Shown here: one piece after another, positions 1 through 64,000 of the stretch
Layout: each line of letters begins with the position of its first letter
Position numbering within the stretch: position 1 is the stretch's first letter
The notes under the pieces: generated by a model
Told to the model about the DNA's origin: nothing
Databases searched by the model: none
The model's input: only the letters and a program-made list of their open reading frames with translations
Made by a program: the position numbers and the translations under genes
From: Verminephrobacter eiseniae EF01-2
GTDB lineage: Bacteria > Pseudomonadota > Gammaproteobacteria > Burkholderiales > Burkholderiaceae_C
Length of the DNA stretch: 64,000 bases
Assembly (NCBI RefSeq): GCF_000015565.1
Contig: NC_008786.1
Coordinates: 930,001-994,000, forward strand
Direction of reading: 5' to 3'

Positions 1-1
1 G

Positions 2-409
2 GCTTCGTTCGACGTGAAGTTCGACCTGAACCGCTTTCCCTACGAACTATCGGGCGGGCAACAGCAGACCGCGTCCATCATGCGCGCGCTGGCGCCCCAT
101 CCCGAGGTGCTGTTCCTCGACGAGCCGTTTTCGGCGCTGGACTTCGAGATGACGCTGTTCATCCGCGAGAAGTTGCAGCAGGTGTTCATGCAGACCGGCA
201 CCACCATGCTGCTGGTCTCGCACGATCTGGAAGAGGCCGTGTACCTGGCCGACGAGGTACTGCTGCTGACCAAGCGCCCGACCCGGGTGGCCGAGATTTT
301 GCGCTACGCCGCGCCGCGCCCGCGCACGCTGGAGACGCTCAGCGCGCCGGACTTCATACAGACCAGGAAGCTGAGCCTGGAGATCTTCCAGCGCGAAGTG
401 CGGCGCTGA
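2..409 (+). CDS. ABC transporter ATP-binding protein, nitrate/sulfonate/taurine type (5' end cut by window)
   Basis: The C-terminal 135 residues of an ABC ATPase are visible; the reading frame is open to the first base, so the start lies outside the window. The signature motif is LSGGQQQ at visible residues 16-22, Walker B is VLFLDEP at 36-42, the D-loop is SALD and the H-loop is SHD. The tail (VLLLTKRPTRVAEI) resembles SsuB/TauB/NrtD-type ATPases, which energise import of nitrate, sulfonates or similar small anions. The third Q after LSGGQ replaces the usual R (LSGGQRQ or LSGGMQQR), which is tolerated in this subfamily. Its permease and binding protein are presumably upstream. The substrate cannot be read from this part. 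Confidence 0.85.
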   Translation, partial: ASFDVKFDLNRFPYELSGGQQQTASIMRALAPHPEVLFLDEPFSALDFEMTLFIREKLQQVFMQTGTTMLLVSHDLEEAVYLADEVLLLTKRPTRVAEILRYAAPRPRTLETLSAPDFIQTRKLSLEIFQREVRR

Positions 410-580
410 CCGGCGCCGGCATCCTGATACGGCCATCGACTGGCAAAGACGCCCGCATGTGGCAAAGCCGCGAACGCTGCGCGCGCCAGCCGCACACCGG
501 GTGCGCGGCGTCCGGCGGCGGCGGCGCGCCTTTCTTGACAGATGCCGGCCTGGCGCACGGGCACGGTCATTGCATTCCGT

Positions 581-592
581 CTTGAATACAAG
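581..592. promoter_or_regulatory. Short palindrome upstream of the BMP operon, possible GntR-family operator
   Basis: CTTGAATACAAG has 4-bp arms around an AATA centre and lies about 65 bases upstream of the binding-protein start. FCD-type GntR regulators often bind short TTGTATACAA-like palindromes, and a GntR gene closes this operon at 6250. The match is short and could be chance. Confidence 0.3.
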
Positions 593-655
593 ATGGGATG
601 CATGTCGTCCGCACCATTCTGACGCGCCCTTTGCACCCACAGGAGAACCGAAGCC

Positions 656-1759
656 ATGAACCTGCGCCCATTGAACCGTCGTGACACGCTCCAATCCCTG
701 GCGGCCCTGGGGGCTGCGGGAACGCTGCGGGCACGGGCCGAAAAGCCGCTGACCGTCGGCGTCATCTATGTCGGCTCACGGGACGACTACGGCTACAGCC
801 AGGCCCATGCCCAGGCGGCGGCCGAACTCAAGAAGATGCCCGGCATCGCGGTGGTGGAAGAAGAAAACGTGCCGGAAACCACGGCGGTGCAAAAGACCAT
901 GACCGGCATGATCTTGCAAGACGGCGCTGCGCTGCTGATCCCCAGCTCGTTCGGCTACTTCGACCCGCATATCCTGGCCTTGGCGCCCAAACACCAGAAA
1001 GTGCGCTTTGCCCATTGCGGCGGCCTGTGGACGCAGGGCATTCACCCGGCCAACGTGGGCAGCTTCTTTGGCTACATCGACGAATGCCAGTACCTGAGCG
1101 GCGTGATCGCCGGCCACATGAGCCGCAGCGCAAAGATCGGCTTCATCGCCGCCAAGCCGATCCCGCAAGTGCTGCGCAACATCAACGCCTTCACGCTCGG
1201 CGCCCGCTCCGTCAAGCCCGAGATCCGTTGCAGCGTGATCTTCACCGGCGAATGGTCCATGCCGATCAAGGAGGCCGAGGCCACCAACAGCCTGGCCGAC
1301 CAGGGCGTGGATGTGTTCACGATGCATGTCGACAGCCCCAAAGTGGTGGTGGAGACTGCGGCCAAGCGCGGCAAGATGGTCTGCGGCTACCACGCCAGCC
1401 AGGCCAGGCTCGCCCCCCAGGCGTACCTGAGCGGTGCCGAGTGGAACTGGCTCACCGCTTACAAGACCATGGTCGATGCGGCCCAAAGCGGCAAGCCGCA
1501 TCCGAACTTCCTGCGCGGCGGCCTCAAGGAGGGGTATGTGCGCATGTCGGCCTATGGCGCCATGGTCGGCGAGGCGGCCAGAAAGAACGCCGAGGCCACC
1601 AAGGCCCGGATGCTGGCGGGCAGCTTCGCCATCTTCAAAGGCCCGATCGAGGACAACCGGGGCCGGGTGGTGATCGCCGCAGGCAAGGCCCTCCAGCAGA
1701 CCGACATGGAACTCGAGCGCATGAATTACCTGGTCGAAGGTGTGCTCGGCTCGATCTGA
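656..1759 (+). CDS. BMP-family ABC transporter substrate-binding protein
   Basis: This 367-residue protein begins with a twin-arginine-like leader (NRRDTL followed by an Ala/Gly/Leu stretch and a cut near ARA at about residue 28). The mature part starts PLTVGVIYVGSRDDYGYSQAH, typical of the basic-membrane-protein (PnrA/Med) family, whose members bind nucleosides, purines or related ligands in the periplasm. The start is supported by an AGGAGA ribosome-binding site seven bases upstream. It is the first gene of an operon with two permeases, a hydrolase, a double ATPase and a GntR regulator. The family is clear; the ligand is not known. The hydrolase in the operon suggests an amide- or urea-containing nitrogen compound. 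Confidence 0.88.
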   Translation: MNLRPLNRRDTLQSLAALGAAGTLRARAEKPLTVGVIYVGSRDDYGYSQAHAQAAAELKKMPGIAVVEEENVPETTAVQKTMTGMILQDGAALLIPSSFGYFDPHILALAPKHQKVRFAHCGGLWTQGIHPANVGSFFGYIDECQYLSGVIAGHMSRSAKIGFIAAKPIPQVLRNINAFTLGARSVKPEIRCSVIFTGEWSMPIKEAEATNSLADQGVDVFTMHVDSPKVVVETAAKRGKMVCGYHASQARLAPQAYLSGAEWNWLTAYKTMVDAAQSGKPHPNFLRGGLKEGYVRMSAYGAMVGEAARKNAEATKARMLAGSFAIFKGPIEDNRGRVVIAAGKALQQTDMELERMNYLVEGVLGSI

Positions 1760-1783
1760 CGCTGCGGCCTGCGGCCACCGACC

Positions 1784-2863
1784 ATGCGCGCCACCGCCTA
1801 CGACATGGCACTGCCGATGCTGGCCATCGCTGCGGCGCTGGCGGTATTTGGCGCCCTGGTCAGCCTGGCCGGCGTGGACCCGCTGCAACTGTGGGTGCTG
1901 CTGTTCAAGGGGGCTTTTGGCGATGCGTTTTCCTGGCAGAACACGTTGCAGCGCGCCGCGCCGCTGATGCTGACGGCGCTGTGCGTGGCGCTTCCGGCGC
2001 GCGCCGGTCTGGTGATCATCGGCGCCGAAGGAGCGCTGGTGCTCGGCGGTCTGGCCTGTGCCGCAGCGGCCTGCTACCTGCCGCTGCCGGGCAATGCCGT
2101 CGGCACTGCGGCAGCCTGCGCAGCCGGTGCGCTCGCCGGTGGGCTATGGCTGGCATTGGCCGGCTGGTTGCGGCAATACCGTGGCATCAACGAGACCATC
2201 AGCAGCCTGCTGCTGGCCTACATTGCCATCGGGCTGTTCAAGCATCTGGTCGAAGGCCCGCTGCGCGACCCGGCGAGTCTGAACAAGCCCTCGACCCGAA
2301 CCCTGCCAACGGCCCTGCAAATGGGCGGCATCGCCGGCACCGACCTGCATTGGGGCCTGGTGCTGGGCGTGCTGGCCTGTCTGGGGCTGGCGCTGTGGCT
2401 GCACGCGACGGCCTCGGGCTTTGCGCTGCGCGTGGTCGGCGGCAACCCGCGCACCGCCCGGTTGATGGGCCTGCCCGCATCGCGGCTGATCATCGTCGCC
2501 TGTGCGCTGGGCGGCGCTGCCGCAGGGCTGGCCGGCGCCGTCGAAGTGGCTGCCGTGCACACCAATGCCAACGCAGCGCTGATTGCCTTTTATGGCTACA
2601 CCGGCATCCTGGTGTCGTTCATCGCCCGCCACCACCCGCTGGCCATCATTGCCGTGGCGATCGTGTTTGGCGGCTTCGGCGCTGCGGGCAGCCTGCTGCA
2701 GCGCCGCCTGGGCCTGCCCGACGCCTCGGTGCTGGTGCTGCAGGGTCTGGCCTTCGTTTTCATCCTGGCCAGCCAGGCGCTGCGTGATCTGCAATGCACA
2801 GGGCTGCTGGCCAAACTGGTGCGCATCGGCCCCCTGCGCGCTGCGCAAGGGGACGCGCGATGA
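1784..2863 (+). CDS. ABC transporter permease (BMP/nucleoside-type importer), first subunit
   Basis: This is a 359-residue hydrophobic protein with about eight to ten membrane segments and the LivH/LivM-like permease signature (EGALVLGG near residue 85, GGNPRTARLMG in the coupling region near 220). This pattern is that of the YufP/NupP-type subunit that pairs with BMP binding proteins. It begins 24 bases after the binding-protein gene and its stop overlaps the next start as ATGA. It should form the inner-membrane channel with the product of the next gene. Confidence 0.87.
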   Translation: MRATAYDMALPMLAIAAALAVFGALVSLAGVDPLQLWVLLFKGAFGDAFSWQNTLQRAAPLMLTALCVALPARAGLVIIGAEGALVLGGLACAAAACYLPLPGNAVGTAAACAAGALAGGLWLALAGWLRQYRGINETISSLLLAYIAIGLFKHLVEGPLRDPASLNKPSTRTLPTALQMGGIAGTDLHWGLVLGVLACLGLALWLHATASGFALRVVGGNPRTARLMGLPASRLIIVACALGGAAAGLAGAVEVAAVHTNANAALIAFYGYTGILVSFIARHHPLAIIAVAIVFGGFGAAGSLLQRRLGLPDASVLVLQGLAFVFILASQALRDLQCTGLLAKLVRIGPLRAAQGDAR

Positions 2864-3783
2864 GCGCAGAGCAGTGGCTGGCGCTGTTGGCCGGCATGCT
2901 CGGCGGCGCCTTGCGGGTGGGCACCCCGTTCCTGTTCGTCAGCCTGGGCGAATGCCTGACGGAAAAGTCGGGCCGCATCAACCTGGGGCTCGAAGGCGTG
3001 CTGGTGCTGTCGGCGATGGCCGCCTTTGCCGGGGCCTGCCTGGGCCACTCGGCCTGGCTCGGCGTGCTCTGCGGCGCGCTGGCCGGCGGGCTGCTGGCGG
3101 CGCTGCACGGCCTGCTGTGTTCGCTGCCCCGGGTCAACGATGTGGCCACCGGCATTGCGCTGATGCTGCTGGGCACCGGCCTGGCGTTTTATTGGGGCAA
3201 GCCCTTCATACAGCCGCAGGCGCCGCAAATTCCGGCCTTGCAATTGGGCCAATGGAGCAGTTCGCCGGCGCTGCAATCGGCATTGCGGATCAACCTGCTG
3301 CTGCCGCTGGGCCTGGCGCTGGCGCTGCTGATGGCGTGGGGCTTGCGGCACACCCGCTACGGCCTGCTGCTGCGCATGGTCGGAGACTCGGCCGACGCGG
3401 CGCGTGCGCTGGGCTATCCGGTCACCGGCATGCGCATTCTGGCAACCACCATCGGCGGCATGGTGGCGGGCCTGGGCGGCGCATCCCTGACGCTGTTCTA
3501 TCCCGGCAGTTGGAACGAGGGCATCTCCAGCGGGCAGGGGCTGATTGCCGTGGCCCTGGTCATCTTTGCGCGCTGGAGCCCGCTGCGCTGCATTGCCGCC
3601 GCCGCACTGTTTGGCGCCGCCGGCGCCATCGGGCCAGCGCTGCAGTCCGCCGGCTTTGGCTGGGGCTACCACCTGTTTGGCGCCATGCCCTATCTGCTGA
3701 CCCTGGTGATTCTGGTGCTGAGCTGCAAACCCGGCAGCGTGGCCCGGGGCAGCCCGGGGGAACTCTCATCATCGGAGCACTGA
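2860..3783 (+). CDS. ABC transporter permease (BMP/nucleoside-type importer), second subunit
   Basis: This 307-residue membrane protein is the YufQ/NupQ-like partner permease. The start is the ATG that overlaps the upstream stop codon (ATGA), giving MSAEQWLALLAGMLGG. A frame opening further upstream at 2794 exists but would overlap the first permease. The segment KSGRINLGLEGVLVLSAMAA near residues 35-55 is the family signature, and GDSADAARALGYPVTGMR forms the cytoplasmic coupling loop. It is translationally coupled to the first permease. Confidence 0.87.
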   Translation: MSAEQWLALLAGMLGGALRVGTPFLFVSLGECLTEKSGRINLGLEGVLVLSAMAAFAGACLGHSAWLGVLCGALAGGLLAALHGLLCSLPRVNDVATGIALMLLGTGLAFYWGKPFIQPQAPQIPALQLGQWSSSPALQSALRINLLLPLGLALALLMAWGLRHTRYGLLLRMVGDSADAARALGYPVTGMRILATTIGGMVAGLGGASLTLFYPGSWNEGISSGQGLIAVALVIFARWSPLRCIAAAALFGAAGAIGPALQSAGFGWGYHLFGAMPYLLTLVILVLSCKPGSVARGSPGELSSSEH

Positions 3784-3789
3784 AACGCC

Positions 3790-4488
3790 ATGCACATCAC
3801 CGCCAACCCCTATGCCTGGCCCTGGAACGGCGACCTGCGGCCGGACAACACGGCCCTGATCGTGATCGACATGCAGACCGACTTCTGCGGCGCGGGCGGC
3901 TATGTCGACAAGATGGGCTACGACATCGCGCAGACCCGCGCGCCGATAGCGCCGCTCAAAACCCTGATGGCGGCGCTGCGGGCCGCAGGCTATGCGGTCA
4001 TGCACACCCGCGAAGGCCATCGGCCCGACCTGTCGGATCTGCCGGCCAACAAACGCTGGCGCTCCCGGCAAATCGGCACCCAGGGCCTGGGCATTGGCGA
4101 CGAAGGCCCGTGCGGGCGCATCCTGGTGCGCGGCGAGCCGGGCTGGAACATCATTGCCGAGTTGGCGCCGCTGCCCGGCGAAGTGGTGATCGACAAGCCG
4201 GGCAAAGGCGCTTTCTACGCCACCGACCTGGAACTGCTGCTGCGCACCCGCGGCATTGCCCATCTGCTGCTGGCAGGCATCACCACCGATGTCTGCGTGC
4301 ACACCACGATGCGCGAAGCCAACGACCGCGGCTTCGAGTGCCTGCTACTGTCGGACTGCACCGCAGCCACCGATGACGGCAACCACTTGGCCGCGCTGAA
4401 AATGATCACGATGCAGGGCGGCGTATTCGGCGCCCATGCCACATCATCGGCCGTGTTGCAGGCCCTGTCCGGCAAGGACGGTTCATGA
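3790..4488 (+). CDS. Isochorismatase-fold cysteine hydrolase, biuret-hydrolase/RutB-like
   Basis: This 232-residue amidohydrolase has the isochorismatase-superfamily catalytic triad: D27 in VIDMQTDF, K136 in IDKPGKGAF and C169 in [10 protein letters not shown], with the usual cis-peptide region before the cysteine. Overall it resembles biuret amidohydrolase (BiuH) and the ureidoacrylate hydrolase RutB, which cleave terminal carbamoyl or ureido groups. It starts six bases after the second permease and lies inside an ABC import operon, so it probably acts in the cytoplasm on the imported compound or a product of it. Family confidence is high; exact substrate is inference. Confidence 0.8.
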
Positions 4489-4534
4489 TCGATCGCCAGG
4501 GACAGCCCGTGATCGATCGCCAAGGGCCGGGACC

Positions 4535-6253
4535 ATGCGCCAGTCCCCGCTGATTCCACGCCCCAAGCCCGCCCGTGGCGCGCTGCTGCTGGAAATCTGC
4601 GCACTGACCAAGCGCTTTGGCAGCTTCACCGCGATCGACCAGGTGAGCCTGAAGGTCGAGCCTGGCAGCGTGCACGCCCTGCTCGGTGAAAACGGCGCAG
4701 GCAAGAGCACCTTGGTCAAATGCGTGGCCGGCTTTGCCCGTGCCGATGCCGGCAGCATCCTGATCGACGGGCGCGAGCAGGACATTGCCCACCCGGTGAA
4801 CGCCCGCGCCCTGGGCATCGGCATGGTCTACCAGCACTTCACGCTGGCCCCCGGCATGAGCGTGGCCGAGAACCTGCTGCTGGCCGCTGACCGACTGCCC
4901 TGGGTGCTCGACTGGAAAACCCGGCACGCCGAACTGCGGGCCTTTCTGCAAAGCACGCCGTTCAGCCTGAACCTCGATGCCTGCCCGGCCGATCTGGCGG
5001 CCGGTGAAAAGCAGAAACTGGAATTGCTCAAGCAACTCTACCTCCAGCCCCGCCTGCTGATCCTGGACGAACCCACCTCGGTGCTGACGCCGCAGGAAGC
5101 CGACCAGGTGCTGGCCCATATCCGCGACTTTGCGCACCGTGGCGCATGCACCGTGATCATCATCACGCACAAATTCCGCGAAGTCATGGCCTACGCCGAC
5201 AGCGTCACCGTGCTGCGCAAAGGCCGCGCCGTGCACCACGGCCGCGTCGCCGACACCAGCCCCACGCTGCTGGCGCAGGCGATGGTCGCCGATGGCATGG
5301 CCGCTGCGGCACGGCCCGCAGCGGCGCGCGCATATCCACGGCCCGCCCGGCATCCAAGCACCACACCGGCCACCCCCGCGCTGGCGGTGCAAGACCTGTG
5401 CGCGCTGGGCGAGCGCGGCACGCTGGCGCTGCGTGGCCTGAGCCTGACGCTGGCGCACGGCGAGATATTGGGCATCGCCGGAGTCTCCGGCAACGGCCAG
5501 CGCGAACTGCTGCAAGCCCTGGTGGGCCAGCGCCCCCGGCTCTCGGGCAGCGTCAGCGTCATGGGCCAGCCCTACCAGGCCACGCGCCGGCAGAACCGGC
5601 AACTGAAGGTGCGCAGCCTGCCCGAAGAACCGCTGCGCAACGCCTGTGTGGCCGCGTTCAGCGTGGCCGAGAACATGGCCTTGCGCGACTTTGACCAAGC
5701 GCCGCTGGCCGTCGGCGGCTGGCTGCGCTTTGCCGCCTGGCGCGAGCGTGCCCGCGCCTGGATTGCCGAATACGGCATCGCGACCCGGGGCGAGACAGCG
5801 GCCATCGGCAGCCTGTCGGGCGGCAATGTGCAGCGCGCCGTGCTGGCGCGTGAACTGGCCGGCGACATCAACGTGCTGATCGCCGCCAACCCGGTGTTCG
5901 GGCTGGACTTTGCCGCCGTCGCGCAAATCCACAGCCGGCTGCGCCAGGCGCGTGAGCGCAACGCGGGCGTGCTGCTGATCAGCGAAGACCTGGACGAACT
6001 GCTGGAACTGGCCGACCGCATCGTGGTCATGAGTGAAGGCCGCATCGTGTTCGAGACCCGGGCCGCTGCGGCTGACCGCCAGGTGCTGGGCGCGCACATG
6101 GGTGGCGGCGCTGCGCCGGACGCGCAGGGGGTCGACACTGCGCCGGACGCGCAGGTAGTCGACACTGCGCTGGACGCGCAGATAGTCGACACTGCGCCGG
6201 ATGCGCAGGGGGCCGGCGCTGCACATGGCCGCTCGCGCCGCGTTGCTGCATGA
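4535..6253 (+). CDS. ABC transporter ATP-binding protein, two nucleotide-binding domains (BMP/nucleoside type)
   Basis: This 572-residue double ATPase has the first Walker A (GENGAGKST) near residue 50 and a Walker B (LLILDEPTSVLTP) near 180. In the second half Walker A is degenerate (GVSGNGQREL) and the signature is LSGGNVQRA, as usual for the NupO/YufO and RbsA-type two-domain ATPases. The chosen start is the ATG at 4535; upstream sequence contains a duplicated GATCGATCGCCA(A/G)GG segment and looks non-coding. The C-terminus carries four copies of a nine-residue repeat (APDAQGVDT-like), absent from the family, then a basic tail. Its stop overlaps the GntR start as ATGA. Confidence 0.87.
   Translation: MRQSPLIPRPKPARGALLLEICALTKRFGSFTAIDQVSLKVEPGSVHALLGENGAGKSTLVKCVAGFARADAGSILIDGREQDIAHPVNARALGIGMVYQHFTLAPGMSVAENLLLAADRLPWVLDWKTRHAELRAFLQSTPFSLNLDACPADLAAGEKQKLELLKQLYLQPRLLILDEPTSVLTPQEADQVLAHIRDFAHRGACTVIIITHKFREVMAYADSVTVLRKGRAVHHGRVADTSPTLLAQAMVADGMAAAARPAAARAYPRPARHPSTTPATPALAVQDLCALGERGTLALRGLSLTLAHGEILGIAGVSGNGQRELLQALVGQRPRLSGSVSVMGQPYQATRRQNRQLKVRSLPEEPLRNACVAAFSVAENMALRDFDQAPLAVGGWLRFAAWRERARAWIAEYGIATRGETAAIGSLSGGNVQRAVLARELAGDINVLIAANPVFGLDFAAVAQIHSRLRQARERNAGVLLISEDLDELLELADRIVVMSEGRIVFETRAAAADRQVLGAHMGGGAAPDAQGVDTAPDAQVVDTALDAQIVDTAPDAQGAGAAHGRSRRVAA
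6113..6220 (+). repeat. Four tandem 27-bp in-frame repeats at the 3' end of the ATPase gene
   Basis: Units run 6113-6139, 6140-6166, 6167-6193 and 6194-6220. Each encodes A-P/L-D-A-Q-x-V/A-D/G-T/A. Units 1-3 differ at only a few positions; unit 4 diverges in its last third. The repeat preserves the reading frame and ends 30 bases before the stop codon. Confidence 0.95.
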
Positions 6254-6993
6254 AAGGCCGCCGCATGTCTGCCCCCGATGCGCCCCGGCCGCCCACCATG
6301 CCGGCAGCACCCGAGCGCAACTCGCGCGCCGATCAGGTGTACGAGCAGCTCAAACGCGACGTGGCCGAGTTCCGGCTGGTGCCGGGGGACCGTTTCACCG
6401 AGCACGCCGTCAGCGAACGGCTGGGGGTCTCGCGCACCCCGGTGCGCCAGGCACTGACCCGGCTGCAGCAAGAAGGCCATGTCGAGGTCATGTACCGCAG
6501 CGGCTGGCGCGTGCTGCCCTTCGATTTCGACAAATTCGAGCAGCTCTATGACCTGCGCACGGTGCTGGAGACCACGGCCGCGCACCGGCTCTGTGCAGGC
6601 GACCCGGAACGGGCCCACCCCGGGAGCCGGGCGCTGCTGGACAGTTTGATGGCGCCATGGCTGCTGCCCCCGGCGCAACGCAGCAGCGATGCGGCGCAGG
6701 TGAGCCAGTGGGACGAGGCCTTTCACTGCACGCTGGTGCAAGCGGCGGGCAATGCCGAAATGGCGCGGGTGCACCGCGACGTGACCGAACGCATCCGCAT
6801 CATCCGCCGGCTGGACTTCACCAGGCACGAGCGCATCGACGCCACCTACGACGAGCACGCCAAGATACTCGGCGCACTGCAAGCCAGGCGCGGCGCCCAG
6901 GCCGCGATGCTGCTGCGCGCCCATATCAGCGCCAGCCAGACCGAGGTGCGCAAGATCACGCTGCACCAGATACATATGGCGCGCCAGCCTTGA
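6250..6993 (+). CDS. GntR-family transcriptional regulator (FCD type)
   Basis: This 247-residue regulator has an N-terminal winged helix-turn-helix at about residues 24-85 (VPGDRFTEHAVSERLGVSRTPVRQAL...) and an all-helical FCD ligand-binding domain with the metal-ligand pattern D-x3-H (DEAFH) and later histidines in EHAKI and RAHI. The first ATG overlaps the upstream stop (ATGA); an ATG at 6265 is an alternative. It closes the BMP operon and is the likely local regulator, responding to the transported compound or a product. A short palindrome at 581-592 is a possible target. Confidence 0.85.
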   Translation: MKGRRMSAPDAPRPPTMPAAPERNSRADQVYEQLKRDVAEFRLVPGDRFTEHAVSERLGVSRTPVRQALTRLQQEGHVEVMYRSGWRVLPFDFDKFEQLYDLRTVLETTAAHRLCAGDPERAHPGSRALLDSLMAPWLLPPAQRSSDAAQVSQWDEAFHCTLVQAAGNAEMARVHRDVTERIRIIRRLDFTRHERIDATYDEHAKILGALQARRGAQAAMLLRAHISASQTEVRKITLHQIHMARQP

Positions 6994-7035
6994 ATCTGTG
7001 CACCCTCTGCGCGCCATCGGCGCATCGGCGCAAGG

Positions 7036-8031
7036 CTATTTGGCCAATTGCAGCTTGTTCACGGCCTCGGTGTAGAACGCGCTTTCCCTGTCGAGCCGCG
7101 CGCGCAAACCCACGCCGTCTTCGTTGACCAGGCCCAGGAATTGCCGGGCGAAGAAATGGCGATAAGCGCTGTCTTGCGTCACCTTGTCCACGAGTTGGCG
7201 CAGCGTTGCCAGCACCGGCGCCGGCGTGGCCTTGGGTGCGGCGAGCGCGCGCCAGGTGTCCAGTTGCACATCGATCTGCCGCTCGTGGAAGGTGGGCACC
7301 TGGTCAAAGTCCTTGAGCCGCCGCTCGGACATCACGCCCAACATGCGCAGCTTGCCGCCCTTGACATGCACCCCGACTTCGCCGGTGGTGGCCAGGGCCG
7401 CGTCCACCTGGCCGCTCAGCAGCCCCATGACCGCCGGCGCAGCGCCGATGTACGGCACGTTGTTGAACGACAGCCCGGTCTTCTTCTCCAGCGCGATGGC
7501 CGCCAGATGGTAGGTGGCGCCTACGCCCGAGTTGGAGATCGACGCCATGCCGGGATGGCTGCGCGCGTAGTCCGTGAACTGCTCCAGCGTGCTCCATGGC
7601 GCGTCTGCCTTGACCACCAGCGCGATCGGGTCGATGTTGATGCGCGCCACGTATTGGAAGTCGCTCCACTGCGTCTTGCCGATGCCTTGCAGGTAGGCCA
7701 GCGACACTTCGGGCGTGACCATCGTCAACTTATAGCCGTCGGGGCGCGCGGCGGCGCCCTCCTGGTGGCCGATGGCCCCGGAGGCGCCAGGCCGATTGAT
7801 GACCACGAAGGACTGCCCGGTCAGCCGCGTTGCCGCGTCGGCAAAAGCCCGGGCCACGGCATCGCTGCCGCCGCCCACCGCCCATGGCACGATGATCTCG
7901 ACGCTGCGCGCCGGGTACGGCTCGGCCTGCGCGCCGTGGCACAGCGCCAGGCCGCACAGGGCGATGGCGCACAGGCTGCGGCGCCTGCGGCAGCAGGACG
8001 GATCGCAAGGACGGGGGGCAGTCGGTGGCAT
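7036..8031 (-). CDS. Bug/TctC-family tripartite tricarboxylate transporter substrate-binding protein
   Basis: This 331-residue periplasmic protein has a basic N-terminus and a hydrophobic core (RRRRSLCAIALCGLALCHGAQA), with cleavage expected after AQA near residue 36. The mature part has the Bug signature: YPARSVEIIVPWAVGGGSDAVAR near the N-terminus and NRPGASGAIGHQ. The start at 8031 is chosen because it gives a proper signal peptide; the open frame further upstream is arginine-rich shadow sequence. Bug proteins bind carboxylates or small aromatic acids, and most in this order of bacteria are orphans without adjacent membrane subunits, as here. The ligand is unknown. Confidence 0.88.
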   Translation of the reverse strand: MPPTAPRPCDPSCCRRRRSLCAIALCGLALCHGAQAEPYPARSVEIIVPWAVGGGSDAVARAFADAATRLTGQSFVVINRPGASGAIGHQEGAAARPDGYKLTMVTPEVSLAYLQGIGKTQWSDFQYVARINIDPIALVVKADAPWSTLEQFTDYARSHPGMASISNSGVGATYHLAAIALEKKTGLSFNNVPYIGAAPAVMGLLSGQVDAALATTGEVGVHVKGGKLRMLGVMSERRLKDFDQVPTFHERQIDVQLDTWRALAAPKATPAPVLATLRQLVDKVTQDSAYRHFFARQFLGLVNEDGVGLRARLDRESAFYTEAVNKLQLAK

Positions 8032-8353
8032 GGTGATCCTTTGGCTCAGTCGATGGATTGGGGCGCCAGGCGCGGGAGGAAAGGCGGGGAGAAAGGCGAG
8101 AGGAAGGGCGCGGGGAAGGGCGGGAAAAATGCCAACCGGCCAACCGCGAACGGCAGGCGCTCGGGCACGGTACGCGCGCGGTCGATGCCGTCGGCCCGGC
8201 GTCCTGCGCCATGCGCGCCGCTGCGGCCCATGCTGCCTGCTGCATCCGGCTCTCCTTTGTCGTGGCTTGACACCCAAGCGCCTCGCCCTATGATTGTAAT
8301 AACCGTATGGATACTTGAACGACAAGGGTTACCCCCAGAACCGAGGAGACAAA
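8032..8353. other. Divergent intergenic region with a purine-rich tract
   Basis: This lies between the Bug gene (leftward) and the decayed acyl-CoA dehydrogenase (rightward). On the + strand 8070-8130 is almost pure A/G with degenerate GGAAAGGCG-like units and contains a four-run G motif at 8106-8124. Near 8307-8316 GTATGGATAC is a near-palindrome that could be an operator for the rightward unit. No gene is apparent. Confidence 0.5.
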
Positions 8354-8617
8354 GTGCATTTATCGACCGGGCACCAGCAGGCGGCGGACAGGGCGCGCCG
8401 CTTTGCCAGCGAGCAGATACGGCCCCGGGCCGAGCGCCTGGGGCGCCTGGAGCGCCTGGACCGTGACGGGGCCTTTGCCGCAGACATCTACCGGGCCATG
8501 GGGGAATGGGGCCTGCTCGGCATCACCGTGCCGCAGTCCGATGGCGGGGCCGGCCTCGGCATGCCGGCTTGCGCGCTCCAGCGCCGGATCATTGCGCGCA
8601 CATCGATCGACGGATGA
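8354..8617 (+). pseudogene. Acyl-CoA dehydrogenase remnant with large internal deletion
   Basis: An 87-codon frame starts at a GTG preceded by GAGGAGAC. Residues up to GITVPQSDGGAGLG match the N-terminal helical domain of acyl-CoA dehydrogenases, including ASEQIRPRAERL and ADIYRAMGEWGLLG. Compare ADIYQQMGELGLFGITVPEAYGGAGL in the intact gene at 52033-53178. The last 15 residues (ALQRRIIARTSIDG) instead match the extreme C-terminus of the family (QIQRTIIARDLI). So about 290 central codons are missing while the frame is kept. The FAD-binding core and catalytic glutamate are gone, so it cannot be an active enzyme. It precedes an intact SDR gene by three bases. Confidence 0.8.
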
Positions 8618-8620
8618 GCC

Positions 8621-9391
8621 ATGGAACGCACAGCCATCGTGACCGGCGCATCGCGCGGTATCGGGCAGGCCACGGCGCTGGCACTGGCGGCCGAGGGTTT
8701 CGACATTGCAGCCGTCGCCTGGCGCGACACCGAGCGCTTGGCGGCGCTGGTGGCCGAGGTCGAAAAACTCGGCCGGCGCTGCCAGAGCTTCGATTGCGAC
8801 ATCGGCGACCTGGCCGCGCACGCGCCGCTGCTCGACGCCGTGGCCCGCGCCTGCGGCGCTGTGCACTGCCTGGTCAATAACGCGGGCGTGTCGGTGCTGC
8901 GCCGTGGCGACCTGCTCGATGTGGCGGCAGACAGCTATGACCGGTGCTTTGACGTGAACACGCGGGGCACGTTCTTTCTGACGCAGGCCGTGGCGCGCCG
9001 CATGGTGGCAGCGCCTGAAACGCCTGCCGGGCTGCACCGCAGCATCGTGTTCGTCACCTCGTCGAACGCGGTGGCGGCAACGCCCGAGCGCGGCGAATAC
9101 TGCATGTCCAAAATCGCCTCGCACATGGCGGCGCGGCTGTATGCGTTGCGGCTGGCGGCCTCGGGCATCGCCGTCTACGAGGTGCAGCCGGGCTTGATAC
9201 TGACCGGAATGACCGCGCCGTCGAAGGAGAAATACGACGGCCTGATCAAGCAGGGCATGACGGCCACGCCGCGCTGGGGCCTGCCCGAGGATGTGGCGCG
9301 CGTCATCCGCACCATGGCTGCGGGCTTGCTGCCTTACACGGTGGGGCAGGAAATCCGGGTCGACGGCGGCCTGCTGATCTCCCGCTTTTGA
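8621..9391 (+). CDS. SDR-family oxidoreductase, 3-oxoacyl-ACP/CoA reductase-like
   Basis: This is a 256-residue classical short-chain dehydrogenase. The cofactor motif TGASRGIG is at residues 8-15, NNAG at 86-89, the catalytic serine lies in the VTSSNA segment, and the catalytic pair is Y160 and K164 (YCMSK). The C-terminal PG motif (VQPGLILTGM) and a typical GQEIRVDGG end are present. It is the usual length of FabG-like enzymes and should reduce or oxidise a keto/hydroxy group with NAD(P)H. It sits directly behind the deleted acyl-CoA dehydrogenase, so it was probably part of an acyl-CoA oxidation operon. The substrate is unknown. Confidence 0.85.
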   Translation: MERTAIVTGASRGIGQATALALAAEGFDIAAVAWRDTERLAALVAEVEKLGRRCQSFDCDIGDLAAHAPLLDAVARACGAVHCLVNNAGVSVLRRGDLLDVAADSYDRCFDVNTRGTFFLTQAVARRMVAAPETPAGLHRSIVFVTSSNAVAATPERGEYCMSKIASHMAARLYALRLAASGIAVYEVQPGLILTGMTAPSKEKYDGLIKQGMTATPRWGLPEDVARVIRTMAAGLLPYTVGQEIRVDGGLLISRF

Positions 9392-9906
9392 GAATCATGC
9401 AGATCCATGTCGGAATCCACCAACGCCACGGCGCCGTGCCGACGCTGCGACGGGCCAAGGCAGAGACGATGGCTGCACAGCGGGGGGCCGACCCGGGCGC
9501 TGCATGGGTGAGCGAGCCGGCAAACGCGCGTGCCTGTGGCAAGAAAGACGGGCGTTGGCCGGCGTGGGCTGTGCGGCCAACCCGGCCCGGCGCGGCGCGG
9601 CGCGTGCATCGGCTGACCGGGCGCGCTATCGACGATCTGTTCGACGCCGGGCACTGGATACCGGGCCTGGGGGCGAATGACAGAGGTTGATGACAGAGGT
9701 TTTGCGGTGTCCAAATTCCATGGACATGCCTGAAAGCATCCCCAGGGCCGTTGCGCACGGCTGCGGCGCTGGCGGCATGGCGCAACCTGGCAGTGGACGG
9801 AACCCTGCGTGGCCTGGACAATCGCGCAGCAGCGCTGCCGCAAACTGCGCGCATCGAGCGGCTGCAAGCCGGGATGGACATCGCCGAAGATCAAAGAGGT
9901 AAATCA
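9392..9906. other. 515-bp region without a recognisable gene
   Basis: Several short open frames on both strands show no family resemblance, no consistent ribosome-binding sites and a composition unlike the neighbours. A short direct repeat, TGACAGAGGTT, occurs twice around 9678-9700. An in-frame extension of the aldo/keto reductase upstream to 9751 exists but is not supported, because a good ribosome-binding site lies just before 9907. Confidence 0.4.
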
Positions 9907-10926
9907 ATGCAAGCATCACAACAGCGCAAGCTCGGCCGCACAGACCTGAAGGTCAGCGCCTTCGCCTTGGGCACCGCCCCCATCGGGAACCTGTTCCGGG
10001 CCATCACCGATGCGGAGTCCGACGCCATGTTCCGCACCGCCTGGGATGCCGGTGTGCGCTATTTCGACACGGCGCCGATGTACGGCCACGGTCTGGCGGA
10101 ATTGCGCACGGGCCACGGCCTGCGCTGGCAGCCGCGCGACGACTATGTGCTCTCGTCCAAGGTTGGGCGCCGACTCACACCGGGCCGGCGCGCCGACATC
10201 GATTTTGCGCCCTGGGTCGACGCGGCGCCGTTCACCATGGCTTTTGACTACAGCTACGACGGCACCATGCGCGCCCTGGAAGACTCCTTGCAGCGCCTGG
10301 GCAATGAGCGCATCGACATCTGCTTCATCCACGACATCGATGTCTACACCCGCGGCGCCGAGCAGCCCGAAGTCTTTCGCGCGGCCATGGATGGCTGCTG
10401 GAAGGCGCTGGAAAAACTGCGCTCCGAAGGCGTGGTCAAAGCCATCGGCGTGGGCGTCAACGAGTGGGAAGTTTGCCTGCACGCACTACAGCAGCGCGAC
10501 TTCGACTGCTTCTTGCTGGCGGGCCGCTACACCCTGCTGGAGCAACATGCGCTCGACCAATTCCTGCCGCTGTGTGAGCAGCGCAATGTGGCCGTGCTGG
10601 TGGGCGGTGGATTCAATTCGGGCATTCTGGCCACCGGCGCCCAACCGGGCGCCAAGTACAACTACGCCCCCGCGCCGGCGCACATCATGCAGCGCGTGGC
10701 GGCCATCGAGCAGGTCTGCGCCGACCATGCGGTGCCCTTGCCGGCGGCGGCGCTGCAATTCGTGATGGCGCATCCAGCCGTGGCCTCCTTCATCGCGGGC
10801 ACGCACAGCGTGCAGCAACTGCAACAAAACCTGGCCTGGTTCAACCACCCGATTGCGCCCGAATTCTGGCGCGCACTACAACGCCGCGGCCTGCTGCGCG
10901 AAGACGCGCCGGTTCCCTTGCAATGA
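9907..10926 (+). CDS. Aldo/keto reductase, D-threo-aldose/L-fucose dehydrogenase-like
   Basis: This 339-residue protein has the aldo/keto reductase (beta/alpha)8 signature. It begins RKLGRTDLKVSAFALGTAPIGNLF, has the catalytic Asp/Tyr in YFDTAPMYGHG (about residues 55-65), the Lys in LSSKVGRRL and the His in CFIHDIDV. The LGTAPIGNLF start and extended length place it with D-threo-aldose 1-dehydrogenase / L-fucose dehydrogenase / pyridoxal 4-dehydrogenase relatives, which oxidise sugar lactols or pyridoxal with NAD(P). The start at 9907 is preceded by AGAGGT. It appears monocistronic. Substrate assignment is by family only. Confidence 0.8.
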   Translation: MQASQQRKLGRTDLKVSAFALGTAPIGNLFRAITDAESDAMFRTAWDAGVRYFDTAPMYGHGLAELRTGHGLRWQPRDDYVLSSKVGRRLTPGRRADIDFAPWVDAAPFTMAFDYSYDGTMRALEDSLQRLGNERIDICFIHDIDVYTRGAEQPEVFRAAMDGCWKALEKLRSEGVVKAIGVGVNEWEVCLHALQQRDFDCFLLAGRYTLLEQHALDQFLPLCEQRNVAVLVGGGFNSGILATGAQPGAKYNYAPAPAHIMQRVAAIEQVCADHAVPLPAAALQFVMAHPAVASFIAGTHSVQQLQQNLAWFNHPIAPEFWRALQRRGLLREDAPVPLQ

Positions 10927-11313
10927 AGCCCCGCTGCTCCCGCTGCACGGGGCCTGGGGCCGCGCCTGCCTGCCTCCTTGGAAGAGGCCGGACGCGCCGC
11001 ATTGGCGTGCCGCCAGTGGCAAATGACGGCTGAACTCGGCATCCCGATTCGAAAAGCGGTCTTTGCGTGCCCCGGATGGGAGTCGAAACCTCGGCATGTT
11101 TTTGCAGCGCGCACCGTTGTCCGATGCGCCGCAACAGGCAACAGGCAACAGGCAACAGGCAACAGGCAACAGGCAACAGGCAACAGGCAATGGGCAATGG
11201 CACCGGCAACGCGGGCCGCCTCGGCACCACCCTCGGCGATCGCCGATGACGAAATCATGGCGCCGCATTCCCGAACGATTCGGGCTGAGGTCGAGCATCC
11301 GGGAATGGCAGCT
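10927..11313. other. Intergenic region containing a heptanucleotide tandem repeat
   Basis: This 387-bp gap lies between the convergent aldo/keto reductase and carboxylase genes. Apart from the (GCAACAG)n array no gene, RNA or clear terminator was recognised. Confidence 0.5.
11131..11200 (+). repeat. Heptanucleotide tandem repeat, eight perfect GCAACAG units plus two GCAATGG units
   Basis: Perfect units cover 11131-11186 and two variant units cover 11187-11200. The tract lies between convergent genes and does not belong to a credible coding frame. Perfect short units of this kind change copy number by slippage. Confidence 0.97.
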
Positions 11314-13506
<2,193 letters not shown>

Positions 13507-13717
13507 TCGAGCTACCTTGGCAGAGCCGGAAAACAAAGCATGTGGCGCAGCAGGCCCGGGATCGCCGGGCGCGGGTCCACCGGACCGGAATCACCTTGGC
13601 CCGTGGCGGACGGCCATATGGCGGCGACAATCATGCCATCCCCGTTCGGGCATGCGCTGCGTCTGAATGCTCGTCACCCCCACGCAAGACCCCGAAACCC
13701 GGCGCTGAAGGAGCCCC

Positions 13718-13825
13718 ATGGCCAGATACGGACAAGCATTCGACCGCCTGGTGCTGGCGCCGCCGCACGGCGCAGCGCTGGCGCCGATCGAGGCGCCTGT
13801 CTGGCGCAGCAGGGGGGTTGCGTGA
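13718..13825 (+). CDS. Small open reading frame coupled to the EamA gene
   Basis: Thirty-five codons start at an ATG with AAGGAG five bases upstream and end in a TGA that overlaps the GTG start of the EamA gene (GTGA). The peptide (MARYGQAFDRLVLAPPHGAA...) has no recognised family, no signal peptide and no membrane segment. It may be a leader cistron that drives coupled translation of the transporter, or the start of a decayed gene. Confidence 0.4.
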   Translation: MARYGQAFDRLVLAPPHGAALAPIEAPVWRSRGVA

Positions 13826-14997
13826 GCGCCGCCCGGCCGCCCGAAGGCGCTCACACCGTAGCCGAAGGCGAAGGTGCTCCATCCTTCGCCGCCCGGCCGC
13901 CCGAAGGCGCTCACACCGCAGCCAAAGGCGAAGGTGCTCCATCCTTCGCCGCCCGGCCGCCCGAAGGCGCTCACACCGCAGCCGAAGGCGAAGGTGCCCC
14001 AGTCAGCGCCGCACGGCCGCCCGGAGGCGCTCATACCGCAGCCGAAGGCGAAGGTGCCCCAGTCAGCGCTCCGGATGAGGCCCAGCAAGCGGCAGCGGCC
14101 GCTTCGGCTGCGCGCACCCGGGGCATCGGTGTGTCATGCGGCCTGGCGGTCGCGCTGATCTGGTCGGGCTGGTCCGTGGCCACGCGCTTTGCGATGAAGA
14201 CCGAGCTTGCGCCGGCCGATGTGACCTTTCTCCGGTTCGGGGTTGCCGCCATTTTTCTGTGGCCGGTCTTGTTGCGCCATGGTTTCGGTTTCAAGCGGAT
14301 CGGCCGCCTGAATGTCTGCATCATGCTGATCGGTGCCGGCGTGCCGTTCATGATGCTGGCGGCTACCGGCATGCGCTTTGCTCCGGCATCGCATGTCGCC
14401 ACGCTGATGATTGGCATGATGCCGATTTTCGTCGCGCTGTTGTCCGCGCTCTTTTTCCGCGAGCGTTTCAGCCGCGTGCAGCTTGGCGGGCTGGCGACGG
14501 TGATCGTCGGCGCGGCCTGCCTGGGCGGCCATGCGCTGATCGCCGATCGCGGCGCCGGTGAATGGCGCGGCGATCTGCTGTTTTTGTGCGCAGGGCTGTG
14601 CTTTGCCAGTTATACGGTGGTGCAGCGGCGCTCCGGCATCAGCCCGTGGCATGCGACGGCGCTGGTGAATGTCGGCTCGGCCCTGGTCTTTGCCCCGATC
14701 TATTGGCTGTTTCTGCAGCCGCGCATTTTCACTGCGCCGGTGTCCGATCTGTTGTTTCAAGTGTTTGCGCAAGGCGTCTGCGCGGCCATCGTCGCGATGT
14801 TCTTCTACGCCGAAGCGGTGCGGCGGCTCGGCGCGCCGCGCGCGGCGATCTTCGGTGCGCTGACGCCGGCCTTTGCCGTGCTGATCGGCATTCCCGCCTT
14901 GGGCGAAATCCCCGGCGGCGTCGGCCTGGCCGGAATCGCCCTGGTGATGGCGGGCGTGGTTCTCGTCGTGACCGGCGCCAGGCCCCGGCCGGCCTGA
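13822..14997 (+). CDS. EamA-family (DMT) transporter with repeat-derived N-terminal extension
   Basis: This 391-residue protein has about ten membrane segments in two five-helix EamA repeats, starting at GIGVSCGLAVALIWSGWSVATRF near residue 100. The family exports amino acids or other small metabolites at the inner membrane. The GTG start at 13822 overlaps the stop of a small upstream frame and follows AGGGGGG. Residues 3-82 are four tandem 20-residue repeats (A-x-R-P-P-x-G-A-H-T-x-A-x-G-E-G-A-P-x-x), hydrophilic and not found in EamA proteins. The extension should lie in the cytoplasm if topology is standard. A shorter in-frame start after the repeats would also give a complete transporter. 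Confidence 0.83.
   Translation: MSAARPPEGAHTVAEGEGAPSFAARPPEGAHTAAKGEGAPSFAARPPEGAHTAAEGEGAPVSAARPPGGAHTAAEGEGAPVSAPDEAQQAAAAASAARTRGIGVSCGLAVALIWSGWSVATRFAMKTELAPADVTFLRFGVAAIFLWPVLLRHGFGFKRIGRLNVCIMLIGAGVPFMMLAATGMRFAPASHVATLMIGMMPIFVALLSALFFRERFSRVQLGGLATVIVGAACLGGHALIADRGAGEWRGDLLFLCAGLCFASYTVVQRRSGISPWHATALVNVGSALVFAPIYWLFLQPRIFTAPVSDLLFQVFAQGVCAAIVAMFFYAEAVRRLGAPRAAIFGALTPAFAVLIGIPALGEIPGGVGLAGIALVMAGVVLVVTGARPRPA
13828..14067 (+). repeat. Four tandem 60-bp in-frame repeats (ARPPEGAHTAAEGEGAP type)
   Basis: Units are 13828-13887, 13888-13947, 13948-14007 and 14008-14067, each exactly 20 codons with only scattered differences. Related single or double units occur at the 5' ends of the genes at 26503, 33841 and 50470 (minus strand). 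The minus strand of each unit contains CGCC-TTCG-GGCG, a small hairpin with a stable tetraloop. Confidence 0.97.
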
Positions 14998-15027
14998 CGC
15001 GCCACCGCGCCATCGCGCCACAAGGCG

Positions 15028-16236
15028 TCAATGGCGCTGTTGGCGCTGTGGCAGCAGTTGCGGGATGGTGGTCGCCGGCGGGGTGTTGCGGCTGCGGCCA
15101 CAGCGCACCAGGCCGTCGATCATGACCATGCCGATGCCGGGAATGTCGCCCAGTTGCAGGCTTTGCAGCAGCGTGCTGCCGGCGCTGTGCTGTGCGCGGT
15201 CCATGAACACGAAGTCGGCGGCCCGGCCGACTTCGATGAGGCCGCAGTCGAGTCGGCGGATGCGCGCGGTGTTGCCGGTGGCAAAGCAAAACACCAACTC
15301 TGCCGGTATCTCGGCAAAGCTCGCTATCAGCGCGATCATGCGCAGCATGCCCAGCGGCTGTGCGCCCGAGCCTGCGGGCCCGTCGGTGCCCAGGATGACG
15401 CGGTGCGGGCAGCGCAGCGCGATGGCTGCGCGGGCGGCTTCGATGGCGATTTTCTCGTTGCCGTTGTGCACCAGTTCGATGGCGCGCGCGGACTTCTCGC
15501 ACAGCTCGCATACCTGCCGCCAGGGCAGCGCGGTGTGGCCGCCGTTGATGTGGCCGATCACGTCGGCGTCGGCTTCGAGCACCACGTCCTTGTCGATGAG
15601 TCCCGAGCCGGGGATCGAGGGGCCGCCGGTGTGGATGGTGCTCTGTATGCCGTGCTGGCGCGCCCAGGCCACCATTTGCCGGGCTTCGCCGCCGGCCTTG
15701 ACCGAGCCCAGGCCGACTTCGCCGAGCAGCCTGACGCCGGCCTGCGCCAAGTCCTTGAAGTCTTGCTCGGTCAGGCCCTTTTCGATCACCGGCGCGCCGG
15801 CCAGCACCTTCACGCCCCCGGGGCGGAAGTTGTCGAACGCGCGCTGCGCGGTGATCGCCAGGGCCTTCAGACCCACGATGTCCCTGGGCCGGCCGGGCAG
15901 ATGCACCTCGCCGGCGGAAACCATCGTGGTCACGCCGCCATGCATGCTCGAATCGATCCAGCCGAGCTGGTTCTGGCGCGGGGTCCAGTCGCCCGGCACC
16001 GGGTGCACATGGCTGTCGATCAGGCCCGGCGCGACGCAGGTCTGGCAGGCGTCGATCAGCGTCCGGGCCTGCCCGGTGTCGCAGTCCTTGGCGCGGCCGA
16101 CGGCGCTGATCAGGCCGTCATGCACCACGATGGTGTCCGCGTCCAGGATCGGCCGGTTCAGGTCGCCGGACAGCATCAGACCGATGTTCCGGATGACGAC
16201 CTTGCCGGACTTGTCGCTGGCGCTCGCCGGTGTCAT
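15028..16236 (-). CDS. Enamidase-like amidohydrolase (6-oxo-tetrahydronicotinate ring opening)
   Basis: This 402-residue metal-dependent amidohydrolase has VAPGLIDSHVHP with metal ligands H76 and H78, followed by HGGVTTMVSAG and LPGRP, a GEVGLGS segment, HTGGPSIPGSG, HINGGHTALP and a C-terminal RNTPPA. This matches the enamidase of Eubacterium barkeri nicotinate fermentation as I remember it. That enzyme hydrolyses 1,4,5,6-tetrahydro-6-oxonicotinate to 2-formylglutarate. The start overlaps the tetR stop. A reductase gene for the preceding step lies at 18063, supporting the assignment. A different cyclic amide substrate is possible. Confidence 0.72.
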   Translation of the reverse strand: MTPASASDKSGKVVIRNIGLMLSGDLNRPILDADTIVVHDGLISAVGRAKDCDTGQARTLIDACQTCVAPGLIDSHVHPVPGDWTPRQNQLGWIDSSMHGGVTTMVSAGEVHLPGRPRDIVGLKALAITAQRAFDNFRPGGVKVLAGAPVIEKGLTEQDFKDLAQAGVRLLGEVGLGSVKAGGEARQMVAWARQHGIQSTIHTGGPSIPGSGLIDKDVVLEADADVIGHINGGHTALPWRQVCELCEKSARAIELVHNGNEKIAIEAARAAIALRCPHRVILGTDGPAGSGAQPLGMLRMIALIASFAEIPAELVFCFATGNTARIRRLDCGLIEVGRAADFVFMDRAQHSAGSTLLQSLQLGDIPGIGMVMIDGLVRCGRSRNTPPATTIPQLLPQRQQRH

Positions 16237-16958
16237 GGGGCCTCCGCGCGGGGTGGGTGGATGGAGTCAGCGGGTTGGGCGCGGGGCAGGCAAGGGCCCG
16301 GGGCCACGGTGCGCAGCACGCTGTCGATCACGAAGCGCTCCCAATGCGCCAGCGCCTGGGCGCTTTCCAGGTCTTCGCCGAGGAAGGCCGACAGCGTGTG
16401 CCGGTTGGACATGTAGAAGTAGCCGGTGGCGGCGATCAGCAGGTAGATGTCGCGCGCCGCGACATCCTGGCGGAAAAGCCCTTGCGCCTGGCCGCTGGCC
16501 AGCACCTGGCCGATCACCGCGATGGCGGGCGACGAGTACTCCCGGGCGCGCATCGATTTGGCGATATGCCGGCCCTTGTGCAGGTTTTCGGTGTTCAGCA
16601 GCGTGACGAATTCGGGGTTCTTGCGGTAGTAGCCGACCACGAAGCGGATCACCGCCTGCAAAGCCTCCACCGGAGCGTCGATATCGAGGGCCAGCCTGGA
16701 TTCGGCCTCGTTCATGCGCCGGTAGATGGCTTCGAGCACTTCGATGAACAGACCTTCCTTGCTGCCGAAGTAGTAGTAAATCATCCGGTCGAAGGACTTG
16801 GCGGCTTTGGAGATCTTCTCCACGCTGCCGCCTTCGTAGCCATAGCGCGCAAACACCTTGGTCGCCGCTTTCAGAATGCTGTCGCGCGTGGCCTGCGCCG
16901 CCTGTTCGCGGGCGCCTGTGCGGCGCGCGGCAGTCCGGGGTTTGGCGGCAGCAGGCAT
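16233..16958 (-). CDS. TetR-family transcriptional regulator
   Basis: This 241-residue regulator has an N-terminal helix-turn-helix at about residues 25-70 (DSILKAATKVFARYGYEGGSVEKISKAAKSFDRMIYYYFGSK) and a helical ligand-binding domain. The start at 16958 is preferred; in-frame codons exist upstream. It starts 43 bases after fpr and its stop overlaps the enamidase start, giving the leftward order fpr-tetR-enamidase. It probably controls this unit and the divergent reductase unit, with the inverted repeat at 17931-17951 a candidate site. Confidence 0.87.
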   Translation of the reverse strand: MPAAAKPRTAARRTGAREQAAQATRDSILKAATKVFARYGYEGGSVEKISKAAKSFDRMIYYYFGSKEGLFIEVLEAIYRRMNEAESRLALDIDAPVEALQAVIRFVVGYYRKNPEFVTLLNTENLHKGRHIAKSMRAREYSSPAIAVIGQVLASGQAQGLFRQDVAARDIYLLIAATGYFYMSNRHTLSAFLGEDLESAQALAHWERFVIDSVLRTVAPGPCLPRAQPADSIHPPRAEAP

Positions 16959-17001
16959 GGATGAGATCCGGGCGACTGTCTGGCAGGGCCGGGCGGGCGG
17001 T

Positions 17002-17775
17002 TCACTGCTCGGCAAACGCGCGTTCGATCACGAAGTCGCCGGGCTTGCTGGTGTTGCCTTCGTTGAAGCCGCGCTCGCGCATCATCTGCTTCAAATCACG
17101 CAGCATCTCGGGGCTGCCGCAGATCATCACCCGGTCTTGCATCGGGTTCAGCGCTGGCAGGTCCAGGTCGCGCGCCAGTTGGCCGTTGTCGATCACGGTG
17201 GTCGGTCGGCCCTGGTGCCTGAAAGGCTCGCGCGTCACCGTGGGGTAGTACCTGAACTGCCGGCGCACCAGTTCGCCCAGCAACTCGTGCCGGGGCAGTT
17301 CCTGCGCGAGGTAGTCGTGGTAGGCCAGCTCTTTGACGGCCCGCACGCCGTGCACCAGGATCACCTGCTCGAACTTCTCGTAGGTGTCCGGGTCGCGGAT
17401 CAGGCTCAGGAACGGCGCCACGCCGGTGCCGGTGGCCAGCAGGTACAGGCGCTTGGCGGGCAGCAGGTAGTCGATCAGCAGCGTGCCGGTGGGCTTTTTG
17501 CCGACCACGATCTGATCGCCCACCCGTATGTGTTGCAGGCGCGAGGTCAGCGGACCGTCGGGCACCTTGATGCTCAGGAACTCCAGTTGCTCCTCGTAGT
17601 TGGGGCTGACGATGCTGTAGGCGCGCAGCAAGGGCTTGCCGTTCACGCGCAGGCCGATCATCGTGAAATGCCCGTTGGCAAAGCGCAAGGCGCTGTCGCG
17701 CGTGGTGGTAAAGGAGAACAGGCGGTCGGTCCAGTGGTGGACGCTCAGGACACGTTCTTCGAGAAAGGCGCTCAT
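17002..17775 (-). CDS. fpr: Ferredoxin/flavodoxin-NADP+ reductase
   Basis: This 257-residue protein has the usual length for bacterial Fpr. An FAD-binding motif RAYSIVSPNYEE lies near residue 50, the NADP-binding GTGVAPF near 115, the ICGSPEM segment near 220, and the aromatic-ended tail is replaced by the typical proteobacterial extension ending FAEQ. It transfers electrons between NADPH and ferredoxin or flavodoxin in the cytoplasm. The ATG at 17775 fits the family start (MSAFLEERVLSVHHWTDRLF). Its divergent position next to a 6-hydroxynicotinate-reductase-like gene suggests it supplies reduced ferredoxin to that enzyme, though fpr can also serve general oxidative-stress defence. Confidence 0.9.
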   Translation of the reverse strand: MSAFLEERVLSVHHWTDRLFSFTTTRDSALRFANGHFTMIGLRVNGKPLLRAYSIVSPNYEEQLEFLSIKVPDGPLTSRLQHIRVGDQIVVGKKPTGTLLIDYLLPAKRLYLLATGTGVAPFLSLIRDPDTYEKFEQVILVHGVRAVKELAYHDYLAQELPRHELLGELVRRQFRYYPTVTREPFRHQGRPTTVIDNGQLARDLDLPALNPMQDRVMICGSPEMLRDLKQMMRERGFNEGNTSKPGDFVIERAFAEQ

Positions 17776-17930
17776 GGTGTTGTGGAAAATCGGCAAAGTT
17801 GAAAAACCGGCAGGGGGACAGGCCCGGAGCCGGCCCCTGCGCCGCCCAGTGTGGCCCAGTGCGGCCCCATTGTTTCGCATCCGGGCCTGCGGGAAGCCAA
17901 AACCGCCGTTGCAGGCTCGAAGCGCTTGCG

Positions 17931-17951
17931 CTACATTCGCGCTGAATGTAG
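17931..17951. promoter_or_regulatory. Perfect 8-bp-arm inverted repeat between divergent fpr and reductase genes
   Basis: CTACATTC-GCGCT-GAATGTAG is a perfect palindrome of two 8-base arms separated by five bases. It lies 155 bases upstream of fpr and 112 bases upstream of the reductase gene, in the only intergenic region shared by the two divergent units. It suits binding of a TetR dimer (the tetR gene is in the fpr unit) or of a LysR-type regulator (T-N11-A is present). Confidence 0.55.
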
Positions 17952-18062
17952 TGACTGCAACATCAAAGTTGAGCAAATGCTACACGGCATGCGCCGGACC
18001 TGCAAGCCCTGGCGCACAGGCAATGGATGCTGCAATGAGGCAATGGAAATTGGGCCGCCACG

Positions 18063-19715
18063 ATGACCGAACATACCAGGACCGATGGGCTTGCCGGCAT
18101 GGCGCTGCCGCCGCAGGAACTGCCGCCGGAGCCGGCCCGGCCTGGCGGCGCCGCCAAGCTCCAGTGCCATGCCTGTCCGGTGCTGTGCCAAATCGCGCCA
18201 GGCCGCGCCGGGGCCTGCGACCGCTATGCCAACCGGGACGGTGCGCTGGTGCGGCTCGACCCCCTGGTGCTGCTGCGCAAAACCCTGGATGCGGGTGCGG
18301 CCACGCTGGTGCCTTTTGCGCCCCGTGGCGCTGACGCCGGTGCAGCCGGTGGCGCCGACGCCAGCGCCGACACAGCGGCGCCATGGTCCGGCGATCTGCT
18401 GCACGCCGACGAGGTGTTCGTCACCGGTGTCGGCGCTTCCACCACCTACCCTGATTACAAGCCGGCCCCTTTCATCGTCGGCTCCCGGGTGCAGGGCGTG
18501 GACATGGTGACGGTGGTCACCGAGGGCATCTTCAGCTATTGCAGTTTCAAAGTGAAGATCGACACGGACCGTTTTCTCGGCCCCGAGCAGGCCCCCGTGC
18601 GCTGCCAGGGCGAGGCGGTAGGCCATGTGACCACGGCGGAGTACGGCTCGCAGATGCTGTCGCTCGGCGGCGTGCAGCACCTGACCGGCGGCAGCCGCAA
18701 GGAGGGCCGCATCACCGCCGAGCTGATGCAGCGGCTGGGCAACAAACAGGCGGTGGAACTGGGCATAGACGCTGGCGCGCAACTGCTGCTGCAGGCCGGC
18801 CGCGCACCCATCGTCAACGGCGTGGCCGAGCAACGCATGCGGGTGGGCTGCGGCTCTGCCGTGATCGGTATCTTTGCGCGCCAGTGCTGCGGCCATGCCG
18901 ATGAAGTGGTGGTGGTCGATGACCACATCACCGGCGTGCTGACCGAGCACCAGGCCGGCCGCTGCCTGGGCATGAAGCCCTCGGGCATACGCATGCGCGG
19001 GCGCAAATCCACCCCGGGGCGCTACTTCCAGGTGGCGCAGCCCGGCACCGGCTGGGGCGGCACCGACTTGACCGACCCGCTGGCCATCATCGCCGGCTGG
19101 GACGCGCGGCGGGCCTGGCCCGGCTTGCGCCTGCTGATCACGTCGACCACCGGCGAACATGCCGGCTGGTACCTGCTCGACCGCCAACTCAAGCCGGTGC
19201 CAGCGCCGATGCCTGCGGCCGTCGGGCACATCGTGCAGCGCATCGGCCAAAACTGCGAAGCCGCGCTGAGCTCGGTGCTGTTCCTGGGCGGTGCCGGCGG
19301 CAGTCTGCGCGCCGGTGTCACCGAGAACCCGGTGCTGCTCACGCGCGCCATCAAGAATGCGCTGGTCCATGTCAGTTGCGGCGGCGCGCCGGCCTATCTG
19401 TGGCCGGGGGGCGGCATCACGGTGATGGCCGATGTGCTGCGCATGCCCGACAACAGCTTTGGCACCGTGCCCACGCCGGCCCTGGTCGCCCCGATGGAGT
19501 TCAGCATGCGCCGCGCAGACTATGCGGCGCTGGGCGGCCATGTGGCGCAGATCCGTGACCTGCGCGAGGTACTTGCGCAGGGCGCGTGGCATGGCGACGG
19601 GGCGCCCCGGGCGCGCCAGTGGCAGGGCCTGCCTGCGGGCAACCCCTGGCCGTCCTGGCCCTCTTGGCCGCCAGGCCAGCGCCCATTGCCGGGCACCCCT
19701 GCCGGGCGGGATTGA
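18063..19715 (+). CDS. 6-hydroxynicotinate reductase-like iron-sulfur flavoprotein
   Basis: This is a 550-residue protein. An N-terminal cysteine cluster (C35, C38, C42, C52 in CHACPVLCQIAPGRAGAC) suggests an iron-sulfur site, and more cysteines follow in SYCSF, QAPVRC, RVGCGSA, RQCCGHAD and GRCLGMK. It resembles what I remember of 6-hydroxynicotinate reductase, a ferredoxin-dependent enzyme of nicotinate fermentation that reduces 6-hydroxynicotinate to 1,4,5,6-tetrahydro-6-oxonicotinate. An enamidase for the next step and a ferredoxin-NADP reductase lie in the divergent unit. The last 40 residues are Pro/Trp/Gly-rich and probably not part of the fold. An aerobic host is unusual for this enzyme. 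Exact substrate is inference. Confidence 0.68.
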   Translation: MTEHTRTDGLAGMALPPQELPPEPARPGGAAKLQCHACPVLCQIAPGRAGACDRYANRDGALVRLDPLVLLRKTLDAGAATLVPFAPRGADAGAAGGADASADTAAPWSGDLLHADEVFVTGVGASTTYPDYKPAPFIVGSRVQGVDMVTVVTEGIFSYCSFKVKIDTDRFLGPEQAPVRCQGEAVGHVTTAEYGSQMLSLGGVQHLTGGSRKEGRITAELMQRLGNKQAVELGIDAGAQLLLQAGRAPIVNGVAEQRMRVGCGSAVIGIFARQCCGHADEVVVVDDHITGVLTEHQAGRCLGMKPSGIRMRGRKSTPGRYFQVAQPGTGWGGTDLTDPLAIIAGWDARRAWPGLRLLITSTTGEHAGWYLLDRQLKPVPAPMPAAVGHIVQRIGQNCEAALSSVLFLGGAGGSLRAGVTENPVLLTRAIKNALVHVSCGGAPAYLWPGGGITVMADVLRMPDNSFGTVPTPALVAPMEFSMRRADYAALGGHVAQIRDLREVLAQGAWHGDGAPRARQWQGLPAGNPWPSWPSWPPGQRPLPGTPAGRD

Positions 19716-19717
19716 TC

Positions 19718-20617
19718 ATGCCGGCCTGGCGCTGTCTTCTGCCCGGTGGCCGCTGGCATTTTCAGCATGGGCCGATGGACCTGATCATCGAAGCCCGGGG
19801 CGACAGCCGCGCCGTGGCCCTGGCCCATGAGCGCGCCTGGCTGCGCTTTGCCGGTCTGTTGCAGGAGTTGGTGGACGAGTTGCCTGCGCTGCGCGCGCCG
19901 GTGGGCGCCGGCTGTGCGCTGCGCGGCGTGGTGGCGCGCCGCATGTGGGCGGCCTGCAGGCCGTACCGCGCGGGCTTCATCACCCCGATGGCGGCGGTGG
20001 CGGGCGCGGTGGCGCAGGAGATTTTGGCCGGCTACGCCCGGGACGGCATCGCGCGCGCCTGGGTCAACAACGGCGGCGACATCGCGCTGCACCTGGCGCC
20101 CGGCGCGTCGGCCAGCGTGGGCATTTGCTCCGACATCGCGGCGCTGGATGCGGCGCAACTGCGCAACGGCTTGTTGCCGGACGGCCAGTTGCGCATCCGC
20201 AGCGCGATGCCGGTGCGGGGTGTGGCCACCAGCGGCTGGCGCGGGCGCAGCCAGTCGCTGGGCATTGCCGACAGCGTCACGGTGTTGGCGCGCACGGCGG
20301 CCGAGGCCGACGCTGCGGCGACCATCGTGGCCAACGCCGTCGATGTGCCCGATGAGCGCATTGGCCGCATGCCGGCCTGGCAGGTGCGCGCCGACAGTGA
20401 CCTGGGCGCGCTGCCTGTCACGGTGGCCGTGCCGGCGCTGCCCGCCGGGCAAGTGCGCCATGCGCTGCGGCAAGGGCTGGAAAAAGCGCAGCGATTGCAG
20501 TCCGACGGCCTGCTGTGGTGGGCCTTGCTGGTCTGCCAGCGCCAGTGGGTGGCCACGGCGGCGGCGCCGGCCCGGTCTTTGCACCAGCCATTGCACTTGC
20601 ACAGGTCGCTCCCATGA
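19718..20617 (+). CDS. UPF0280 family protein (ApbE-superfamily-like)
   Basis: This 299-residue protein begins two bases after the reductase stop and overlaps the next start (ATGA). The sequence GPMDLIIEARGD near residue 19, FITPMAAVAGAVAQEIL near 88, WVNNGGDIALHLAPG near 110 and RGVATSGWRGRSQSLGIADSVTVLA near 165 are the conserved blocks of UPF0280. The family is fold-related to ApbE, the FMN transferase that attaches flavin to target proteins. The NNGGDIA and GVATSG blocks parallel ApbE's nucleotide and metal sites. Placed directly behind a putative iron-sulfur flavoprotein, it could flavinylate that enzyme; this is inference. Confidence 0.75.
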   Translation: MPAWRCLLPGGRWHFQHGPMDLIIEARGDSRAVALAHERAWLRFAGLLQELVDELPALRAPVGAGCALRGVVARRMWAACRPYRAGFITPMAAVAGAVAQEILAGYARDGIARAWVNNGGDIALHLAPGASASVGICSDIAALDAAQLRNGLLPDGQLRIRSAMPVRGVATSGWRGRSQSLGIADSVTVLARTAAEADAAATIVANAVDVPDERIGRMPAWQVRADSDLGALPVTVAVPALPAGQVRHALRQGLEKAQRLQSDGLLWWALLVCQRQWVATAAAPARSLHQPLHLHRSLP

Positions 20618-21285
20618 TCCGCATCCGGCGTGTTTTCACCCAGTTGGAGGACATCCGCCACGAATTCGGCCCGGTCGCCGACCGGCCGCTGCTGCGCGGC
20701 GCCATCGCTGCGGTGCTGAGCAATCCTTATGCGGGCCGGTACGAGCAAGACATTCTGGCGCTGATGGATGCGCTGCAGGATGTGGGCCTGGACCTGGCCC
20801 GGCGCCTGCTCCAGACGCTGGCGGTGCCGGCCGGGCGCATCGAGGGCTATGGCAAGGGCGCCATCGTCGGCGCGGCGGGCGAGCTCGAACATGGCGCGCT
20901 GTGGCATGTCCCCGGGGGCTATGCGATGCGCGAGTTGCTGGGTTGGCAGGCAGAGCGCAGCGCCGATGCCCGAAGCGCCAAGGGCGCCAAGGGCACCAAG
21001 GACCCCCAAGGCGCCCGGGGCCGCGGGCAGGGCGCCAATGCCTTGGCCATCGTGCCGGCCACGAAGAAGGTCGGCGCGCCGGGTTGCGCGCTGGATGTGC
21101 CGCTGACCCATATCAACGCCAGCTATGTGCGCAGCCACTTCGACACCATCGAGTTGCGCGTGCCCGGCGCGCCGGCGGCCGATGAACTCATCGTCATCCT
21201 GGCCATGTCCACCGGCCCGCGCATCCATGCTCGCGTCGGCGGCCTGGCAGCCGCCGACATCAGCCAATGGAACGGTCTGCGCTAG
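20614..21285 (+). CDS. DUF1185 (amino-acid synthesis family) protein, first paralog
   Basis: This 223-residue protein of the AA_synth/DUF1185 family has conserved blocks EDIRHEFGP at the N-terminus, NPYAGRYEQD, GKGAIVGAAGELEHGA near 88, and RSHFDTIELRVPGAPAADE near 170. A Lys/Gly-rich insertion (SAKGAKGTKDPQGARGRG) near 125-142 is absent from the paralog. The start overlaps the UPF0280 stop. The stop codon TAG (21283-21285) is supplied by the CTAG end of a 166-bp mobile element. The function of the family is not established; position suggests a step in the same pathway. Confidence 0.8.
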   Translation: MIRIRRVFTQLEDIRHEFGPVADRPLLRGAIAAVLSNPYAGRYEQDILALMDALQDVGLDLARRLLQTLAVPAGRIEGYGKGAIVGAAGELEHGALWHVPGGYAMRELLGWQAERSADARSAKGAKGTKDPQGARGRGQGANALAIVPATKKVGAPGCALDVPLTHINASYVRSHFDTIELRVPGAPAADELIVILAMSTGPRIHARVGGLAAADISQWNGLR

Positions 21286-21447
21286 TGTCGCGTCACCGAT
21301 CAGATGTCGCAGGCTGCGCGCAGCCATCGGAGCGCAGCGCAAGGCGCAGCGCGCGGCCCATGCCGAGCGTATTGGCAAGCGATGCAACGCCGCGCTGCGC
21401 TTCGATGGCCAGCGCAGACCGACAGATGACCGATGACGCGACACTAG
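21282..21447 (+). mobile_element. 166-bp terminal-inverted-repeat element, copy 1
   Basis: It starts CTAGTGTCGCGTCACCGATC and ends with an imperfect inverted copy of that sequence. The interior is also imperfectly palindromic. It has no coding capacity of its own. It separates the two DUF1185 genes, and its first four bases contain the stop codon of the upstream one. The same element occurs at 28915, 38101 and 43301. Confidence 0.93.
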
Positions 21448-21475
21448 GGCGCAGTCCACGACACCGGGAGCCACC

Positions 21476-22060
21476 ATGCCAGCCAGGATTCGGAAAATCA
21501 TTGTCCAGACCGACGAGGTCCGCGTCGAGATGGGGCGCGACATTCAGCCGCCGGTGCGCAAGGCGCTGGCGCTGGCCGTGATCGACAACCCCTGCGCCGG
21601 TCGCTATGTGGAAAACCTCGATGCGCTGGCGGCCATCGGCGAGGAGCTCGGTGCGCTGCTGGGCCAGCGCTGCGTGCAGGCCCTGGGCATCGCGCCGGAG
21701 CAGGCGCACAGCTATGGCAAGGCCGCCATCGTCGGCGAGGCGGGCGAGCTCGAACATGCTGCCGCCGTGCTGCACCCCAAACTGGGCGCGGCGCTGCGCA
21801 GCGTGCTCGGCAAGGGGGCGGCCATCGTGCCATCGAGCAAGAAGATCGGCGGCTTGGGAACGGCCATCGACGTGCCGCTGGGCCACAAGGATGCCGCTTA
21901 TGTGCGCAGCCATTTCGACGCCATCGAAGCGCGCGTGGCCGACGCGCCGCGCGCCAACGAGATCGTGGTCGCGATTGCCGTGACCGACAGCGGCCGGCCC
22001 CTGCCACGCATCGGCGGCCTGGATGCAGCCGGCATCCAGGGGCTCGATGGGCTGCGCTGA
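21476..22060 (+). CDS. DUF1185 (amino-acid synthesis family) protein, second paralog
   Basis: This 194-residue protein is clearly homologous to the preceding gene product: NPCAGRYVENLDALAAIGEE, SYGKAAIVGEAGELEHAAAV near residue 80, and YVRSHFDAIEARVADAPRANE near 140 align block for block. It ends LDGLR, whereas the first paralog ends WNGLR. Members of this family often occur as adjacent pairs with UPF0280 and Liv-type transporters. Biochemical function is not established. It is separated from the first paralog by the mobile element and starts 28 bases beyond it. Confidence 0.8.
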   Translation: MPARIRKIIVQTDEVRVEMGRDIQPPVRKALALAVIDNPCAGRYVENLDALAAIGEELGALLGQRCVQALGIAPEQAHSYGKAAIVGEAGELEHAAAVLHPKLGAALRSVLGKGAAIVPSSKKIGGLGTAIDVPLGHKDAAYVRSHFDAIEARVADAPRANEIVVAIAVTDSGRPLPRIGGLDAAGIQGLDGLR

Positions 22061-22149
22061 ATGCCGCCTCCGGGCAACGACCCGCACCGGCACCGATCGC
22101 CCTGACCACCGCAGATCACCCCTGCCTGCCCTTTTTGAGGAGTTTTCCG

Positions 22150-23385
22150 ATGCCGCTGCGAGCAAACCCCAGGCCCGCCATGGCCGCCGCCCTGCTGGCC
22201 ACTGCGCTGGCCATGACGCTGGCCACGGTGCCGCCCCCTGCCCAGGCCCAAACCCGGGGGGTGATCAAAATCGGCGAGATCAACAGCTACAAGGCGCAAC
22301 CGGCCTTCCTGGAGCCGTACAAGAAAGGCATGGAACTGGCGATCGAGGAGATCAATGCCGCCGGCGGCCTGCTGGGCAAGAGGGTGCAACTCATCGTCCG
22401 CGACGACAACGCCAACCCGGGCGATGCCGTGCGCGCTGCGCAGGAGCTGGTGGCGCGCGAAAAGATCGATGTGCTGACAGGCTCCTTTCTGTCGCACATC
22501 GGTCTGGCACTGGCCGACTTTGCCAAGCAAAACAAGTTCTTCTTCCTCGCCGGCGAGCCGCTGACCGACAAGATCGTCTGGCAAAGCGGCAACCGCTACA
22601 CCTACCGCCTGCGCCCCTCGACCTACATGCAGGTGTCGATGATGGTGCCCGATGCGCTGGCGCTGAAAAAGAAGCGCTGGGCGCTGGTGTACCCGAACTA
22701 CGAATACGGCCAGTCGGCTGCGGCCACCTTCAAGCAGTTGCTCAAGGCTGCGCAGCCGGATGTGGAGTTCGTCGCCGAGCAGGCGCCGCCGCTGGGCAAG
22801 GTGGATGCGGGCAGCGTGGTGCAGGCGCTGGCCGATGCCCGGCCCGAGGCCCTTTTCAACGTGCTGTTTGGCGCCGACCTGTCCAAGTTCGTGCGCGAAG
22901 GCAATACCCGCGGCCTGTTCCGGGGCCGCGAAGTGGTCAGCCTGCTGACCGGCGAGCCGGAGTATCTGGACCCGCTCAAGGACGAGGCGCCCAACGGCTG
23001 GATCGTCACCGGCTACCCCTGGTACGGCATACAGACGCCCGAGCACCAGGCCTTTCGCACGGCCTACCAGGCGCGCTTCAGCGACTACCCGCGCCTGGGC
23101 TCGATCGTTGGCTACAGCGCCATCCGGTCGCTCGCCGAGGGCCTGAAGAAGGCCGGATCGGTGGACGCCGAAAAACTCGTCGCCGCATTCAAGGGCCTGC
23201 AAGTGCCGACACCGTTCGGGCGCATCACCTACCGCCCTGAAGACAACCAGTCGACGATGGGCGGTTATGTGGGCCGCACCAGAAACGAGGGAGGCAAGGG
23301 CGTGATGGTCGATTACCGTTATGTCGACGGCGCCAAGGTGCAGCCGTCGGCCGACGAGGTGCGGAAAATGCGCCCGAAAGACTGA
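22150..23385 (+). CDS. Branched-chain-type ABC transporter substrate-binding protein
   Basis: This 411-residue periplasmic protein starts at an ATG preceded by GAGGAG. Its signal peptide runs to about residue 34 (AMTLATVPPPAQAQ). The mature part is a type I periplasmic-binding fold of the LivK class: IKIGEINSYKAQPAFLEPYKKGMELAIEEINAAGGLLG is the family opening, and YVDGAKVQPSADEVRKMRP ends it. It belongs with the fused permease and ATPase genes at 24617 and 26503, but an IS110-type element now separates it from them. The context suggests a pyridine carboxylate or related ligand rather than an amino acid. Confidence 0.85.
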   Translation: MPLRANPRPAMAAALLATALAMTLATVPPPAQAQTRGVIKIGEINSYKAQPAFLEPYKKGMELAIEEINAAGGLLGKRVQLIVRDDNANPGDAVRAAQELVAREKIDVLTGSFLSHIGLALADFAKQNKFFFLAGEPLTDKIVWQSGNRYTYRLRPSTYMQVSMMVPDALALKKKRWALVYPNYEYGQSAAATFKQLLKAAQPDVEFVAEQAPPLGKVDAGSVVQALADARPEALFNVLFGADLSKFVREGNTRGLFRGREVVSLLTGEPEYLDPLKDEAPNGWIVTGYPWYGIQTPEHQAFRTAYQARFSDYPRLGSIVGYSAIRSLAEGLKKAGSVDAEKLVAAFKGLQVPTPFGRITYRPEDNQSTMGGYVGRTRNEGGKGVMVDYRYVDGAKVQPSADEVRKMRPKD

Positions 23386-23401
23386 GTAACCGTCTTCCGA
23401 G

Positions 23402-24560
<1,159 letters not shown>

Positions 24561-24616
24561 AGATACAAGCCGCCCCGCAGCGACGAACGCAGGGCCATGC
24601 GCGCCAAGGACGGGCA

Positions 24617-26506
24617 ATGGATTTTTCCGGTTTCATCGTTCAACTGCTCAACGGACTGGCGGGGGCCTCCTCGCTGTTCCTGGTGAGCGCCGGGCTGTCG
24701 CTGATCTTCGGGGTCACGCGCATCGTGAACTTTGCCCATGGCTCGTTCTTCATGCTGGGCATCTTCATGGCCTATTCGCTGGCCGCCCTGCTGGGCCAGC
24801 GCCTGGGTTTTTGGCCCGCGCTGCTGCTGGCGGCGCTGGCGACGGGGGCGCTCGGGGCGCTGGTGGAAGTCCTGCTGCTGCGCCGCATCTACCGCGCGCC
24901 GGAACTGTTCCAACTGCTGGCCACGTTTGCGCTGGTGCTGATCATCAAGGACGCGGTGCTGTGGTTCTGGGGGCCCGAGGAACTGCTCGGCCCGCGCGCG
25001 CCGGGCCTGTCGGGCGCGGTCGATATCCTGGGGCGGCAGTTCCCGTCTTACGATCTGTTCCTGATCGTCGTCGGGCCGGTGGTGCTGGGCCTGCTGTGGC
25101 TGCTACTCGAGCGCACGCGCTGGGGCACGCTGGTGCGCGCGGCCACGCACGACCGCGAGATGCTCGGCGCCCTGGGCGTGCGCCAGGCCCGGCTGTTCAC
25201 CGCCGTGTTTGCGCTGGGCGCGTTGCTGGCCGGCCTGGGCGGCGCGCTGCAACTGCCGCGCGAGCCGGCCACGCTGGATCTGGACCTGAACACCATCGGC
25301 GCGGCCTTCGTGGTGGTGGTCGTGGGCGGCATGGGCTCGATTCCCGGCGCCTATCTGGCCGCGCTGCTGATCGCCGAGCTCAAGGCCCTGTGCATCTGGC
25401 TGGGCGTGGTCGAACTCTGGGGCTACAGCGTCTCGTTCTCCCGGCTCACGCTGGTGGTGGAGTTTCTGGTGATGGCCGTGGTGCTGGTGCTGCGCCCCTG
25501 GGGGCTGATGGGCCGGCCGCAGGGCCTGGGCCGCGCCAACGCCGCGCCCGAGGCGCCGCTGCGCGCGTCCGGGCGCTGGCAGCGCGGCGCCGGCGCCGCG
25601 CTGCTGGCCGGCCTGGTGCTCGTGCCGCTGTTTGCGGCCGGCTCGCCCTACCTGACGGTGCTGATGATCGATCTGCTGATCGCCGCGCTGTTTGCCGCCA
25701 GCCTGCACTTCATCATGGGCCCGGCGGGCATGCATTCCTTCGGCCATGCGGCCTACTTCGGCCTGGGCGCCTATGCGGCGGCCTTGCTGCTGCGCGCGGG
25801 CCTGGCGATGGAGGCCGCGCTGGCGCTGGCGCCCGTGGCTGCGGCGGCGGGGGCGCTGCTCTATGGCTGGTTTTGCGTGCGGCTGTCGGGCGTGTACCTG
25901 GCCATGCTGACGCTGGCGTTTGCGCAAATCACCTGGGCCATCTGCTACCAGTGGGATGGCGTCACCGGCGGCAGCAACGGCCTGACCGGCGTCTGGCCGG
26001 CCCCGTGGCTGGCGGGCCAGCGCAGCTACTACTACCTGACGCTGGCCCTGGTGGTGGCGGGCCTGCTGCTGCTGCGCCGGATGCTGTTCGCGCCGTTTGG
26101 CTACGCGCTGCGGGCCGGGCGGGACTCGGCGTTGCGCGCCGAGGCCATAGGCATCGATGTCCGGCGCCTGCAATGGACGGCCTTTGTCATCGCCGGGCTG
26201 TGGGCCGGCCTCAGCGGCGCGCTGTTCGCGTTCTCCAAGGGCAGCATCTCGCCCGAGACGCTGCATGTGGTGCGCTCGGTCGATGGCCTGGTGATGGTGC
26301 TGCTCGGCGGCCTGCAAACGCTGGCCGGCCCGGTGGTGGGCGCCGTCACCTTCACCTGGCTGCACGACACCGTGGCGCGCAACACCGACTACTGGCGCGC
26401 GCTGCTGGGCGCCATCATGCTGGCTTTGGTGCTGCTGTTTCCGCAGGGCATCGTCGGCGGCATCCGGCAGGGTTGGGATCGCTGGCGCGCCGGGGGTGGC
26501 GCATGA
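24617..26506 (+). CDS. Fused LivH-LivM-type ABC permease
   Basis: At 629 residues this is about twice the usual permease length. The N-terminal half (about 1-300) is LivH-like: LVSAGLSLIFGVTRIVNFAHGSFFMLG and the coupling-loop block EMLGALGVRQARLF. The C-terminal half (about 320-620) is LivM-like: HFIMGPAGMHSFGHAAYFGLGAYAAALL and the block LRAEAIGIDVRRLQWTAFV. A charged linker (GRANAAPEAPLRASGRWQRG) joins them. Fusion fixes the heterodimer stoichiometry of the channel. It is cut off from its binding-protein gene by the IS110 element, so its expression may depend on a promoter in or beyond the element. Confidence 0.88.
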   Translation: MDFSGFIVQLLNGLAGASSLFLVSAGLSLIFGVTRIVNFAHGSFFMLGIFMAYSLAALLGQRLGFWPALLLAALATGALGALVEVLLLRRIYRAPELFQLLATFALVLIIKDAVLWFWGPEELLGPRAPGLSGAVDILGRQFPSYDLFLIVVGPVVLGLLWLLLERTRWGTLVRAATHDREMLGALGVRQARLFTAVFALGALLAGLGGALQLPREPATLDLDLNTIGAAFVVVVVGGMGSIPGAYLAALLIAELKALCIWLGVVELWGYSVSFSRLTLVVEFLVMAVVLVLRPWGLMGRPQGLGRANAAPEAPLRASGRWQRGAGAALLAGLVLVPLFAAGSPYLTVLMIDLLIAALFAASLHFIMGPAGMHSFGHAAYFGLGAYAAALLLRAGLAMEAALALAPVAAAAGALLYGWFCVRLSGVYLAMLTLAFAQITWAICYQWDGVTGGSNGLTGVWPAPWLAGQRSYYYLTLALVVAGLLLLRRMLFAPFGYALRAGRDSALRAEAIGIDVRRLQWTAFVIAGLWAGLSGALFAFSKGSISPETLHVVRSVDGLVMVLLGGLQTLAGPVVGAVTFTWLHDTVARNTDYWRALLGAIMLALVLLFPQGIVGGIRQGWDRWRAGGGA

Positions 26507-28113
26507 GACACATGAGCGCCGCCCGGCCGCCCGAAGGCGCTCGTACCGCAGCCGAAGGTGCTCCAGCGAGCTTGCTGACGGTGACGGGACTGGGCAAGTC
26601 CTTCGGCGCGGTCAAGGCGGTCGATGGCATCGGCTTCACGCTGGCCGCCGGCGAGTTGCTGGCGCTGATCGGGCCCAATGGGGCCGGCAAATCGACCACC
26701 TTCAACATGATCAACGGCCAGTTGTCTGCCGATACCGGCTCCATCATGCTCGACGGCCAGCCGCTGCGGGGCCGCAGGCCGCGCCAGATCTTCCGCCTGG
26801 GCGTGGGCCGGACCTTCCAGATAGCCGAGACCTTTGCCTCGCTGACGGTGCTGGAGAACGTGCAAATGGCCCTGCTGGCGCACGAGCAGCGCCTGTTTTC
26901 GTTCTGGCGCAAGGCCGCAGACCACCGGCGCGATGCGGCCCTGGCGCTGCTCGACCAAGTCGGCCTGCAACCCCAGGCCGACCGGCCCTGCCATGCGCTC
27001 GCCTACGGCGACATCAAGCGCGTGGAACTGGCCATGGCCCTGGCCCACGACCCCCGGCTGCTGCTGATGGACGAGCCCACGGCGGGCATGGCCCCGAAAG
27101 AGCGCAACGCGCTGATGGCGCTGACCCGGCAGTTGGTGCGCGGGCGCAGCATGGCCGTGCTGTTCACCGAGCACAGCATGGATGTGGTGTTCGCCCACGC
27201 CGACCGGATGATCGTGCTGGCGCGCGGGCGCCTGATCGCCGAAGGCAAACCGCTGGCGCTGCGTGAGCATCCCGAGGTGCAGCGGGTGTACTTCGGCACC
27301 GGCAAGACTTTCGAGCGCCAGGCGGCCAGCGAGCCCGGCACATCCGGCATACCCGGCGCCGGGGCCGCGGCAAGCGCCGGCGCCCCGGGCGAAGTCCTGC
27401 TGCAGGCCACGGGCTTGCACGCCTGGTACGGCGCAGCGCAGATCCTGTACGACCTCGACCTGTATGTGCGCCGGGGCGAGGTCGTGGCGTTGATGGGACG
27501 CAACGGCGCCGGCAAATCGACCACGCTCAAGGCGCTGATGGGCCTGTTGGCCAGGCGCAGCGGGCAAATCCGCTTCATGGGCCAGGACCTCTCCCGCAGC
27601 GCGCCGCAGGCCGCAGCACGTCTGGGCCTGGGCTATGTGCCCGAAGACCGGCGCGTGTTCACCGATCTGACGGTGCTGGAAAACCTGGAAGTCGGCCGGC
27701 AGCCCGAGCGCCGCTGGCCCGATGGCACGGCCGCCCCGGCGTGGACGCCCGAGCGCCTGTTCGCGCTGTTTCCGAACCTGGGCGCAATGCCGCACCGGCC
27801 CGGCGGCCGCATCAGCGGCGGCGAGCAACAGATGCTGACCGTGGCGCGCACGCTGATGGGCAACCCGCTCTTGCTGCTGCTCGACGAGCCGTCCGAAGGC
27901 GTGGCCCCGGTGATCGTCGAGCAGATGGCCCGGATGATCCTGGAGCTCAAGGCGCAGGGCGTGAGCATCTTGCTGTCCGAGCAGAACATGCACTTTGCCG
28001 AACTGGTGTCCGACCGCGCCTATGTGCTCGAAAAAGGCCAGATCCGTTACCAGGCCAGCATGGCCGAACTGGCCGCCAACGAAGAGGTGCGCCTGTCCTG
28101 CCTGGGTGTCTGA
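26503..28113 (+). CDS. Fused LivG-LivF-type ABC ATP-binding protein with repeat-derived N-terminus
   Basis: This 536-residue protein contains two complete ABC ATPase domains. The first (LivG-like) has Walker A GPNGAGKST at 57-65 and Walker B LLLMDEPTAGM. The second (LivF-like) has Walker A GRNGAGKST near 331-339, signature ISGGEQQM and Walker B LLLLDEPSEG. The first domain's signature region (HALAYGDIKRVELAMAL) is the LivG variant. A linker rich in Gly/Ala/Pro joins the domains near 285. Residues 5-22 ([18 protein letters not shown]) are one unit of the in-frame repeat family. The start overlaps the permease stop as ATGA. Confidence 0.88.
   Translation: MRHMSAARPPEGARTAAEGAPASLLTVTGLGKSFGAVKAVDGIGFTLAAGELLALIGPNGAGKSTTFNMINGQLSADTGSIMLDGQPLRGRRPRQIFRLGVGRTFQIAETFASLTVLENVQMALLAHEQRLFSFWRKAADHRRDAALALLDQVGLQPQADRPCHALAYGDIKRVELAMALAHDPRLLLMDEPTAGMAPKERNALMALTRQLVRGRSMAVLFTEHSMDVVFAHADRMIVLARGRLIAEGKPLALREHPEVQRVYFGTGKTFERQAASEPGTSGIPGAGAAASAGAPGEVLLQATGLHAWYGAAQILYDLDLYVRRGEVVALMGRNGAGKSTTLKALMGLLARRSGQIRFMGQDLSRSAPQAAARLGLGYVPEDRRVFTDLTVLENLEVGRQPERRWPDGTAAPAWTPERLFALFPNLGAMPHRPGGRISGGEQQMLTVARTLMGNPLLLLLDEPSEGVAPVIVEQMARMILELKAQGVSILLSEQNMHFAELVSDRAYVLEKGQIRYQASMAELAANEEVRLSCLGV
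26512..26570 (+). repeat. Single unit of the in-frame N-terminal repeat
   Basis: This reads ATGAGCGCCGCCCGGCCGCC and onward, encoding [20 protein letters not shown], the same unit as at 13828-14067 but with a six-base deletion near its end that keeps the frame. Confidence 0.9.
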
Positions 28114-28185
28114 GAGTAGTCCCCCGGCCCGGCCCCACCGGGCATGGCCGGATTTGCCTGTGCGTTCGCAACCGGAGTGTTCATC

Positions 28186-28908
28186 ATGCCATTGGCCCCG
28201 CGTCGTCGTTTTCTTCAGTCTGCCGCCGGCACGCTCGCCGGCGCCGGCTTCCCCCCGGCAGCGGCAGCGGCCAGGATCAAGCCCGGCGCGAATGCGGTGC
28301 TGATCGTGGTCGATGTGCAAAACTGCTTTGTCCCCGGAGGAGCGCTGCCCGTGGCCCGGGGCGACGAGGTGGTGCCGGTGATCAACCGCATTGCCACGGC
28401 CTTCGACAACGTGGTGCTGACGCAGGACTGGCACACCCCGGGCCACATATCCTTTGCCAGCAGCCATGCGGGCAAGAAGCCGTTTGACACCATCCGGCTC
28501 GGCTACGGCGAGCAACGGCTGTGGCCCGACCACTGCGTGCAAGGCAGCCAGGACGCCGCGCTGCACAAAGACCTGCATCTGCCCCAGGCCCAGATGATCC
28601 TGCGCAAGGGCTTTCATCCGCAGGTGGACAGCTACTCCGCGTTCGAGGAGGCCGACCACAAAACCGCCACCGGCTTGACCGGATACCTCCGACAGCGCGG
28701 CATCGAGAGCGTGTTCGTCGCCGGCCTGGCGACCGACTTTTGTGTGGCCTGGACAGCGCTCGATGCCCGGCGCCTGGGTTTCGATACCTCTGTCGTGGAA
28801 GACGCCTGCCGCGCCATCGACATCGATGGCTCGCTGCAAGCGGCCTGGAAACAGATGCAGGCCAAGGGCATCGAGCGCATACAGTCCGGCGACATCGACA
28901 TCGGCTGA
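28186..28908 (+). CDS. pncA: Exported nicotinamidase
   Basis: This 240-residue nicotinamidase carries a Tat-type signal peptide (twin arginine in PRRRFLQSAAG, residues 5-13, then a hydrophobic stretch ending near AAAAA at 29). The enzyme core matches bacterial PncA: catalytic D43 (VVDVQNCF), K141 (LRKGFHPQVDSYSAF) and C186 (LATDFCVAWT), plus metal ligands D81, H83 and H87 (TQDWHTPGH). It deamidates nicotinamide to nicotinate. Ordinary PncA is cytoplasmic, so a Tat leader is unusual and would place the reaction in the periplasm, ahead of the adjacent importer. An upstream in-frame start at 28144 is less likely. Confidence 0.85.
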   Translation: MPLAPRRRFLQSAAGTLAGAGFPPAAAAARIKPGANAVLIVVDVQNCFVPGGALPVARGDEVVPVINRIATAFDNVVLTQDWHTPGHISFASSHAGKKPFDTIRLGYGEQRLWPDHCVQGSQDAALHKDLHLPQAQMILRKGFHPQVDSYSAFEEADHKTATGLTGYLRQRGIESVFVAGLATDFCVAWTALDARRLGFDTSVVEDACRAIDIDGSLQAAWKQMQAKGIERIQSGDIDIG

Positions 28909-28914
28909 CGAAAG

Positions 28915-29080
28915 CTAGTGTCGCGTCACCGATCAGATGTCGTAGGCTGCGCGCAGCCATCGGAGCGCAGCGCAAGGCGCATCGCGCAGCCAATACCGAG
29001 CGTATTGGCAAGCGATGCAACGCCGCGATGCGCTTCGATGGCCAGCGCAGACCGACAGATGATCGGTGACGCGACACTAG
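28915..29080 (+). mobile_element. 166-bp terminal-inverted-repeat element, copy 2
   Basis: Same length and orientation as copy 1. The first 21 bases have a perfect inverted match at the other end. It lies six bases beyond the nicotinamidase stop codon. Confidence 0.95.
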
Positions 29081-29374
29081 GGCCTCGCCCGAGGCGCCGG
29101 TCTGGCGCCGCTGCGCGCGCCCGGGCCATGCGCGTGCAGCAGGCCGCCGTCCCCAAGTGGGAGCGCCGTGACGACGCCGTGACGAATATGTCCGTCGGCG
29201 CGCCCCGGGAGCATGTCGACGCACCCGGCGGGGGGTTGAAACTCGTTGCCGTTGTTTCCTGATAAAGACATTCAAGTCCGGCCATTCGGGCCGGCGCAGC
29301 AACGCAAGCCGCGATACTACGTTTCTTGCCAATGGGCGCCATTGCCCCGCCCATTCCACCGCTGGAGACCACCC

Positions 29375-30466
29375 ATGAGCCTGCCTTTTCATCCCCTGGA
29401 GACCGACCTGTTTGCCCGCGCGCAATGGCTGCTCGACCCAGAGTGGTTGGCGCGCGACCCTGACCTGGCGCCGGTGCTGCCCACCGTGCTGGCGCGCAAT
29501 GTGGGGCAGGACTGGCACAAGGCAGGCACGTTCCGCCACCACCTGGTGGGAGTGGCCCGCTCGCTGAGCCTGTGGCAGCAGCCGCGCGACGTGCGGCTGC
29601 TGGGGCTGCTGCACAGCGTGTACGGCAATGCCTTCGTGGACCTGGTCAAATTCGACCCGGCCAGGGAGCGGGCGCAGATGCGGGAGTTGGTGGGCGAGTC
29701 GGCCGAGCATCTGGTGTACCTGTTTTGCACCCGTTCGCGCACGCAGTTCGTGCAGCGGGTGCTGGCCCAGGCGCTGCAAGCCGATGGCAGCCTGGTGCTG
29801 GAGCAAGGCGATGGCCGCCACCTGCTCACGCCATATGAGGTGGCGGTGTTCATCATCGTCACCATGGCCGACGCCATCGAGCAGTGGTTCAGTTGGCAAG
29901 ACGATGTCTACTCGGGCTTTCCCCGGCTGGAGCCGCAGCGCCAGCAAGCGGTGCATTGGGCGGCTTCGCTGTGGCCTGGCCCGATGCGGCCCACGGGGCG
30001 CATGCTGCAACAGATCAGCGCCCTGGCGCAGGCGCTGCAGCACCCGGGGCTCAAGCAGTTGTTGCCGCTGCCGCCGGTGTTTGCGCATTGCAGCCAGCGC
30101 CTGTCCGCGTCCGATGAGGCCGCTGCCACTGCGCTGTACTGGTCGGTGATTGCGCAGGAGCACCCGCTGCTGGACCCGGATGTGGCCACGAACATGCTCG
30201 AAAGCGCCGTGCGCCACAACCCCTGGGTGGGCGAGCCGCAGATGGTGCTGGCACAGTTGTACCTCGCGGCCGGGCGCAAGGACGAGGCGAAGCTGGCAGC
30301 GGCCAGCGCCTTGCAGTTGTTCAGCGCCTGGGGCAATTCCTGGGACAAGCGCGTGCAGTGGGACGCCTGGGTGGCCTGGACACGCATCCTGCTGCAAGGC
30401 GCAACGGTAGACGGCGCCTGGCCCGAGCGGCTGGACAAGCTCAACAATGTGGCGCTGCGGCACTGA
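29375..30466 (+). CDS. Hypothetical protein (DUF6817-like, HD-like N-terminal half)
   Basis: This 363-residue soluble protein has no signal peptide. The N-terminal 180 residues contain HHLVGVARSLSLWQQPRDVRLLGLLHSVYGNAFVD, an H...H-S arrangement reminiscent of metal-binding HD-type folds, and I associate it with DUF6817. The C-terminal part (MLESAVRHNPWVGEPQMVLAQLYLAAGRKDEAKLAAASAL) looks like a tetratricopeptide-like helical pair. The start at 29375 has GGAG nine bases before it. No operon partner is evident: the next gene starts 117 bases on. Function unknown. Confidence 0.7.
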   Translation: MSLPFHPLETDLFARAQWLLDPEWLARDPDLAPVLPTVLARNVGQDWHKAGTFRHHLVGVARSLSLWQQPRDVRLLGLLHSVYGNAFVDLVKFDPARERAQMRELVGESAEHLVYLFCTRSRTQFVQRVLAQALQADGSLVLEQGDGRHLLTPYEVAVFIIVTMADAIEQWFSWQDDVYSGFPRLEPQRQQAVHWAASLWPGPMRPTGRMLQQISALAQALQHPGLKQLLPLPPVFAHCSQRLSASDEAAATALYWSVIAQEHPLLDPDVATNMLESAVRHNPWVGEPQMVLAQLYLAAGRKDEAKLAAASALQLFSAWGNSWDKRVQWDAWVAWTRILLQGATVDGAWPERLDKLNNVALRH

Positions 30467-30583
30467 ATCCCCCCGGCGCCGGATCAGACTTTTTGGCGAT
30501 GAGGTCAGAACAAGACAGTCGTTGGCGCGGCCACGGCGCCGGCGCAAAATTGCGCACCCCGCAACCAGCAAGGAGACATTGGC

Positions 30584-31225
30584 ATGAGCACCCTGCGTCT
30601 GGGCGATACCGCCCCCGACTTCACCCAGGAATCCACGGCCGGCACCATCCGCTTTCATCAGTGGGCCGGTGATTCGTGGGTGGTACTGTTCTCGCATCCG
30701 GCCGACTTCACGCCGGTATGCACCACCGAACTGGGCAAGACGGCGGCCCTGGCCACCGAGTTTGCCCGGCGCAAGACCCGGCCGATCGCCGTCAGTGTGG
30801 ACCCCGTGGACGCGCACCAGCGCTGGGTCCAGGACATCAACGATACGCAGAACACCACCGTGGACTTTCCCATCCTGGCCGATGCCGACAGGAAGGTCGC
30901 CGATCTGTACGACATGATCCACCCCAACGCATCGACCACCGCCACGGTGCGCAGCGTGTTCATCATCGACCCGCAAAAGATCATCCGCACCACGTTCACC
31001 TACCCGGCCAGCACCGGGCGCAACTTCGACGAAATCCTGCGCGTGATCGATTCGCTGCAACTGACCGACCGGCACAAGGTGGCCACGCCCGTGAACTGGA
31101 AAGACGGCGACGATGTGATCATCGTGCCCAGCCTGCAAGACCCGGCCGAGATCGCCCGGCGCTTTCCGAAGGGCTTCAAGGCCGTGCGCCCGTATCTGCG
31201 CATCACCCCCCAGCCCGACAAATAA
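30584..31225 (+). CDS. 1-Cys peroxiredoxin (Prx6 type)
   Basis: This 213-residue peroxiredoxin has the peroxidatic cysteine C46 in the motif HPADFTPVCTTE and the conserved T43/P44. The C-terminal extension (PVNWKDGDDVIIVPSLQDPAEIARRFPKGF) is that of the Prx6 subgroup, and no resolving cysteine is present. It reduces hydrogen peroxide or organic hydroperoxides in the cytoplasm. The start is preceded by AAGGAG. A likely terminator follows at 31235. Confidence 0.92.
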   Translation: MSTLRLGDTAPDFTQESTAGTIRFHQWAGDSWVVLFSHPADFTPVCTTELGKTAALATEFARRKTRPIAVSVDPVDAHQRWVQDINDTQNTTVDFPILADADRKVADLYDMIHPNASTTATVRSVFIIDPQKIIRTTFTYPASTGRNFDEILRVIDSLQLTDRHKVATPVNWKDGDDVIIVPSLQDPAEIARRFPKGFKAVRPYLRITPQPDK

Positions 31226-31234
31226 GCCCCATCG

Positions 31235-31279
31235 CAGCCACCGGCCAGGCATTGCCTGCGCCGGTGTGGCTGGTCTTTT
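31235..31279 (+). terminator. Probable Rho-independent terminator after the peroxiredoxin gene
   Basis: CAGCCAC...GGCCAGGCA pairs with TGCCTGCGCC...GTGGCTG with small bulges, and the stem is followed by GTCTTTT. It lies ten bases after the stop codon. Confidence 0.6.
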
Positions 31280-31477
31280 GCCGCCCCCTGACGGATGGCT
31301 GCTGGCGCATGGATCGTGCTGGAGACCTGAGCGCCAGCCCGCAGTCGTTTCATCTCATCTGGCAGGCTGGACGGGCCGTGGGGGCCTGCGGCTGGACAGT
31401 TACATTACCAATGCGCAGGAATGTGTTTGGAATGTGTTTGGCGCATGCGTGGCGCGTCGATTGGCCTGGGAGGTTGC

Positions 31478-31765
31478 ATGGGATTGCGCTTTCAAAAACG
31501 TATCCGGATTTTCAAAGGACTGACGCTGAACCTCAGCAAGTCGGGGACATCATGGACCGTGGGCGGGCCTGGCGCGTCCGTGAACCTCAAGGATGGCAAG
31601 GCCACCGGAAATGTGGGGATACCGGGGACCGGGATTTCCTACCGGGAGCGTCTGGACGTACCGAAGCACGAAGACTTGGCGCAGGGGCGGGGCTTGTTTT
31701 CCGGATGGACGGTCTGGGGGTGCGTCGTGCTCATCGCCTTGATTCTCGTGGCCGTATGGCGTTAG
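31478..31765 (+). CDS. DUF4236 family small membrane protein
   Basis: This 95-residue protein starts MGLRFQKRIRIFKGLTLNLSKSG, continues with WTVGGPGASVNLKDG and GIPGTGISYRE (the DUF4236 pattern), and ends with one hydrophobic segment (VWGCVVLIALILVAVW). GGGAGG lies five bases before the ATG. The function of the family is unknown. It stands alone between the peroxiredoxin and sulfate-transport genes. Confidence 0.8.
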   Translation: MGLRFQKRIRIFKGLTLNLSKSGTSWTVGGPGASVNLKDGKATGNVGIPGTGISYRERLDVPKHEDLAQGRGLFSGWTVWGCVVLIALILVAVWR

Positions 31766-31973
31766 TCAGTGGCGTCAGTCAGGACGGGCAGCAAGCAGAC
31801 ATGGCCTTGCTCCGCTCCTTGATTGATAGCTTTCGGTGCATGAGACATGGGCGCTTGCCGGGCTTCCCATCGGTGGCCATATTAATTAACAAAAAGACAG
31901 TCTTTCGGATTGGACGCGGTGCTCAGCACAATGCGGGGTTGCCCGCCGTCGTCGGGAATCAGGCACTGCACCC

Positions 31974-32978
31974 ATGACCTCTTTGCGACCCAAGACCCTT
32001 CTGGCCGCGCTGGCCCTGTCCGCCAGCGGCATGGCACTGGCGGACAGCACATTGCTCAATGTCTCTTACGACGTGGCGCGCGAGTTTTACAAGGACTACA
32101 ACGCGGCGTTCATCGCCCACTACAAAAAGGCCAAGGGCCAGGACATCAGGATCGACCAGTCGCATGCCGGCTCCAGCGCCCAGGCGCGGGCCGTCAACGA
32201 TGGCCTGGCCGCCGATGTGGTGACGATGAACACCTCCACCGATGTGCAATTCCTGGCCGACAACGGCGTGGTGGCCAAGGACTGGGCGCGCCGCTTTCCG
32301 CATGACGCAGCGCCGACCACCTCGACCATGCTGTTTCTGGTGCGCCACGGCAACCCCAAGGGCATCGAGGATTGGGACGACCTGATCAAACCGGGCGTGC
32401 AGGTGATCGTGGTCAACCCCAAGACCGGCGGCAATGGCCGCTATGCCTATCTGGCGGCCTGGGGCGCGGTGCTCGACAAGGGCGGCAGTGCGGCGCAGGC
32501 GGCCGAGTTCGTCGGCAAGCTGTACCGCAACGTGCCCGTGCTGGCCAAGGGCGGGCGCGATGCCACGGCCACCTTCTTGCAGCGCAACCAGGGCGATGTG
32601 CTGATCACCTTCGAGTCCGAAGTGCTGGCCATCGATCGGGAATTTGGCGCCGGCAAGGTGGATGTGGTCTACCCCTCGGTGAGCGTGGTGGCCGAAAACC
32701 CGGTGGCCGTGGTCGAGCGCACCGTGGCCAGGAAGGGCACGGCCGAGCTGGCCAAGGCCTATCTGGACTATCTGTACTCGGATGAGGCGCAGGAGATCGC
32801 CGCCAGGCACGCCATCCGCCCCCGTTCCGAAGCCGTGCTCAAGAAATACGCCCGTACTTTCAAGCCGATCCGGCTGTTCACGGTGGCCCAGTACTTTGGC
32901 TCGCTGACCGAGGCGCAGAAGGTGCATTTCAACGACGGCGGCCAGTTCGACAAGCTCTACCTGCCCGGCAAACCATGA
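31974..32978 (+). CDS. sbp: Sulfate ABC transporter substrate-binding protein
   Basis: This 334-residue periplasmic protein has a signal peptide cut near MALA-DS (residues 22-24). The mature start STLLNVSYDVAREFYKDYN and the SHAGSSAQARAV segment, whose serines and backbone amides bind sulfate, are typical of Sbp/CysP. It is the first gene of the sulfate importer operon and overlaps the next gene by ATGA. The AT-rich stretch around 31870-31910 upstream is the likely promoter; sulfur-starvation control by CysB is expected from the family but I cannot verify a site. Confidence 0.92.
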   Translation: MTSLRPKTLLAALALSASGMALADSTLLNVSYDVAREFYKDYNAAFIAHYKKAKGQDIRIDQSHAGSSAQARAVNDGLAADVVTMNTSTDVQFLADNGVVAKDWARRFPHDAAPTTSTMLFLVRHGNPKGIEDWDDLIKPGVQVIVVNPKTGGNGRYAYLAAWGAVLDKGGSAAQAAEFVGKLYRNVPVLAKGGRDATATFLQRNQGDVLITFESEVLAIDREFGAGKVDVVYPSVSVVAENPVAVVERTVARKGTAELAKAYLDYLYSDEAQEIAARHAIRPRSEAVLKKYARTFKPIRLFTVAQYFGSLTEAQKVHFNDGGQFDKLYLPGKP

Positions 32979-33844
32979 GCACCGAGCGCCTCGTGGCTGC
33001 GGCGCCGGCCGGCCGGCGCGCGTCCAGGCGGGTGCTGCCCGGCTTTGGCCTGACGCTGGGCTACACGCTGTTCTACCTGGGCATCATCGTGCTGATCCCG
33101 CTGTCGGCGCTGATCTTCAAGTCCTTCGCGCTGAGCGGCGAGCAGTTCTGGCGCGCCATCAGCGCGCCGCGCGTGCTGGCCTCGTACCGGCTCACTTTCG
33201 GCGCCTCGTTCCTTGCCGCGCTGGTCAATCTGGTGTTTGGCCTGCTGATCGCCTGGGTGCTGGTGCGCTACCGCTTCCCGGGCAAGAAGATCGTCGACGC
33301 GCTGGTGGACCTGCCGTTCGCGCTGCCCACGGCCGTGGCCGGCATCTCGCTCACGGCCTTGCTGGCAGGCAATGGCTGGGTCGGACAGATTCTGGAGCCG
33401 ATGGGCATCGTGCTGGCGTTCAGGCCCGCAGGCATCGTGATTGCGCTGATCTTCATCGGCCTGCCGTTCGTCGTGCGCACGGTGCAGCCGGTGCTCGAAG
33501 ACGCCGAGAAAGAACTCGAAGAAGCCGCCACCTGCCTGGGGGCCACGCGCTGGCAGACCTTCACCCGGGTCATCCTGCCGACCATCACCCCGGCCCTGCT
33601 GACCGGCTTTGCGCTGGCGTTCGCGCGCGCCGTGGGGGAATACGGCTCGGTGATCTTCATCGCCGGCAACATGCCCATGGTGTCTGAAATCACGCCGCTG
33701 ATCATCATCGGCAAACTCGAGCAGTACGACTATGCCGGCGCCACCGCCGTGGCGCTGGTGATGCTTGTCATCTCGTTCGCCTTGCTGCTGCTCATCAATG
33801 CGCTGCAAGCCTGGCAACGCCGCCATGCGGGGGCACCGGCATGA
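32975..33844 (+). CDS. cysT: Sulfate ABC transporter permease CysT (CysU)
   Basis: This 289-residue membrane protein has six membrane segments. The conserved EAA loop is [33 protein letters not shown] near residues 172-205, the contact with CysA. It starts within the ATGA overlap with sbp and ends in an ATGA overlap with cysW. It forms the sulfate/thiosulfate channel with CysW in the inner membrane. Confidence 0.93.
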
Positions 33845-33954
33845 GTGCTGCACGGCCGCCCGAAGGCACTCATACCGTAGCCGAAGGCGAAGGTGCTCCA
33901 GCGACTGCCGCACGGCCGCCCGAAGGCGAAGGCGCTCCAGTGACTGCCGCGCCC
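33841..33954 (+). repeat. Two units of the in-frame N-terminal repeat in cysW
   Basis: The first unit is full length ([17 protein letters not shown]), the second is shortened internally ([10 protein letters not shown]). Both keep the frame. The unit begins with the ATGA that also ends cysT. Confidence 0.92.
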
Positions 33955-34839
33955 GCCATGGCCCGCGCTCGGCTCCGCCGGGCCGGCAGCAGCCAAGGGC
34001 GCTGGCTGCGCTGCGCGCTGATCGCGCTGGCGCTGGCGTTCATGCTGCTGTTCCTGGTGCTGCCGCTGGCGGCGGTGTTTACCGAGGCGCTGCGCAAGGG
34101 TTTGGGCGCCTACCTCGACGGCCTGCGCGAGCCGGATGCCTGGTCGGCCATCCGGCTGACGCTGCTCACGGCGCTGATTGCGGTGCCGCTGAACCTGGTG
34201 TTCGGCCTGGCCGCCGCCTGGTGCATTGCCAAGTACGAGTTCCGGGGCAAGGCCTTTTTGACCACGCTGGTCGATCTGCCGTTCTCGGTGTCACCGGTGG
34301 TGGCTGGCCTGATCTATGTGCTGATGTTCGGCGCGCAGGGCTGGTTCGGCCCCTGGTTGCAGGCGCATGGCATCACGATCATTTTTGCCGTGCCCGGCAT
34401 CGTGCTGGCCACCTTGTTCGTCACCTTCCCGTTCATCGCGCGCGAGCTGATCCCGCTGATGCAGGCCCAGGGCAACGATGAGGAGCAGGCCGCCATCGTG
34501 CTGGGCGCCACCGGCTGGCAGACCTTCTGGCGCGTGAGCCTGCCCAACATCCGCTGGGGCCTGCTGTACGGCGTGATCTTGTGCAATGCCCGGGCCATGG
34601 GCGAGTTCGGCGCGGTATCGGTGGTGTCGGGCCATATCCGGGGGCAGACCAACACCCTGCCGCTGCATGTGGAGATTCTGTACAACGAATACCAGTCCGT
34701 GGCCGCATTTGCCGCCGCATCGCTGCTGGCCTTGCTGGCGCTGGTCACGCTGGTCATCAAGACCATTGCCGAGCACCGCCATGAGCAGCTGCACATGGCT
34801 GCGGCCCAGTGCCCGCCGGAGCGCCCGCCCGAGCGTTGA
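33841..34839 (+). CDS. cysW: Sulfate ABC transporter permease CysW with repeat-derived N-terminal extension
   Basis: This 332-residue protein has a CysW core from about residue 55 ([29 protein letters not shown]) with the EAA loop [26 protein letters not shown]. The first 40 residues are two degenerate units of the in-frame repeat ([19 protein letters not shown], then a shortened copy), which CysW proteins normally lack. The start overlaps the cysT stop as ATGA, and the repeat begins immediately at that start. The core seems intact, so function is probably retained. Confidence 0.9.
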
Positions 34840-34850
34840 AAGGAAAGCCC

Positions 34851-35966
34851 GTGAGCATAGAAATCCGCAACGTCAGCAAGCAGTTTGGCAACTTCCATGC
34901 GCTGCGCGATGTGAGCCTGGACATTGCCTCGGGCGAACTGCTCGCCTTGCTCGGCCCCTCGGGCTGCGGCAAGACCACGCTGCTGCGCATCATTGCCGGG
35001 CTGGAGACGGCCGACACCGGCAGCATCCATTTCAGCGGCGCCGACACCACCGGCGTGCATGTGCGCGAGCGCAACGTGGGCTTCGTGTTCCAGCACTACG
35101 CCCTGTTCCGCCACATGACGGTGTTCGAGAACGTGGCCTTCGGCCTGCGCGTCAAGCCCCGCGGCCTGCGCCCGAGCCAGGCGCAGATCCGGCAGAAGGT
35201 GACCGAACTGCTGCAACTGGTGCAGCTCGACTGGCTGGCCGAGCGCTACCCCGCGCAACTGTCGGGCGGCCAGCGCCAGCGCATCGCGCTGGCCCGCGCG
35301 CTGGCGGTCGAGCCCAAGGTGCTGCTGCTCGACGAACCCTTTGGCGCGCTCGACGCCAAGGTGCGCAAGGAGTTGCGCCGCTGGCTGCGCCGCCTGCACG
35401 ACGAACTGCAGGTGACCAGCATCTTCGTCACGCACGACCAGGAAGAGGCGCTCGAAGTCGCCGACCGCGTGGTGGTCATCCACCGGGGCCGCATCGAGCA
35501 AAGCGGATCGCCCGAGCAGGTCTGGGAGCATCCGGCCAGCCCCTTCGTCTATGGCTTCCTGGGCGACGTGAACCTGTTCCATGGCCGCGCGCACGAGGGG
35601 CTGGTGCACCTGGCCGGCATGCAGATCGATGCGCCCGAGCACAGCCAGGCGCAAAACGCCAAGGCCTTTGCCTATGTGCGCCCGCATGACCTGGACGTGC
35701 AGCGCTATGCGCCGGGGGCGGGGCTGGACGCCGCAGGCCGCCCGCGCGGCATCGTCGCCCAGCTCAGCCGCGCCATCGTCGTGGGGCCGATCGCGCGGCT
35801 GGAACTTATCGCGTCGCACGAGCACCAACCGGCGGACGATGCGCCCCCCGGCCCGTTGATCGAAGCGCAGATTCCGGCGCAGCAGTTCAAGGACATGGGG
35901 TTCAGCGAGGGCGAAACCCTGGTGGTGACACCGCGCCGTGCCCGGATTTTCCTGGACGGTGCCTGA
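34851..35966 (+). CDS. cysA: Sulfate ABC transporter ATP-binding protein CysA
   Basis: This 371-residue ATPase has Walker [10 protein letters not shown] near residue 35, the signature [11 protein letters not shown] near 138, Walker [13 protein letters not shown] and H-loop THDQ, followed by a TOBE-like C-terminal regulatory domain ([12 protein letters not shown]). The GTG at 34851 is chosen as the start because AAAGGAAA lies just upstream and it begins the canonical [11 protein letters not shown]. It powers the CysT/CysW channel and is the last gene of the operon. Confidence 0.93.
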
Positions 35967-36139
35967 GTTGCCTTGGCCCTCTGCCGTCATTGCATTTCCC
36001 AATCGTTCGTGAACGCGAAGGCAAAGCGCAGACAGCACGGCTGCACGACAAGCGGCGCCGACGAAGTGCACGGATGATTCAGGAATGAAACCAGCCCCGC
36101 CGGCAGACCGCTGCGGGCCAAGCCACTTCAAGGACGAGC

Positions 36140-36673
36140 ATGATGGTATGGAACTGGATCGATCGAACCCCGCGCCGGGTGCTGGCGCTGATCAGCCTGG
36201 CCTGCGTGGCGCTGCTGGCCTGCGGCCTGTACCTGCAGCATGTGGTGGGCCTGGTGCCCTGCCCGATGTGCATCGTGCAGCGCTACGCGCTCATCGGGCT
36301 GGCCCTGCTCACCGGCCTGGCCAGCGCCCGCAGCGCCAAGGGCTGGTGGCTGACGCTGTCGGCCCTGGCGGCCCTGACGGCGGGCTTTGGCGCCACTGTG
36401 GCGGCACGCCAAAGCTGGTTGCAGTGGTATCCCCCGCAGAGCGTCAGTTGTGGCCGTGACTTTTACGGGATGATCGAGAGCTTCCCGCTCAGCCGCGCGA
36501 TTCCGATGATCTTGCGCGGCTCGGGCGACTGCGCGGCGGTCGACTGGAGCCTGCTCGGCGGCTCGATCGCCAACTGGTCGTTCCTCTGCTTCGCGCTCTT
36601 GGGCCTGCTGCTGCTGGCGCTGCTGGCGCGCGGCGTGCGCGGCGCCCGGCAACGCGCTCCGGCGCCGGTCTGA
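36140..36673 (+). CDS. dsbB: Disulfide bond formation protein DsbB
   Basis: This 177-residue inner-membrane protein has four membrane segments. The first periplasmic cysteine pair is C41/C44 (CPMC) and the second is C104 and C131. It re-oxidises DsbA and passes electrons to quinone. AAGGACG precedes the ATG. It is convergent with argA, only 41 bases apart. Confidence 0.93.
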   Translation: MMVWNWIDRTPRRVLALISLACVALLACGLYLQHVVGLVPCPMCIVQRYALIGLALLTGLASARSAKGWWLTLSALAALTAGFGATVAARQSWLQWYPPQSVSCGRDFYGMIESFPLSRAIPMILRGSGDCAAVDWSLLGGSIANWSFLCFALLGLLLLALLARGVRGARQRAPAPV

Positions 36674-36714
36674 GCGCAGAGGGGCCCGAGCGCAGGGGCC
36701 TGGGCGCGCGGCCC

Positions 36715-38061
36715 TCAGAGCTTTTTGACCAGCACCTGGCTGCGCCGGTCCCAGTTGTACTTGCGCTTGCGCGCATCGGGCAGCCAGTCCGGGTCCACGG
36801 ACTGAAAGCCGCGCTTGAGGAACCAGTGCCTGGTGCGGGTGGTGAGCACGAAAATGCTGTCCAGCCCCAGGCTGCGGGCGCGTTGCTCGACGCGCTTGAG
36901 CAGCTTTTGGCCATCGCCCGTGCCCTGGCTCTGCGGCGATACGGTCAGGGCGGCCATCTCGGCCGTCCTGGCCTCGGGATAGGGGTAGAGCGCGGCGCAG
37001 CCGAAGATCACGCCATCGTGCTCGATGACGGTGTAGGTGGCAATGTCGCGCTCGATCTCGGTGCGGTCGCGCTTGACCAGGGTGCCATCCCTCTCGAAAG
37101 GCTCGATCAACTGCAAGATGCCGCCCACATCGTCGATGCTGGCTTCGCGCAGCGCTTCGAGCTTCTCGTCGATCACCATGGTGCCGATGCCATCGTGCAC
37201 ATAGACCTCCAGCAGCAGCGAGCCATCGACCGCAAACGGCAGGATATGGCTGCGCTCCACGCCGGCCTTGCAGGCCGTCACGCAATGCTGCAGATAAAAG
37301 CCGGCGTCGGCAGGCTGCAAGGCGCCGGGCAAACGGGCCAGCAGGGCCTGGGCGGCGGCCAGCGACAGCTCGGTATCGATGGGATTGTCCTCGCCCCCGG
37401 GCTGGTCGGGCTGCATGCGGATGCCGGGCACCTCGGTCAGAAAGATCAGCTTGTCGGCGCGCAACTCGATCGCCACGCTGGTGGCCACCTCCTCCATGCT
37501 CAGGTTGAACGCCTCGCCGGTGGGCGAAAAGCCGAACGGCGACAGCAGCACCAAGGCGCCCATGTCCAGCGTGCGCTGAATGCCGGCCACATCCACCTTG
37601 CGCACCAGGCCCGAATGCTGAAAGTCCACGCCATCGACGATGCCCACGGGCCGCGCGGTCAGGAAGTTGCCCGAGATCACGCGCACCGTGGCACCGGCCA
37701 TCGGGGTGTTGGGCAGACCCTGGCTGAAAGCGGCCTCGATCTCGTAGCGCAACTGGCCCGCCGCCTCCTGGGCGCAGTCGAGCGCCACCGAATCCGTGAT
37801 GCGGATGCCATGCGCATACCGGGCGACATGCCCCTTGGCGGCCAGTTGCTCGTTCACCTGGGGGCGAAAGCCGTGCACCAGCACGATGCGCACGCCCATG
37901 GCCTGGATCAGCGCCAGATCCTGCGCAATGCCGTGCAGTTTGCCCGCCGCAATGCCCTCTCCGGTCAACCCGATGACAAAAGTCTGGTGGCGAAACTTGT
38001 GGATATAAGGCGCCACCGAGCGGAACCAGGGAACGAAGTTGAAGTTGAAGTTGCTGGACAT
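36715..38061 (-). CDS. argA: Amino-acid N-acetyltransferase ArgA
   Basis: This 448-residue protein has an N-terminal amino-acid-kinase-like domain (residues about 20-285, with FVIGLTGEGIAAGKL and VLVHGFRPQVNEQL) and a C-terminal GNAT acetyltransferase domain (about 300-448, acetyl-CoA motif SPQSQGTGDGQKLL). It makes N-acetylglutamate, the first step of arginine synthesis, and the kinase-like domain mediates arginine feedback. A 166-bp mobile element starts 40 bases upstream of its start codon and may affect its promoter. Confidence 0.93.
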   Translation of the reverse strand: MSSNFNFNFVPWFRSVAPYIHKFRHQTFVIGLTGEGIAAGKLHGIAQDLALIQAMGVRIVLVHGFRPQVNEQLAAKGHVARYAHGIRITDSVALDCAQEAAGQLRYEIEAAFSQGLPNTPMAGATVRVISGNFLTARPVGIVDGVDFQHSGLVRKVDVAGIQRTLDMGALVLLSPFGFSPTGEAFNLSMEEVATSVAIELRADKLIFLTEVPGIRMQPDQPGGEDNPIDTELSLAAAQALLARLPGALQPADAGFYLQHCVTACKAGVERSHILPFAVDGSLLLEVYVHDGIGTMVIDEKLEALREASIDDVGGILQLIEPFERDGTLVKRDRTEIERDIATYTVIEHDGVIFGCAALYPYPEARTAEMAALTVSPQSQGTGDGQKLLKRVEQRARSLGLDSIFVLTTRTRHWFLKRGFQSVDPDWLPDARKRKYNWDRRSQVLVKKL

Positions 38062-38100
38062 GGGGCGGATGCGGTGGGCCGGCGGTGCCAGCCGGCAAGG

Positions 38101-38266
38101 CTAGTGTCGCGTCATCGGTCAGATGTCGCAGGCTGCGCTCAGCCATCGAAGCGCAGCGCAAGGCGCATCGCGCAGCCAATACCGAGCGTATTGGCAAGCG
38201 ATGCAACGCCGCGATGCGCTTCGATGGCCAGCGCAGACCGACAGATGGTCGGTGACGCGACACTAG
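38101..38266 (+). mobile_element. 166-bp terminal-inverted-repeat element, copy 3 (left edge of AT-richer cassette)
   Basis: Same length and orientation as copies 1 and 2, with a few substitutions (for example CGTCATCGGTC in the left end). It sits between argA and the cassette at 38.4-43.1 kb, whose other side carries copy 4 in the opposite orientation. Confidence 0.94.
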
Positions 38267-38432
38267 GGGCAGGCCGGCATCATAAGGGCGCATCCCGTGC
38301 TGGCGCGCTGGCATTTGCCGGGCGGATGCCGGTGATCGATCCGTGCCCGACGCCCGGCCCTTCTTTTCGATGTTTGCAGCATCGAGTCCTGAAAAGCGTT
38401 CAAAATGGCAGAAAAATAATAAACGACTGCTT

Positions 38433-39209
38433 ATGATCCGACATCCACACATCATGGATACATCAATGACAACATCTGTCTTATCGCGTCGCCGTGATAT
38501 CGCCGAGCGCTATGCCAAAACCAGTTGGGAGCAGATACTGTTCTCGGAATTCTCGACGAGCCTGGAAAGCAGCAACCGGCCGTTTCCTTGCATCTTCGGC
38601 GTGCGCGGGTTCAAACTGGATCAGTTGCGCTACGTTTTTCAGGAGAATCTCGATCTGGATTTGACATCGGCGGCGCTGCAAGAATTCGTCCGCGACGCCA
38701 GGAGCTTCGGGCCGAACACCTCGCTCGTCATCTTTACGCGGCCTGAAGAAATAAAATCCATCGATGCGTATCAGGAAGAATTTTGGAAGATCCTGAAGGG
38801 ATTGGCTGACAGGGATCACACCCCCTGGCCCGAGCATATGCCGACAGAGATCACCCATCCGGAATGGGAATTCTGCTTTGCAGGTGAACCGGTATTCGTC
38901 GTCTGCAACACGCCTGCACATATATTTCGGCAAAGTCGGCGCGCAAGCTCTTTCATGCTGACCTTCCAGCCACGGTGGGTCTTCGACAAGATATTGGGAA
39001 CGGAGAAATCGACACAAACCGCCTTTGGCGCGGTGAGAAAGCGGATCGCGCACTATGATTTCCTGCCCGTATCGCCCAAGCTCGGAAAATATGGCCACCC
39101 GGGCGTTCTCGAATCCGAGCAGTATTTTTTGGATGATCGCAACCAAGGCGGCAGTTCATGTCCTTTCCAGGCACTGGGCGAGCGCCATGGCGCAGCCATC
39201 CGGCAATGA
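38433..39209 (+). CDS. YqcI/YcgG family protein, putative heme-dependent N-oxygenase
   Basis: This 258-residue soluble protein has family blocks RPFPCIFGVRGFKLDQLRYVF near residue 45, SLVIFTRPEEIKSIDAYQEEFWKIL near 95, DITHPEWEFCFAGEPVFVVCNTPAH-like near 135-160, and a C-terminal GHPGVLESEQYFLDDRN. The YqcI/YcgG family includes heme-dependent N-hydroxylases of natural-product pathways (the guanitoxin enzyme GntA). The start is uncertain: ATGs at 38433, 38454 and 38466 are in frame and none has a strong ribosome-binding site. It is followed by a cupin gene with an ATGA overlap. Codon use is AT-richer than the flanking core genes. Confidence 0.72.
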   Translation: MIRHPHIMDTSMTTSVLSRRRDIAERYAKTSWEQILFSEFSTSLESSNRPFPCIFGVRGFKLDQLRYVFQENLDLDLTSAALQEFVRDARSFGPNTSLVIFTRPEEIKSIDAYQEEFWKILKGLADRDHTPWPEHMPTEITHPEWEFCFAGEPVFVVCNTPAHIFRQSRRASSFMLTFQPRWVFDKILGTEKSTQTAFGAVRKRIAHYDFLPVSPKLGKYGHPGVLESEQYFLDDRNQGGSSCPFQALGERHGAAIRQ

Positions 39210-39532
39210 AAGGCATGGACATGACGGAAGTAATCAGAAACATCCATACCGATTTCTCACTGCTGGAAGATGTCATTCAGATCCTTCCCGAACAGGGATG
39301 TATCGAAGTTCAGCACGATGGCCCGGGCAAGGTTCATGACTGGCATCAGCATGCCAACGAGGAAACACTGATCATCCTGAAGGGGAAGATGACTTTCGCG
39401 CTCGAAAGTGGCGTTCATGTATGCGGGCCAGGCGATATGCTGCACCTGTGCGCGAATGATCGACACCGATCCGTTGCCGGGCCGCAAGGGGCGGTCTATC
39501 TCATCGCTTTTCGTCGGCTGGATATCAGATAG
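39206..39532 (+). CDS. Small single-domain cupin
   Basis: This 108-residue protein has cupin motif 1 as HDWHQHANEETLIILKG (metal ligands H, H, E and a later H expected) near residues 46-62 and motif 2 as CGPGDMLHLCANDRH near 77-91. The first ATG overlaps the upstream stop (ATGA); ATGs at 39215 and 39221 are alternatives and are preceded by AAAGG. Small cupins of this type are metalloenzymes or isomerases in biosynthetic clusters. Tight coupling to the putative N-oxygenase suggests it acts on that product. Confidence 0.82.
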   Translation: MKGMDMTEVIRNIHTDFSLLEDVIQILPEQGCIEVQHDGPGKVHDWHQHANEETLIILKGKMTFALESGVHVCGPGDMLHLCANDRHRSVAGPQGAVYLIAFRRLDIR

Positions 39533-39576
39533 TGCGCAGCCCGGAGCCTCATGGGGCCTTCACGGCAGCAGGACCG

Positions 39577-40632
39577 TCATCGGCTTGCAGCGCTCGATGT
39601 GAAATGCTGGCGCAGTTCGGAGGGCGGTACGCCAAAACGCCTGATGAAGGTGCGCCGCATACGCTCGTCGTCTGTGAAACCGCATTTGTCTGCGATGCGC
39701 TTCAAACTCAGCTTCGGGTAATCGGCAAGCATTCGCTGTGCGGCATCGACACGCAAATTCTCGATGGCCCGTCTTGGCGTGACGCCCGTTTCATCAACGT
39801 AAAACCTGGCGAAGCTCCGCAATGACATTCCGGTCTTTTCGGCCAGTGTTTCCACTGATAACGGCCGGTGCAGATTGTCCGAGATCCAGGCGTGCAAATC
39901 GGACAGTTTTCCGTCGGCGGCTGCCGATTGTGTTTCGAGCAATTTGCTGTATTGCGATTGGCCGCCCGAGCGTTTGAGAAACACCACGAGACCGCGTGCG
40001 ACATCCGCAGCCAGGCAATGACCGTGGTCCCTCTCGATGATGGCCAGGGCCAGATCGATTCCCGCAGTCACCCCCGCCGAGGTCCAGATGTTTTCATCAT
40101 GGATGAAGATGGGGTTGGCATCGACGCGCACATCCGGAAATTCGGCCTGTAGTCTCTGACAGTATCGCCAATGGGTCACCACACGCTTGCCGGTGAGCAA
40201 ACCGGCGTGGCCAAGCAAAAAGGCGCCAATACAGACGGATGCAATCTCGGTGGCTTTCCGCTGCGAGCGCAAATAGGCATCGACCATGGTGATGGTCTCC
40301 AGGTTCCATACTCCCGGGCCGCCCGGTACGACAATCAAATGGGGATTGTCTGCGGCATCGTCCTGCCACGAGGTCGCCTCGACAGGAACACCGACATCGG
40401 TTTGCAGCCGGCCCGATCGGCTGGCGGCCAACCTGATCTCATAGGCCGGGGGTTTGCCCGCATTGCGGCGAATGGCATTCGCCGCCTCAAACGCCTGCAT
40501 CGGCCCGGCCAGGTCGAGCAAGGTCAGGCCGTCATAACCGGCGAAGAGGATTCTTTTCGCACCGTCCGTTTTGGTGGCCATATTGGCAGGATTTGCCTGC
40601 AGCAGCAGGCCCGATTTCAGATAGTCTGTCAT
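39577..40632 (-). CDS. GlxA/FtrA-type transcriptional regulator (DJ-1/PfpI domain plus AraC helix-turn-helix)
   Basis: This 351-residue regulator has an N-terminal DJ-1/PfpI-like domain (about 20-200: ILFAGYDGLTLLDLAGPMQAFEAAN, VVPGGPGVWNL, and SVCIGAFLLGHAGLLTGKRVVTHW with the nucleophile-position cysteine) and a C-terminal AraC-type DNA-binding domain (about 250-345: RPLSVETLAEKTGMSLRSFARFYVDETGVTP...). It lies between the two rightward gene pairs of the cassette and is divergent from the ATP-grasp gene by 47 bases, so it is probably the local regulator. The start at 40632 is one of two plausible (the other near 40581). Confidence 0.85.
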   Translation of the reverse strand: MTDYLKSGLLLQANPANMATKTDGAKRILFAGYDGLTLLDLAGPMQAFEAANAIRRNAGKPPAYEIRLAASRSGRLQTDVGVPVEATSWQDDAADNPHLIVVPGGPGVWNLETITMVDAYLRSQRKATEIASVCIGAFLLGHAGLLTGKRVVTHWRYCQRLQAEFPDVRVDANPIFIHDENIWTSAGVTAGIDLALAIIERDHGHCLAADVARGLVVFLKRSGGQSQYSKLLETQSAAADGKLSDLHAWISDNLHRPLSVETLAEKTGMSLRSFARFYVDETGVTPRRAIENLRVDAAQRMLADYPKLSLKRIADKCGFTDDERMRRTFIRRFGVPPSELRQHFTSSAASR

Positions 40633-40679
40633 TTTTGAGCCGTGGCCTGCGCACGGAAAATACGGAAAAGAGTCATCCC

Positions 40680-41942
40680 ATGAATATGCACATGGAACCG
40701 GATGCAGTGGCGGCAAGCATGAATCCCGGGAACCGTCTGGCGCTCGCCATCGTTGACCCGTCATCGGCCGGCTATTTCATCGCCAAGCGGGCGCTGGAAC
40801 GCGGGTTCATGTGCATTGCGATTTCATTGTCGCATGCGGCGCCTGCCGACATCGATTTTAGCTGGTCGCGCGACTGCCTGGATTCAAACTTTGACGCCCT
40901 GGTCGCGCTCGATTCTTATGACGCCATCATGCCCGGCGCGGAAAGCGGTGTGTGCCTTGCCGAGGAACTTGCAGCGCGGCTCGGATTGGCGGGCAACGAT
41001 CCGGAAACGACCGCGCGGCGCCGGAACAAAACCGCCATGGCGCAAGCGGTGGCAGAGGCCGGCATTGCGGTGTGTCGCCAGGCATGTTGCCGCTCTGTGT
41101 CAGATTGCATGGCCTGGGCCGAAGCCACCGGCTACCCGGTGGTCGTCAAGCCCGAGGCCAGTTCCGGGGGCGATCTGGTTCGGGTCTGCCAGACACGGGA
41201 CGCGCTTTCGCAGCATGCATCGGCGATTCTCGACAAACCCGACAGATATGGGCAAAACACCCGCAGTGTCCTGATCCAGGCATTCATGGCGGGTGACGAA
41301 TACACGGTCGATGGCGTCGTTTCAAACCAGGTGCTCACCATTTTTGCCGTCGGCAAATATCGCAAAATCAACCTGAATGGGGCGATGGTATATGACAAGA
41401 TAGACTTTCTCGCGCCGAGCGATCCGGCCGTCGACCGCAGGATGCTCAGTTACTGCGAAGCCGTGACCAGGGCCGTCGGCGTGCGCGTGGGCCCGGTCCA
41501 CATCGAGGTCATGCTGACGGCGAACGGGCCACTGCTCGTGGAAATCGCCGCGCGGGCCCATGGCGGCATTGGCGCATCGGTGATCGACGCCAGCTTTGTT
41601 CCTTCGTTCATCGATGCCATCATCGACTCGTACATACCCGGCGCATCTGCTGGCGCAACAGGCCAGATCATCCGGAAGAAGACTTCGTCGATCGCATTTC
41701 TGATTTCCGATCGGGCCGGCACATTGGTGGCTGCGCCTGGAATCGGGAATATCCGATCCCTTACCTCGTTCGTGCGTTTGAAATGCTTCACGGCCCCGGG
41801 CGATGCCATACCGAAAACCGTCGACCTCGTTACCTGCCCCGCCCTTGTCGAACTGTCCGATGATGATCCGGGGGTCATCGAAGCCGACATCGAAAGGATT
41901 CGGGAACTGGAACGCTCTGGCGCCATATGGGAGATTGCATGA
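40680..41942 (+). CDS. ATP-grasp domain ligase
   Basis: This 420-residue enzyme has an N-terminal preATP-grasp domain (about 10-100), central ATP-binding residues in NKTAMAQAVAEAG (about 115-128) and TGYPVVVKPEASSGGDLVRV (about 153-172), and the Mg-binding HIEVMLTANGPLLVEIAARAHGG segment (about 275-300). This resembles L-amino-acid ligases and carnosine-synthase-like enzymes that join amino acids or carboxylates to amines via acyl phosphate. The start is the ATG at 40680. Its stop overlaps the MFS exporter start, a pairing seen in dipeptide antibiotic clusters such as bacilysin. Confidence 0.82.
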   Translation: MNMHMEPDAVAASMNPGNRLALAIVDPSSAGYFIAKRALERGFMCIAISLSHAAPADIDFSWSRDCLDSNFDALVALDSYDAIMPGAESGVCLAEELAARLGLAGNDPETTARRRNKTAMAQAVAEAGIAVCRQACCRSVSDCMAWAEATGYPVVVKPEASSGGDLVRVCQTRDALSQHASAILDKPDRYGQNTRSVLIQAFMAGDEYTVDGVVSNQVLTIFAVGKYRKINLNGAMVYDKIDFLAPSDPAVDRRMLSYCEAVTRAVGVRVGPVHIEVMLTANGPLLVEIAARAHGGIGASVIDASFVPSFIDAIIDSYIPGASAGATGQIIRKKTSSIAFLISDRAGTLVAAPGIGNIRSLTSFVRLKCFTAPGDAIPKTVDLVTCPALVELSDDDPGVIEADIERIRELERSGAIWEIA

Positions 41943-43144
41943 TGGTCCGGATGCACAAGACTTCGCTGGCGATTTTCGTGACCCTGCTTTCCCTGACCAT
42001 GGTCGGCGAGGGCATGATTACCGTGACGCTTCTGTGGACCAGTGCGAGCATGGGCCAATCGCCGATCTTCATCGGCGTCGTCCTGTTCATCATGAATATG
42101 GTGCCATTTCTGGCGCAAATCCTGTTCAAACCCATGCGCCGGGCGATCGAACAGCATCCTCTGGGCATGATCATCATGCCCAGAATGATCGGCTGCGTTG
42201 CGGCGAGCCTTGCGGGCATGACATTGGATGCATCGGGTCTGATCACTTTGATTGCCGTCGCGGCATGTCTGACCTTCATCAGTTTCATCAGTCAACAGTG
42301 CATCGAGACCTTGATGGGGCAATTGACCGTCACGGGAATGCTCGATGCCGGAACGTCGGCACGGCTTTCGCAAACTGCTTTGCAAAGTGGCGTCTTCGTC
42401 GGGAACGCGCTGGCCGGCATCCTGATTGCGAAGTCGGGAACGGGCTGGGTGTTTTTTGGAATCGCCGTCAGTTTTGCCAGCAGCCTCCTGCTCTTGTTTG
42501 CTGCGCCATGGGTACGGATGGGCAGGGAATCTCCTGCGCAAACCGGCGCGGGCCATGCAGCCATGCCGGCGCAGCGGCATATGTCAGAGCGCACGCTGTG
42601 GCTGTTGCTCGCAGGCATGGCACTGTTGGCCGTTCAACTCAGCGGTTTCAATTTCTTTGTTCCGCTGATTTTCGAAAGCCGCTCCGGAACGTCCGCTGCC
42701 GACTATGGTCTGGTGAGTGCTGCGGCAGGGGTTGGCGCGCTCCTTGCCACATTTGTCCGTTTTTCCCTGCGCGGATATATCGGCCATGCTGCCTGCGGCG
42801 CCGTGGTGATTGGCGATGCGCTGGTCACCCAGCCTGTCGGGATGGTGCTGACAAGCGTGTTCGCCTTTGCCATAGGGTTCGGATTCAACATATCCAGAAT
42901 CCGGATTCGACAGGCCATCTTCGAGCGTCTGACGACAAAGCAGGAATCTGCCCTCTGGGGCGGCCGCGTCACCGTTGCATTTCGCGGTGTCAGCGCGGGT
43001 GCTCCGATGCTCTTTGGCCTGCTCCTGATGGGCCAGGTACCGGTGGCGCAAAGCTGGGTATTCGCGGCCATCGGCGTGCTGACCATGGGTGTGGCGATTC
43101 CGGCTTGTCTGCTCTTTTCCACGAGAACGCCCGTCTGGCGTTGA
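41939..43144 (+). CDS. Major facilitator superfamily transporter (probable exporter)
   Basis: This 401-residue membrane protein has about eleven to twelve hydrophobic segments, starting LAIFVTLLSLTMVGEGMITVTLLW. Two adjacent ATGs (41939 and 41942) overlap the ATP-grasp stop. There is no obvious sugar- or acid-importer signature; coupling to a ligase gene suggests export of the ligase product and self-protection. It is the last gene of the AT-richer cassette. Confidence 0.83.
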   Translation: MMVRMHKTSLAIFVTLLSLTMVGEGMITVTLLWTSASMGQSPIFIGVVLFIMNMVPFLAQILFKPMRRAIEQHPLGMIIMPRMIGCVAASLAGMTLDASGLITLIAVAACLTFISFISQQCIETLMGQLTVTGMLDAGTSARLSQTALQSGVFVGNALAGILIAKSGTGWVFFGIAVSFASSLLLLFAAPWVRMGRESPAQTGAGHAAMPAQRHMSERTLWLLLAGMALLAVQLSGFNFFVPLIFESRSGTSAADYGLVSAAAGVGALLATFVRFSLRGYIGHAACGAVVIGDALVTQPVGMVLTSVFAFAIGFGFNISRIRIRQAIFERLTTKQESALWGGRVTVAFRGVSAGAPMLFGLLLMGQVPVAQSWVFAAIGVLTMGVAIPACLLFSTRTPVWR

Positions 43145-43300
43145 CGGGAAAACTCCGCGCCATCGCTTCGGGCCATGCCGCCTCGGGCGGCAAACGCTGC
43201 GTCTTGGCGCATATTCGAGCGAATGCCGGATTTCGCGGTGCAAGGCCGGGTTTGTCGCGCATCGGATACTGCTGCCCGGCCAGCGCGGCCGCCCGGCAGC

Positions 43301-43466
43301 CTAGTGTCGCGTCACCGATCATCTGTCGGTCTGCGCTGGCCATCGAAGCGCATCGCGGCGTTGCATCGCTTGCCAATACGCTCGGTATGGGCTGCGCGAT
43401 GCGCCTTGCGCTGCGCTCCGATGGCTGCGCGCAGCCTACGACATCTGATCGGTGACGCGACACTAG
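43301..43466 (-). mobile_element. 166-bp terminal-inverted-repeat element, copy 4, inverted (right edge of AT-richer cassette)
   Basis: Same length as copies 1-3 but in the opposite orientation (its interior reads as the reverse complement). It lies 156 bases after the MFS stop and 115 bases before hrpA. Confidence 0.95.
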
Positions 43467-43581
43467 GCCAAGAAAGGCAGGCACAGGCTTGCACGATGTC
43501 GCTGCAATGACACGGATAATGGCACGGAGGCGACCCGGCGCAGTCCGGTAATCGGCACGCAGCTACCGATAATACGGGCCT

Positions 43582-46500
43582 ATGCCTTCTCCTGACCTGC
43601 GTTCGCCCCCGCTTTCCCGCACCCCGTTGCATATCGAGTTTCCGCCAGCGCTGCCCGTATCGGGCCAGCGCGAGGAGATCATGGCGGCGCTGGCACGGCA
43701 CCAGGTCGTGATCGTTTGCGGTGCGACCGGCTCCGGCAAGACCACGCAATTGCCCAAGATCGCGCTGGCGCTGGGCCGTGGCAGGTGCAACGCCAAGCCC
43801 GGCGCCGATGGCCAGGTGCGCGGCCAACTCATAGGCCACACCCAGCCGCGACGCCTGGCGGCCAGCAGCGTGGCCAAGCGCATTGCCGAGGAGCTTCAGA
43901 CCCCGCTGGGCGAGGTGGTGGGTTTCAAGGTGCGGTTCCAGGACCGCCTCGCGCGCACGGCCTCGGTCAAACTGATGACCGACGGCATCTTGCTGGCCGA
44001 GACGCAGACCGACCCGCTGCTGCGCGCCTACGACACCATCATCATCGACGAGGCGCATGAGCGCAGCCTGAACATCGATTTTTTGCTCGGCTACCTGCGC
44101 CAGATCCTGCCGCGCCGGCCGGATCTGAAGCTCGTCATCACCTCGGCCACCATCGATGCCGACCGCTTTGCCAGGCATTTCGCGTCGGGCGACGCAATGA
44201 CCTGCGCACCCGTCATCGAGGTGTCGGGCCGCAGTTTCCCGGTGGAACTGCGCTGGCGCCCGTTCGAGGAAACGCGCGAGTACGGCCTGCATGAAGCCAT
44301 CGCCGATGCGGTCGACGAGCTTTGGCAGGGCGCCCCGGGAGGCGACATCCTGGTGTTCCTGCCCGGCGAGCGCGAGATCCGCGAAGCCGCCGACCATTTG
44401 TGCAAGCACCTGGCGCAGCAGCCGGTGCTGCGCAATACCGAGGTGCTGCCCCTGTATGCCCGCCTGGCGCAGGCCGAACAAGAGCGCATCTTCGACGGCC
44501 ACACCGGCCGGCGCATCGTGCTGGCCACCAATGTGGCCGAGACCTCGCTCACCGTGCCTGGAATACGCCATGTGATCGACACCGGAACGGCGCGCGTCAA
44601 GCGCTACAGCTTTCGCAGCAAGGTGGAGCAGTTGCTGGTCGAGCCGATCAGCCAGGCGGCGGCCAACCAGCGCGCCGGGCGCTGCGGGCGGGTGGCCGAC
44701 GGCATCTGCATCCGCCTGTACGACGAGGCCGACTTCAACAGCCGCCCGCGCTTTACCGACCCCGAGATCCTGCGCAGTTCGCTGGCCGGCGTGATCTTGC
44801 GCATGAAGGCGCTGCACCTGGGCGATGTGGCGCAGTTTCCGTTCCTCGATGCGCCCTCGGGCCGGGCGTTGGCCGACGGCTACCAGTTGCTGTCCGAGTT
44901 GGGCGCGGTCGACGATGCGAACCAGCTCACGCCCATGGGGGTGGAACTGGCGCGCCTGCCGCTCGACCCGCGCGTGGGCCGCATGCTCGTCGAGGCGCGC
45001 GAGCGCCAGGCGCTGGCCGAGGTGCTGGTGATTGCCAGCGCGCTGAGCGTGCAGGATGTGCGCGACCGGCCCATCGAGGCCCAGCAGCAGGCCGACCAGG
45101 CGCAGGCCAAATTCGACGACGACAAGAGCGAGTTCAGCGGCTATCTGAAGCTGTGGAAATGGCTCGGCGAGGCCCGTGGCGGCGCGCCCGGCCTGCCATC
45201 GGCGCGCGCGCAAAAAGCCCGGGCGCTCGGCAAAGCGCCGGCGCAGGCCATCCTGCCGGTGGCGCAGCGGCTGACCACGCCGGCGGCCGCGCCAACGGCG
45301 CTGCCCGCATCCGCCCCCGCACCGGCGGCGCTGCCCACGCACAAGCTCAGCAACCGGCAGTACGAGCAGTTGCTGCGGCACAACTTCATCAGCCCGCGCC
45401 GCCTGCGGGAGTGGCGCGACATCCATGGCCAACTGCTCACGGTGGTGACCGAGCACCAGTGGCCGATCAATACCCAACCCGCCAGCTATGAGCAGTTGCA
45501 CCTGTCGATGCTGGCCGGGTTGCTGGGCAACATCGGCGCCAAGAGCGACGAGCAAGACTGGTACCTGGGCGCGCGCGGCATCCGGTTTTACAAGCACCCG
45601 GGCGCGCATCTGTCGAAAAAACCGGGCCGCTGGGTGGTCGCGGCCGAACTGGTGGAGACCACGCGCCTGTTTGGCCGGGGCATGGCCGCCATCGAGCCGC
45701 AGTGGCTCGAACAGGTGGGGCGCCATCTGCTGAAAAAGCAGTTGCTCGACCCGCATTGGGAGAAAAAGTCCGCCGATGTGGTGGCGCTGGAGCGGGCCAC
45801 GCTCTACGGCATCGTGGTCTACAGCGGGCGCCGCGTGAACTTCGGCACCCTCGACCCGCAGGCCGCGCGCGAGATCTTCATCCGCGAGGCCCTGGTGGCC
45901 GGCAACTGGGAGACCCGGTTGCCGTTCCTGGCCGCCAACCAGCAACTGATCGCCAAGGTGCAGGAACTCGAGCACAAGTCGCGCCGCCAGGATGTGCTGG
46001 TCGACGACGAACTGATCTACGCCTTCTACGAGCGGCAACTGCCCGCCGAGGTGTGCAGCGGCCACAGCCTGGAGACCTGGTACCGGCAACAGAGCCGGCA
46101 GCAGCCCGATCTGCTGCGGCTGACGCGCGAAGAACTGATGCGCCATGAGGCCGCAGGCATCACCGGCAACGCCTTTCCCCGGATCGTGCGCCTGGGCGGG
46201 GTGGACTGCGCCGCCAGCTACCTGCACGAGCCTGGCGCTGCCAGCGACGGCATCACCGTGACCGTGCCACTGTTCGCGCTCAACCAGGTCAGCGAGCAGC
46301 GCTGCGAATGGCTGGTGCCCGGCATGCTCCGGGACAAGCTGCAAGCCCTGCTCAAAAGCCTGCCGCAACGCCCGCGCAGCCGCCTGGTGCCGCTGCCCGA
46401 GACGGCCACGCGCCTGGCCGGACTGCTGGGCGCGCCCGAACACTTTGGCGCCGGCGGCCTGATCGAAGCGCTGCTCGGGCAGGTGCGCGCGCACACCTCG

Positions 46501-47673
46501 CTGGACGTGCAGCGGGCCGACTTCAAGCTGGACATGCTCAGCCCGCATCTGTTCATGAACTTCCGCCTGGTCGACGAACATGGCCGCCAACTCGGCCATG
46601 GCCGCAACCTGGCGGCCCTCAAAGCCGAGTGGGGCGGGATGGCGCGGGGCGCGTTCCAGGTGCTGGCGGGGCTCAAGCTCGGCCAGGCAGCGGGCCCGCC
46701 AGTGGAGTCAAAACCGGCTGTGGTGCGCGAAAAGCATGTATCGCATGTATCCATGGCTGCCAAATCAGTGGCAAAAACGACACCGATCCCCCCCGCCGGC
46801 CAGCGCTACACCGGTTGGACCTTTGGCGCGCTGCCCGAGTTGCTGGAAATCAGCCAGAACGGGCAGACGCTGATCGGCTTTGCGGCGCTGATCGACGGCG
46901 GCGACGCCGTCACCATCGAGGCATTCGACGAGCCGCAGGTGGCGGCCGCCCAACACCGGGCCGGTCTGCGCCGCCTGTTTGCGCTACAGATCAAGGACGC
47001 CGTCAAATCCCTGGAAAAAAACATCCCCGGCCTGCACGCCATGGCCGTGGCCTATATGCACGTCGGGCGCTTGCCGGACGGAACCGGCGCGGGCACGCCA
47101 GAGGAACTGCGCAAGCAAATCATCGACCTGGCCCTGGAGCGCGCCTTCATGCCCGACCCGCTGCCCGCCGACGAAGACGCCTTCAGGCGCCGGGTCGACG
47201 AGGGCCGGGAGCGCCTGGCGCTGATCGCCAACGAAGTGGCACGCCTGGCCGCCACCATCCTGGCCGAATACGCCGCCGCCGCGCGCAAGATCCGGGACAC
47301 CCGCAACGCCCCGGAGGCCACGCAAGACGCGCAGCAGCAGTTGCAGCGCCTGATGCCGAAAAACTTCATCGCCGCCACGCCCTGGACGCAGTTGCTGCAT
47401 TACGCGCGCTACCTGAAGGCCATCACGCTGCGGCTGGACAAGATCCGCACCGACCCGGCGCGCGACGCCGCCCGACTGGCCGAGCTGCGTCCGCAAGAGC
47501 AGCGCTACTGGCGCCTGGTGGCCGAGCGCAAAGGCGCCATCGATGCGCGCATGCAGGAACTGCGCTGGCTGCTGGAAGAACTGCGCGTGAGCTTTTTTGC
47601 GCAAGAGCTGCGCACACCCCAGCCGGTCAGCGTCAAGCGGCTGGACAAGCTGTGGGCACAGATCAAAAGCTGA
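43582..47673 (+). CDS. hrpA: ATP-dependent RNA helicase HrpA
   Basis: This 1363-residue DEAH-box helicase has Walker A GATGSGKT at residues 47-54, the DEAH box at 155-158, SATID shortly after, the helicase C domain with QRAGRCGR near 365, the HA2 domain, an OB-fold region and the long HrpA-specific C-terminal domain (DUF3418). Two low-complexity linkers are present, an Ala/Pro-rich one near 555-590 and one near 1035-1070. HrpA acts on ribosomal and messenger RNA. Large open frames on the opposite strand are codon-bias shadows. Confidence 0.93.
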   Translation: MPSPDLRSPPLSRTPLHIEFPPALPVSGQREEIMAALARHQVVIVCGATGSGKTTQLPKIALALGRGRCNAKPGADGQVRGQLIGHTQPRRLAASSVAKRIAEELQTPLGEVVGFKVRFQDRLARTASVKLMTDGILLAETQTDPLLRAYDTIIIDEAHERSLNIDFLLGYLRQILPRRPDLKLVITSATIDADRFARHFASGDAMTCAPVIEVSGRSFPVELRWRPFEETREYGLHEAIADAVDELWQGAPGGDILVFLPGEREIREAADHLCKHLAQQPVLRNTEVLPLYARLAQAEQERIFDGHTGRRIVLATNVAETSLTVPGIRHVIDTGTARVKRYSFRSKVEQLLVEPISQAAANQRAGRCGRVADGICIRLYDEADFNSRPRFTDPEILRSSLAGVILRMKALHLGDVAQFPFLDAPSGRALADGYQLLSELGAVDDANQLTPMGVELARLPLDPRVGRMLVEARERQALAEVLVIASALSVQDVRDRPIEAQQQADQAQAKFDDDKSEFSGYLKLWKWLGEARGGAPGLPSARAQKARALGKAPAQAILPVAQRLTTPAAAPTALPASAPAPAALPTHKLSNRQYEQLLRHNFISPRRLREWRDIHGQLLTVVTEHQWPINTQPASYEQLHLSMLAGLLGNIGAKSDEQDWYLGARGIRFYKHPGAHLSKKPGRWVVAAELVETTRLFGRGMAAIEPQWLEQVGRHLLKKQLLDPHWEKKSADVVALERATLYGIVVYSGRRVNFGTLDPQAAREIFIREALVAGNWETRLPFLAANQQLIAKVQELEHKSRRQDVLVDDELIYAFYERQLPAEVCSGHSLETWYRQQSRQQPDLLRLTREELMRHEAAGITGNAFPRIVRLGGVDCAASYLHEPGAASDGITVTVPLFALNQVSEQRCEWLVPGMLRDKLQALLKSLPQRPRSRLVPLPETATRLAGLLGAPEHFGAGGLIEALLGQVRAHTSLDVQRADFKLDMLSPHLFMNFRLVDEHGRQLGHGRNLAALKAEWGGMARGAFQVLAGLKLGQAAGPPVESKPAVVREKHVSHVSMAAKSVAKTTPIPPAGQRYTGWTFGALPELLEISQNGQTLIGFAALIDGGDAVTIEAFDEPQVAAAQHRAGLRRLFALQIKDAVKSLEKNIPGLHAMAVAYMHVGRLPDGTGAGTPEELRKQIIDLALERAFMPDPLPADEDAFRRRVDEGRERLALIANEVARLAATILAEYAAAARKIRDTRNAPEATQDAQQQLQRLMPKNFIAATPWTQLLHYARYLKAITLRLDKIRTDPARDAARLAELRPQEQRYWRLVAERKGAIDARMQELRWLLEELRVSFFAQELRTPQPVSVKRLDKLWAQIKS

Positions 47674-47901
47674 ACCCGGCGCCTCGGGGCGGGCACAGCC
47701 GTTTGCCGGAACGCATGCAACGGGCACCGGCCCGACACCCGGGCCGCAGCGCAACCGGCGCTGCCCCTTCGATCGGCACCGGGGCCGGGCAGCGCAGGCG
47801 ACACCGGAGTGCCTCGCTGCCCGCAGCATCGGTGCCAGCCCCAATACCAGCCGCAACACCGGGCCTTAAGCTACCGCCACCGGATTCAAGAGGAACCATC
47901 C

Positions 47902-49605
47902 ATGCGCCCCCACTTCAAGTTCTGGCCGCGCCGACTGCCCCATTCGATCACCTTGCCGGCCACTTCGCTGTGGGACAACCTGGCCATCAGCGCCCACCGC
48001 TATCCCGACAAAGCGGCGCTGGTGTTCTTCGGCCGCAGGCTGCGCTACCGCGAACTGGCCGAAGGCGCAGAGCGCCTGGCCGCCTGGCTGGCCGCGCAGG
48101 GGGTGCAGCGGGGCGACCGGGTGGCGCTGTGCATGCAAAACTGCCCGCAACTGGTGCTGGCGCATTTCGCCATCCTGCGCGCCAATGCGGTGGTGGTGCC
48201 GGTCAACCCGATGAACCGGGCCGAAGAGCTCAAACACTACATCACCGACCCCGATACCCGACTGGCCATCACCACCGCAGACCTGGCGCCCGAACTGGTC
48301 AAGGCCAGCAACGCATTGCCACCCGGCGAGCGGCTGGCGCATCTGCTGGTGACCCGCTTCACCGACGCCTTCGACGCCGATGCGACCGGCCCCGACGCGC
48401 CCCCCGAAGCCTGGAAGCCGTGGCTGCACAGCCAGTTGCCATTGCCTGCGCTCGATGGCGGCCAGACCCACGCCTGGGCCGATGCGCTGGCCTGCCCGCA
48501 GCCCCCGCCGGCGCTGCAGGCAGGCCCCGATGACCTGGCGTTGCTGCCCTACACCAGCGGCACCACCGGCCTGCCCAAGGGCTGCATGCACCTGCACAAA
48601 GGCATCATGCACAACACCGTGGCCAGCAACCTGTGGAGCAATGGCGCGGCGGACAACGTCACGCTGGCGGTGCTGCCGATGTTCCACATCACCGGCATCG
48701 TCAGCATGATGCACACGGCGGTCTACAGCGCCTCCACCCTGGTGATCATGCCCCGCTGGGATCGCAGCCTGGCCGCCCGGCTGCTCGTGCGCTACCGGAT
48801 CAGCCACTGGCCCAACATCCCGACCATGGTCATCGACCTGCTGGGCAACCCGGACTTCCGCCACCAGGACCTGGCCAGCCTGGTCTACATCGGCGGCGGC
48901 GGCGCGGCCATGCCCCAGGCCGTGGCCCAGCGCCTGCAAGAGCATTGCGGCCTGTGCTACACCGAAGGCTATGGCCTGACCGAGACCGCCGCCCCCTCGC
49001 ACACCAACCCGCCCGACCACCCCCGGCAGCAATGCCTGGGCATCCCCTACATTGGCGTCGATGCCCGGGTGATCGACCCCGACACGCTGCAGGAAATGCC
49101 GGTGGGCGAGTCCGGCGAGATCATCATCCATGGCCCCCAGGTGTTCGCCGGCTACTGGAAACGGCCAGAGGCCACGGCCGCAGCATTCATCGAATTCGAG
49201 GGCAAGCGCTTTTTCCGCTCCGGCGACCTCGGCCGCATGGACGAAGACGGTTACTTCTTCATGACCGACCGGCTCAAGCGCATGATCAACGCCAGCGGCT
49301 TCAAGGTCTGGCCCGCCGAGGTCGAGGCGCTGATGTTCCGCCACCCCGCGATACAGGAAGCCTGCGTCATCGCCGCCAAGGACAGCTATCGCGGCGAGAC
49401 CGTCAAGGCCATCGTGGTGCTGCGCCCCACGCACCAGGACACCACCGGCCAGCAAATCATCGACTGGTGCCGCGAAAACATGGCGGTCTACAAAGCGCCG
49501 CGCATCGTGCAATTGGTCAGCGCGCTGCCCAAGAGCGGCAGCGGCAAGGTCATGTGGCGCACGCTACAGGAGCAAGATGCGCAGCAGACGCAGCCGCTTG
49601 CCTGA
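47902..49605 (+). CDS. Acyl-CoA synthetase (AMP-forming), long-chain/medium-chain type
   Basis: This 567-residue adenylate-forming enzyme has the P-loop-like motif LPYTSGTTGLPKG near residue 215, YTEGYGLTET near 352, the hinge RSGDLGRMDEDGYFFMTDRLKRMI near 435-460 and the C-terminal catalytic lysine in PKSGSGKVMWR. It activates a carboxylic acid to its CoA thioester. The ATG at 47902 is preceded by AGAGGAA. It stands just before a convergent acyl-CoA metabolism group, so a role in degrading a fatty or cyclic acid is plausible. Substrate unknown. Confidence 0.87.
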   Translation: MRPHFKFWPRRLPHSITLPATSLWDNLAISAHRYPDKAALVFFGRRLRYRELAEGAERLAAWLAAQGVQRGDRVALCMQNCPQLVLAHFAILRANAVVVPVNPMNRAEELKHYITDPDTRLAITTADLAPELVKASNALPPGERLAHLLVTRFTDAFDADATGPDAPPEAWKPWLHSQLPLPALDGGQTHAWADALACPQPPPALQAGPDDLALLPYTSGTTGLPKGCMHLHKGIMHNTVASNLWSNGAADNVTLAVLPMFHITGIVSMMHTAVYSASTLVIMPRWDRSLAARLLVRYRISHWPNIPTMVIDLLGNPDFRHQDLASLVYIGGGGAAMPQAVAQRLQEHCGLCYTEGYGLTETAAPSHTNPPDHPRQQCLGIPYIGVDARVIDPDTLQEMPVGESGEIIIHGPQVFAGYWKRPEATAAAFIEFEGKRFFRSGDLGRMDEDGYFFMTDRLKRMINASGFKVWPAEVEALMFRHPAIQEACVIAAKDSYRGETVKAIVVLRPTHQDTTGQQIIDWCRENMAVYKAPRIVQLVSALPKSGSGKVMWRTLQEQDAQQTQPLA

Positions 49606-49654
49606 GCCTGCTGCGCCTGCGCGCCGGGTCTGCGCAGCCGTGATCGGCAAGCCA

Positions 49655-50470
49655 TCAACGCGCCCGGCCCAGATAGGCTTGCAGGCGCTGTTTGAGCCCC
49701 GGGCGGGCGGCCGACCGGGTGAGCGTGGCCAGATCCTCGTTGGCGTTGACCGGGCCGAGCACCCGGTAGAGCTCGGCGCGGGTAATGTCCTCCAGCGCCG
49801 CAGCCGCAGCGTCGACCTCTTCGATGATCGCGGGCCATGCCGCCATGTCTGCCACCCGGGTGACGAACCCCATCGCGTGCGCCTGCCCGGCGCTGAAACC
49901 CTGGCCGCTTTCGAGCACGGCACGCGCGCGCTCGGCACCGACGATGGCACCGAAGCGCCGAGACCCGAGCACCAAGCCGAATTGGAGCCCGGGCATGCGC
50001 AACAGCGTATCCGGGCTCGCAATGCGGTGGCGGCACACGGCGAGCAGGTCCACGCCGGCGCCAAACACCTTGCCATGGGCCAGCGCCAGCGTTTGCGCCG
50101 GCGACTGGGCGATGGCCTGCAGCAGCATCTCGATACGCACGAAGCGCAGCAGCAAATCCCCTTCACTTTGCGCTTGCAGCCCCGACAGATCGAAGCCGGC
50201 GCTGAAGCTCTTGCCAGCACCGCGCAAGATCAGCAGGCGCGCCCCCTGCGCGTTCGCGCTGGCCACCGCCTGCAACAAGGCATCGACGAGTTGCGCATCC
50301 AGCGCGTTGAGCTTGTCCGGACGGTTCAGCGTCAGCGTCCAGACGCCTTCGGCCCGCTGCACTTGCAGCACCGTGCCGTCGGCATCCGCATGGCTCGCCG
50401 CCGCGCTCACGGGAGCACCTGCGCCTTCGGCTGCGGTATGAGCGCCTTCGGGCGGCCGTGCTGCGCCCAT
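49655..50470 (-). CDS. Enoyl-CoA hydratase/isomerase family protein with repeat-derived N-terminus
   Basis: This 271-residue crotonase-fold protein has WTLTLNRPDKLNALDAQLVDAL near residue 45, the oxyanion-hole segment GKSFSAGFDLSGLQ near 85, and HGKVFGAGVDLLAVCRHRIASPD near 130. The position that usually carries a catalytic glutamate should be checked by alignment, because the sequence around GLQFGLVLGSRRF is atypical. The first 22 residues (MGAARPPEGAHTAAEGAGAP) are one unit of the in-frame repeat. The ATG overlaps the CoA-transferase stop (ATGA). Confidence 0.83.
   Translation of the reverse strand: MGAARPPEGAHTAAEGAGAPVSAAASHADADGTVLQVQRAEGVWTLTLNRPDKLNALDAQLVDALLQAVASANAQGARLLILRGAGKSFSAGFDLSGLQAQSEGDLLLRFVRIEMLLQAIAQSPAQTLALAHGKVFGAGVDLLAVCRHRIASPDTLLRMPGLQFGLVLGSRRFGAIVGAERARAVLESGQGFSAGQAHAMGFVTRVADMAAWPAIIEEVDAAAAALEDITRAELYRVLGPVNANEDLATLTRSAARPGLKQRLQAYLGRAR
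50401..50470 (-). repeat. Single unit of the in-frame N-terminal repeat in the enoyl-CoA hydratase gene
   Basis: It reads, in the sense of the gene, ATG GGC GCA GCA CGG CCG and onward, encoding the ARPPEGAHTAAEG peptide. As in the three other genes it begins at the start codon and in the sense direction. Confidence 0.9.
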
Positions 50471-51639
50471 CACGGCACCCCCGCAGTGGCCGCTGCGCGC
50501 AACGGCCCCAGGATCTCATCGTTGTGCTCGCCCAGCGCCGGCGGGCGCCGGCGCACGGGCAGCGTTGCCCCGGCGATGCGCACCGGCGCGCCGAAGGTCT
50601 GCGTCCTGACGCCATTGGGCAGTTCCAGTGGCTGCACCCAGGCCATGTGCTCGACCTGCGGATCCTTGAGCACATCGGAATAACGGTTGATCGGCGCGCA
50701 GGGAACACCCACAGCGCGAAAACGCGCCAGCCATTCTTGCGTGCCGGCCTGCACGAAGTCGGCCTCCAGGATCGCCAGCAGCGCCTCCTGATGGGTCGCC
50801 CGGCCCGTCGGCGAGACAAAGCGCGGGTCCGCCAGCAGTTGCGGGCGCTGGACCACCCCGCACACCGCGCGCCACAGCGCGTCATTGCCGGCTGCCATCG
50901 CGAAGTAACCATCCTGGCTACGAAACACCCGGTACGGCGCATTGCGCGGATGGGCAGAGCCGAGCGCGCGCGGGTCGCGGCCGCTGCCGAAATACTCCGA
51001 AGTCTGCAGCGCTGCGATGCCCAGCGTGGCGCCGAGCATCGGCACGTCCAGGTGCACGCCGCGCCCGGTCTGGTCCGTGGCGCGCAGCGCAGAGGCGATG
51101 GAGAACGCCGCGTACAGGCCGGCGGCGAAATCGGCCAAAGGAACGCCGCACTTGACCGGAGCGCCGCCGGCCTCGCCGGTGACGCTCATGATCCCGCTCA
51201 TCGCCTGCACGGTCAGATCGAACCCGCCCTCGCTGGCCCGCGGCCCGGACTGCCCGTAGGCCGAGATGGAGCAATAGACCAGCCGGGGATTGACCTGCGC
51301 CAGCGCCGCATAGCCCGCGCCCAGGCGCTCCATCACCCCGGGGCGGTTGTTCTCTATCAGCACCTGGGCACCTTGCGCCAAAGCGCGCAGCATGGCCAGG
51401 TCCGCCGGCTCTTTCAGGTTCAGCGTCACCGAACGCTTGTTGCGATTGAGCGCGGCAAAGTTCTCGCTGTAGCCATCGCTGAGCGGCGGCCACGAACGCA
51501 GCGTATCGCCGCCCTCGGGATTTTCGACCTTGATGACATCCGCGCCCATATCGGCCAGCAACATGCCGCAGTACGGCCCGGCAGCCACATTGCACACCTC
51601 GATCACCTGTATGCCCGCCAGAGGAAGTTGGCCAGCCAT
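50470..51639 (-). CDS. Family III CoA-transferase (CaiB/BaiF type)
   Basis: This 389-residue CoA-transferase opens with LAGIQVIEVCNVAAGPYCGMLLADMGADVIKVENPEGGD, the family hallmark. The catalytic aspartate is probably in KCGVPLADFAAGLYAA near residue 168. Members move CoA between carboxylic acids. It is directly upstream of, and coupled to, the enoyl-CoA hydratase gene, and downstream of an acyl-CoA dehydrogenase and SDR remnant on the same strand, forming a beta-oxidation-like set. Confidence 0.88.
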   Translation of the reverse strand: MAGQLPLAGIQVIEVCNVAAGPYCGMLLADMGADVIKVENPEGGDTLRSWPPLSDGYSENFAALNRNKRSVTLNLKEPADLAMLRALAQGAQVLIENNRPGVMERLGAGYAALAQVNPRLVYCSISAYGQSGPRASEGGFDLTVQAMSGIMSVTGEAGGAPVKCGVPLADFAAGLYAAFSIASALRATDQTGRGVHLDVPMLGATLGIAALQTSEYFGSGRDPRALGSAHPRNAPYRVFRSQDGYFAMAAGNDALWRAVCGVVQRPQLLADPRFVSPTGRATHQEALLAILEADFVQAGTQEWLARFRAVGVPCAPINRYSDVLKDPQVEHMAWVQPLELPNGVRTQTFGAPVRIAGATLPVRRRPPALGEHNDEILGPLRAAATAGVP

Positions 51640-51892
51640 TGCACATTCCTTTCAAAAAGCATGGACCGCCGTGCGCGGGTTCGGGCGCGAGACAGGCCGA
51701 TGCGACAGACCGGTAAAAACATGGCTTCGCAGCGTAGCAGCCCGCCCGACCAGGGGGCATCATATGGAACAAAATCCCCTCTTTCCCTGTCCGCAGGTTC
51801 ATTCCCGACCGCCCCCACAGGTTCGACGGCCGCGAGGATATGGAGCAGACCTTGCTGCGTCATCGGCCCTGCACCACCACCAACTTGCGCCG
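51640..51892. other. Non-coding or decayed stretch between CoA-transferase and SDR remnant
   Basis: No convincing gene is seen on either strand. Since the SDR frame just upstream (minus strand) is cut short, this probably holds the scar of a deletion that removed most of that gene. Confidence 0.4.
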
Positions 51893-52036
51893 TCAGCACC
51901 GGGCAGCAAGACGCCTATGCCGGCCATGAAGATCGGTGAGCGCCACGTCGAATCCGGCGCGGCCAAGCCCGATGGCAATCGCTCGTCCGATGCCGCGTCG
52001 ACCGCCCGTGACAAGCGCCATGGCGCGCGCGTTCAT
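51893..52036 (-). pseudogene. Truncated SDR-family oxidoreductase (N-terminal 47 codons)
   Basis: The frame starts at an ATG overlapping the acyl-CoA dehydrogenase stop (ATGA) and encodes MALVTGGRRGIGRAIAIGLG, the SDR cofactor motif TGxxxGIG, then GFDVALTDLHG, and stops after 47 codons. Classical SDRs need about 250 residues with the YxxxK catalytic pair, so this is a remnant. A full SDR gene of the same class follows a deleted acyl-CoA dehydrogenase at 8621. Confidence 0.8.
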
Positions 52037-53178
52037 GGCAAGGCTCCGTGGGTGATCAGGTCGCGGGCAATGATGGTGCGCTGAATCTGGTTCGTGCCCT
52101 CGTAGATTTGCGTGATCTTCGCGTCACGATAGAGTCGTTCGACTTCATAGCCGCGAATGTAGCCACTGCCGCCGAAAATCTGCACGGCGTTGGCACTGTG
52201 CCTGACCGCCGTGTCGCTGGCGAAGCACTTGGCCATCGAGCAGGCGATGCTCGCCCGGTCGCCGGCTTCGAGCCGTTTGGCGGCGTCGTGCACCAGCAAG
52301 CGTGCGGCCTGGATATCCTGCGCCATGTCAGCGAGCATCCACTGAATCCCCTGAAATTCGGCGATGCGGCTGCTGAACTGCTTGCGGGACAGGGCGTAGT
52401 CGAGCGCTGCCTCCAGCCCTGCCTGTGCGATGCCGACCGCGAGCGCGGCAATGCCTACGCGGCCCTTGTCGAGCGCGCTCATCATGATGTGAAAGCCGCG
52501 CCCTTCCGGTCCGAGCAGGGCCTCGCGCGGGAGCTGCACGCGCTCGAAGTGCAGTTCACCGACCTGCGATGCGCGCTGGCCCATCTTGTGTTCTTTCGCG
52601 CCCTTCGAGACACCGGCCAGATGGCAATCGACGATGAAGATGCTCATGCCGCGCTTGCCCGCCGCCGGGTCGGTGCGCGCCAGCACGAAGGCCAGGTCTG
52701 CGACTGGCGCGTTGTGAATCCACAGCTTGGCACCGTTGAGATCCCAGCCGTCTGCGGTTCGCGTCGCCGTGGTGCGGATGCCGGACATGTCGCTGCCTGC
52801 GTCGGATTCGGTAATGCAATATGCCGGCCTGAGCCCTGCGCGCAGCAAGGGCGCCATGTACTTGGCGCGTTGCGCGTCGGTGCCATGCGCGCTCAACAGC
52901 GTGCTGACCAGCTCGAGCAGGCCGCACTGATCGGCAACCGACGCATAGCCGCGCGACAACTCCTCCATCACCAGCGCATAGGCGGTGACATCCAGTCCGG
53001 CACCGCCATATGCCTCAGGCACCGTAATGCCGAACAAGCCGAGTTCCCCCATCTGCTGATAGATATCTGCCGGAAAACGCTCTTCACGATCGAGCGCCTC
53101 GGCCACCGGGCGAATCACCTCCTGCGCAAAACGCCGCGTGGTTGCGCGTATCTGCTCGTGCGTTTCCGAGAGTTTCAT
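52033..53178 (-). CDS. Acyl-CoA dehydrogenase
   Basis: This 381-residue flavoprotein is full length for the family. Signature 1 is AYCITESDAGSDMSGIRT near residues 132-150, and the C-terminal segment LYRDAKITQIYEGTNQIQR near 350-370 carries the glutamate (YEGTN) that is catalytic in short-chain enzymes. It oxidises an acyl-CoA to the trans-2-enoyl-CoA, passing electrons to electron-transfer flavoprotein. It overlaps a truncated SDR and lies upstream of a CoA-transferase and an enoyl-CoA hydratase on the same strand. Confidence 0.9.
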   Translation of the reverse strand: MKLSETHEQIRATTRRFAQEVIRPVAEALDREERFPADIYQQMGELGLFGITVPEAYGGAGLDVTAYALVMEELSRGYASVADQCGLLELVSTLLSAHGTDAQRAKYMAPLLRAGLRPAYCITESDAGSDMSGIRTTATRTADGWDLNGAKLWIHNAPVADLAFVLARTDPAAGKRGMSIFIVDCHLAGVSKGAKEHKMGQRASQVGELHFERVQLPREALLGPEGRGFHIMMSALDKGRVGIAALAVGIAQAGLEAALDYALSRKQFSSRIAEFQGIQWMLADMAQDIQAARLLVHDAAKRLEAGDRASIACSMAKCFASDTAVRHSANAVQIFGGSGYIRGYEVERLYRDAKITQIYEGTNQIQRTIIARDLITHGALP

Positions 53179-53361
53179 GCTGTCTCCATCGATCGCTGGC
53201 GCGGCTCCGGGCCTATACAGGGCCTATACAGGTAAACCCGGATGTTGTGCAACATTCCTTGACTCACCTGAATCGTCGTAATAGCATTGCCATCAAGTAA
53301 CCATTGAGATGGTTATTTGAGACCAGGGAAGAACTGCTGTCAATGGGTGTCTGATCTCTGA

Positions 53362-54891
53362 ATGGAGGATGTGTTGAGCAAATGGATGGGGGCTGCCGCT
53401 GCGGTCGAGGAAATCTTCGATGGCGCAACGATGGCGCTGGCTGGTTCGGGCGGTGGTCTGCTGGAGCCGGATGCCGTGCTTGCGCAGCTCGAGCAGCGCT
53501 TTCTCAAGACCGGGCATCCACGCGATCTGACCGTGGTGCACGCGCTTGGCATCGGCGACGGCAAGGGCAGCGGGCTTGGGCGCTTTGCCCATGCCGGCAT
53601 GGTCAGGCGCGTGATCGGCGGGCACTGGAGTTGGGCGCCTGCGATGCAACGGATGGCGCAAGACGAGGCGTTCGAGGCTTACAGCTTCCCGGCGGGCGTG
53701 ATTTCCACGCTGCTGCGGGAAATCGGCGCAGGGCGACCGGGCCTCATCACGCATGTCGGGTTGCGCACCTTCGTCGACCCGCGCATCGATGGCGGCAAGA
53801 TCAACCGGCGCGCAGCCGAGGAACTGGTGGAACTGATCGAACTGGAGGGGCGCGAATATCTGCGCTACAAGCCGTTCAAGGTGGATTTCGCCATTGTGCG
53901 CGGCTCATCGGCGGATGAGAGCGGCAATGTCACGCTACGCCGTGAACCTGCCGATCTGGATGTTTATGCGGCTGCGCTCGCGGCGCACAACAGCGGTGGC
54001 CGTGTGATCGTACAGGTGAAGGAGCGTGCACCGGGTGGTTACGTGCCGGCACGCCTGGTGCGCATTCCCGGCATTCTGGTCGACACGCTTGTCGCAACGC
54101 CCACGCAGGTGCAATGTGTGGTGTCGGACTACGATGCGTCGCTCAGCGGCGAAGCGCTCAGTGCGGTGGGCGATGGTTGCTACGCAACGCCCGGCGGCAT
54201 TCGCCACATCATCGCGGCGCGGGCGGCAAAGGAGTTGCAGGCCGGGCAGTCGGCCAATTTCGGCTTCGGCATTCCTGGCGGCATTCCCGCCATTCTTGCG
54301 AAACAGGGGCGGCTTGGCAGCTTCTGGGGGTCGGTGGAGCAGGGTATCCACAACGGCGCCATGCTCGACGGCCCGATGTTCGGCACTGCGCGCAATGCCG
54401 ACGCGATTCTGTCCAGCGTCGATCAGTTCGATTTTTATAGTGGCGGCGGTGTAGATGTCACCTTCCTCGGCATGGGCGAGATGGATGGCGCGGGCAACAT
54501 CAATGTATCGAAGTTCGGCGCGACGGTCGTCGGCCCCGGTGGCTTCATCGACATCACCCAGGGCGCGAGGAAGATCGTGTTTTGCGGCAGCTTTGAAGCA
54601 AAAGGCTTGCAGATCGAGCAGGTGGGAGCGAGCGTGAACATTGTGGCGCCAGGCAGCGTGCCCAAACTCGTCGAGCGGGTGCAGCACATTAGCTTCAGCG
54701 GCGAGCAGGCGCGCCTCGTGGGCCAGGAAGTGCTCTACGTGACCGAGCGTGCGGTGTTTCGTCTGGATGCCACCGGGGTACGGCTGATCGAGGTGGCGCA
54801 AGGGATTGACATCGAAAGGGAGGTGCTGGCGCGAATGGCGTTTCGCCCGTTGATGGACGAGGCGCTACTTTCACAGGCACGGGCCGGATGA
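53362..54891 (+). CDS. Acyl-CoA:acetate/3-ketoacid CoA-transferase (YdiF type, fused alpha-beta)
   Basis: This 509-residue family I CoA-transferase has both half-domains in one chain. The catalytic glutamate is E326 in the motif GSVEQG, and glycine loops are at GSGGG (28-32) and GFGIPGG (301-307). It forms a glutamyl-CoA thioester intermediate to move CoA between acids. It opens a rightward operon with a GMC oxidoreductase and a sugar-type importer, so the transported compound may be oxidised to an acid and then activated. Confidence 0.87.
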   Translation: MEDVLSKWMGAAAAVEEIFDGATMALAGSGGGLLEPDAVLAQLEQRFLKTGHPRDLTVVHALGIGDGKGSGLGRFAHAGMVRRVIGGHWSWAPAMQRMAQDEAFEAYSFPAGVISTLLREIGAGRPGLITHVGLRTFVDPRIDGGKINRRAAEELVELIELEGREYLRYKPFKVDFAIVRGSSADESGNVTLRREPADLDVYAAALAAHNSGGRVIVQVKERAPGGYVPARLVRIPGILVDTLVATPTQVQCVVSDYDASLSGEALSAVGDGCYATPGGIRHIIAARAAKELQAGQSANFGFGIPGGIPAILAKQGRLGSFWGSVEQGIHNGAMLDGPMFGTARNADAILSSVDQFDFYSGGGVDVTFLGMGEMDGAGNINVSKFGATVVGPGGFIDITQGARKIVFCGSFEAKGLQIEQVGASVNIVAPGSVPKLVERVQHISFSGEQARLVGQEVLYVTERAVFRLDATGVRLIEVAQGIDIEREVLARMAFRPLMDEALLSQARAG

Positions 54892-54982
54892 TGCAAGGCC
54901 GGTCATGGGCGCGGCAGCCTGCGCACGGTCTCGGTGTGGGCACCATGCGCAGCATGCGGTCGACACAGCATCGGAGACAGCA

Positions 54983-56644
54983 ATGTATGACTATGTGATC
55001 GTGGGCGGCGGCGCGGCGGGTTGCGCACTGGCGGCTCGTCTGAGTGAAGAGGCCGGCATGCGGGTGCTGCTGCTGGAGGCCGGCCCTGCCGACACCGATC
55101 CCTACATCCATATGCCGGTGGGATTTTTCAAGATGACCGATGGCCCCTTGACATGGGGTTATCGCACCGTGGCGGCTGCGGCAACGCAAAAGCGGCGGAT
55201 TCCCTTCGCACAGGGCCGGGTGCTCGGCGGCGGTAGTTCGATCAATGCGATGGTCTACACCCGCGGCCAGCCTGCCGACTACGATGGCTGGGAGCGCGAT
55301 GGCTGCACCGGCTGGGGTTTTCATGATGGCGTGTTGCCGTACCTGCGGCGCATGGAAGACAACGAGCGCCTGTGCGACCCATACCATGGCGTGGGTGGTC
55401 CGCTGGGCGTGTCCGACCTCATCAGCGTCAACGAACTGACCAAAGCCTTCGTGCGCGCCGGCCAGGAAGCGGGCATGCCGCACAACAGCGATTTCAATGG
55501 CGCGCAGCAAGAAGGTGTGGGGGTGTATCAGGTCACGCAGCGCAATGGCAGGCGTTGCAGTGCGGCGGCTGGCTATCTGCGCCAGGCGCGCTCGCGTCCC
55601 AATCTCACGGTTCGCACCGACTGCCTGGCGTTGCGCGTGGTGATCGAGAATGGCCGCGCTGCCGGCGTCGAGTTTGCCCCGCGTGGCGAGCGCGCCAGCG
55701 TGACGATGGTGCGCGCCCGCCGCGAGGTGATCGTGACGGCGGGCGCGATTGGTTCGCCGAAGTTGCTGATGCTCTCCGGCATTGGCCGCGCGCAAGACCT
55801 GGAGCGCGTCGGCGTCCAGCCCGTGCATGTGCTCGACGGCGTCGGACAGAATCTGCAAGACCACTTCGATATCGATATCGTCTACGAACTCAATGGCCCG
55901 TACAGCCTGGACAAGTACGCGAAAAAACACATGATGCTGCTCGCCGGACTGGAATACAAACTGTTCAACAAGGGGCCGGTGACCTCGAACATCGCCGAAG
56001 CCGGGGCCTTTTGGTATTCAGACGGCAGCGTGCCCACGCCTGACCTGCAATTTCATTTTTTGCCGGGCGCGGGTGTCGAGTCCGGCGTGCCGCCGGTGCC
56101 ATCCGGCTCGGGCTGCACGCTCAATTCCTATTTCCTGCGGCCGCGCAGCCGGGGCAGCGTCACGCTGCACAGCGCCGACCCCGCTGATGCGCCGCGGATC
56201 GATCCCGCTTACATTCGCGACCCGCACGACCTGAAGATTGCCGTCGAGGGCATACGCCAGAGTCGGGAAATCATGCGCCAGAGCGCCTTGCGCAAGTACC
56301 TCACGCGCGAGCACTTCCCGGGCGACAAGGTGGCCTCGCAGGCCGAGTACGAAGCCTATGCGCAAGCGTATGGCCGCACCGGGTACCACCCCGTCGGCAC
56401 CTGCAAGATGGGCATCGACGAGCTGTCGGTGGTCGATCCACAACTGCGCGTGCATGGCATCGAGGGTCTGCGGGTGGCGGATTCGTCAGTGATGCCGCGC
56501 ATCGTCAGCTCGAACACGAACGCCGCCACGCTCATGATCGCGGAAAAGGCGGCTGATCTGATACGCGGTCTGGTGGCGCAGCCAGCGCGCGAGCAGGCAG
56601 GCACATTAGGCTCCATGCGACCCCGCAAGGCCATGGCAGCCTGA
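54983..56644 (+). CDS. GMC-family oxidoreductase (choline/alcohol dehydrogenase-like)
   Basis: This 553-residue flavoenzyme has the N-terminal FAD-binding motif DYVIVGGGAAGCALAARLSE, GMC signature 1 GRVLGGGSSINAMVYTRG near 80-97, signature 2 GAIGSPKLLMLSGIG near 255, and the active-site His in YHPVGTCKMG near 470 with the second catalytic residue, Asn, in SNTNAATLMIAEK. It oxidises primary alcohols or sugar hydroxyls with an FAD cofactor. The ATG at 54983 has GGAGAC upstream. It is the second gene of the operon starting at 53362. Confidence 0.9.
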   Translation: MYDYVIVGGGAAGCALAARLSEEAGMRVLLLEAGPADTDPYIHMPVGFFKMTDGPLTWGYRTVAAAATQKRRIPFAQGRVLGGGSSINAMVYTRGQPADYDGWERDGCTGWGFHDGVLPYLRRMEDNERLCDPYHGVGGPLGVSDLISVNELTKAFVRAGQEAGMPHNSDFNGAQQEGVGVYQVTQRNGRRCSAAAGYLRQARSRPNLTVRTDCLALRVVIENGRAAGVEFAPRGERASVTMVRARREVIVTAGAIGSPKLLMLSGIGRAQDLERVGVQPVHVLDGVGQNLQDHFDIDIVYELNGPYSLDKYAKKHMMLLAGLEYKLFNKGPVTSNIAEAGAFWYSDGSVPTPDLQFHFLPGAGVESGVPPVPSGSGCTLNSYFLRPRSRGSVTLHSADPADAPRIDPAYIRDPHDLKIAVEGIRQSREIMRQSALRKYLTREHFPGDKVASQAEYEAYAQAYGRTGYHPVGTCKMGIDELSVVDPQLRVHGIEGLRVADSSVMPRIVSSNTNAATLMIAEKAADLIRGLVAQPAREQAGTLGSMRPRKAMAA

Positions 56645-56769
56645 GAACACATCGCGCAAGGCGCGGGAAAGGTCCGGGAACATCGGGCAACCGGCGATTT
56701 CGGCAGGTGATAAGTAGCTGTTTATTTCAAATCCCTGATGACAAGGGTTTCTTACTCGAAGGAGACATC

Positions 56770-57855
56770 ATGTTCAAGCAAAGGCTCCAGCAAGACCGGC
56801 ACGCAGGCGTTTCACGCCGCAACTTCATCCAACGGGGCGCAGGCACCGCATTTGCCGTGGCTGGCAGCGGCATGCCGGGCCTGTCGTTCGGGACGGGGCC
56901 GACCACGCTCGCCTGTTCGTTCCGCTCACTCACCAATCCCTACCACGCCGCATTCAACAAGGGCGCGCAGAGCTTTGCGAAAAGCGTCGGGCTGCCCTAC
57001 GTGCCGCTCACCACGGAAGGCAGTTCGGAAAAGGGCATCGCGGACATTCGCGCCTTGCTGCAAAAGACGGGCGGCAACCTCGTCCTCAATGTCGATCCGA
57101 ACGATTCGGCTGATGCGCGGGTGATCGTCGAGACCTGCGCCAAGGCTGGCGCGCATGTGACGACGATCTGGAACAAGCCGAACGATTTTCACCCGTGGGA
57201 CTTCAACCCGCACTACGTCGCGCACCTGTCGTTCGACGGGCTCGCTTATGGCGCGGCCACCGCGACTGAATTGTTCAAGGCCATGGGGGGCCAGGGCGGT
57301 GTCGTGGCGCTCGGCGGCATTTTCAGCAACGTGCCAGCCATCGAGCGCAAGGCTGGCCTGATGGCGGCGCTGAAAAAATTCCCGGATATCCAGCTGCTGG
57401 ACTTCCAGGTCGCGGACTGGGACTCGCAAAAGGCCTTCCCCATCATGCAGGCATGGCTGACCCGTTTCAACACGAAGGTCAAGGGCGTGTGGGCCGCCAA
57501 CGACGACATGGCGCTGGGCGCCATCGAAGCCTTGCGCGCAGAAGGACTGGCCGGCCAGCTTCTGGTGTCCGGCATGGACGGCACGCAACCCGGACTCGCC
57601 GCGCTCAAGGCCGGCGAACTCGTGGCAACGGTTGACTGGGACCCTTATTGGCTGGGTGGCGTCGGCCTGTCGATGGGGCTTTCTGCACAGCAGAAAAAAA
57701 TGGATGTCGCCCGTTTGCCAAAGGAGCGGCGCGAGTCATTCTGCAAGGCGACACTGGTCTCGAAAGCCAATCTGCAAGCCGTCCTTGCCCGCAGGGCGAC
57801 ACCGGCGGCCGACTGGAACGATGCCCGTGTGGCCGGCCCTCTGGTGTATCGATGA
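56770..57855 (+). CDS. Ribose-type (CUT2) ABC transporter substrate-binding protein
   Basis: This 361-residue protein has a Tat-type leader (SRRNFIQRGAG, residues 15-25) and then a type I periplasmic-binding domain opening TLACSFRSLTNPYHAAFNKGAQSFA, with VWAANDDMALGAIEALRAEGL near 250 and VSGMDGT near 278, as in RbsB/Peripla_BP_4 proteins. AAGGAGA precedes the ATG. It is followed by permease, ATPase and permease genes. The ligand is probably a sugar, polyol or related alcohol, in line with the GMC oxidoreductase. Confidence 0.87.
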   Translation: MFKQRLQQDRHAGVSRRNFIQRGAGTAFAVAGSGMPGLSFGTGPTTLACSFRSLTNPYHAAFNKGAQSFAKSVGLPYVPLTTEGSSEKGIADIRALLQKTGGNLVLNVDPNDSADARVIVETCAKAGAHVTTIWNKPNDFHPWDFNPHYVAHLSFDGLAYGAATATELFKAMGGQGGVVALGGIFSNVPAIERKAGLMAALKKFPDIQLLDFQVADWDSQKAFPIMQAWLTRFNTKVKGVWAANDDMALGAIEALRAEGLAGQLLVSGMDGTQPGLAALKAGELVATVDWDPYWLGGVGLSMGLSAQQKKMDVARLPKERRESFCKATLVSKANLQAVLARRATPAADWNDARVAGPLVYR

Positions 57856-58847
57856 ACGAGCCAGACGCGGCGCAAGTCGCCCACACAGGCGCACTGCGGA
57901 TGCGCGCACGACAGCGGCGCTTTGCGCCGCTGTTGGTTCTGCTGGCGCTCGGCGTGTGCATCGGCGCCGTCGATCACAACTTCTTCGACCCGATGAACCT
58001 GGCGCGCATCGCCATTGCTGCCGCGATTCCACTCACCATTGCACTGGGCGGAATCTTCGTCATTCAACTCGGCAGCATCGATCTGTCGGCAGAAGGCGTG
58101 GTGGCAGTCGCGGCGATTACCGTGTCGATGCTCGTCGAGAACTCGTACAACGAGCACCACTCCGGGCTGTGGGTGCTGGCGCTGGCCGTCGCCGCCGGTG
58201 TCGTGCTGGGCCTGGTCAACGGCATGCTGCACGTGTTCCTGCGCATTCCATCGTTCATCACCACGTTGGCAGTCGGCTTCATCGCCTCGGGGATTGGAAC
58301 GGCCTGGCTGTCGGGCAATACGATCCGGGTCAGCGACACCGCCCTGCGCTCGATCGCCATCACCCGCTACCTTGGCATGCCATTGTCCGTGTGGATTGCG
58401 CTGCTGGCGCTGGGCATCGCATGGTGGGTGCACCGCCATACCCTGCTTGGTCGCCACACGCTGGCCATCGGCGGCGGAGAAGACCTCGCCCGTCTCTGCG
58501 GCGTGCGGGTCGGGCGTGTGCGTATCGCCGTGTTCGCGCTGGCGGGCGCCTTTTATGGCGTGGCGGGCATTCTCGCGGTCGCGCAATATGGCCAGGGGCA
58601 CGCGGTCATCGCCAACGGGCAACTGTTTGTCGCCATTACCGCCATCGTGGTCGGCGGCGCCTCGCTCGCCGGAGGCAACGGCAGCCCGCTGAATGCCCTG
58701 GTCGGCACCCTCATCGTGGTGGTGCTCGCCAATGGCATGGTTCTGCTCGGCGTGCCCCCTTATGTGCAACGCGGCATCCAGGGTGTGCTGATCATCGTCG
58801 CGGCGACCTTGGTGCTCGATCGTTCGCATCGACGCATCGTCAAGTGA
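57852..58847 (+). CDS. Ribose-type ABC transporter permease, first subunit
   Basis: This 331-residue membrane protein of the RbsC/AraH family contains IALGGIFVIQLGSIDLSAEGVVAVAA near residue 60, the LVNGMLHVFLRIPSFITTLAVGFIASG block near 120-147 and VGGASLAGGNGSPLNALVG near 270. The ATG overlaps the binding-protein stop (ATGA). It probably forms a heterodimer with the second permease at 60358. Confidence 0.88.
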   Translation: MNEPDAAQVAHTGALRMRARQRRFAPLLVLLALGVCIGAVDHNFFDPMNLARIAIAAAIPLTIALGGIFVIQLGSIDLSAEGVVAVAAITVSMLVENSYNEHHSGLWVLALAVAAGVVLGLVNGMLHVFLRIPSFITTLAVGFIASGIGTAWLSGNTIRVSDTALRSIAITRYLGMPLSVWIALLALGIAWWVHRHTLLGRHTLAIGGGEDLARLCGVRVGRVRIAVFALAGAFYGVAGILAVAQYGQGHAVIANGQLFVAITAIVVGGASLAGGNGSPLNALVGTLIVVVLANGMVLLGVPPYVQRGIQGVLIIVAATLVLDRSHRRIVK

Positions 58848-60350
58848 GTGACCGACATGCTGCTCCTGAAGAACATCACCAAACGCTTTCCGGGCGTGCT
58901 GGCCCTGGATGACGTCAGCATCGAAATCAGGCCGAACGAAATCGTCGGTCTGATTGGCGAGAATGGCGCGGGCAAATCGACGCTGATGAAGCTGTTGACC
59001 GGCGCATACCGCCAGGACGCCGGCGCGATGACGCTCAACGGCAAGCCGTTGGTGATTCGCAATCCGCGCGACGCCACCTCGAAGGGCATTGCGATGGTGT
59101 ATCAGGAGCAATCGATCCTGCCCAACCTGACCGTTGCCGAAAATCTGTTCCTTGGCCGTGAAAAGGACTTCGTTGCCCTGGGGCGCTTGAACTGGAGCAA
59201 GCTCGAGCGCGCCGCCCGCAAGGAACTCGCCACGGTGCATCTGGACATCGACCCGCTGACCCTGTGCGAGGACCTGTCGTTCGGCCAGCGCCAGATGGTG
59301 GAACTGGCGCGGGCGCTTTCGCTGGCCAGCCACGGCACGCCGATCATTTTGCTGGACGAACCGACTTCCATGCTCGAGGCCGCGGAGATAAAAATTCTGT
59401 TTCGACTCGTGGCCGAACTCAAGTCGCGCGCGTCTTTCGTATTCGTGTCGCACCGGCTCGACGAACTGTTGTCGCTCAGCGACCGGGTGTATGTGATGAA
59501 GGACGGCAAGGTCGTCGCCGACATGCCCGCCGCCGACGCTTCGGCGGCGCAACTCCACGAATTGATGGTGGGCCGCTCGCAGCACAGCGAGTACTACCGC
59601 GAGAGCCTGCAAAAGCCCTGCCGCAGCGAGGTCGCCCTGTCGGTGCGCGATGCATCGCTTGGCCATGCGTTCAAGGAGGTGTCGTTCGAGGTGCATGGCG
59701 GCGAGGTGTTCGGTGTGGCGGGGGTGGTCGGGTCGGGCCGCGAAGAGCTGTGCCGGGTGATCGCCGGACTCGAACGACTCGACGCCGGCGAGATCAACGT
59801 GGGGACGACCCGTCTTCGGCCGCAGGCAAATCATGCCGTCGCGCTGGGCATCGGGTATGTGCCGTGCGAGCGCAAGGTGGAAGGATTGGTGACGCAGATG
59901 AGCGTGGCGCAAAACCTGACGCTGCCGCGTTTGCGCGCAGTCAGTCGCGGCGGCGTGATACACAAGGCCAGCGAACGCTCGATGGCCAACGAATGGATTC
60001 ATCGCCTGCATATCAAGACGCCAGGCCCCGACGCCTCCTGCCGCAACCTGTCGGGCGGCAATCAGCAGAAAGTGGTGCTGGCGAAATGGCGCTTCGCGGG
60101 CAGCCGGATTCTGGTGCTCGACCATCCGACACGCGGGCTCGATGTCGGCGCCAAAGAGGAGGTCTATCAACTCATCCGCGAGTTGACCGCAGAGGGCGTT
60201 GCCGTGGTGCTGACCGGCGACACGCTCGAAGAAATCCTCGGCCTCAGCCACCGGGTGATGGTGATGCGCGATGGCCGGGTGCAAACGATCCTGCCCTGCG
60301 CAGTCGGGCACAAGCCCTCGCAGGTCGAAGTCATAGAACACATGGTCTGA
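58848..60350 (+). CDS. Ribose-type ABC transporter ATP-binding protein, two domains
   Basis: This 500-residue RbsA-type double ATPase has the first Walker A GENGAGKST near residue 38, signature LSFGQRQMVELARAL, Walker B ILLDEPTSML; the second domain has degenerate Walker A GVVGSGREEL and signature LSGGNQQKV. It starts with the GTG immediately after the permease stop; an ATG at 58857 is an alternative. It supplies energy to the permeases on either side. Confidence 0.9.
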   Translation: MTDMLLLKNITKRFPGVLALDDVSIEIRPNEIVGLIGENGAGKSTLMKLLTGAYRQDAGAMTLNGKPLVIRNPRDATSKGIAMVYQEQSILPNLTVAENLFLGREKDFVALGRLNWSKLERAARKELATVHLDIDPLTLCEDLSFGQRQMVELARALSLASHGTPIILLDEPTSMLEAAEIKILFRLVAELKSRASFVFVSHRLDELLSLSDRVYVMKDGKVVADMPAADASAAQLHELMVGRSQHSEYYRESLQKPCRSEVALSVRDASLGHAFKEVSFEVHGGEVFGVAGVVGSGREELCRVIAGLERLDAGEINVGTTRLRPQANHAVALGIGYVPCERKVEGLVTQMSVAQNLTLPRLRAVSRGGVIHKASERSMANEWIHRLHIKTPGPDASCRNLSGGNQQKVVLAKWRFAGSRILVLDHPTRGLDVGAKEEVYQLIRELTAEGVAVVLTGDTLEEILGLSHRVMVMRDGRVQTILPCAVGHKPSQVEVIEHMV

Positions 60351-60357
60351 AGTCGAC

Positions 60358-61317
60358 ATGTCTGATCTGCACACCTCACTCAAAGCAAAGCTCGGCGGGC
60401 ATGCCCCCTTCATCGCCCTGGTGGCGCTGTATCTGCTGATCGAAATCGCGCAACCGGGTTTCTTTGCGCCGTCGACGCAACTTGGCTTGCTGGCGGACAG
60501 TTCCACCTTGTTCATCATGGCCGCTGGCACCACCTTCGTCGTGCTGATCGGCAGCATCGATCTGTCATTGCAGGCAGTGGCATCGCTCTCCAGCGTGATC
60601 GTCGCGCTGCTGCTGCCGCGTCATGGCGCGCTGGCCGCAGTCGTTGCGCTGGCGGCGTCGTTTGGCGTGGGCCTGTTGAGCGGCATCATCCAGACCGCGC
60701 TGCGCATTCCTTCTTTCATCGCCACGCTTGCAATGGGCGGAATCGCATCGGCTGCCGCGCTGACGCTCTCGGGCACGCGCTCCATCGGGATTGGCCAGGA
60801 GATGCGCAGCGCGTCGCTTGGCTGGACCACCGGCACCTCATTGGGCGTGCCGCACGAGATTTTGCTCGGCATCGCAGTGTTCGCATTCTGTCTGTTCCTG
60901 CATCGTTCGACGGTCTTCGGACGGCACACCGACGCCATCGGCGCCGGCGAGCCGGCTGCGATTGCGTCGGGCCTGCGCGTGCCGGTGACCAAATGCCTGG
61001 TGTTTGCGACCTCATCGTTCTTCGCCGGGCTGGCCGGCGTGGTGATGGCCGGACGCCTCGGCAGCGGCTCGCCCACGCTGGCAGACCAGTTCCTGCTGCC
61101 CGTCATCGCGGCGGTGATCGTCGGCGGGACGGCACTGACGGGCGGTTCGGGAGGCATTGCCCGAACGCTGGTCGGCGCCTTGCTGGTATCGGTTGCGCGG
61201 GTCGGCATGACCTTCGTCGGCATCAGCGTGTTCGCGCAGCAGATCGTGTTCGGGCTGATTCTGATCGTTGCGGTGAGCATCGCCTTCGATCGTTCCAAGG
61301 TGCTGATCGTCAAGTGA
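60358..61317 (+). CDS. Ribose-type ABC transporter permease, second subunit
   Basis: This is a 319-residue RbsC-family permease with LFIMAAGTTFVVLIGSIDLSLQAVASLS near residue 50, ALRIPSFIATLAMGGIASAAALT near 115 and VGGTALTGGSGGIARTLVGALL near 258. It begins seven bases after the ATPase gene and ends the operon that started with the CoA-transferase at 53362. Confidence 0.88.
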   Translation: MSDLHTSLKAKLGGHAPFIALVALYLLIEIAQPGFFAPSTQLGLLADSSTLFIMAAGTTFVVLIGSIDLSLQAVASLSSVIVALLLPRHGALAAVVALAASFGVGLLSGIIQTALRIPSFIATLAMGGIASAAALTLSGTRSIGIGQEMRSASLGWTTGTSLGVPHEILLGIAVFAFCLFLHRSTVFGRHTDAIGAGEPAAIASGLRVPVTKCLVFATSSFFAGLAGVVMAGRLGSGSPTLADQFLLPVIAAVIVGGTALTGGSGGIARTLVGALLVSVARVGMTFVGISVFAQQIVFGLILIVAVSIAFDRSKVLIVK

Positions 61318-61491
61318 TTCCATGTATGGCTTGCCCCTCTCGATGTTGGCGCTGATGCCATTCCCGATCGTCCGTGCACGGCTTCGTTTGCCGACCATTC
61401 CGCGCTGTCTGCGCTTCGCCTTCGCGAACGATGTGGACATGGAATCAGGACTCACCGGCAACGGCGGCTCGGAATCGGAGCCGGCAAGACA

Positions 61492-62478
61492 TCAGCTCGG
61501 CTGAATGTTCGCGCCCTCGATGACCTGCGCCCAGCGCGCAATCTCTTCGTTCAGAAAGACGGCGAAGCGCTCCGGCGTGCGCGCATCGGCGTTGAAGCCC
61601 TGCTGGCGCATGCGCTCTTGCATCTCGGGCTGGTGGACGATCTCGACCACCTCGGCGCCCAGTTTGCGCACCGCCGCGTCCGACATGCCGGCCGGTGCCA
61701 TCATGCCGGTCCAGTTTTCCACCAGCAGCGCGGGCAGGCCGGCTTCGGCGGTCGTCGGCACCTTGTCCAGCGCCGGATGGCGCGTCCGGCTGGCGATGGC
61801 CAGCGCGCGCAGCCGGCCCGTTTTCACATGCGCGATCGATTCCGGGAAGTTCGAGAAGATCAGGTCCAACTGGCCGCCGATCAGATCCGTCACGGCGGGC
61901 GCGCCGCCCTTGTAAGGCACATGCTGTATGGCCGACTGGTTCAGTGCGTTGAACAACGCCAGCGCCAGGTGCGGCGGCGTGCCGTTGCCGCTGGAGCCGG
62001 CGTTCAGGCGGTGCGCCCTGGACTGCGTGATCAAGGCCCTGAAGTCCTCGATGGGGCTGGCTTGCGGCACCACGATCAGTATCGGGCTGCCGGCGATCAA
62101 CGCCACCGGCCGCAGGTCTTTTTGCAAGCTGAATGGCGCTTTCGGGAACAGCGTCACATTGGCCGCATGCGCCAGCGTGACCGCCAGCAGCGTGTGGCCG
62201 TCGGGCGCGGCCTTGGCAACCATTTCGGCGCCGATCTGTGCGTTGCCGCCGGGCCGGTTGTCGACCACGACGTTGACCTTCCAGCGCTCGCCCAGTTGCT
62301 GGCCGATCTGGCGCGCCATCTGGTCCGTCAAGCCGCCCGCCGGAAAGGGCACCACGTAGCGAATGGTCGCGTCGGGCCGGGGGTAGTCGCCGCCCTGTGC
62401 CCGGGACCGGGCAGGCCCGCAGGCCGCCGCTGCGGTCAGTGCTGCGGCCCCGCGTATTGCGTCGCGTCGGTTCATCAT
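61492..62478 (-). CDS. Bug/TctC-family substrate-binding protein
   Basis: This 328-residue protein has a Tat-like leader (NRRDAIRGAAALTAAAACG, cut near residue 28). The mature part has IRYVVPFPAGGLTDQMARQIGQQL and VVDNRPGGNAQIGAEMVAKAAPDG, the Bug signatures. AGGAG precedes two adjacent ATGs. It is the last of at least three leftward genes with dehydrogenases for hydroxy acids, so the ligand may be a 2-hydroxy carboxylate. Confidence 0.88.
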   Translation of the reverse strand: MMNRRDAIRGAAALTAAAACGPARSRAQGGDYPRPDATIRYVVPFPAGGLTDQMARQIGQQLGERWKVNVVVDNRPGGNAQIGAEMVAKAAPDGHTLLAVTLAHAANVTLFPKAPFSLQKDLRPVALIAGSPILIVVPQASPIEDFRALITQSRAHRLNAGSSGNGTPPHLALALFNALNQSAIQHVPYKGGAPAVTDLIGGQLDLIFSNFPESIAHVKTGRLRALAIASRTRHPALDKVPTTAEAGLPALLVENWTGMMAPAGMSDAAVRKLGAEVVEIVHQPEMQERMRQQGFNADARTPERFAVFLNEEIARWAQVIEGANIQPS

Positions 62479-62514
62479 CGTCTGGGCTCCTGGGGGGGTT
62501 ATCTGCCACGGTTT

Positions 62515-63528
62515 TCATTGGCCATCGGTCATCGGCCACTGGGCGAGCAGCGCATCCGACACCTCGATGCCATCGCGCTCGGCCTGCCTGCGCAGCGCTT
62601 CGCGCCGCGCGCCGGGCAGGCGCAGCCCGGGGTCGCGCAGCATCTCGGCCACCAGCACTTCGGTGCGCTCGAGGTAGCTGGCCGTGCCGGCCAATGCGCC
62701 GGGGTCGATGACGATGAACACCTGCCCGATGCGCGGCCGGTTGCCCTCCTCCTCGAAGAAGCTGCAAGCCTCGAAGCCGAACTGTGCGCCGATCAGCGCG
62801 GTCACCAGTAGTTCCACGATCAGCGCCAGCATCGCCCCCTTGGGGCTGGTGGCCGCGCCTATCGGGAGCATCGAGCCTTCGAGACCGGCCTTCGGGTCGG
62901 TGGTCGGCTGGCCGTCGCGGTCCAACGCCCAACCCAGCGGGATGGTCCGGCCTTGCTGGGCCGCCACCATCAGCTTGCCGCGCGCCACTTCCGACAGGCT
63001 CAGGTCGATCAGCAGCGGATCGGTGTCGCGGCGCGCAAAGATGGCCGCCACCGGGTTGGTGCCAAAGATCGGATGGCGCCCGCCGGCGGCCGGCATCGCA
63101 GCCGGCGAATTGGCGCAGGCCAGGCCGACCAGGCCGGCCTGTGCCACCGGCCGCAGGTGGTCTGCGAGCACGCCGCAGTGGTGGCTGTCGGTCACGCCGG
63201 CGATGGCGATGCCCACGGCGTGCGCGCGGGCCACCGCCTCGGCGACCGCCCTGTCGCAGGCCGCGAACGCCAGGCCCTCATGGGCATCGATCAGCGCTGC
63301 GCCGCCTTTGGCGCGGCGCAGCGTCGGCAGCGCCGCGCCGTTGACCCGCCCGTTGCGCAACTGCGCGGCGTACTGCGCGACGCGGCTCAGGCCATGCGAG
63401 CCCAGGCCCTGGGCCTCGGCCAGCACCAGCGCGCGCGCTGTCGCGTCGGCCATCGTCTGGTTCGCGCCCGCGCTGCGCAGCGCCCGGGCCACGCTGTCGC
63501 GCGCCTGTTGCAGGCTCAGCCTGGCCAT
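62515..63528 (-). CDS. Malate/L-lactate dehydrogenase-family (Ldh_2) oxidoreductase
   Basis: This 337-residue NAD(P)-dependent dehydrogenase belongs to the Ldh_2 family. Conserved parts are GLGSHGLSRVAQY near residue 37, the catalytic His region VTDSHHCGVLADHLRPVAQ near 112, ANSPAAMPAAGGRHPIFGTNPVA near 137 and GWALDRDGQPTTDP near 200. The family reduces 2-oxo acids such as oxaloacetate, sulfopyruvate or ureidoglycolate counterparts. Its start overlaps the stop of the upstream hydroxyacid dehydrogenase (TGATG). Confidence 0.87.
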   Translation of the reverse strand: MARLSLQQARDSVARALRSAGANQTMADATARALVLAEAQGLGSHGLSRVAQYAAQLRNGRVNGAALPTLRRAKGGAALIDAHEGLAFAACDRAVAEAVARAHAVGIAIAGVTDSHHCGVLADHLRPVAQAGLVGLACANSPAAMPAAGGRHPIFGTNPVAAIFARRDTDPLLIDLSLSEVARGKLMVAAQQGRTIPLGWALDRDGQPTTDPKAGLEGSMLPIGAATSPKGAMLALIVELLVTALIGAQFGFEACSFFEEEGNRPRIGQVFIVIDPGALAGTASYLERTEVLVAEMLRDPGLRLPGARREALRRQAERDGIEVSDALLAQWPMTDGQ

Positions 63529-64000
63529 CAGTGCAAGACCTCCAGCAGTTGCTGCGCGATCAGGCGGCTCACGCGCTGGTTCGACTCGGTGGTCACCCCC
63601 GCGATATGCGGCGTCAGCAGCAGGTTGGGGCAGTCCTGGAACTGCGCCGCCGCCGCCAGCGGCTCGGTGTCGAACACATCGAGCGCCGCGCCGCCCAGGC
63701 GCCCTGCGCGCAACGCGGCGGCCACCGCCGCCTGGTCGACGATGCCGCCGCGTGAACTGTTGATCAGCACCGCCCCGGGCTTCATCTTTCCGATGCGGTC
63801 GGCATCGAAAAGACCGCGTGTCGTAGCCAGCAGCGGAACATGCAGGCTGACCACATCCGCCTGCGCCACCAGTTCGTCGAGCCCGACCGGCTGCGTGCCC
63901 GTCTGGGCGAAAGCCGGGTGGTCGGCGCCGAGCAGCGCGTCGCAGGCCATGGTGCGCACCCCCAGCGCTGCCGCGCTGCGCGCAGTCAGTTGGCCGATCG
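63528..64000 (-). CDS. D-isomer-specific 2-hydroxyacid dehydrogenase (5' end cut by window)
   Basis: The C-terminal 156 or so residues are visible, with the frame open to the last base of the window. It starts in the cofactor loop (IGQLTARSAAALGVRTMACD) and includes the catalytic Arg region VLINSSRGGIVDQAAVAAAL, the Glu in LDVFDTEPL and the His in LLTPHIAGVTTESN. This is the SerA/phosphoglycerate-dehydrogenase-like branch. With the Ldh_2 enzyme it may interconvert a hydroxy acid through its keto acid, changing stereochemistry. Confidence 0.88.
   Translation of the reverse strand, partial: IGQLTARSAAALGVRTMACDALLGADHPAFAQTGTQPVGLDELVAQADVVSLHVPLLATTRGLFDADRIGKMKPGAVLINSSRGGIVDQAAVAAALRAGRLGGAALDVFDTEPLAAAAQFQDCPNLLLTPHIAGVTTESNQRVSRLIAQQLLEVLH

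Follow-up and report, generated by a model that had tools for sequence, protein, structure and literature searches.

The locus raises the question of what is made by five genes lying between argA and hrpA in the earthworm symbiont Verminephrobacter eiseniae, and how these genes came to be there. They were studied in a window of 64,000 nucleotides, the whole stretch of DNA analysed, whose positions are used throughout. The left flank is an argA-like N-acetylglutamate synthase gene (36715..38061, minus strand; Pfam AA_kinase and Acetyltransf_1 (GNAT)) and the right flank an hrpA-like helicase gene (43582..47673, plus strand; DUF3418 and DEAH helicase domains), both outside the cassette. Five genes lie between them, and their domain and homology matches bore out the gene content given in a first-pass annotation. 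We propose, with a probability of about one half, that this is an acquired cassette in which two proteins act as an analogue of SznF to make an N-N-bonded amino acid from arginine, which would then be coupled by an ATP-grasp ligase and exported.

The first gene (38466..39209, plus strand) encodes a YqcI/YcgG heme-type guanidine N-oxygenase that matched PF08892 with 240.2 bits (cut-off 27) and AglA in a PDB sequence search (E 1e-21). The residues were compared by alignment, as far as the available part of the AglA report describes them. C42 aligns with the axial heme Cys44 of AglA and is invariant in 15/15 aligned cupin-linked YqcI proteins, as are Phe152, Arg166, Gln177, Arg179, Phe182 and Gln228 of AglA, which are identical here; the arginine-contact residues of the cassette protein (F144, Q168, R170, F173 and Q219) are likewise invariant in all 15, and AglA Arg200 is kept in 13 of the 15. 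Lys196 and Lys225, which contact the AMPn phosphate in AglA, are replaced by Phe187 and Glu216, and a Glu occupies position 225 in 15/15 of the cupin-linked proteins. According to the same part of the report, the K225E substitution gives AglA N-delta hydroxylation of free arginine. From this residue-level homology we predict that the YqcI protein is a cysteine-ligated heme enzyme that hydroxylates free L-arginine. The GntA (guanitoxin) equivalog NF041366 was considered and rejected, the match of 51.3 bits being below its cut-off of 145.

The second gene (39206..39532, plus strand) encodes a stand-alone cupin of 103-108 aa, depending on the choice of start: 39221, from which its residues are numbered here, or 39206, which overlaps the stop of yqcI. 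The protein matched Cupin_2 with 37 bits. H39, H42, H44, E48, H82 and Y93 were invariant in 23/23 aligned sequences, and the HxH-E-H-Y spacing was present in 39/39 but in none of the nine other Cupin_2 matches in the same genome. By coordinate arithmetic from profile end points, H42, H44, H82 and Y93 fall on the essential residues H407, H409, H448 and Y459 of SznF, and in alignments with an SznF-like protein of Pantoea and a GrbD-like protein of Tistrella the His and Tyr also occupy corresponding positions. It is predicted from these matches that the small cupin is an N-N bond-forming rearrangement enzyme.

A YqcI subfamily is tied to this small cupin, either adjoining or fused, and the two co-evolve; this association is reported here for the first time. 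Of the 80 loci surveyed, 32 have the cupin next to YqcI or fused with it, fusion accounting for 11 of the 32. Fusions of about 355 aa occur in Bacilli, for example in Paenibacillus (L057:8974-10026), and in some Proteobacteria, and among the 120 fusion homologues listed 82 were longer than 320 aa, 80 of which carry the cupin motif. The identity matrices of YqcI and cupin were correlated both over 39 pairs (r=0.92) and over 29 dereplicated pairs (r=0.83), neither value being reached in 2000 permutations. On the YqcI tree the cupin association required 2 changes, compared with at least 23 in each of 500 shuffles.

In the pathway that we favour, free L-arginine would be N-hydroxylated by YqcI on its guanidine group, probably at two positions (N-delta and N-omega), with a host ferredoxin and reductase as partners. 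The cupin would then bind a metal through three His and, with the help of its conserved Tyr, create an N-N bond by rearranging the intermediate; the product would be either a diazeniumdiolate (graminine-like) or an N-nitroso amino acid. The pair would thus represent a split SznF in which a heme enzyme takes the place of the diiron domain. SznF, the N-nitrosating diiron HDO and cupin enzyme of streptozotocin biosynthesis, likewise combines an oxygenase with a cupin, acting on the guanidine of arginine as is presumed here. Its diiron HDO domain, however, has no counterpart among the five genes, where a PF08892 heme-type enzyme is found instead; the cassette also lacks an arginine methyltransferase, and its cupin is a separate protein. 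A Pantoea dispersa plasmid offers a parallel to the cassette: an SznF-like HDO-cupin gene is accompanied there by genes for a Rieske protein, a PRMT-like methyltransferase, an MFS protein and an ATP-grasp enzyme.

Parallels for the YqcI component are found in chalkophomycin (ChmN/ChmM) and gramibactin (GrbE/GrbD) biosynthesis, where the available parts of the reports describe an arginine N-oxygenase of the YqcI type, paired with a protein that bears a cupin, and an arginine-derived diazeniumdiolate logic. ChmN dihydroxylates arginine and ChmM is its proposed cupin partner. In these accounts ChmM, which has a degenerate HDO domain, and GrbD are SznF homologues, whereas the partner in the cassette is a small cupin, stand-alone here and fused elsewhere; assembly is by NRPS/PKS, whereas the cassette has an ATP-grasp ligase and no NRPS among its five genes. 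The action of ChmM on the dihydroxyarginine made by ChmN is, in the part of the literature available, itself a proposal. The YqcI-cupin fusion or two-gene pair bears on the route from arginine to graminine and would offer a minimal system for testing cupin-only N-N bond formation.

The best surviving alternative, which we consider unlikely, is that the product is an N-hydroxyarginine dipeptide as in argolaphos and that the cupin does something other than form an N-N bond, such as C-N cleavage, isomerisation, or the release of NO or hydroxyurea-like fragments. The argolaphos cluster, as far as its available description goes, contains a YqcI enzyme (AglA/AlpD) and an ATP-grasp ligase (AlpC), and its final product keeps N-hydroxyarginine. 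Neither the fold nor the sequence of the cupin is specific to SznF, which in a fold comparison tied with many other cupins. Against this, the spacing of the cupin Tyr and three His matches the essential residues of SznF, and the natural YqcI-cupin fusions mirror its oxygenase-cupin layout within one polypeptide. Hydroxypropylphosphonate epoxidase is a cupin-fold enzyme, and the argolaphos protein AlpG resembles it; a comparable small cupin, however, does not appear in the argolaphos gene table, in the part available. The cassette's YqcI shares the conserved heme and arginine residues with AglA, as well as the fold, as judged from a related YqcI-cupin fusion (TM to AglA 0.87-0.88). The argolaphos route differs from the cassette in being a phosphonate pathway, and the AMPn-phosphate contacts of AglA are not kept here.

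For the second half of the favoured pathway, the ATP-grasp ligase would join the N-N amino acid to another amino acid without an NRPS, and the MFS-type protein would export the dipeptide, which may serve as a metal chelator, an NO donor or an antimetabolite. The ligase gene (40680..41942, plus strand) encodes an L-amino-acid-ligase-type peptide ligase that matched ATP-grasp_4 (50.9 bits) and, over 398 residues, the 'L-amino acid ligase' structure PDB 30vh (E 4.2e-45); LAL C-terminal domain 2 scored 25.1 bits, below the curated cut-off of 29.4. The homology extends to ATP-grasp dipeptide ligases such as the dapdiamide synthase DdaF and other L-amino acid ligases, but the DdaF-like NCBIfam match of 148.7 bits is far below the equivalog cut-off of 840. 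The start of the exporter gene (41939..43144, plus strand) overlaps the ligase stop. Its earlier designation as an MFS exporter holds in so far as related clusters encode homologous transporters, one of which (from Paenibacillus, L057) is a Pfam MFS_1 member; the protein itself was matched weakly by an NCBIfam antiporter model (19.5 bits, far under the cut-off) and by no Pfam model at E<=1e-3, and its Xenorhabdus homologue likewise lacks a Pfam match. The divergent gene (39577..40632, minus strand; longest ORF extending to 40764) encodes a DJ-1/PfpI-AraC (GATase1-like) transcriptional regulator with Pfam DJ-1/PfpI and AraC HTH domains, FtrA/GbdR-like in NCBIfam at scores below the cut-offs of those models, and would regulate the cassette. 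The short gap between the regulator and ligase genes (40633..40679), as given by the ORF coordinates and chosen start codons, is likely to be the regulatory region.

The five genes do co-occur elsewhere. A block search of other genomes recovered the exact set in the same arrangement in a Rhizobiaceae genome (G480; 62-66% protein identity), and sets of YqcI, cupin, ATP-grasp and transporter genes in Xenorhabdus (L044), another genome of the Xenorhabdus family (G1044), a Rhodobacter MAG (L046) and Paenibacillus (L057-L059). Two further genomes (G335 and G785) keep the regulator, ligase and exporter genes, and no YqcI gene was found in either; the set therefore divides into two modules and is not an obligatory unit. 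A relaxed search of a V. aporrectodeae-like locus for yqcI or cupin remnants gave only short matches (E >0.1). The suggestion that the set forms a complete small pathway thus stands as a plausible sequence of N-oxidation, cupin reaction, ligation and export, but not as an indivisible one.

This modularity brings in a second alternative, which we regard as quite unlikely: the regulator, ligase and exporter would form an independent dipeptide system, with YqcI and cupin placed alongside and sharing no pathway with it. The three genes standing alone in two genomes speak for this, as do 20 of the 32 cupin-linked loci, in which YqcI-cupin is accompanied either by a permease gene for amino acids (12) or by an MFS gene with no ATP-grasp gene (8). 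However, the five-gene order recurs exactly in the Rhizobiaceae genome, and distantly related ligases and exporters repeatedly adjoin YqcI-cupin in other lineages.

How the cassette arrived is partly answered by its composition. GC content is 58.3% in 38466-43144 and 67.3% in the window outside the element-to-element stretch, and GC3 is 0.60-0.71 in the five genes, below the 0.87-0.88 of argA and hrpA, confirming the AT-richer block noted in the first-pass annotation. In the argA-flanking stretches examined, cassette genes were found beside argA in none of the 22 argA-bearing congeners. Since composition is shifted and the genes are missing beside argA in all 22, horizontal acquisition as an insertion is supported; an alignment of the joined flanks to a single abutting junction from a congener did not resolve a clean empty site in the spacer.

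The first-pass annotation had also viewed the cassette as a MITE-bounded mobile unit. The two 166-bp dispersed repeats at its edges (38101..38266, with inverted ends CTAGTGTCGCGTCA, and 43301..43466 in the opposite orientation) are real and 96% complementary (38101-38267 against 43300-43466). The element is present in four copies in the 64-kb window and was absent from congener argA loci; a plasmid search with it gave no match. It is very improbable that these two closely flanking, opposite-facing copies mobilised the entire block as a composite unit. This reading is rejected because the genome holds 143 exact-end copies, for which random placement would give about 9 pairs of neighbouring copies in opposite orientation no more than 5.2 kb apart, and because the ten related loci examined (L044, L046, L057-L059, L170, L176, L182, L199 and L200), the exact five-gene copy included, contain neither the element nor its ends; furthermore, there is no transposase among the recognised genes between the copies. 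The edge repeats probably did not carry the cassette, and we judge them to be without function for it.

In line with the first-pass annotation, no description of the five-gene set or of YqcI-cupin fusions was found in the open-licence PMC literature, searched largely at title and abstract level. The nearest prediction is that of Aravind and colleagues in 2010 (PMC2922099), the available part of which describes operons with an HDO-cupin, an ATP-grasp peptide ligase and an exporter, similar to the oxygenase, cupin, ligase and exporter here; in those operons, however, the HDO-cupin is of the diiron type and accompanied by a Rieske protein, and YqcI/YcgG is linked to NRPS-type operons. KinJ-type heme hydrazine enzymes were set aside as relatives, YqcI, YcgG and cupin all being absent from the available text of PMC12154649.

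More broadly, and tentatively, YqcI-cupin proteins may be a widespread N-N bond-forming class, often fused, that converts free arginine unaided to an N-nitroso or diazeniumdiolate amino acid, from which ATP-grasp ligases in cassettes of this kind would build, without an NRPS, small peptides for export that would serve as metal chelators, NO donors or antimetabolites. If so, this would add a way of making N-N bonded peptides that needs no NRPS, and many YqcI-cupin proteins of soil, marine and symbiotic bacteria would gain an annotation.

The case for a metallophore role from neighbouring genes is weak. The Rhizobiaceae cassette lies beside genes for an ECF sigma factor, FecR and a 972-aa protein, the last having an STN domain only and no TonB-receptor barrel match. 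A TonB-dependent siderophore receptor gene lies about 3.6 kb upstream of a Thioclava YqcI-cupin pair, not adjoining it.

The interval between argA and hrpA contains, by ORF calls and Pfam profile search, the five genes that the first-pass annotation had placed there: yqcI, a cupin gene, a divergent DJ-1/AraC regulator, an ATP-grasp ligase and a transporter. Read from the sequence, the yqcI stop is overlapped by the cupin start and the ligase stop by the transporter start, an arrangement as in co-translated genes. The earlier impression of an AT-richer block was borne out, as GC is 58.3% in the cassette versus 67.3% in the window outside it, and GC3 is 0.60-0.71 in its genes versus 0.87-0.88 in the neighbours argA and hrpA. 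Since both values are below those of the surrounding sequence, the five-gene block is foreign DNA. The window covers 930001-994000 of a 5,566,749-base contig, and the cassette's ligase shares 97% identity with a Verminephrobacter eiseniae protein.

A YqcI with a cupin bearing the catalytic residues of SznF, the N-nitrosating enzyme of streptozotocin, would most simply represent a heme-based, split SznF. This proposal is based on the cupin being adjacent or fused to YqcI and having the same catalytic residues, together with three reported precedents: the YqcI enzyme ChmN of chalkophomycin produces dihydroxyarginine, the SznF cupin rearranges a dihydroxyguanidine to form the N-N bond (PMC11705231), and graminine in gramibactin requires both grbD and grbE. 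Cupin residues H42, H44, E48, H82 and Y93 were invariant in all 23 aligned sequences. Profile columns 40-96 align to SznF 405-462, and, as reckoned from the profile end points assuming native numbering of the SznF chain, H42, H44, H82 and Y93 fall on SznF H407, H409, H448 and Y459, which are reported to be essential (PMC11705231). The same His/Tyr columns were present in the alignment of a Pantoea SznF-like protein. None of the nine other Cupin_2 matches in the V. eiseniae genome had the motif; none had the three-His-Glu set either, so the contrast is not specific to the Tyr.

The V. eiseniae YqcI was aligned with AglA, the YqcI-type enzyme of argolaphos, using the residues named in PMC12866846, and conservation was scored over 15 aligned cupin-linked YqcIs. 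AglA Cys44, Phe152, Arg166, Gln177, Arg179, Phe182 and Gln228 are identical in YqcI and invariant (15/15), and the Arg200 equivalent is conserved in 13/15. Unlike AglA, where Lys196 contacts the phosphonate group, the V. eiseniae YqcI has Phe187. AglA position 225, a Lys in AglA, is Glu in all 15. Since AglA K225E is reported to carry out N-delta hydroxylation of free arginine, whose amino group is held by the introduced Glu (PMC12866846), the natural Glu argues for free arginine as the YqcI substrate. N-hydroxylation of arginine by YqcI is likely and an N-N bond-forming step by the cupin more likely than not; we give the full pathway about even odds.

A cupin lies directly beside or is fused to YqcI in 32 of 80 YqcI loci (fused in 11). 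These 32 are adjoined by an amino-acid permease (12), DJ-1/AraC plus MFS (8) or ATP-grasp plus transporter (5), while seven have none of the tested neighbour genes. The fusions are single proteins of ~350-358 aa from Bacilli, Paenibacillus and betaproteobacteria (loci L057:8974-10026, L050:8950-10017, L056, L165 and L181). The fusion has 661 homologues at E ≤ 1e-20; among the best 120, 82 are longer than 320 aa, of which 80 have the cupin motif. The YqcI and cupin identity matrices correlated with r 0.92 for 39 pairs and 0.83 for 29 dereplicated pairs, neither reached in 2000 permutations. The 39 pairs, from 88 YqcI loci, are a biased sample because seven of the eight loci added to the first 80 (the window, L164, L165, L166, L176 and L179-L181) carry a cupin. 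In a FastTree phylogeny of 89 YqcIs, rooted at the midpoint, the distribution of cupin linkage required 2 changes versus at least 23 in 500 shuffles, and the cupin-linked YqcIs formed one clade of 32 and one Bacilli clade of 7. At a Bradyrhizobium YqcI-cupin locus, a 244-aa protein with no Pfam match lies between the DJ-1/AraC and MFS genes (L033:6931-7665). The fusion on a Rhodoferax antarcticus plasmid (L181) is accompanied by genes for an amino-acid permease, a 2OG-Fe(II) oxygenase and LysE, with a Tn3-family transposase nearby.

HDO-cupin plus ATP-grasp operons were predicted by Aravind and colleagues in 2010, who also linked YqcI to NRPS operons (PMC2922099). No description of the YqcI-cupin-ATP-grasp combination was found in the literature searched, in agreement with the earlier statement that no pathway with this gene set was known. 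A parallel is found on a Pantoea dispersa plasmid, where the gene for an SznF-like HDO-cupin protein is grouped with Rieske, PRMT-like methyltransferase, MFS and ATP-grasp genes. The cassette has no methyltransferase, and a graminine-like product would therefore be more likely than a methyl-nitrosourea. In the plasmid these genes are consecutive (L182, NZ_CP082345.1, 12507-23745) and adjoined by ada (O6-methylguanine-DNA methyltransferase/regulator), possibly representing an NRPS-free methyl-nitroso peptide cluster with self-protection.

The five genes also co-occur elsewhere. The exact set, in the same order and orientation and with 62-66% identity, is found in a Rhizobiaceae genome (G480). 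The order transporter-ligase-yqcI-cupin occurs in Xenorhabdus beddingii (L044) and in a second genome of the same family (G1044; GC 0.34-0.38 for these genes); both ligases match ATP-grasp_4 and neither transporter has a Pfam match. In a Rhodobacter MAG (L046) and at three Paenibacillus loci (L057-L059), yqcI-cupin is accompanied by an MFS-type gene and two ATP-grasp genes. G335 and G785, however, keep regulator-ligase-exporter (L170, L199) with no YqcI or cupin nearby and no PF08892 gene found in either genome, so the five are not an obligatory unit but two modules, repeatedly brought together. Beside the G480 cassette, at L176:12530-17350, are an ECF sigma factor, FecR and a 972-aa STN-domain protein; since the latter has no TonB-receptor barrel match, these neighbours give only a hint of a metallophore link. 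The weakness of this hint leaves the odds given above for the pathway as they stand.

Within the genus the ligase is present in 2 of 47 genomes, and within the family YqcI is present in 5 of 299, V. eiseniae being counted in each; the cupin adjoins YqcI in two of the other four. In 22 of 23 congeners argA was found, and no cassette gene was detected in these 22 stretches (tblastn E ≤ 1e-4). The site is nevertheless not simply empty. hrpA directly abuts argA in four; in longer stretches from the remaining 18 it starts 1.4-5.1 kb away in 17, the other reaching a contig end before hrpA. Other ORFs occupied the spacer in the eight gaps inspected, so the junction is variable, which suggests an insertion-prone site. 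Across L146-L163, the distance between argA and hrpA in congeners varies from none to about 5 kb, and the ORFs between them differ.

Movement of the cassette as a MITE-bounded unit, proposed from the inverted 166-bp elements at its edges (38101-38266 and 43301-43466), was not upheld. The element has four copies in the window and 143 with exact ends in the genome (5,597,943 bases, two contigs), a density at which ~9 opposite-facing neighbour pairs ≤5.2 kb apart are expected by chance, assuming random placement. At ten related loci, the exact five-gene copy L176 among them, neither element sequence (blastn E ≤ 1e-3) nor an exact end was present, and no exact ends were found at the congener argA loci. 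As evidence for anything, the flanking pair is therefore weak. A second dispersed repeat family occurs in the window at 13823-14121, 26512-26561, 33842-33960 and 50398-50485, with a tandem array of 60-nt spacing at 13827-14121. At 33841 it appears to be translated as the N-terminus (repeats of 11 protein letters) of a 332-aa ORF resembling, on visual inspection, a transporter permease.
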